Shown: piece by piece, positions 1 through 23,848 of the stretch
Numbering within the stretch: position 1 is the first letter of the stretch
Layout: the number at the start of each line of letters is the position of its first letter
Translations under genes and position numbers: made by a program
The notes under the pieces: model-generated
The model's input: only the letters and a program-made list of their open reading frames with translations
Told to the model about the DNA's origin: nothing
Database searches by the model: none
DNA from: a virus
Length of the DNA stretch: 23,848 nucleotides
Strand: one strand, 5' to 3'
IMG/VR virus record: IMGVR_UViG_3300040801_001470
Coordinates: 1-23,848 of that record

Positions 1-180
1 AGGATCCTCACCGTCGGCCAGCTTTTCATCAAGAGTTTCTTGGTCGTAAGCACGAATGACTCGCTCGAATTTCATGAGGATATCCCAGTCTCCTGGCTCC
101 AGTTCGATGAGGATTGGATCGTGGTCACCACCATCATCCGCCCAGTTTTCGTCCTGTATATTGATAGCGTAAATACTCAT
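1..180 (-). CDS. Acidic hypothetical protein, C-terminus beyond the left edge
   Basis: An open frame starts with ATG at 180 and runs off the left edge (60 codons visible). A GGAG ribosome-binding site sits six bases upstream of the ATG. The visible part is acidic, beginning MSIYAINIQDENW, with many Asp and Glu residues and no recognised domain. It lies downstream of a hairpin promoter candidate whose predicted start is at 274, giving a leader of about 94 bases. It is probably an early phage gene. Function unknown. Confidence 0.7.
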   Translation of the reverse strand, partial: MSIYAINIQDENWADDGGDHDPILIELEPGDWDILMKFERVIRAYDQETLDEKLADGEDP

Positions 181-273
181 ATTAGGCTCCAGTCTAATTG
201 CCGCGGAAATCACTCAAAAAGTTGATTTCCAGTTTCCAGTTGTTGATTTGCAAAGTTGAGCGTGAAAACACAC

Positions 274-291
274 CAAAAGGGACACCGTCCC
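274..291 (-). promoter_or_regulatory. N4-type hairpin promoter candidate A
   Basis: A 5-bp stem (279-283 with 287-291) encloses a three-base loop that reads ACC on the plus strand and GGT in the direction of transcription. Counting the loop centre (285) as -11 puts T at -1 and GG at +1/+2 (274, 273). This is the spacing known for N4 virion RNA polymerase promoters. Candidates at 811-832 and 2927-2947 share the loop, the flanking AC/GT pairs and the T-GG start. It would drive the gene that starts at 180. Confidence 0.55.
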
Positions 292-320
292 GGGTGATTG
301 GCTCGTCTATCTATCAAAGA

Positions 321-353
321 TAAAAGCTTGATCCGACCCCTAAGGGTCGGATC
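321..353 (-). terminator. Terminator after the 132-residue gene
   Basis: A perfect 10-bp stem (330-339 with 344-353) has a four-base loop, TTAG in the direction of transcription, followed by a short T-run (plus-strand AAAA at 321-324). It lies 17 bases past the stop codon of the minus-strand gene at 370-768 and ahead of hairpin promoter A. The terminator at 963-996 has the same loop. Confidence 0.75.
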
Positions 354-369
354 TTGCGAGTTGCTCGGA

Positions 370-768
370 TTAACCGAACAGTTCCTCGTCGATTGCTGTC
401 GCATCGGGTTTCGCAACCGGTGCCATCTCCACAGCTTCCTGCTTGCGGTACAGGACAACGGGGATGTTCAGGACGACGTACTCGCCCTCGTCGAGCGTCA
501 AAGCCTTGGCTTTGATGCGTGCGATCCGCTGATTCAGGAGATCCTGTTCCGCTGCGAATTCAGGGTCCATTTTCTCATAAAGCTTGCGCTCAAACAGGTC
601 GCTGACTGCGACGCCGCGTGGAAAACGGACGAACTTTGGATCGTCTTCGGTGCCAACCCAGATGCCTGGGTTGATGTAGAGACCCGCGTACTCGTCTTGC
701 GCAGCGGGAGCTGCAGCAGTTGTTGAACGAGCTTTTGCGCGAGCGGAGATGGATGATACAGTAGCCAT
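370..768 (-). CDS. Conserved-type phage hypothetical protein, 132 residues
   Basis: The start ATG at 768 is preceded by AAGGA at eight bases. The first 25 or so residues are Ala/Ser/Thr-rich and probably flexible. A compact middle follows with GLYINPGIWVG, a stretch reading FVRFPRGVAVSDL, and an acidic turn before VVLNIPVVLYRKQ. The chain ends in IDEELFG, an acidic-aromatic tail. Similar small proteins occur in many phages, but I know no established function. An acidic-aromatic tail can serve as a protein-docking peptide, as in single-strand DNA-binding proteins; that is only a suggestion here. It is a single-gene unit between hairpin promoter B and the terminator at 321-353, so it is probably expressed early and strongly. 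Confidence 0.85.
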   Translation of the reverse strand: MATVSSISARAKARSTTAAAPAAQDEYAGLYINPGIWVGTEDDPKFVRFPRGVAVSDLFERKLYEKMDPEFAAEQDLLNQRIARIKAKALTLDEGEYVVLNIPVVLYRKQEAVEMAPVAKPDATAIDEELFG

Positions 769-810
769 TGAGTGATCCTTTCGAGATTCACGGTTTCGGG
801 GCGGAAATGC

Positions 811-832
811 CCAGAACGCACACCGTGCGTTC
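811..832 (-). promoter_or_regulatory. N4-type hairpin promoter candidate B
   Basis: A perfect 8-bp stem (814-821 with 825-832) encloses a three-base loop (822-824, ACC on the plus strand, GGT as transcribed). With the loop centre (823) at -11, the base at -1 is T and +1/+2/+3 are GGG (812-810). The resulting leader to the ATG at 768 is 44 bases. The promoter lies between the terminator at 963-996 and the gene it would serve. Confidence 0.65.
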
Positions 833-962
833 CTACAACAGCAAGTCTTGGAGCAGTGTTAAGGCGGCAACCGTTCTCAACTTGATGCTACCCTATCGAA
901 GCACGCAGGAGAGGCCACAAGCACCAGAATGATTGAATGGCGACCAGCCATTCTCTTTTCTT

Positions 963-996
963 AAAAAATTAGGACCAACCACCTAAGTGGTTGATC
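963..996 (-). terminator. Terminator of the minus-strand small-gene operon
   Basis: A 10-bp stem (973-982 with 987-996, one G-T pair) has loop TTAG as transcribed, followed by a six-T run (plus-strand A at 963-968). It lies nine bases past the stop codon at 1005 and ends the chain of coupled genes that begins at 2484. Confidence 0.85.
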
Positions 997-1004
997 CCAT
1001 TGGT

Positions 1005-1176
1005 TTATGTACCAGCACTCTTGTTGACGATTGGTGTGTATTGCACAGTCCAATCATGCCACTCAGTGTTGGTGATGGACACTCTCTTGCCACCAATTGC
1101 AGCTTGAGCTGCAAGTTTTTTCATCAGAGGTGTAAGTTGGAGGTCCAATGTCTTGCGTATAAATACGAAAAAGCAT
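1005..1176 (-). pseudogene. Small hypothetical gene with a frame break in an A6 run
   Basis: The ATG at 1176 has GGAAA eight bases upstream, and the preceding gene stops three bases before it. The frame opens MLFRIYTQDIG and continues to a run of six A (plus-strand T, 1116-1121). Continued in that frame, it stops early at a TGA. Removing one A joins it to a frame ending TPIVNKSAGT with a stop at 1005, just before the terminator, giving about 56 residues. The downstream frame has its own ATG within the A-run context but no Shine-Dalgarno sequence. Either the base count is a sequencing error, or the gene carries a one-base insertion, or a +1 frameshift is used. Function unknown. Confidence 0.5.
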
Positions 1177-1179
1177 GGT

Positions 1180-1365
1180 TTATTTCCGATCTGAGTTGCA
1201 CCAGTCGATGACCGGTTTGGTTGGTTTGCCAACGAGACGAGGTGGCTCTTCATACGGAACGATCTGATAATCGTAGCCATATTCCTTCGCCACATCCTCG
1301 TTGAAGTCGCATGCAAGGACAGTTGAACCGTCCTTGAACACGTACAGGTCATGGGGGTTGCTCAT
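1180..1365 (-). CDS. Hypothetical protein, 61 residues
   Basis: The protein begins MSNPHDLYVFKDGS and ends VIDWCNSDRK. I chose the ATG at 1365 because it overlaps the stop of the upstream gene as ATGA and has GGAG eight bases upstream. A GTG two codons earlier is possible but less well placed. The protein is acidic and aromatic-rich, with no recognised domain. It is translationally coupled inside a run of very small early-type genes. Function unknown. Confidence 0.7.
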   Translation of the reverse strand: MSNPHDLYVFKDGSTVLACDFNEDVAKEYGYDYQIVPYEEPPRLVGKPTKPVIDWCNSDRK

Positions 1366-1460
1366 CCCCACTTCTCCATGGCCCAGCAGAATGCCATCAG
1401 CATAACGACGCCGATCGCAAATGTGGGCATTGGGTTGGCTTGCATGATTGAAATGATCAT
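1362..1460 (-). CDS. Tiny membrane protein, 32 residues
   Basis: This gene encodes a single hydrophobic helix: after MIISIMQANPMP comes a Val/Met/Ala-rich stretch (about residues 13-28), then a short EKWG tail. A full AGGAGG Shine-Dalgarno sequence lies nine bases before the ATG. Its start overlaps the stop of the 26-residue gene as ATGA, and its own stop overlaps the next start the same way. The strong ribosome site and double coupling support a real gene despite the size. Such peptides may act on the host envelope, but no function is established. Confidence 0.65.
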   Translation of the reverse strand: MIISIMQANPMPTFAIGVVMLMAFCWAMEKWG

Positions 1461-1537
1461 CGGAAATTCCCTCCTATGATGATGATAAGCAACAGAATTG
1501 TTGCGATAGCACTGACTACGAAGATTGCCCCCACCAC
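1457..1537 (-). CDS. Tiny membrane protein, 26 residues, GTG start
   Basis: The frame from GTG at 1537 (a second GTG follows at once) encodes about 20 hydrophobic residues, including four consecutive Ile, then GGNFR. It lies three bases after the stop of the 53-residue gene and ends in an ATGA overlap with the next membrane peptide. There is no clear Shine-Dalgarno sequence, so expression would rely on coupling. It could be a non-genic stretch, but the hydrophobic composition and exact overlap favour a gene. Confidence 0.45.
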   Translation of the reverse strand: MVGAIFVVSAIATILLLIIIIGGNFR

Positions 1538-1540
1538 GGT

Positions 1541-1702
1541 TCAGTCTTCTTCTGTGTGAGAACCGGTTCTGCAAGGATTTACTTTCTCTTCTTGCTCTGG
1601 CTCAGTTACGAGACGAATCGTCAATGATTCGCCTGGTTTCAGATCTTTGCTCAACCGTTGAATTCGTTGATAGGTGTTCTCTTTTTGCTCGATGAGAGAC
1701 AT
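1541..1702 (-). CDS. Small charged hypothetical protein, 53 residues
   Basis: The start ATG at 1702 has AGGAGG six bases upstream, and that site overlaps the stop codon of the preceding gene. The protein begins MSLIEQKENTYQRIQR, likely a short helix, followed by PGESLTIRLV, which reads like a beta strand, and an acidic tail ending HTEED. No domain is recognised. It is a central member of the operon 2484 to 1005. Confidence 0.7.
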   Translation of the reverse strand: MSLIEQKENTYQRIQRLSKDLKPGESLTIRLVTEPEQEEKVNPCRTGSHTEED

Positions 1703-1712
1703 GATTGACCTC

Positions 1713-1868
1713 CTAGATCATGGTTGAAAATGAACAGACGAATGTTGCCATTCCATCTGCGATGTACGCTTGTTCTGCAGCTTCTTGCATGCAGTCAGCG
1801 AGTGACCAGAAGTCGGACCACAAGATGTGAATCCGACCTCCAGCTATTTCAGCGAGAGCCCACTCCAT
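1713..1868 (-). CDS. Small hypothetical protein, 51 residues
   Basis: The start ATG at 1868 overlaps the stop of the upstream zinc-ribbon-like gene (TAATG), so translation is coupled. The sequence starts MEWALAEIAGGRIHIL and contains Trp- and Ala-rich segments and two cysteines. The stop codon lies just inside the Shine-Dalgarno sequence of the following gene. Function unknown. Confidence 0.6.
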   Translation of the reverse strand: MEWALAEIAGGRIHILWSDFWSLADCMQEAAEQAYIADGMATFVCSFSTMI

Positions 1869-2131
1869 TAGAGTTTGGATGCTTTACGAGCTGTTATTTG
1901 CTCACGAGTTTCAAACATGGGATGGCCGAGACGAGGTTGATAGTTTCTCTCCCAGTCTCGAAGATTGAAGCTGTCAAAGCGAATTTGATGCATACAGCTT
2001 TTGCAGTACCAAGCGTGGGATCCGTGGTTGTACCACAGAGCAGGTGAATCTTGACACAATGTTCGATTGCAGCTTCCACCTTCCTGACCTTTGTCAGGTT
2101 TGTTTGGGCCATTATAGTCACCATATGCCAT
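1868..2131 (-). CDS. Small zinc-ribbon-like phage protein, 87 residues
   Basis: Four cysteines are arranged C21-x4-C26 and C43-x2-C46 with aromatic residues between them (WYNHGSHAWYC), as in small zinc ribbons common in phage early regions. The rest is polar, with a tail containing GHPMFETREQITAR. The ATG at 2131 is preceded by GGAG at seven bases and overlaps the upstream stop by one base. Shadow frames cover the same span but lack these features. Zinc binding is inferred from the spacing; the biological role is unknown. Confidence 0.75.
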   Translation of the reverse strand: MAYGDYNGPNKPDKGQEGGSCNRTLCQDSPALWYNHGSHAWYCKSCMHQIRFDSFNLRDWERNYQPRLGHPMFETREQITARKASKL

Positions 2132-2484
2132 CAGATTTCTCCGGTGATGAGTTCAACTCGACGCATACGAAGTTGCGTGTTGTTGTACATGTTCAGAGCT
2201 TTGGCTTCGCCTTCGGAGTCACGCTCCATACGGCATCCAAAGCCCATCTCCATGGCATCTGCGAGTTTATCGCAGAGACGCTCACGGATCTTGAAGACAC
2301 GAGTTTCATGGGCAATTTTGGCTGCCCTAGCTTCAGTCATCAGGCTTACAGGCTTGGTTTCTGTTTCGATATTGAAGTGCATTTTCACTGGCTTGCCATT
2401 GATCATCAGCACTCGATGAAGGTCATCGAGATAGACCTGAGTGGCTGCGGATGCGGAGTGAACTGAGTTGGTTGTATGTGTCAT
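2131..2484 (-). CDS. Hypothetical protein, 117 residues
   Basis: The first gene of the coupled operon on the minus strand. GGAG lies seven bases before the ATG at 2484. After a Thr/Ser-rich start, the chain reads as alternating strands and helices, with YLDDLHRVLMINGKPVKMHF early, then charged helices (IRERLCDKLADAMEMG) and a tail ending RRVELITGEI. No domain recognised. The stop overlaps the start of the zinc-ribbon-like gene (TGATG). It probably shares a transcript with the 86-residue gene upstream, since no promoter is evident in the 149-base gap. Confidence 0.75.
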   Translation of the reverse strand: MTHTTNSVHSASAATQVYLDDLHRVLMINGKPVKMHFNIETETKPVSLMTEARAAKIAHETRVFKIRERLCDKLADAMEMGFGCRMERDSEGEAKALNMYNNTQLRMRRVELITGEI

Positions 2485-2599
2485 GGGTTGCTCCCCGTGT
2501 TGACGTTGAAGTTGATTTGGATCGTAGGAGTTGATCTCGGCATAACCACTGTCTGTGACTAGCTATCTTTCTTAGAAACTATCTATCGTTGATTGTGTT

Positions 2600-2635
2600 C
2601 CAACCTCCCGTTTGCACGGAAGGTTGGTTGTTTTT
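2600..2635 (+). terminator. Strong hairpin with its T-run on the plus strand
   Basis: A 12-bp stem (2600-2611 with 2616-2627, one wobble pair) has a four-base loop, GCAA when read on the minus strand. TTGTTTTT follows on the plus strand, so as a Rho-independent terminator it points right, against the genes on both sides. The T-run overlaps the stop codon of the minus-strand gene at 2634. In the minus direction it has no T-run and might act as a stabilising or processing hairpin. Confidence 0.6.
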
Positions 2636-2894
2636 ACAGTTTGTCCCACTCTGCTTCGGCGAGTTCGTATTCTTCGGCCAGTTGGGCGTCTGCTTGCAGT
2701 TGTTTGCGAAGGTCAGCGTTGAATGCCGAGTAGCGGAGCATTGCTGACTTGGTCATGTTCGCTTTGGTTGCTTTGGTGTTCTCTGCTACCCAGTGGTTGC
2801 CAAGGTCCAGTGTGGAGCTGACAGTTTCCACTGATTTTGTTGCAGTGTTGAACGTGGTCTGAACGAATGATGATGCGGATCTGAAGATGGACAT
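2634..2894 (-). CDS. Hypothetical protein, 86 residues
   Basis: A perfect AGGAGG lies eight bases before the ATG at 2894. The N-terminal half is Ser/Thr-rich (MSIFRSASSFVQTTFNTATK), and the C-terminal half is helical and charged, ending EYELAEAEWDKL. No domain recognised. It is the first gene after hairpin promoter C, with a predicted 34-base leader, which suggests one of the earliest and most strongly made proteins. Function unknown. Confidence 0.8.
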   Translation of the reverse strand: MSIFRSASSFVQTTFNTATKSVETVSSTLDLGNHWVAENTKATKANMTKSAMLRYSAFNADLRKQLQADAQLAEEYELAEAEWDKL

Positions 2895-2926
2895 GGATGA
2901 TACCTCCTACGGTAATGGCTTGATTG

Positions 2927-2947
2927 CCAATGCCCACACCGTGGGCA
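2927..2947 (-). promoter_or_regulatory. N4-type hairpin promoter candidate C
   Basis: A perfect 7-bp stem (2931-2937 with 2941-2947) encloses the loop ACC (GGT as transcribed). With the loop centre (2939) at -11, -1 is T and +1/+2 are GG (2928, 2927). The start would lie 34 bases ahead of the ATG at 2894. The core CAC-ACC-GTG is identical to candidate B. Confidence 0.65.
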
Positions 2948-3229
2948 GGACGACAGGGAGGTGGAGTGTGTAACGTACATGGGGGGGATAGCTGAGCCCT
3001 GAGATAAAGACCGGGGGGGTCGACTCACATGTGTAGCCCCAGTGTACAAAAACCCCTACCTCTCTCTCTACAAACACCATTTTCAAAATATAAATTTTTG
3101 AAATTCAGCCATTGATTTTTCCCTGGATATTCGAGGGCTTCATCAAATCATACGAGGATGAGTATCGAGCAGACGAGCGCAGCGAGTCTGTGAAGATACG
3201 AAGAGTCGAAGGATTTTAGGGAGTCCGAG

Positions 3230-3286
3230 TTATGTGATGACGAACGCTACTACAAATACGATGAGTATGAAAAATATGAGATCCAT
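3230..3286 (-). CDS. Possible 18-residue hydrophobic peptide
   Basis: ATG at 3286 is preceded by AGGA at seven bases and encodes MDLIFFILIVFVVAFVIT, almost wholly hydrophobic and long enough to cross a membrane once. It stands alone in the gene-poor region. Two other tiny membrane peptides occur in the early operon. Size and isolation make it uncertain. Confidence 0.25.
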   Translation of the reverse strand: MDLIFFILIVFVVAFVIT

Positions 3287-3534
3287 TTAGTGTTCCTGAA
3301 TTTATGGTATTGCTCATCGGTTTCCGCGGGAAACCTCTTCGCATATCCGGGGGAGCTGAGCTTCTCTTGTCTGTTTACAGACATACCTGTGGCAAGCTTT
3401 AGGTCCTGAGGCTGGGCCAGCCCTGCTTCGTAGGTAGCGATTTTGAGGTGAGCCTGTCAAGTTTTTGAAAGAGAACAGATGTACCGTCTACAGATCATAA
3501 ACCGGAATTATGTTCTCCGGATCATACGTTAGGA

Positions 3535-3581
3535 AGAACAGGCGTTCCACGTTCTGAGTATTTTGAGAACGCCTGTTCTTA
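3535..3581. repeat. 14-bp perfect inverted repeat
   Basis: Arms 3535-3548 and 3568-3581 are perfect complements around a 19-base loop. The element lies just past the stop of the minus-strand gene at 3585. No T-run follows on the minus strand, so it is not a classical terminator; it could be an RNA-processing or transcript-end structure. Confidence 0.6.
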
Positions 3582-3584
3582 ATT

Positions 3585-3896
3585 TCATGGTTCACGAAGG
3601 AGATCGTTTTGTTTTGCGTCACACATCATGAGATAATGTTCTTGTTTGTCTGCCCGGTGCCTCTGAACCCAGTCTCTCGGTCGGAGCCACATCATCTGGT
3701 AAGAAGTTGGACGCATGCCACGGATTTGACCGGTCAAATGAATGATGCGATACTCAGTTCCATCGGCAAAGTATCCTGAGGTTCGGGATGTGCGTTTGAC
3801 AATCTCACCTCGATCCATTGCCATGTCTGAGATGGTCAGAGCTGTAGCGAAATGGTTGGTCAGGATCAGATGAAAAGGTTTACGTTGGTTTGGCAT
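3585..3896 (-). CDS. Hypothetical protein, 103 residues
   Basis: The frame is open from further upstream, but I place the start at ATG 3896. AAGGG precedes it at a normal distance, and the upstream gene overlaps it by 17 bases. The protein begins MPNQRKPFHLIL, contains FADGTEYRIIHLTGQIRG and a basic WLRPRDW segment, and ends NDLLREP. It is basic overall and may bind nucleic acid, but no family is recognised. It forms a two-gene unit with the 68-residue gene. Confidence 0.65.
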   Translation of the reverse strand: MPNQRKPFHLILTNHFATALTISDMAMDRGEIVKRTSRTSGYFADGTEYRIIHLTGQIRGMRPTSYQMMWLRPRDWVQRHRADKQEHYLMMCDAKQNDLLREP

Positions 3897-4086
3897 CTTG
3901 CTGCCCTTCTCTATATTTACGAACTCGTTCACGGAGGATGTATCGACCCAAGATCTCGAGTTGTTCTGGTTCATGTCTGAACATCTTTTGAAAGCTGCGA
4001 TCGAGTTGATTCACAAGTTCCATTGCGGTTTCTTCCCACAAAGCATCCTCTGTGAGTCTTTGATGTATGTCTTTCGAAGTTGACAT
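3880..4086 (-). CDS. Small helical hypothetical protein, 68 residues
   Basis: ATG at 4086 has AAAGGA seven bases upstream. The sequence is charged and helical (MSTSKDIHQRLTEDALWEE at the start, then ILRERVRKYREGQQD near the end). Its start codon overlaps the divergent tRNA-operon promoter at 4080-4108, so transcription on the two strands may interfere. Function unknown. Confidence 0.7.
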   Translation of the reverse strand: MSTSKDIHQRLTEDALWEETAMELVNQLDRSFQKMFRHEPEQLEILGRYILRERVRKYREGQQDAKPT

Positions 4087-4108
4087 GGTGGTGTCCTTTC
4101 AATATAGC
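4080..4108 (+). promoter_or_regulatory. Sigma-70-type promoter of the plus-strand tRNA operon
   Basis: A perfect -35 TTGACA (4080-4085), a 17-base spacer, and -10 TATAGC (4103-4108). The expected start, about seven bases later, falls at or beside the first base of tRNA-Met (4115), implying almost no 5' leader. The promoter lies across the start of the minus-strand gene at 4086. Confidence 0.7.
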
Positions 4109-4114
4109 CCGTTG

Positions 4115-4188
4115 CGCGAGCTGGTGTAATGGTAACACTGGGGACTCATAATTCTCCGCTACCGGTTCAACTCCGGTGCTCGCAACCA
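4115..4188 (+). tRNA. tRNA-Met (CAT), initiator-like acceptor stem
   Basis: Cloverleaf: acceptor CGCGAGC with GCTCGCA, D-stem GTGT/ACAC, anticodon loop CTCATAA, T-loop TTCAACT, discriminator A, encoded CCA. Six acceptor pairs form, and position 1 is a C facing A72, the mismatch typical of bacterial initiator tRNA. Against that, the anticodon stem (GGGGA/TTCTC) lacks the three G-C pairs of initiators, and pair 11-24 is T-A as in elongators. First gene of the plus-strand operon. Confidence 0.85.
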
Positions 4189-4205
4189 AAAAAAGGAATA
4201 TCCCG

Positions 4206-4289
4206 GTGGCCAACGAAGATCCTTGTGATGATTGGTCTAAACAACCCATCCCCAAAAAACCAGTTGACGACAAAGAGAAACCGAAGTAG
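4206..4289 (+). CDS. Possible 27-residue polar peptide between tRNAs
   Basis: A GTG at 4206 has AAGGA eight bases upstream and opens a short frame (VANEDPCDDW..., ending KEKPK) rich in Lys, Asp and Pro. It lies in the 185-base gap between tRNA-Met and tRNA-Tyr and would be on the same transcript. The ribosome site is reasonable, but the frame is short. Confidence 0.3.
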   Translation: MANEDPCDDWSKQPIPKKPVDDKEKPK

Positions 4290-4373
4290 AGCTCGGCCCA
4301 TGAAAAACATTGTCTCATCATCAAGCCTACGATGGCCAAGTGGAAGCTCCCGAAGCTTCTATTGACTCCCTAT

Positions 4374-4457
4374 GGGGAGACTTTCATTGGTGAGATAAGC
4401 GGGTTGTAACCCCGTGGCGGAAACGCTCTACAGGTTCGAGTCCTGTTCTCCCCACCA
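4374..4457 (+). tRNA. tRNA-Tyr (GTA)
   Basis: Acceptor GGGGAGA pairs fully with TCTCCCC, discriminator A, CCA encoded. Anticodon loop TTGTAAC in a GCGGG/CCCGT stem. Long variable arm, as expected for bacterial tRNA-Tyr, and T-arm ACAGG-TTCGAGT-CCTGT. Confidence 0.92.
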
Positions 4458-4496
4458 ATGCCATATGATGAGAAGCTACTGGAGCCAGACAACTTT

Positions 4497-4570
4497 GTCG
4501 GTCTAGTTCAATGGTAGAACAGCAGCTTCCAAACCTGATGATTGGGGTTCGATTCCTCAGACCGATGCCA
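4497..4570 (+). tRNA. tRNA-Trp (CCA) with a weak anticodon stem
   Basis: Acceptor GTCGGTC/GACCGAT (first pair G-T), discriminator G as in bacterial tRNA-Trp, CCA encoded. D-arm GTTC/GAAC is perfect, and the T-loop is TTCGATT. Anticodon loop TTCCAAA gives CCA. The anticodon stem GCAGC/CCTGA has only three central pairs, with mismatches at both ends, so function may be impaired. The 3' half resembles a tRNA-Gly(TCC) anticodon region, but that register does not pair. Confidence 0.8.
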
Positions 4571-4575
4571 AATTT

Positions 4576-4660
4576 GGAAGATGAACCACCTTGGGGTGGC
4601 GCCGCTTGCTAAGCGGATGGGGCCTTCGGGCTTGGGGATCAGGGCCTCCATCTTCCTCCA
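4576..4660 (+). tRNA. tRNA-Ser (GCT)
   Basis: Acceptor GGAAGAT pairs perfectly with ATCTTCC, CCA encoded. Anticodon loop TTGCTAA in a CCGC/GCGG stem. The long variable arm carries GCC-TTCG-GGC, a UUCG tetraloop. The T-loop ATCAGGG departs from the usual TTCRA pattern. It starts five bases after tRNA-Trp. Confidence 0.85.
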
Positions 4661-4666
4661 AGTTGT

Positions 4667-4755
4667 GGAAGGTTTCGGCTGTGTGGACGGCCAGGCGGTT
4701 TGAACCCGTCGATGACTGGGCAACCATGGGGGTTCGACTCCTCAGCCTTCCGCCA
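4667..4755 (+). tRNA. tRNA-Ser (TGA)
   Basis: Acceptor GGAAGGT with GCCTTCC (last pair T-G), discriminator G, CCA encoded. Anticodon loop TTTGAAC in a GGCGG/CCGTC stem, class II long variable arm, T-loop TTCGACT. It begins six bases after tRNA-Ser(GCT) and shares its GGAAG acceptor start. Confidence 0.88.
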
Positions 4756-4759
4756 ACTC

Positions 4760-4826
4760 GCCCCGGGGGTACGCGACTAGCATTGATGATCTGCTCTCGC
4801 TGACCTGTCACGTATCTGCCCGGGGC
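4760..4826 (+). ncRNA. Long imperfect hairpin following the tRNA operon
   Basis: An 8-bp GC-rich stem (4760-4767 with 4819-4826) is extended, past a small internal loop, by eight more positions (TACGCGAC with GTCACGTA) with one mismatch, under a 29-base apical region. It has no T-loop and no CCA, so it is not a tRNA. It begins five bases after tRNA-Ser(TGA), upstream of the gene at 4895. It may be a processing signal, a small RNA or a leader element. Confidence 0.4.
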
Positions 4827-4894
4827 ACAGCGTAGACAAAGCTTGATCCTTGGTGTACGAATTTGGAATATCAATTTAGCAGAGGCTATCTCCC

Positions 4895-5572
4895 ATGGCA
4901 AAATATCAAAGCATCCGGGATATGTTCGACGGCGGAGGAGCTGGCCAAAGTGGTCAACGCTTTGAAGGTGGTGGACTCATCTCACGAGCAGCGAACGCAC
5001 TGTTCAATCCTCTGGCCGGTCTTCCAACCGATCGGGCTCCTGCAACATCTGAGCGTCCCCTGGCTCGGCCCGAAGGTCGTCGACAGCCTGGTGACTTCCC
5101 TCCACTTGGTGGTGGTGGTTCTCAAGGTCGGAATGCGCCGGCAGGTTCTCCCCGGCCACAGGCCCGGGATGATGTTGCAGCACTTCTGAATGATGTCCGC
5201 GGCGCCGGGATCTATGACAAGATGGCGCCGGTCTACAGTGGCCGCGGTGATGTCGGCATGCCAACCCGTGATTATGGTGGTGATGCATCTGAAGCTGGAC
5301 GGGGTGCTCAACCGGCTAAGGCTCCTGCAGTCAAATTGCGTGCGCCGGCATATGGTGAAAGTGACAGTTTGACCCAAGACTTTATCAACAGTCTTCCGGA
5401 TGATCAGCTTCAAGGATTGGCAGTGGGTGGCGACATGAATGCGATACATGAAGCGTTTGGCTCTTGGGCTGCCAGCAACAATATCACTGTTCCGGATGTG
5501 ACAGTTCCTCCTGAAGTGAAGGTCATCCGAACCCGAGGTGAACAACGTCGAACCGCTCGCACAGGAGGATGA
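4895..5572 (+). CDS. Gly/Ala/Pro-rich orphan protein, 225 residues
   Basis: ATG at 4895 has only a weak AGAGG about six to ten bases upstream. The protein starts MAKYQSIRDMFDGGG, is rich in Gly, Ala, Pro and Arg for about 150 residues (low complexity, probably disordered), then has a more ordered acidic segment (SLTQDFINSLPDDQLQGLAV) and a basic tail. No family is recognised. It sits alone between two convergent tRNA clusters and ends six bases before a good terminator. The opposite strand is also open over much of this span, but that frame runs into a tRNA element. A virion-associated or DNA-binding role is possible but unproven. Confidence 0.7.
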   Translation: MAKYQSIRDMFDGGGAGQSGQRFEGGGLISRAANALFNPLAGLPTDRAPATSERPLARPEGRRQPGDFPPLGGGGSQGRNAPAGSPRPQARDDVAALLNDVRGAGIYDKMAPVYSGRGDVGMPTRDYGGDASEAGRGAQPAKAPAVKLRAPAYGESDSLTQDFINSLPDDQLQGLAVGGDMNAIHEAFGSWAASNNITVPDVTVPPEVKVIRTRGEQRRTARTGG

Positions 5573-5577
5573 GATTG

Positions 5578-5603
5578 AGGGTCCTTCGGGGCCCTTAGTT
5601 TTT
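5578..5603 (+). terminator. Terminator between the convergent tRNA clusters
   Basis: A 7-bp stem (5578-5584 with 5589-5595) has a TTCG loop, with a five-T run at 5599-5603. It ends the plus-strand transcript of the tRNAs and the Gly-rich gene. The T-run touches the encoded CCA end of the minus-strand tRNA-Leu-like element. Confidence 0.85.
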
Positions 5604-5707
5604 GGTGGAGTCGGTGGGAATTGAACCCACAGTTCTACGTCCTCCTGGCCCACGCCAGACAGAAGAGGTCACACGGTTTAAGCGCCTGACGTACCTGGCC
5701 CGACTCG
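5603..5707 (-). tRNA. Aberrant tRNA-Leu (TAA)-like element, probably defective
   Basis: The 3' part is good: T-arm GTGGG-TTCAATT-CCCAC, acceptor CGACTCC, discriminator A and CCA. A loop CTTAAAC in a mismatched stem would give anticodon TAA. The 5' part is poor: the best acceptor match CGAGTCG has a C-C mismatch at the end, there is no room for a normal D-arm, and the variable region is about 40 bases. Its 5' end overlaps another T-arm-like hairpin. I read it as a rearranged or decaying tRNA-Leu. Confidence 0.45.
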
Positions 5708-5739
5708 AACGGGCTACACGAACCATCAACCCCGATGGT
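5698..5739 (-). pseudogene. tRNA fragment: T-arm plus anticodon-like hairpin
   Basis: A perfect T-arm (5698-5702 with 5710-5714, loop TTCGAGT) and a 6-bp hairpin (5722-5727 with 5734-5739, loop GGGGTT) lie between tRNA-Gln and the tRNA-Leu-like element. There is no matching acceptor stem or D-arm. This is best read as the remnant of another tRNA gene, possibly a tRNA-Pro(GGG) from the loop, fused into the Leu-like element. Confidence 0.4.
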
Positions 5740-5741
5740 AT

Positions 5742-5816
5742 TGGCTGGAGTGGTAGGATTCGAACCTACGAATGACGGGATCAAAACCCGATGCCTTACC
5801 ACTTGGCGACACTCCA
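5742..5816 (-). tRNA. tRNA-Gln (TTG)
   Basis: Acceptor TGGAGTG/CACTCCA, discriminator G and CCA, anticodon loop TTTTGAT in a perfect CGGG/CCCG stem, T-loop TTCGAAT. The D-arm and overall sequence resemble bacterial tRNA-Gln closely. Confidence 0.95.
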
Positions 5817-5825
5817 AAATAAACA

Positions 5826-5931
5826 CTGCTCGATGGGACTTGCACCCACATCTCAGGCCATACGCCTGTGTCCTATCAACAAACAATCTGGTCCTCTCGG
5901 CCACATTCTCCTAAGCTTAGACGACGAGCAA
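5826..5931 (-). pseudogene. tRNA-Ser-like element disrupted by a palindromic insertion
   Basis: Read on the minus strand, TTGCTCG (5931-5925) can pair with CGAGCAG (5832-5826) as an acceptor stem. About 20 bases containing the palindrome CTAAGCTTAG separate it from the D-arm-like GTGGCCGAGAGG. The anticodon-like loop GTTGATA would give TGA, with a weak T-G-rich stem and T instead of a purine at position 37. A good variable-arm hairpin (CAGGC/GCCTG) is present. The T-loop is TGCAAGT, and no CCA is encoded. Probably a decayed tRNA-Ser. Confidence 0.5.
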
Positions 5932-5934
5932 TTC

Positions 5935-6009
5935 TGGTGTGACAAGATGGAATCGAACCACCGACGCGCAAGCCTTCAACATGCCGCTCTACCCCTGAGC
6001 TATTGTCAC
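5935..6009 (-). tRNA. tRNA-Phe (GAA)
   Basis: Acceptor GTGACAA/TTGTCAC, discriminator A and CCA, D-arm GCTC/GAGC, anticodon loop TTGAAGG, T-arm GGTGG-TTCGATT-CCATC. The anticodon stem GCATG/CTTGC has one T-T mismatch. Confidence 0.9.
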
Positions 6010-6017
6010 AAAAATCT

Positions 6018-6093
6018 TGGTTGAGGATACTGGGCTTGAACCAGTGACATTACGATTATCGGTCGCACGCTCTACCAACTGAGCTAATCCTCA
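6018..6093 (-). tRNA. tRNA-Ile (GAT) with C at position 33
   Basis: Acceptor TGAGGAT/ATCCTCA, discriminator A and CCA, D-arm GCTC/GAGC, T-arm ACTGG-TTCAAGC-CCAGT. The anticodon loop is CCGATAA, so position 33, almost always T in tRNA genes, is C. The anticodon stem is otherwise complete. Confidence 0.9.
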
Positions 6094-6105
6094 ACAAAGA
6101 CTTTT

Positions 6106-6180
6106 TGGCTCCCCCTCCTGGGATCGAACCAGGGACCTTTCGCTTAACAGGCGCGTGCTCTACCGCTGAGCTAAGAGGGA
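6106..6180 (-). tRNA. tRNA-Asn (GTT)
   Basis: Acceptor TCCCTCT/AGGGGGA with one T-G pair, discriminator G and CCA, anticodon loop CTGTTAA, T-arm CCTGG-TTCGATC-CCAGG. The outer two positions of the anticodon stem (CGCGC/GCGAA) do not pair. Confidence 0.92.
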
Positions 6181-6184
6181 ACAT

Positions 6185-6260
6185 TGGTCGGTGTGGCAGG
6201 TCTCGAACCTGCGATCTCCTGGTCCCAAACCAGACGACTTACCTACTAGCCTACACACCG
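6185..6260 (-). tRNA. tRNA-Pro (TGG)
   Basis: Acceptor CGGTGTG/CACACCG, discriminator A and CCA, anticodon loop TTTGGGA in a perfect TCTGG/CCAGG stem, T-arm GCAGG-TTCGAGA-CCTGC. It is the first gene of the minus-strand cluster. Upstream, 6261-6420 holds a 9-bp inverted repeat (6272-6280 with 6300-6308) and no convincing promoter. Confidence 0.95.
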
Positions 6261-6419
6261 TTTATTTAGGGGGGTTTGAGGGAGTCCTCAGTTCTTCTGC
6301 TCAAACCCAGAGGTGAGCATAACCACTCACCCGATTAGATCGGTTGATTTGGTTGAATAAACTGATTGAACATCTTTTCCATATTGGCTCAGTACCCCGG
6401 GGCCTATGGCCCGTCAAGC

Positions 6420-6446
6420 AAAAAGGGAGCCGCCAGGGCTCCCTTT
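6420..6446 (-). terminator. Terminator of the minus-strand virion-protein genes
   Basis: A perfect 10-bp stem (6422-6431 with 6437-6446) with a five-base loop, followed on the minus strand by a five-T run (plus-strand A, 6420-6424). It lies 56 bases past the stop codon at 6502 and separates these genes from the tRNA cluster. Confidence 0.88.
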
Positions 6447-6501
6447 CCGAGATGTAATCACCTCGTTTCTGCACTGTGTCACCACATGATTACGATAGCC
6501 T

Positions 6502-7434
6502 CTAAGCTTCCGCTTTGAAACCAAATTCTGTCAATGCGATGTCTGCCGGCTGCCATGCCAGCATGGTCGAAGGGTTGATTGGATAATCACTGATATTCAA
6601 TTGAGAATCGAACGCGATATCAAAAGGAGCTGCATCATCATAATCCACACCTGTGCGGCGAAGACTGTGACGAAGTTTGGACGGAGAGTTCAAACCACGC
6701 TTGGTCAGAGATGCAATCACAACATTTGAAATGTTTTGAATGGTGTCAAATGATCCAAAGTCCAAAGTGGTACGATTATTTGGAAGATTGGTTGTGATTG
6801 CACTGAGAGGATCATCATCTGCAAGAGCAACGATACTCCCTGTCCATTGATCATATGCACCAAGATTGACAGGGCGTAACATATTGAGACGACCACCCCG
6901 AGTGTCACCGTCGGCAACAAAGAATTCATCAAAGGCAATTCCGTTACGAAGAAATTCAACGCTTTCTACACGATCAATACCATTTGGGTTGGAAGCAAAA
7001 GTGTGACCAGCAATCAAAGACCCGTTCCGATAAAGCTGATATTCCATCAAGAATGGGGTGAACCGGCACCCAATATCCCAGATTGCTTCACCATTCCAAC
7101 CAGTCCGATCATCATTTGATCCACCATTGGTGTCATACCAATTGTAAGAGTAGACGTTTTGGAATTGAACGGCATAGGTATACAAAAGAGATGCTTGGTT
7201 ATTACCTCGTACCCGGAAAAGAGGGCTTGTACCGTTTGTGGCAACACCAAAACTTGCGCTTCGAAAGTGAATCCAAGTTTCGTCCGTTGTTGAAGGTTTG
7301 AATATTGGGCTCATGGTCGTATTGTTGACCAAGACAGAGTATGGAACCTTGGTGGCATCGTGACCAGAGTTCGCGCTCGTTCCGGCACCAGACCAGTGAG
7401 CCGCATTGTTTGAGGCAAAAAGAATATTTGGCAT
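6502..7434 (-). CDS. Beta-rich virion surface or appendage protein, 310 residues
   Basis: AAGGA precedes the ATG at 7434. The protein is rich in Asn, Ser, Thr, Gly and aromatics, with few Lys and no long helices. Its two halves look like a lectin-like jelly roll (WIHFRSASFGVA, LLYTYAVQFQNVYSYNWYD) followed by a phage-surface module around FDEFFVADGDTRGGRLNM and WTGSIVALADDDP. This style is typical of tail appendage or capsid decoration proteins. It is the last of three minus-strand genes placed where N4 carries its appendage genes, but inverted relative to the late operon. I infer a structural, host-contact role; the exact part is unknown. Confidence 0.7.
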   Translation of the reverse strand: MPNILFASNNAAHWSGAGTSANSGHDATKVPYSVLVNNTTMSPIFKPSTTDETWIHFRSASFGVATNGTSPLFRVRGNNQASLLYTYAVQFQNVYSYNWYDTNGGSNDDRTGWNGEAIWDIGCRFTPFLMEYQLYRNGSLIAGHTFASNPNGIDRVESVEFLRNGIAFDEFFVADGDTRGGRLNMLRPVNLGAYDQWTGSIVALADDDPLSAITTNLPNNRTTLDFGSFDTIQNISNVVIASLTKRGLNSPSKLRHSLRRTGVDYDDAAPFDIAFDSQLNISDYPINPSTMLAWQPADIALTEFGFKAEA

Positions 7435-7444
7435 GATTGGTTCC

Positions 7445-8011
7445 TTAGACAGTGATCACATAGATGTCGGTTTCCACAACGCTCATATAGCCTACAATCG
7501 AAAGACCAGTGATGATATACGGAGTGTACTCCATCACATCTATAGCATTTGACACTGGCAAACCAGACAAGATGTAAAGTTCAGTTTCTGTGACATCGAT
7601 CGACTGGAAAATCTGACAGAAGAGTTCATTTGAGGTAACAACTGTAATATCCCCCAATGGGGAGATTACTCGTAGGACACATTTGATAATACTGTTGTGA
7701 TCAACAATGCTGGTTACATAAGTTCGATCATTTGCACCTGGGATGATGATACCATTGCGAGTCCATTGAAACTCATAACCAGTTGGTTGAGGACTCGCAG
7801 CAAATACACCCAGGCTGCATGTTAGAGTCGCAGGAATGATAGAAGATCCTGTGATGATAGGAAGGGTAATCAATGATGGGGGAAAACGGGAAATAGGAAA
7901 AGCAGGACGGTGTCCACTAAACAAGGAGGGGTTGTTAATTTCCCCTTCTTGAATGCTTGCCCCAATTTGGACCGGTCCAATTGAGTACCGAGTATAATCT
8001 CTGATCGTCAT
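7445..8011 (-). CDS. Virion protein with an Ig-like domain and C-terminal repeats, 188 residues
   Basis: AAGGA lies seven bases before the ATG at 8011. After an N-terminal segment of about 60 residues, an Ig-like domain follows (about 60-130) with paired cysteines near TLTCSL and IIKCVL and a central FQWTRNG strand. The last 51 residues are three copies of a 19-residue unit (138-156, 157-175, 176-188 truncated) with the pattern I/M-x-V-x-E-x-x-x-Y-I. Ig-like domains are common on phage capsids and tails, where they bind cell-surface carbohydrate weakly. It probably belongs to the same appendage as its neighbours. Confidence 0.7.
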   Translation of the reverse strand: MTIRDYTRYSIGPVQIGASIQEGEINNPSLFSGHRPAFPISRFPPSLITLPIITGSSIIPATLTCSLGVFAASPQPTGYEFQWTRNGIIIPGANDRTYVTSIVDHNSIIKCVLRVISPLGDITVVTSNELFCQIFQSIDVTETELYILSGLPVSNAIDVMEYTPYIITGLSIVGYMSVVETDIYVITV

Positions 8012-8021
8012 GGTTCAGTCC

Positions 8022-8321
8022 TTAGTTGAGGTCGCCGGCCACCGAAAAGGTTGCATCACCAATAGCCATGATGCGAACGTCAGGCATGTTGGCCCGGGGT
8101 AGACGAACAAGTGCAGATTCAACTACCGTATGAGATGCTTCGACAGGAGTGAACCAAGCATCGTTTTGGTCTTTGATTTGAAACTGTACACTTCCGGTGC
8201 CAGGAATACATGTGATGTTGAGATCAACTGCACTTGGACCACGAGCGGTCGCAATTACATCCACATCAGCAGCGACGTACCATTTTGGTACGCAAACATA
8301 ATTTGTTGAACACGTTGCCAT
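8022..8321 (-). CDS. Small beta-rich virion protein, 99 residues
   Basis: GGAAAG lies upstream of the ATG at 8321. The protein begins MATCSTNYVCVPKWYV and alternates short hydrophobic strands, with SVQFQIKDQNDAWFTPV in the middle and PDVRIMAIGDATFSVAG at the end. It resembles small phage head or tail decoration proteins in composition and length, but no family is certain. It is the first of the three-gene minus-strand set and faces the late operon across a 76-base divergent gap. Confidence 0.6.
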   Translation of the reverse strand: MATCSTNYVCVPKWYVAADVDVIATARGPSAVDLNITCIPGTGSVQFQIKDQNDAWFTPVEASHTVVESALVRLPRANMPDVRIMAIGDATFSVAGDLN

Positions 8322-8397
8322 TTTCTTGCTTTCCAGTCTAAGTTCGGGTTATAGGCGAATTCATGAACCGCTTACCATATAAAGAGGCAATCAGGCA

Positions 8398-9090
8398 ATG
8401 CTGACACTTAATCAGGTACGAGACTCACTCCCTGCTCAGCATAAGCAGAATATCACCCAAGATATGGTGAACCAGCTGAACACCCTATCGAAGGATCCTG
8501 AAGAGGCTCGGTATATCCGAGACAACTTTGTGACGTTCTCGCAAGTTTTGCAAGAGGGTCGTTATAAAGTTGGGGATTACGTCAAAGCTGTGATGTACGT
8601 CTCCTACAAAGTGATGGGGAAAACCAATCAAGAAGCATATCGACTGACCTTCCCCGATCGGTATAACAACATGGCTCAAGCTGGTCGGGCCCAGAAGGAC
8701 ATCGCCTCCATCATCACTGCCTACAACAAAGGCGCCTTGGTTACCAAGATCATGGAACGTGCAATGGTTCCGACTTGGATTCTGAACCAGGATGCATTCC
8801 AAGCAGCGATCAACGTTCAGTACGAGCTCATGATGGATACCTCGGGAGATGTCTCGCCGAAGGTCCGGAGCGATGCAGCAAACAGTTTGCTCACTCACCT
8901 GAAAAAGCCAGATGAAGTGAAGAAGTCTGAGCTGAAAATTGAGATTGGTCTGAACGATGGTATGGCAGCACTCGAGTCAGCATTGGTAGACATGAGTCGA
9001 AAGCAGAAGGATCTGATCGAGCACGATCCGAATTTCTCTGCAAATGATATTGCTTCGATGCCTATGAGAGATGTTACCCCAAATGAATGA
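8398..9090 (+). CDS. Putative terminase small subunit (N4 gp69 position)
   Basis: 230 residues, mostly helical and charged. The middle reads like a DNA-recognition region (GKTNQEAYRLTFPDRYNNM), with MSRKQKDLIEHD in the C-terminal part. AGAGG and CAGG lie upstream of the ATG. It sits directly before, and overlaps, the large terminase gene, as small subunits usually do, and it opens the late operon, matching N4 gp69. Small terminases diverge fast, so the assignment relies mainly on position and size. Confidence 0.7.
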   Translation: MLTLNQVRDSLPAQHKQNITQDMVNQLNTLSKDPEEARYIRDNFVTFSQVLQEGRYKVGDYVKAVMYVSYKVMGKTNQEAYRLTFPDRYNNMAQAGRAQKDIASIITAYNKGALVTKIMERAMVPTWILNQDAFQAAINVQYELMMDTSGDVSPKVRSDAANSLLTHLKKPDEVKKSELKIEIGLNDGMAALESALVDMSRKQKDLIEHDPNFSANDIASMPMRDVTPNE

Positions 9091-10705
9091 AGCTGACTTT
9101 ATTTCAGAAAAGACTGTTGATGATTACCTAAATGAAGTTGATTTTATGATGCTCAACAGCCGGGCAGGATATGTGCCGTCTGAGTTTTCGTTGAAATTCA
9201 TGAACTTCATCAAGCTTGTCAACGGCAGCGTGGGTGAAGACAACAAGACCCCGGTCATGCACTTGGCTATGTTGGATCGACTTGCCGGCAAAGAAAAGAA
9301 GATCGCAAACCTGTGTGCCCGGGGTACTGCAAAGACGACACTCTTCTTTGAGTATCTGAGTCTGTACCTGGCAGTGTTCACGAACTTGCCAAATTTTGGA
9401 GCTGTGACAGGCATGCTCTATATCTCGGACTCCATGGACAACGGTGTGAAGTCTGCAAGAAACTCAATCGAGTTTCGATACAACAACTCGGAGTTCCTCC
9501 AGTATTGGTTACCCTATGCTCGATTCACAGAGAACTACATCGAGTTTCAAAACCGAGATGGTAAAAGACTTGGTATCAAGATGTTCGGCGCCAAGTCTGG
9601 TATTCGTGGTACAAAAATCTTTGGTAAGCGCCCGGTCCTGGCCGTTATGGATGACCTGGTTTCTGATGCTGACTCCAAATCTGCAACAGCAATGGAAGCA
9701 ATCAAAGACACAGTTTATTCAGGAGTCCAGTATGCATTGGATCCCACACGGAACAAGATGATCATGAACGGGACCCCGTTCAACAAAGGTGATATCGTCT
9801 ATGAGGCGATCGAGTCCGGAGCCTGGCACGTTAACGTCTGGCCAATCTGCGAGAAGTTTCCATGTAGCAAAGAAGAGTTTCGCGGAGCTTGGGAAGACCG
9901 GTTCACCTTTGAATACGTGAGCGAACAGTATGAGAGCGCGAAGAAAGAAGGAAAGCTGAAAAGCTTCCGACAAGAGCTTATGCTTCGAATCACCAGTGAT
10001 GAGTCTCGTCTGGTTCAAGACTCTGAGATTCTATGGCGGCCGAGAGCACCTGTGTTGCGCACGAAAGACAACTACAATTTCTACATCACCACTGACTTTG
10101 CAACGTCGTCAAAACAGACGGCCGACTATGCTGTGCAATCCGTCTGGGCATACAATTCAGATATGGAGTGGCACTGGGTAGACGGAGTCGTCGAACGTTG
10201 GAAGATGGACAAGTCGATCAATCAACTATTTGATTTCGTTGATGAATACCAACCTCAGGGTGTGGGGGTCGAGATCTCAGGACAACAGCAAGGGTTCATT
10301 CAATGGCTTCTGAACGAGATGAACTATCGAAACAAGTTCTTCAATTTGACCAATCAAAACGGAAAGCCGGGGATCCGGCCAATAACGGACAAACTATCAC
10401 GGTTCAATCTGGTCGTCCCCCTTTTCAAGTCAGGTAAAGTCTTTTTCCCAAGTGAGTTGAAAAACACAAAGACTCTTGGTATCTTCATTGAGCAGATAGC
10501 TCTTGCCACGCAAGACGGTATCAAAGGCAAAGATGACTGCATCGATACAGTATCCATGTTGCAGTACATGAATCCTTGGGCCCCAGCTTCCGATACACAT
10601 GTTGATTCTGAGTCACCGAACGTGCGGTCAGAACAAGTTTGGGGTAGCAATCTCTTGACACCGGATGATACAGATGAATCACAATATGGATCATACGTGG
10701 TCTGA
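9083..10705 (+). CDS. Terminase large subunit (N4 gp68-like)
   Basis: This is the DNA-packaging motor and headful or end-cutting nuclease. Numbered from the ATG at 9083 (540 residues), the ATPase domain has Walker A CARGTAKTT (about 78-86), Walker B VLAVMDD (185-191) and a coupling segment near IMNGTPF. The nuclease domain shows acidic residues at TTDFA (about 338), GVEIS (about 397) and KGKDDCID (484-488). An ATG four codons earlier (9071) has a purine run immediately against it, so I prefer 9083. The gene overlaps the small-subunit gene by eight bases. Size and motifs fit the N4-like large terminases. Confidence 0.92.
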   Translation: MNEADFISEKTVDDYLNEVDFMMLNSRAGYVPSEFSLKFMNFIKLVNGSVGEDNKTPVMHLAMLDRLAGKEKKIANLCARGTAKTTLFFEYLSLYLAVFTNLPNFGAVTGMLYISDSMDNGVKSARNSIEFRYNNSEFLQYWLPYARFTENYIEFQNRDGKRLGIKMFGAKSGIRGTKIFGKRPVLAVMDDLVSDADSKSATAMEAIKDTVYSGVQYALDPTRNKMIMNGTPFNKGDIVYEAIESGAWHVNVWPICEKFPCSKEEFRGAWEDRFTFEYVSEQYESAKKEGKLKSFRQELMLRITSDESRLVQDSEILWRPRAPVLRTKDNYNFYITTDFATSSKQTADYAVQSVWAYNSDMEWHWVDGVVERWKMDKSINQLFDFVDEYQPQGVGVEISGQQQGFIQWLLNEMNYRNKFFNLTNQNGKPGIRPITDKLSRFNLVVPLFKSGKVFFPSELKNTKTLGIFIEQIALATQDGIKGKDDCIDTVSMLQYMNPWAPASDTHVDSESPNVRSEQVWGSNLLTPDDTDESQYGSYVV

Positions 10706-10723
10706 CATTAAAAGGGTAAGGCC

Positions 10724-11407
10724 ATGCTCACATTCGAAGACTTCCTCACACGACTGGCCTTGAGCCAATTGAAGAACACCAACGCGGTAGATGATGTTCA
10801 CCGCGGAATTGTCAAAGATGAAGAGCGTGAGACTCTGTTGAGCCTTACAAATCAGGGGCTCATCGATCTGTCGGCCCGGTTCCCTTTGTTCAAAGCAGAG
10901 GTTGATCTTACCCTGGATTTGAGCCAGCGGATTTATCCAATTGTCCAAGCAGGATTGGGCACGTATCTGACAGCAACCGTCGAAGAGCCTTTCCTGGACG
11001 ACAAGTTTTTGCGGATCCTGGGCATCTATGATGCGAACGGGGATTGGCACGACGTAAATACAAATGGTCACATCGTTACCCCCTCACATAACACCCTTCG
11101 ATTCTCGACTGCAAAGATCGAAGATCTGTTGGAAATCGGGACCAAGGTCCGGATCCGTTATCAAAGCAAACCCGAGACCCTGACCGAAGAAGGCATGATC
11201 ACATTGCCACCAAACCTCTGGACAAGCCTGCAGCTGTTTGTTGCATCTCTTTACTTCTCCCACATGGGTGGAGCAGACCATAACGCCAAAGGCGACAAAT
11301 ACTATGGTCTCTATCTGCGACATGTGAGTGAAGACGAAGCCAAGGATTTGAGCTCAACCTCTGAAGTCGAAGCATCTCCAAAATTTGAAGAAAGAGGTTT
11401 TGTCTAA
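10724..11407 (+). CDS. N4 gp67-like virion protein, probable head-tail adaptor
   Basis: 227 residues. It begins MLTFEDFLTRLALSQL, then a helical segment, LIDLSARFPLFKAEVDL, and a beta region with RIYPI. This recalls adaptor or neck proteins that follow the terminase in podoviruses and matches N4 gp67 in position and size. A conserved-looking C-terminal helix includes NLWTSLQLFVASLYFSHMGG. AAAAGGG precedes the ATG, and the stop overlaps the next start as TAATG. The structural role is inferred from order and composition. Confidence 0.65.
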   Translation: MLTFEDFLTRLALSQLKNTNAVDDVHRGIVKDEERETLLSLTNQGLIDLSARFPLFKAEVDLTLDLSQRIYPIVQAGLGTYLTATVEEPFLDDKFLRILGIYDANGDWHDVNTNGHIVTPSHNTLRFSTAKIEDLLEIGTKVRIRYQSKPETLTEEGMITLPPNLWTSLQLFVASLYFSHMGGADHNAKGDKYYGLYLRHVSEDEAKDLSSTSEVEASPKFEERGFV

Positions 11408-11739
11408 TGTCAGACCTTAAAGACCCGAACCTCTTTAGTGAGGTATTCAACCAACGTGCTGGAATCCTAACGTTCTTCGGAGCGTTGGGTGGTTCTGTGC
11501 GCGCAACTGTCCTAAAGACCACATGGCGTGAAGGACTTCGTGTGATATTTGTTGGTGGAGCGGTTGCTTTTGGCGTTGGGGTCATCGGGCCTCAAGTGAT
11601 GCGACCATGGATCGGAGATCTGCCGGATGAAATGGCAGGCGCCATGGGAACCCTAACAGCTGCAGCTTTCCTGACCGGTCTAGTTGCTGTGACTCTGGTC
11701 GAGAGATTCATTTCTGGCCCGAAAGACGGAGACAAATAA
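11407..11739 (+). CDS. Putative holin
   Basis: 110 residues with two clear membrane segments (about 47-67, FVGGAVAFGVGVIG, and 77-101, LTAAAFLTGLVAVTL). A more weakly hydrophobic N-terminal stretch (19-32) could make a third. The tail is short, charged and basic (SGPKDGDK). Size, topology and position at the head of a lysis cassette with amidase and spanins support a holin, which would open the inner membrane to release the endolysin. Start and stop overlap both neighbours as TAATG. Confidence 0.65.
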   Translation: MSDLKDPNLFSEVFNQRAGILTFFGALGGSVRATVLKTTWREGLRVIFVGGAVAFGVGVIGPQVMRPWIGDLPDEMAGAMGTLTAAAFLTGLVAVTLVERFISGPKDGDK

Positions 11740-12383
11740 TGGGCGACAAACTTACAAAAGCAGACCGTGACAACAACGAAACGTACAGTGCTGCACAATC
11801 AAAATTCTTTCGGGCCGAGAAAACAACCCGCAACCATGACGACTTCAAGGTTTTGACCTTTGGGATCGTGGTTGCGGTGATGATTCTGGTGTTACCATTG
11901 TTTAACGCAATTGGGCTCGAGAAACGTTGGTATCGTGATCTGACAGGTGTGACCCCGTTCAGTAATATTGAGGTTTTGTACTCTGTCGTATCAGAGGACG
12001 AGCAACATATTATGGTTGGCGGAACGATGAGCAAAGATCGTTGTGAGTTCAACTTTGATGTCACAAACCCAGTTGCCTATGTGACTGGGCAATATGGCCT
12101 TCGTCATCGTCTAACAGTGGATACATCTCCAGAAGACCATTTGACACAGGTGTTCAATACGAGTCGACCGCCATCATCGGGACCTGAAACGTGGGGACCC
12201 TGGGTCATTGATAAGTCTGACGTTCGGATTTTTGGTGGATCATTAAAAGCAACCCAATGGGAAATTTTTGTGTACCACAACAAGTGTCCGCGGGGACCTG
12301 AAGAGCAGGTAAACCTGTTTGCTGAGGGCCCTTGGACAGATATAAATCGTCAATTCATTTACCCGAATGAGGAAAGAGAATGA
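11739..12383 (+). CDS. Membrane-anchored protein of the lysis cassette, unknown function
   Basis: 214 residues: a charged cytoplasmic N-terminus (1-43), one membrane helix (about 44-66, FGIVVAVMILVLPLFNAIG), then about 145 residues likely in the periplasm. The outer part is beta-rich, with two cysteines (KDRCEFNF and HNKCPRG) that could form a disulfide. It sits between the putative holin and the endolysin, with overlapping codons on both sides. An antiholin or other regulator of lysis timing, or a virion membrane protein, are possible. I recognise no family. Confidence 0.65.
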   Translation: MGDKLTKADRDNNETYSAAQSKFFRAEKTTRNHDDFKVLTFGIVVAVMILVLPLFNAIGLEKRWYRDLTGVTPFSNIEVLYSVVSEDEQHIMVGGTMSKDRCEFNFDVTNPVAYVTGQYGLRHRLTVDTSPEDHLTQVFNTSRPPSSGPETWGPWVIDKSDVRIFGGSLKATQWEIFVYHNKCPRGPEEQVNLFAEGPWTDINRQFIYPNEERE

Positions 12384-13057
12384 GCTATTTCAGATCGATC
12401 CGAGACTATCAGATCAGGTTAAACAGCCTGGCTCTGCCCAATTCAAAGATCTTGGGTGTGGATGGGATGAATGGTCCCAACACCCGAGGTGAAATTGCAA
12501 ATGCTGTTCGGCAGTTGGGTCTCAATGATCCAGAAGAACTCTTTGATCCTTCTGGGATCAACCGCATCCATTGGCACTGGGCCGCATCTACTTACAGTGT
12601 GAATTGGAATGTACGGCGCCATTACAACGGAGTCTTTGATTATGAAGGCAACCAGTATGATGGCGGCTGCCCTCCACAGCAGCAAGCAGCCTATGTGCCC
12701 TACAAAGTTGGTGTGAGCCACACGCTTAACGCAAATACCGGTGCCGTTGGTTTGACCTTTGCCGGCATGGCCGGAGCAACAGCAAACTGGGGTGCAAACA
12801 CTGTCGATCAGGGATCCTACCCACTAACGTGGAAAGGGGTCGATGCAATGTTGGAACATACCGCGGAGCTTTGCAGATTGTTTGATATCAAACCCAGTCC
12901 CTGGACGACGATCACTCACTGTGAAGTGCAGACCAACATCGGAATCAAGCAGCGGAATAAGTGGGATATCCGGGTCATGCCTGAGTCCAAAACCTTGCTG
13001 ACTGAAAAAAGCGCAGGGGATATTCTCCGAGCTCGTATGATGGAGAAATTCTGGTGA
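12380..13057 (+). CDS. Endolysin: N-acetylmuramoyl-L-alanine amidase with binding domain
   Basis: 225 residues. The N-terminal part (about 9-48) looks like a peptidoglycan-binding repeat (IRLNSLALP, then VDGMNGPNTRGEIANAV). The rest looks like an Amidase_2-type zinc amidase: first His in RIHWHWAAS (64 or 66), a central GVSHTLN, and the second His plus Asp in ITHCEVQ (180) and KWDIR (196). It would cut the bond between muramic acid and L-alanine. There is no signal peptide, so export needs the holin. Its start overlaps the upstream stop as ATGA, and its end overlaps the spanin start. Confidence 0.85.
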   Translation: MSYFRSIRDYQIRLNSLALPNSKILGVDGMNGPNTRGEIANAVRQLGLNDPEELFDPSGINRIHWHWAASTYSVNWNVRRHYNGVFDYEGNQYDGGCPPQQQAAYVPYKVGVSHTLNANTGAVGLTFAGMAGATANWGANTVDQGSYPLTWKGVDAMLEHTAELCRLFDIKPSPWTTITHCEVQTNIGIKQRNKWDIRVMPESKTLLTEKSAGDILRARMMEKFW

Positions 13058-13392
13058 CAAAGATTCAGGGTATGCTTATTCAACTGGGTGTGGCCGTTGC
13101 ATTATTTGCAGCGGCTTATGCTTATGGATATCACAAAGGCACAGTGAACGTGATTGAGAAAGTCGCAGAAGCAACAGCCGAGAAACAAGAAGAGATCTTT
13201 GATCTTGCTGACAAAATCAGATCACAGAGTGAGGCATTGCGTCAGGCTCAGAAAGATCGAGAGGAACTGATCAATGAACTGGAAGAGCAAGCAAACAATG
13301 CAGTTGGCGCTGGCAATGATGGTGTTGCTACCACTGGCGGCCTGCAGCGACTCGAACGTCGCTGGGCTCCGGCTCCAGGAACTTCCGAATGA
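13054..13392 (+). CDS. Inner-membrane spanin (Rz-like)
   Basis: 112 residues from a GTG start overlapping the endolysin stop (GTGA). One N-terminal membrane helix (about 10-28, VAVALFAAAYAYGY) is followed by a long charged coiled coil (about 35-88) and a short Gly-rich end. This is the usual build of an i-spanin, which links the inner membrane to the outer-membrane partner in the last step of lysis. The partner gene starts inside it in another frame. Confidence 0.85.
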   Translation: MTKIQGMLIQLGVAVALFAAAYAYGYHKGTVNVIEKVAEATAEKQEEIFDLADKIRSQSEALRQAQKDREELINELEEQANNAVGAGNDGVATTGGLQRLERRWAPAPGTSE

Positions 13393-13567
13393 TGTGTCCG
13401 AACCATGCCCACATCCTTGGGACGTGATTTCACCAGTGAAGGGTGTATCCGTTGGTTCAGACGAGATTCGGATGGGTCGCCTTGGAGATGCGCTCATTGA
13501 ATGTGGCGCCGAGAAACAAATTGCTGTAGACGCAAATGTAGAACTTATTGAGATCCTTCGAAACTAG
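13274..13567 (+). CDS. Outer-membrane spanin lipoprotein (Rz1-like)
   Basis: 97 residues in the frame +1 to Rz. A signal peptide (MNWKSKQTMQLALAMMVLL) ends in the lipobox LAAC with Cys24. The mature 74 residues include Pro-rich parts (LPNDVSEPCPHPWD) and end in EILRN. The first 119 bases lie inside Rz, and the remainder extends past it, the embedded-to-overlapping arrangement known for spanin pairs. The gene ends just inside the ribosome site of the portal gene. Confidence 0.85.
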   Translation: MNWKSKQTMQLALAMMVLLPLAACSDSNVAGLRLQELPNDVSEPCPHPWDVISPVKGVSVGSDEIRMGRLGDALIECGAEKQIAVDANVELIEILRN

Positions 13568-13577
13568 GAGTCGAATC

Positions 13578-15920
13578 GTGAAAAATACTGAAGAGATGAT
13601 CGAGAACGATGTTGAATCTCCTGATAACACGCAGGACTCAACTTCGGAGATTTATGACCCGAGCAAGTTGAATGTTCCAGAAAAGGAACGCCTCACTGAC
13701 TGGAAAAATGAGCCTTCGATTGAGAGCCTCAAAGGCGATCTCGAATTTGCTCGTCAGGAAAATACTGATCAGAAGGGCAACGTTGATGGCTGGATCTCTC
13801 TCCGGAACGCCACTGGTTCTGAGAGCGGAAAGAAAACAAAAGCCCCGGGCCGATCATCTGTTCAACCAAAACTGATCCGGAAACACAACGAGTGGCGGTA
13901 TCCGGCACTGAGTGAACCGTTTCTGAACTCAGACCGTATGTTCAATATCAATCCACGGACATTCGAAGATAAAGCCGCGGCAGACCAGAACCAGATGATT
14001 CTGAACTGGCAGTTTGACACCAAACTCAACAAGGTTGATTTCATCGATCGATTTGTCCGTAAGACAGTCGACGAAGGCACATGTGTGGTGCGTGTTGGCT
14101 GGGAACGGAAGACTGAGCGTGTGAAAGTGCTCAAGCCGATTTTCGACTATTACCCGATGGACATGGGTGACGAAGAGGGTATGCAGATCCTTGCTCAGGC
14201 AACCGAGATGGCAATGGCGGATCCTGAAGCTTTTGAAGCTGATCCAAACATCCCGGAAAGTCTCCGGGCTGCCGTTGTTTATGGTCTCGAGAACCAAGAG
14301 ATGGTTGTGGCCGAAGAAGTCGGCGAAGAGTGGGTTGAAGAGACCAAGATTACTTGGAACCAACCGAGTTTGAAGATCGTCAATGTAGCGAACTTTTTCA
14401 TTGATCCATCTTGCGAAGGCGAATGGAACGATGCTCAATATATGATCCATACTTATGAGTCGACAAAGTCAGAGCTCAAAAAGCGGAAGATTTACAAGAA
14501 CCTGGACGATGTGAACTGGGGCGCCAATACGATTAAGGCGCAGACCGGGGACCCGGACCACGAAACAACAACGCCAATCCCAGATGGTCGTCTGAACTCT
14601 GACAAAGCCAAAGTGCTCGTTTATGAGTACTGGGGTTTGTGGGACATCCATGGTGACGGTGAGATGCTACCAATCGTGGCCACGTTCATCGGCGATACAA
14701 TGATCCAGCTTACAGAGAACCCGTTTCCTGACAAGCGTCCACCATTCGTGATTGTGCCTTACATGCCTATCCTTGGTTCTGTCTGGGGTGAAGCTGATGC
14801 ATCCCTCCTGCAAGACAACCAGCGTATCCTGGGTGCTGTCACCCGCGGTACGATCGATCTGCTGGGTCGCTCTGCAAATGCACAAGCCGGTTACTCCAAA
14901 GGTTTCCTGGATCCAGTGAACACGAAGCGTTTCAAAGCCGGGGAAGATTTTGAGTTCAACCCGAACCAAGATCCCCGTGTTGCTATTCAGCAGCTGCAGT
15001 ATCCGGAAATCCCGAACTCTGCACTGACGATGATGCAGCTACAGAATGCCGAAGCTGAGGGCCTGTCCGGGGTCAAAAGCTTCTCAGGGGGTATCACAGG
15101 TGAGGCTTATGGCCGAGTTGCCCGAGGTATCTCTGGCGCCTTGGATGCAGCTGGTCAGCGTGAAATGAGTATCCTCCGTCGACTGGCAGAAGGTATGCGC
15201 CTGATCGGCCGCAAGATTATGGCAATGAACGCCTTCTTCCTGGAAGAGAAAGAAGTGATCCGAGTCACTAACAAAGAGTTTGTCACGATCAGACGTGATG
15301 ATCTGGTTGGTAACTTTGACCTGATCGTCGATATCTCCACTGCTCAAGTTGATGAGCAGAAGTCTCAGGATCTTGGAATGATGCTGCAAACAATGGGCCC
15401 AGATATGGATCCTGGTTTGTCGAAGATCATCCTGGCTGAGATTGCTGATCTGAAACGGATGCCTCATCTCGCCGAGATGATCCGTGCATACGAGCCACAA
15501 CCTGATCCAATGCAGCAAGAGATGCAGCGTCTTCAGATCGCTGATCTTGAAGCTGAGATTGAGCTCAAGAAAGCTCGTGCAATGGAAGCGATGGCTGGTG
15601 CCGAGAACAAAGCTCTCGATACCGAGATGGAGAAAACCGGTCAGAAGCATGCTCAAGCGGTTGAGAAAATGGGAGCTCAGGCTGCCGGCAACCGTGATCT
15701 GGAAGTCACAAAGGCTCTCACAAAAGGTGAGACTCCAGGTGGTCAGATCGAAGCTGCAGTTGGCTTCAATAAGTTGATGGATGATCTTTCGAAGAAGAAT
15801 GCATCACCACAAGAACCCCTTGGTCGACCACCAATGGAACAGCCGACAATGCCTATGGCGCCACTGCGTAGCGCACCAAATGGAGTCGTCGGTGGACAAG
15901 ACCTTGCTTTCCCACAGTAA
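13578..15920 (+). CDS. Portal protein (N4 gp59-like)
   Basis: 780 residues, close to the N4 portal. I prefer the GTG at 13578, seven bases after AGGAG, over an upstream in-frame ATG at 13548 that lies inside the spanin gene. The middle holds portal-like regions (NQMILNWQFDTKLNKVDFID, NFFIDPSCEGEWNDAQYMIH, LLQDNQRILGAVTRGTIDL). The C-terminal 150 residues form a long helical or coiled-coil barrel region (LEAEIELKKARAMEAMAG), then a Pro/Met-rich tail. The portal forms the ring through which DNA enters and leaves the head. Confidence 0.9.
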   Translation: MKNTEEMIENDVESPDNTQDSTSEIYDPSKLNVPEKERLTDWKNEPSIESLKGDLEFARQENTDQKGNVDGWISLRNATGSESGKKTKAPGRSSVQPKLIRKHNEWRYPALSEPFLNSDRMFNINPRTFEDKAAADQNQMILNWQFDTKLNKVDFIDRFVRKTVDEGTCVVRVGWERKTERVKVLKPIFDYYPMDMGDEEGMQILAQATEMAMADPEAFEADPNIPESLRAAVVYGLENQEMVVAEEVGEEWVEETKITWNQPSLKIVNVANFFIDPSCEGEWNDAQYMIHTYESTKSELKKRKIYKNLDDVNWGANTIKAQTGDPDHETTTPIPDGRLNSDKAKVLVYEYWGLWDIHGDGEMLPIVATFIGDTMIQLTENPFPDKRPPFVIVPYMPILGSVWGEADASLLQDNQRILGAVTRGTIDLLGRSANAQAGYSKGFLDPVNTKRFKAGEDFEFNPNQDPRVAIQQLQYPEIPNSALTMMQLQNAEAEGLSGVKSFSGGITGEAYGRVARGISGALDAAGQREMSILRRLAEGMRLIGRKIMAMNAFFLEEKEVIRVTNKEFVTIRRDDLVGNFDLIVDISTAQVDEQKSQDLGMMLQTMGPDMDPGLSKIILAEIADLKRMPHLAEMIRAYEPQPDPMQQEMQRLQIADLEAEIELKKARAMEAMAGAENKALDTEMEKTGQKHAQAVEKMGAQAAGNRDLEVTKALTKGETPGGQIEAAVGFNKLMDDLSKKNASPQEPLGRPPMEQPTMPMAPLRSAPNGVVGGQDLAFPQ

Positions 15921-15971
15921 TGTGGGTTAGCAAGACCTCACCTGTAAACATCAACCACAAAGGACGTGGCA

Positions 15972-16355
15972 ATGAACCTGTACGAAGAACACGCAGAGGG
16001 CGCTCAGCCCGAAGAAGCAGCAATGACCGTGGAGCAATACCAAGAGTATAAAGCTTCCTGTGAGCAACTTCTGAACCTGTCAAAGCAAGCTATGACGCTG
16101 GCCGAAGACGAAAACTTCAAGACAATCGTGATGGAAGCCTATTTCACCGAAGAGCCCAAACGGCTTGCCGGTCTGATGGCATCTGGTCGTTTGAATGAGA
16201 AGCAGTTCGACGAGTGCGCTCGTGAGCTTGCATCCATTGGGTCTCTCCGGACATTCCTGACAAGCTTCATTCAAAAAGGTCAGATTGCTCAGAGCGAGCT
16301 CGAAAATCTGGAAGCTGCCTGGAATGAAGCAGTTGCCGCGGGGGAGGTTGAATAA
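15972..16355 (+). CDS. Small helical head protein (N4 gp58 position), 127 residues
   Basis: ATG at 15972 is chosen because AAGGA lies seven bases upstream; a GTG two codons earlier is too close to it. The protein is helical and acidic (MTVEQYQEYKASCEQLLNLS, then FTEEPKRLAGLMASG) with no recognised domain. Its stop overlaps the next start (TAATG). The position between portal and scaffold-like protein matches N4 gp58. A role in head assembly is inferred from order only. Confidence 0.7.
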   Translation: MNLYEEHAEGAQPEEAAMTVEQYQEYKASCEQLLNLSKQAMTLAEDENFKTIVMEAYFTEEPKRLAGLMASGRLNEKQFDECARELASIGSLRTFLTSFIQKGQIAQSELENLEAAWNEAVAAGEVE

Positions 16356-17590
16356 TGGCTGATGAAAAGCAAGTTCCGTTGGATCTCGAGACGATGTCCG
16401 ACGAAGATTTCATGAAGTTGGATCCGTCCGACTTGCAAGAGTTTATTCCTGAAGAAGAAGAAGAGGATGAGGATCTTGATGGGACTCCTGGTGAGGATGA
16501 TGATTCATCCAACAGTGATGCTAACACCTCCGGCGATGGAGATGATGAGGATCTCGAGAACGGAGATAAGCCCCCTGTTGCTGACGAATCGGGTGAAGCC
16601 GACGGAGACGACGGTGAAGGTGATCAACAACAAGTTGAAGATGACCAAGTTCCTGCCGAGAAGGGAGTTCATGAAGAGCCAGCAAAATCAACTCCTGATC
16701 CGAAACCAAAAGCGGATGACAAACCAAAAGCTGCTGGGGACCTAGACCCAGAAGCTGCTGCTGCTGTTGATTTCTTCAAACAAGTGTCAGCACCGTTCAA
16801 AGCTGACGGCCGTGACATGCAAGTTCGGACTCCTCAGGATGTGATTCGCCTGATGCAGATGGGGGTTAACTATTCCCGACGCATGCAGGAAATCAAACCT
16901 TTGCGTGCTCAGGACGAGATGCTGAAGCAAAATGGTCTCAATGATACACAAAAGTTGAACTTTCTGATCGATCTGTCGAAAGGCAACAAAGATGCGATCA
17001 AACAACTTCTGAAGGATCACAATATCGATCCTATGGACATCGACACCGAAGATACCGGAACGCCTTATAAGGCAACAAACTATGAGCCTGATCCTCGTGA
17101 TATTGCCCTGGATGACGCGATCAAAACAACTATGTCAGTTCCTGGCGGCCGTGAGTTGATCTCGGATATCAACAAAGAATGGGACGACGTTTCCAAAGAA
17201 GCCCTGCGAGAACAACCTGCTATCTTTGAAAATATACTTGCACAAAAAAGTTCAGGTGTTTATGCAAAGATCAAGGATGAGTTGAACTACCAGCGTGGAC
17301 TTGGCTACTTGACCAACGTTCCCTTCCTCCAAGCCTACCATCAGGTAGGTGAGGCGATGCAAAAAGCTGGTGTGTTCGACGAACCAAAAACCCAACCGCA
17401 GGAACGTAAACCTGTCGGCACTGGTCCTCGGAAGGCTGCTCCTCGGCCGAATACAGAGCAACCCACTCCAAACATCTCATCGGCAACTCCCCCTCGTGCT
17501 GCTCCATCCACTGGAAACAGTGCAAAAAATGAACCGGACTATTCGTCAATGTCTGATGAGGATTTCCTGAAACTGGCTCCTCCAGGCTAA
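16355..17590 (+). CDS. Acidic scaffold-like protein (N4 gp57 position), 411 residues
   Basis: The first 130 residues are strongly acidic and low-complexity, with runs of Glu and Asp, then Lys/Pro-rich. The middle is helical (FFKQVSAPFKADGRDMQVR, LIDLSKGNKDAIKQLLKDH). The last 60 residues are Pro/Arg-rich. The motif MSDEDF-M/L-KL occurs near the N-terminus (14-22) and again at the very C-terminus (399-407). Composition and position just before the major capsid gene fit a scaffold or assembly protein; the duplicated motif could be a docking site. I infer the role and cannot prove it. Confidence 0.7.
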   Translation: MADEKQVPLDLETMSDEDFMKLDPSDLQEFIPEEEEEDEDLDGTPGEDDDSSNSDANTSGDGDDEDLENGDKPPVADESGEADGDDGEGDQQQVEDDQVPAEKGVHEEPAKSTPDPKPKADDKPKAAGDLDPEAAAAVDFFKQVSAPFKADGRDMQVRTPQDVIRLMQMGVNYSRRMQEIKPLRAQDEMLKQNGLNDTQKLNFLIDLSKGNKDAIKQLLKDHNIDPMDIDTEDTGTPYKATNYEPDPRDIALDDAIKTTMSVPGGRELISDINKEWDDVSKEALREQPAIFENILAQKSSGVYAKIKDELNYQRGLGYLTNVPFLQAYHQVGEAMQKAGVFDEPKTQPQERKPVGTGPRKAAPRPNTEQPTPNISSATPPRAAPSTGNSAKNEPDYSSMSDEDFLKLAPPG

Positions 17591-17634
17591 GAAGAACGAA
17601 GAACTCCAATTGAGAAGTTTGAAAAGGATTTATC

Positions 17635-18858
17635 ATGGCTCAATTGTATAACGCCCCTCCAGGCACTCCATCGGACATCGGTCCTCAGTTTAACACTCAC
17701 TACTGGGATCGCCGGTCTCTGATCGATGCTGCTGAACAGATGTTCTTCAGCCCACTGGCTGACGTTCGTCAGATGCCAATGCACTACGGCAAAGAACTGA
17801 AGGTCTACTTCTACGTTCCACTGCTTGATGACCGCAACATCAACGACCAGGGTATCGACGCCAACGGTGTTGTTCTCACTGGCGCTGCTGGTGCAAACCC
17901 AGGCTTTGGTAACATGTACGGCTCTTCGAAAGACGTTGGTACTATCACTGCGAAAATGCCGACTCTGACCGAGACCGGTGGCCGTGTTAACCGCGTTGGT
18001 TTCACTCGTCTTGAGCGTTCTGGTACGCTTCAGGAACATGGTTTCTTCACAGAATTCAGTGAAGACATGATGACTTTTGATACAGATTCCGATCTGTATG
18101 CTCACATGTCGCGTGAGATGGTTGCGGGTGCGAACGAAATCACTGAAGACCTGCTCCAGGTCGACTTGCTGACAAATGCGGGCACTGTCGTGTTCACAGG
18201 CGCAGCTACACAGGACTCTGAGATCATCGGTGAAGGTGCAAACCCATCCGTCGTGACCTATATGGATCTGAAGAAATTGAGCATTGCGCTTGATGACAAC
18301 CGGACTCCAAAGAACACGAAGATCATCAAAGGTTCAACCATGACTGATACGGCGACTATCAACGCCGCTCGTATTATGTACATTGGCTCTGAGCTTCAGG
18401 TGACTGTGGAAAACATGGTGCAGATGGTCGGCACAACTGAAGTTCCAGCATTCGTGCCGGTTCGCAAGTACGCTGCTGCTTCTACAATCATGAACGGCGA
18501 AATCGGTTCGGTTGGTGACTTCCGCATCGTTGTTGTTCCGAACATGATGAAGTGGGAAGGTGCTGGCGCCGCTGAGACTGTTGCTAACCTTGGTTACGCT
18601 GCTACTGGTGGCAACTACGACATCTTCCCGATGCTCGTTGTTGGCGATGGTTCTTTTGCTACTGTTGGTCTCCAGGGCTCCGGCCGTAAGGGTGCCAAGC
18701 AGAAGTTCAAGATCATTGTGAAGAAGCCAGGCAAAGAGATGGCGACGATTCAGGATCCATTCGGTAAGATTGGCTTCAGCTCGATCACCTTCTACCACGG
18801 CTTCATTGCACTGCGCCCTGAGCGTCTGGCAGTCGTGAAAACTGTTGCTGCTGAGTAA
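17635..18858 (+). CDS. Major capsid protein (N4-gp56 family)
   Basis: 407 residues, the usual length for this family. Recognisable parts include HYWDRRSLIDAAEQMFFSPL, LLDDRNINDQGIDANG, GNMYGSSKDVGTITAK, ETGGRVNRVGFTRLE, and the C-terminal end reading FGKIGFSSITFYHGFIALRP. AAAAGGA precedes the ATG. A strong hairpin terminator follows 20 bases after the stop, consistent with the high, separately tuned expression of a major capsid gene. This is the firmest marker that the phage is N4-like. Confidence 0.93.
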   Translation: MAQLYNAPPGTPSDIGPQFNTHYWDRRSLIDAAEQMFFSPLADVRQMPMHYGKELKVYFYVPLLDDRNINDQGIDANGVVLTGAAGANPGFGNMYGSSKDVGTITAKMPTLTETGGRVNRVGFTRLERSGTLQEHGFFTEFSEDMMTFDTDSDLYAHMSREMVAGANEITEDLLQVDLLTNAGTVVFTGAATQDSEIIGEGANPSVVTYMDLKKLSIALDDNRTPKNTKIIKGSTMTDTATINAARIMYIGSELQVTVENMVQMVGTTEVPAFVPVRKYAAASTIMNGEIGSVGDFRIVVVPNMMKWEGAGAAETVANLGYAATGGNYDIFPMLVVGDGSFATVGLQGSGRKGAKQKFKIIVKKPGKEMATIQDPFGKIGFSSITFYHGFIALRPERLAVVKTVAAE

Positions 18859-18877
18859 TCAACAGCTCATATAGGGT

Positions 18878-18900
18878 AGGGGGGCTGACGCCCCCCTTCT
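18878..18900 (+). terminator. Terminator after the major capsid gene
   Basis: An 8-bp GC-rich stem (18878-18885 with 18890-18897) with loop TGAC, followed by a short pyrimidine run. It probably terminates only part of transcription, as late genes continue on the same strand. Confidence 0.75.
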
Positions 18901-18939
18901 CACATTAAAACCCACCTCCTCAAACAGAGAGAAATTCCA

Positions 18940-19644
18940 ATGAATATCAGCAAGATGACAACCGCAGAAGCACACGAAGCTGTCTCGGCAATGGACACTG
19001 TAGAAGCACTCCGTGAAGCAGCGACTTCGATTGGTGTGACCTTTTCAGGCAACACTGGCGAACCGACTCTTCGCAAAAAAATCACAGATGAAATCGATGC
19101 TCGTGCTGTGGCCGATGAGCCAACACAAGATGAAGCACTTCCTGCTCTCGATGGCGACGATGATTTTGACCCGTCCGAGATTCAATCTACTGCCGGCCCA
19201 GTGAAGAAAGGCCCGACAGTTGACGAGATCCTGGCCATGAATCCCAATGAGATCACAGACCCTTTGCTGCTGCGTCAGGTGGTTCGTGCTAAGGCACTCC
19301 GTCTGCACCGAGTGAAGGTGACAAACCTGGATCCAAATGACTCGGCACTGAATGGCGCCATCATCACTGTGTTCAACAAGTTCACAGGCAAAGTGGCCAA
19401 ATACGTGCCCTTCAGCGAAGAAGAAGCACCGAACGGATACCACGTTCCGGAAATGATTCTGAACTACCTGAAGAACCAGAAGTTTGCTCTGCGTCGTGAG
19501 ATCAAAGGCGGCCAGTTCGGCGTGAAAAAGTACAAGACCACAATGGTCAACAAATACTCGATCGTCGAAATGCCACAGCTGACCAAAGAAGAGCTGGCTG
19601 AGCTTGCTGCCCACCAGCGTGCTTCACACGCTATCGACAACTAA
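18940..19644 (+). CDS. N4 gp55-position protein with a HeH/SAP-like N-terminal motif
   Basis: 234 residues. The N-terminal 50 residues (AVSAMDTVEALREAATSIGV, then LRKKITDEIDAR) resemble a short HeH/SAP helix-extended loop-helix often found on phage structural proteins. An acidic linker follows (about 60-85). The basic C-terminal part contains LHRVKVTNLDPNDSALNG and YVPFSEEEAPNGYHVPEM, probably beta-rich. GAGAG precedes the ATG. The function is not established; the location between capsid and gp54-like genes suggests a virion component. Confidence 0.65.
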   Translation: MNISKMTTAEAHEAVSAMDTVEALREAATSIGVTFSGNTGEPTLRKKITDEIDARAVADEPTQDEALPALDGDDDFDPSEIQSTAGPVKKGPTVDEILAMNPNEITDPLLLRQVVRAKALRLHRVKVTNLDPNDSALNGAIITVFNKFTGKVAKYVPFSEEEAPNGYHVPEMILNYLKNQKFALRREIKGGQFGVKKYKTTMVNKYSIVEMPQLTKEELAELAAHQRASHAIDN

Positions 19645-19650
19645 ACCTGA

Positions 19651-19667
19651 CCTCTGCTAAGCAGAGG
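19651..19667 (+). other. Intergenic hairpin with a three-base loop
   Basis: A perfect 7-bp stem (19651-19657 with 19661-19667) and loop TAA lie seven bases past the stop of the previous gene and 25 bases before the next ATG. It lacks a T-run, and it lacks the loop and GG start of the hairpin promoters. Possibly an mRNA-processing or stability element. Confidence 0.5.
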
Positions 19668-19692
19668 ATGAAACTGAGAGAGGAATTCAGAG

Positions 19693-20841
19693 ATGGCCGA
19701 AACTGACTGCAATGCAGATACTCAGGCTAATGCCCTGTTTACCTCTCTCACTTCGGATGTGACTCCCCCACCGACAATCGATATGTCTGGTTTCACATTC
19801 ACAAAAGATGAAAATTCTGCACTTTATGGTGAGATCAGTACCGTTGATCTAGCAGATCTGACAACTGTCGATCTGGAAGGAACCGGTGTCTTTGACAAAC
19901 TGATGAAGGCAATGGATCTTCACATTGAACGTGAGTTCCACAATTCTCGTATTACCGGTGATCAATATGCTGAGGTTTATACCCAGGTGGCCACGGCCGT
20001 TCTTGGGCAAGCAACACAGTTTGCACTGACTGCTCCTCAGGCGAAGTGGGCCGGGATCCAAGCACAGATGCAAGCCCGTATTGCTGAGATCCAAGCGATC
20101 CAGGCTCAGGTCGATCTCGAACGTGCAAAAGTTGATGCCCAGAAGTCCATCTATGAAATGCAGAACGCTGGCGCCGCATATGCTTTGACAAAGATGCAGA
20201 TTGCAAACGCTGATGCTTCCTATTGCCTTACCCTGGCTCAAGGTAAATCAGAGTCCTACAAGGCAACTTACCTTCTGCCTCGTGAGCATGAAACAATGCA
20301 GTATAATCTGCACAAAATCTTGCCGGCTGAATATGAAGCCAAGCGTGTCACTGCCGATCGTATTCTTCCAGCTGAAGCAGCTGTGAAAGAGTTTGAGAAC
20401 CGTGAACTGCAGCCTATCGAAAAAGGTATTCAGAGTTTCCAACTCGAGCAAGTGTTGCCTCTGCAGCAAGCAACTGCACAGTTCAACTTTGACAACATGC
20501 TTCCTGTGATGTTGGGCAAAGAGTTGCACATTTTGAACGTCCAACAACCGGCACAGACTGCTTTGATCAAAGAACAGCAGGAAGTGGCACGGTCACAGAC
20601 AATGGACACTCGTCTTGATGGTCTGACGACTATCACTGGCTCCGTCGGTAAGCAGAAGGATCTGTACACGCAGCAGATCGACAGCTTCGTCAAGGACAGC
20701 AAACAGAAAGCTGCCAAGATGTATCTGGATGGTTGGATTACCCAGAAGACTCTGGATGAAAACCTGGCTGCTCCAACAGAACTTCAGAACACCGGTGTTA
20801 ACGCTGTACTCGCAGCTCTGAGAGCAGAGAATGGCCTGTAA
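19693..20841 (+). CDS. N4 gp54-like internal or ejection protein with 15-residue repeats
   Basis: 382 residues. The region 85-190 is Ala/Gln-rich helix (AVLGQATQFALTAPQ, IAEIQAIQAQVDLERAKVD). Residues 194-298 are seven consecutive 15-residue units, each beginning with a hydrophobic or Gln residue, then Leu/Gln-Pro (LLP, ILP, ILP, LQP, VLP, MLP, QQP). A helical C-terminus ends LAALRAENGL. AGAGGA precedes the ATG. In N4, gp54 is a virion protein needed for the packaged RNA polymerase to enter the cell; that role is suggested here by gene order, size and helical build. Confidence 0.65.
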   Translation: MAETDCNADTQANALFTSLTSDVTPPPTIDMSGFTFTKDENSALYGEISTVDLADLTTVDLEGTGVFDKLMKAMDLHIEREFHNSRITGDQYAEVYTQVATAVLGQATQFALTAPQAKWAGIQAQMQARIAEIQAIQAQVDLERAKVDAQKSIYEMQNAGAAYALTKMQIANADASYCLTLAQGKSESYKATYLLPREHETMQYNLHKILPAEYEAKRVTADRILPAEAAVKEFENRELQPIEKGIQSFQLEQVLPLQQATAQFNFDNMLPVMLGKELHILNVQQPAQTALIKEQQEVARSQTMDTRLDGLTTITGSVGKQKDLYTQQIDSFVKDSKQKAAKMYLDGWITQKTLDENLAAPTELQNTGVNAVLAALRAENGL

Positions 20842-20853
20842 GGAGGTTACCTT

Positions 20854-23547
20854 ATGGGAACTGAGATCTTTGTAGCATCCTCGATCTATAACTTGGCCGG
20901 GGATGCCATCAACCGCCCAAATTTCTTGAAGTCATCGTTGTTCAGTGCAGTCATGAACCCATACGACACGTATTTGGGTGAGACAGTTGTGAACAACTAT
21001 CTGACTGGGCCCGGGATCATGCAAAGATCCTTTTTCAACTGGGCTGTGAGAAATGATGTTGCCGGGCTGCCAACACTGAATGTGACAACATCAAGTGAGC
21101 TCAGTCTTGCAGGTGTTGAGCCGTTTTTGCCAAATGACAATATTCCAGCTGGCAAGGTTTCTGTCATCCGTCGGGGAGAGATTCTCTCCGGAGATTTTCT
21201 GCCTTTTGTAGAAAAACTTGTGATGGATAACCACCCAGCTGAGGTTGGGACAAACTGGTCCGCAGATTTCAATGAGTCGACGAATGAGTTCATCATCCAG
21301 TTTGTTGGTGGAGCAACTTCGGTTTATCCCGCGGGGATCTACGATTTCAATAAAGAGTACATCGCCATCTGGTATTACCAAGTGGCGCCGGCAGAAGTGC
21401 AGCCTCTGATTACTGGAGCAACAACAATTGCGTCCGAGACTCCTCATCCAGATCAGGGTACATTCTCAATGGTGACTCCTGTAAATGGCGCCACTGTGAC
21501 GTATAATTTGTCGAGAGACGTGCGTGTCACGAAGAGCTATGACAACGGGGATCCTGACATCGTCACAGACTCCGTCGAGCCCTCAACTGTGGACTTCACC
21601 ACGGTACAGAGAGATGGAACCAAAACGACCTATAAAGGTGGTGATGGGGTAACCCCGGAGACCACAACAAAGAATCATTGGCTTTATCAGACCGAGTACA
21701 AACAAGTGGTGGATGACCCTGTGGGAACGACCACAGTGACGACTTCCATCACCGGGGGTGTGACTGAGACAATCACCACATGGAACCGTGGTGACGTTCT
21801 TTTGGATGCCTGGGACTTCAGAGAAGACACTCAGGATACGATCGAAGACAAGATCCTCGAGCCTCTCACCATTTGGTTCTATGAAGTCGGGAGTGGTAAC
21901 GCGACTCTTGATGCTCTGGTAGAAGACACCAGCCCTGTTACTGCGCCGGCATATTACCCGTTCTTGCCAGTGAGGTTGAACAACGTCTCGATTGAGGCGC
22001 CACAATACAGTGTGGCCACAGGTAATGGACTTTTTGAAGAGAGCCGGAAGGCATACAAAAAAGCTGTCAAAGGAAAGCTTGGTGAGCTGGTTCTGGAAGT
22101 AGAAGCAAACCCTGATATTGGAGACATCGATTATGCCTTCATCCAATGGGCTGTAGCTGCAAACGCAGTCGATCAATCAGCACAACGTTACATCTATGAA
22201 TATTTCCGAAGCTTCATTCCAATGCAGCCGGCCGGGCCCTCACCAATTGCTGGTTTTGAGGCAGAGATTACGAGTTATGAGGCGGCCGTGGCCGCTTATG
22301 ACCAGTGGATCCTTGATCAGGCCAATGCTGCAAGTGGGGGGTATGGAACAGCAAAACCAGCTGCTCCAACTCTTGGGTCGAGCTTGGCCACTACGACAAC
22401 CAGATTGCGTGCTGATCATCCGAGTCTCGGAGGATTTGACATGCGTATCAGTTGGAATCACATGGAAGAAGAATTCAATGTGCCCACTGTATCGACACGG
22501 CCAATTGGAGACGTGTGGTCTGAGGTTGGTGGTGAAGTTCAATGGACCGAACTGTCTGGTATTGCTCTTGCTTTGGCTCAAAACAAAAACGTGAAAGAGT
22601 GTTTTTACTACAAACAGACTGGCCCTTTTCAGTGCAGCAGAATTCGTATCTGGGGGATGAAACACCAAAACTACATCTACCGCGGGAAGAAAGTCACAAC
22701 TCAGCTTCATGATGCAATCGTAGCAGGGGAAGAGTCCCCATTTTTAGTTCCGATGCATGCGCCCACAGTGAAAGCACTGGGGGTGAAAGACTTCACCCAG
22801 TTGTCGATGCAGAACACATTCATCGTCTTCAATTCCTATGAAGTTGTGAAGAAGAAATGGTATGAAACATTCCTTGGGATGCTTCTCATTGTGATTGCGA
22901 TCGTAGTTATCTCTGTGTTGATCAACCCAGCTTTTGCAGCAAATGCGAGTGGGTTTCTCGGAACCAATGCAGCAGTGGGTGCTGGATTAGGTCTATCAGG
23001 AACAGCAGCTATCGTTGCTGGAGCTGTGGCCAATGCCATTGCAGCAATTGTGATTTCAGCAGCAATTTCAGAGATTGCCGTAGATGTGTTTGGTGAAACT
23101 TGGGGGCCGATCATTGCTGCAATAGCAACGATTGCTATGGGTGGTTTCAACATCCAGGATGGTTTCCAATTCAACATGACGACGTTCATGACTCCTCAGA
23201 ATATTCTCAGAATGGCATCTGCTTTGGCCAATGGATACAATGGTTTTGTCATGAAAGAGATCCAGGACATTCAGGCAGAGATGGAAGAAAATCAATCTGC
23301 GTATGACCGGGCCATCAAAGAACACTATAATCTGATGCGTGAGCAGGGTCTTATAAATGATTTGATGTTTGACCAGATGACCCTTACAGATAGTGTTCAA
23401 GGCAATGGTTCCTCTGGCAGCTACGTCCCTGAGACGCTGGATGGGTTTATCAACCGAACAACTATGTTGGGAACCGACATTGCAGACACCACATTGTCGA
23501 TGGTGAACGACTATCCCGCACTTCAAAGAACTCTACCGAAAGGATAA
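20854..23547 (+). CDS. Large virion protein with membrane segments, probable ejection protein
   Basis: 897 residues, with GGAGG seven bases before the ATG. The N-terminal two thirds are beta-rich and tail-protein-like (FVASSIYNLAGDAINRPNFL at the start, FYEVGSGNATLDALV and FDMRISWNHMEEEFNVP later). Near 670-765 come three hydrophobic segments: one strong helix (LGMLLIVIAIVVISVLI), then Gly/Ala-rich segments (IVAGAVANAIAAIVISAAI, IIAAIATIAMGGF). The C-terminus is a charged helix. The position fits the N4 gp52-gp53 region ahead of the virion RNA polymerase. A protein that inserts into the host membrane during DNA and polymerase delivery is likely but inferred. Confidence 0.65.
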   Translation: MGTEIFVASSIYNLAGDAINRPNFLKSSLFSAVMNPYDTYLGETVVNNYLTGPGIMQRSFFNWAVRNDVAGLPTLNVTTSSELSLAGVEPFLPNDNIPAGKVSVIRRGEILSGDFLPFVEKLVMDNHPAEVGTNWSADFNESTNEFIIQFVGGATSVYPAGIYDFNKEYIAIWYYQVAPAEVQPLITGATTIASETPHPDQGTFSMVTPVNGATVTYNLSRDVRVTKSYDNGDPDIVTDSVEPSTVDFTTVQRDGTKTTYKGGDGVTPETTTKNHWLYQTEYKQVVDDPVGTTTVTTSITGGVTETITTWNRGDVLLDAWDFREDTQDTIEDKILEPLTIWFYEVGSGNATLDALVEDTSPVTAPAYYPFLPVRLNNVSIEAPQYSVATGNGLFEESRKAYKKAVKGKLGELVLEVEANPDIGDIDYAFIQWAVAANAVDQSAQRYIYEYFRSFIPMQPAGPSPIAGFEAEITSYEAAVAAYDQWILDQANAASGGYGTAKPAAPTLGSSLATTTTRLRADHPSLGGFDMRISWNHMEEEFNVPTVSTRPIGDVWSEVGGEVQWTELSGIALALAQNKNVKECFYYKQTGPFQCSRIRIWGMKHQNYIYRGKKVTTQLHDAIVAGEESPFLVPMHAPTVKALGVKDFTQLSMQNTFIVFNSYEVVKKKWYETFLGMLLIVIAIVVISVLINPAFAANASGFLGTNAAVGAGLGLSGTAAIVAGAVANAIAAIVISAAISEIAVDVFGETWGPIIAAIATIAMGGFNIQDGFQFNMTTFMTPQNILRMASALANGYNGFVMKEIQDIQAEMEENQSAYDRAIKEHYNLMREQGLINDLMFDQMTLTDSVQGNGSSGSYVPETLDGFINRTTMLGTDIADTTLSMVNDYPALQRTLPKG

Positions 23548-23551
23548 AACT

Positions 23552-23848
23552 ATGGCCGGACCAAATGATCCACTTATGCAGAATGCTGTGGGAGCACAAA
23601 CCAACCCGCAATTTGCAGTGAACAATATCACAGGCTCAATGTACAACACTGGAACCGGTGAAATGCAAGCACCTGGTTTCTTCCAACAAGGCGGCATGGC
23701 TCAAATGGGTCTTGGCGCTATTTCTACGTTGGGCGGCCTGTGGAACAGTTTCCAGCAGTCCAAGATTGCAAAGAAATCTTTGCAGCTGCAAACAAAGGCT
23801 TTTGAAACCAACCTGAAAAACCAGACACAAACATACAACACGGAACTG
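23552..23848 (+). CDS. Virion-associated protein, C-terminus beyond the right edge
   Basis: ATG at 23552 has AAAGGA eight bases upstream. 99 codons are visible, starting MAGPNDPLMQNAVGAQTN. The first 45 residues are Asn/Gln/Gly-rich, then a Gly-rich amphipathic segment (GAISTLGGLWNSFQQS) and a polar helix begins (KIAKKSLQLQTKAFETNLKN). Gln-rich helical proteins of this type lie next to the virion RNA polymerase gene in N4-like phages. It probably belongs to the internal-protein set. Confidence 0.75.
   Translation, partial: MAGPNDPLMQNAVGAQTNPQFAVNNITGSMYNTGTGEMQAPGFFQQGGMAQMGLGAISTLGGLWNSFQQSKIAKKSLQLQTKAFETNLKNQTQTYNTEL

Follow-up and report, generated by a model that had tools for sequence, protein, structure and literature searches.

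The window, that is, the whole stretch of DNA analysed here, is a 23,848-base virus fragment (IMGVR_UViG_3300040801_001470). Its left part (positions 1-8321) contains minus-strand genes and nine tRNAs. In the right part, gp69-, gp68 (terminase)-, portal-, major capsid-, gp55-, gp54- and gp53-like genes follow one another up to the beginning of gp52, and on the basis of these homologies this part is identified as an N4-like late operon (Table 1). The terminase, portal, major capsid protein and gp53/54/55/69 genes are hallmarks of the Schitoviridae, and the terminase is closest, among named phages, to those of Rhodovirinae of marine roseobacters (about 65-70% identity). Judging from its gene content, the window is a fragment of a Schitoviridae (Rhodovirinae-like) phage of the marine N4-like type. 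In N4, gp52 and gp51 precede the virion polymerase gene gp50, and the gene for the virion RNA polymerase (vRNAP) of the window virus is therefore expected ~2.5 kb past the right edge, since gp52, the last gene of the window, lies two genes before the place expected for a gp50-like giant vRNAP gene. All searched relatives longer than 60 kb have a vRNAP gene, which comes after the late operon, i.e. the operon entered by the window at its right edge.

Table 1. Features of the window, in order of position; promoter hairpins and transcript starts are predicted.
Feature	Position	Strand	Remarks
Gene start behind the P3-like hairpin, cut by the window edge	1..180	-	homologue search: none found
Start-proximal inverted repeat GTG-TGTTTT-CAC	262..274	-	from +2
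Putative P3-like early promoter hairpin GGGAC-GGT-GTCCC	279..291	-	predicted start 274 (GGTGTGTTTTCAC); after the gp2-like gene
N4 gp2-like gene, 132 aa (phrog_4099)	370..768	-	behind the 814-832 hairpin
Start-proximal inverted repeat GGGC-ATTTCC-GCCC	799..812	-	
Putative P2-like early promoter hairpin GAACGCAC-GGT-GTGCGTTC	814..832	-	predicted start 812 (GGGCATTTCCGCCC); immediately 5' of the gp2-like gene, as is N4 P2 of gp2
First early gene, 86 aa, DSS3phi2 orf1 homologue (phrog_14155)	2634..2894	-	behind the 2931-2947 hairpin
Start-proximal inverted repeat GGC-AATCAA-GCC	2917..2928	-	5' end of the predicted transcript
Putative P1-like early promoter hairpin TGCCCAC-GGT-GTGGGCA	2931..2947	-	predicted start 2928 (GGCAATCAAGCC); 5' of the orf1-like gene, likewise in G014, L006, L007 and R7L
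N4 gp69-like gene	8398..9090	+	
Terminase large subunit, N4 gp68-like	9071..10705	+	
Portal, N4 gp59-like	13548..15920	+	
Major capsid protein, N4 gp56-like	17635..18858	+	
N4 gp53-like gene	20854..23547	+	
gp52-like gene, cut by the window edge	23552..23848	+	

The early hairpins of N4 are read by a giant RNA polymerase that is packaged in the virion and injected with the DNA. The initial annotation had described three hairpins of this geometry on the minus strand of the window. They proved exact in position, with perfect stems of 5, 8 and 7 bp in the order of the table. When positions are counted with the loop centre as -11, T falls at -1 and GG at +1/+2 in each of them, as annotated, and the leaders from the predicted starts to the ATGs at 180, 768 and 2894 are indeed of 94, 44 and 34 bases; read on the plus strand, none of the hairpins has a T|GG start. 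The loop-closing 3'G:C5' pair (template strand) and the template +1 C (RNA begins with G) are present as well. The spacing and T|GG start that the initial annotation gave for N4 P2 could be verified on the N4 genome (EF056009), where P1, P2 and P3 all show both, and the same scan run on N4 recovers its three promoters (90-102, 557-573 and 4546-4562). DNA folding energies did not separate the template-strand hairpins from their non-template counterparts.

Short hairpins with 3-nt loops are frequent, being found at 43 places in the window, and the three described here might be chance inverted repeats. A search for stem-GGT-stem hairpins over the 23.8 kb on both strands (3-nt loop, stem of at least 5 bp) returned these three only, and one other T|GG hairpin was found in the window, with a CTT loop, within the portal gene (14026-14038). 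In 2,000 dinucleotide-preserving shuffles, the mean number of T|GG hairpins per window was 0.96; two or more with the same loop occurred in 0.9% of shuffles and three in none of the 2,000. As their positions are also conserved in relatives (see below), statistics and comparison already refute chance, the probability of which we consider negligible.

Regarding the genes behind the hairpins, DSS3phi2 orf1 is the first gene of the DSS3phi2 genome, and the gp2-like protein has 40.7% identity (E 1.5e-18) with DSS3phi2 orf3, which is itself N4 gp2-like. N4 gp2 is a middle transcription cofactor. Single-protein searches of viral_contigs with both early proteins gave no match, whereas alignments of those proteins did match. 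In relatives, the third hairpin is located ahead of RNAP1; in G014, it lies 281 bases 5' of that gene, and its initial sequence (GTGGTGTTTTCCATC) resembles GGTGTGTTTTCAC of the window. Because the window stops short of RNAP1, its P3-like slot is assigned by reference to G014. Homology and gene order thus indicate that the window hairpins precede the orf1 homologue, the gp2-like gene and, probably, RNAP1, which would correspond to the N4 P1, P2 and P3 slots.

Inverted repeats are common near gene starts, and TTTT follows the hairpin at 279, so that another role could be envisaged for them as RNA or DNA elements of the early genes, e.g. as short terminators or as operators bound by a protein. 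We regard this as very unlikely, as the stems are short, a T run is absent from two of the three hairpins, and all are found 5' of genes rather than 3'. Moreover, the loop, the -8 pair and the distance to T|GG are constant, as in the mapped promoters of N4.

We then turned to the relatives, i.e. IMG/VR loci with related terminases, gp2-like and orf1-like proteins, plus named phages. Hairpins of the same geometry are present ahead of orf1, the gp2-like gene and RNAP1 in most of them; the starts predicted from them include 1147 in DSS3phi2 and 3317, 4820 and 5488 in R7L. Their non-template loop is TCC in DSS3phi2, EE36phi1, R7L, DS-1410Ws-06 and others, TTC in G026, G028, G032 and G009, TGC in G014, G006, G018 and G022, CTT in G021, TCT in L007 and GGT in the window, and L006 has GCC twice plus TCC. 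No promoters of the window form were assigned in several relatives, including RPP1, G010, G013, G029, G031 and RD-1410W1-01, and the same scan yielded none of this form in LIT1, LUZ7 and Erwinia S6. The only other GGT hairpin found, GACAC-GGT-GTGTC, lies ahead of the gp2-like gene of G011. We rejected G011 as a second GGT-class phage because it has a single copy of the hairpin, lacks a start-proximal repeat and has no P1 or P3 to match, and because a vRNAP from the same sample, on another contig, has Arg at residue 904 (N4 numbering), which does not fit -8 A (see below).

We curated 55 promoters in 21 genomes, some of the weaker ones being admitted partly by their shared loop. Within genomes, the loop agrees in 49/55 pairs and the -8 base in 50/55; agreement at -6 (15/55) is not above the shuffled value. 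This pattern, in which the loop and -8 agree while -6 does not, is that of the mapped contacts of N4. Given the way in which the weaker promoters had been admitted, an unbiased scan was also performed on 28 early regions (187 kb), with a stem of at least 5 bp, a T|GG start and no restriction on the loop. It detected 42 hairpins on the early strand versus 3 on the opposite strand, and 39 of the 42 have a C-G closing pair. The loop is common to 23 of 31 within-genome pairs (5,000 shuffles gave a mean of 5.3 and at most 14); the -8 base is common to 21 of 31 (shuffled mean 9.0, maximum 18). Over the 28 early regions, the loop and the -8 base are mostly uniform inside a genome and variable across genomes, and the outer stem bases vary freely; G022 is an exception, with a constant loop and a variable -8. 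The constant loop flanked by varied stems had originally been taken as the sign of a polymerase contact. This idea survives in a modified form: the loop is constant in the genome, but it differs in relatives and is specific to the lineage.

The recognition of such hairpins has been described for N4, whose polymerase reads the template -11 purine, -10 G, -8 G and +1 C, with contacts of K114 to -10 G, R119 and W129 to -11, D901 to -9/-10, and R904 to -8 G (PMC4496689). The template -10 G is paired with -12 A in a sheared configuration, and the closing pair is needed for extrusion (PMC4496689). The template strand of the window has C at -12, C at -11, A at -10 (loop ACC) and A at -8, and the strict N4 recognition sequence (template -11 purine, -10 G, -12 A and -8 G) is thus absent, while the closing pair, the +1 C and the spacing are kept. 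Because the loop and the -8 pair differ from those of N4, the N4 contacts to the -11 purine and the -8 G cannot apply unchanged. The proposal of promoters of the N4 vRNAP type therefore stands as regards geometry, orthologous genes and the hairpins of relatives, but not as regards the loop and the -8 pair, which are not those of N4. The hairpins thus represent, with high probability in view of their sequences, a known kind of promoter with a recognition sequence that departs from the N4 rules.

In an alignment of the vRNAPs (N4 numbering), the catalytic motifs are conserved and the -11 element diverges. This element (K114, R119 and W129) cannot be reliably aligned beyond the close kin of N4, which leaves the reading of the loop without an explanation. 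For the -8 position, R/K904 is found with template -8 G in N4, G009, G018, G021, G025, G026, G028, G032 (L161) and JWAlpha, and residue 904 is V, A, N, E and E in DSS3phi2, R7L, G024, G006 and G016, respectively, all of which have template -8 C. G015 is the one exception, with Q904 and -8 G. In 14 of 15 phages, the presence or absence of R/K at residue 904 thus goes with template -8 G or C, respectively: R/K is present in 9/10 phages with -8 G and in 0/5 with -8 C (Fisher P 0.002, which is only a guide because the phages are related and were treated as independent). In the vRNAP tree, the -8 C phages occupy separate places (G016, G006, G024, and DSS3phi2 with R7L), and R/K is absent from each. 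We searched the relatives for the vRNAP of a GGT-class phage and found none. The four readable vRNAPs nearest to the window lineage (G002, G007, G012 and G030) all have Q904, on contigs without the early region. The pairing of Q904 with -8 A is thus a prediction for the window virus.

The vRNAP gene being absent from the fragment, recognition by the virion enzyme is inferred, and one could argue that the hairpins serve instead as promoters of the middle RNA polymerase (RNAPII) or of the host polymerase. We consider this extremely unlikely in light of their position in the early block, their N4 geometry and the covariation of -8 with a residue of the vRNAP specificity loop. In addition, RNAP1 is itself behind such a hairpin in relatives, and hence RNAPII cannot make the first transcripts.

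A further feature, which played no part in promoter selection, is an inverted repeat at +1 or +2, common at the predicted transcript starts (e.g. GGCA-ATTA-TGCC). A repeat of at least 3 pairs is present in 33 of 48 distinct starts (shuffled mean 9.2, maximum 19 in 3,000), and N4 P1 and P2 also carry one. The N4 vRNAP is devoid of part of the RNA-separation domain of T7 RNA polymerase, and displacement of the transcript relies on the host SSB (PMC4496689). By analogy, it is possible that the start-proximal repeat aids the release of the transcript from its template; alternatively, it might protect the 5' end.

Altogether, we are highly confident, from the comparison of sequences, that the three hairpins represent N4-like early promoters, orthologous in position to N4 P1, P2 and P3 and read by a vRNAP, with a diverged code. 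The steps that follow, from extrusion and binding to the start sites, as well as the identity of the polymerase of the window virus itself, are proposed by analogy with N4. Supercoiling of the incoming DNA would cause the hairpin to be extruded. The virion-borne polymerase would bind it on the template strand, reading the loop together with the -8 pair, the second of the stem. Transcription would begin on CC (GG in the RNA), 11 positions downstream from the centre of the loop, and would proceed through the early genes, the gp2-like gene among them. The code of the window lineage would be a template loop ACC with -8 A, as compared with GGA or GAA with -8 G for N4.

Comparison with about 20 relatives points to a loop and stem 'password' that is particular to each phage lineage and changes together with the polymerase. 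We consider it reasonably likely that vRNAPs and hairpins form lock-and-key pairs in each lineage, with the loop and -8 changing in all early promoters along with the specificity loop, that the window lineage has given up both the stable triloop of the GNA type and the central purine considered essential in N4, and that the hairpin at the 5' end of the transcript has been kept in most lineages. A set of natural hairpins differing in loop and -8 pair, each matched to a polymerase with a corresponding change in its specificity-loop residue, would make the mechanism testable by swapping, which would tell whether the GNA triloop and the central purine are general features or hold for N4 only. Such a set could also provide single-stranded promoters for in vitro transcription that are orthogonal to one another. 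The sequences suggest a promoter code that co-evolves with its polymerase. In the mainly open-access literature, we found no earlier report of lineage-specific loops or of the relation between residue 904 and -8.

As far as the literature that we found shows, hairpin-based promoter recognition is detailed in N4 alone, and to our knowledge experimental evidence exists for the N4 sites only, among those discussed here. Putative N4-like hairpins were reported for LUZ7/LIT1 (PMC3715699) and the Pectobacterium CB1 phages (PMC6027278). As in the window, there are three early hairpins with 3-nt loops; they are called structurally N4-like, with a central-purine loop, and we found no lineage-specific code proposed for them. 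A comparison of N4-like roseophages did not identify a promoter consensus in RPP1/RLP1 (PMC4193335), nor did we find one in these phages, and the early hairpins found here in several other roseophages partly fill this gap. The N4 promoters, which lie upstream of gp1, gp2 and gp15, share with those of the window the inverted repeat, the 3-nt loop centred at -11, the C-G closing pair, T at -1 and the GG start, with stems of 5-7 bp versus 5, 7 and 8 bp in the window. They differ in the template loop, which is GAA, GGA and GGA with -8 G in N4 and ACC with -8 A in the window, and the window loop does not allow the sheared -10G:-12A pair that N4 has. The hairpins of the Rhodovirinae DSS3phi2, EE36phi1, R7L and DS-1410Ws-06 share the geometry, gene order and C-G closing pair of the window, but they have a TCC loop (template GGA) and template -8 C, and some of their starts are GA or GCG. 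The relatives with TGC loops (G014, G006, G018 and G022) are near the window in gene content, with terL identities of 75-86% for three of them. They share with the window the template -11 C, and G014 also has the template -8 A, but their template loop GCA is of the GNA form, unlike the ACC of the window.

The small early protein encoded on the minus strand carries pairs of cysteines and is perhaps zinc-binding. Upstream of P1, the rightmost of the three predicted early promoter hairpins, the region 2980-3110 harbours G-rich tracts (GGGGGGG) and lacks a clear gene over a long stretch; a genome end or terminal repeat could lie nearby. The tRNA-Asn region shares 84% identity with a cyanophage tRNA-Asn.

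Features of the window
Feature	Position	Strand	Remarks
Small early protein	1868-2131	-	CNRTLC...CKSC; phrog_13772, weak match
Inverted repeats, one per predicted early transcript, running from +1/+2	262-274, 799-812, 2917-2928		
tRNA genes (n=9)	4115-6260	+	Met, Tyr, Trp, Ser
		-	Gln, Phe, Ile, Asn, Pro

In Vibrio phage pVa5, two TAC-loop hairpins on the early strand (L185; 8893, 10758), ACTCAC-TAC-GTGAGT and AATCAC-TAC-GTGATT, are possibly its promoters. Three early hairpins of the IMG/VR relative G021 (L121; 6533, 7945, 8516) display a CTT loop (template AAG), a further deviation from the GNA triloop form of N4. The start-proximal inverted repeat is also present in most relatives, and N4 P1 and P2 possess one, as in the window.
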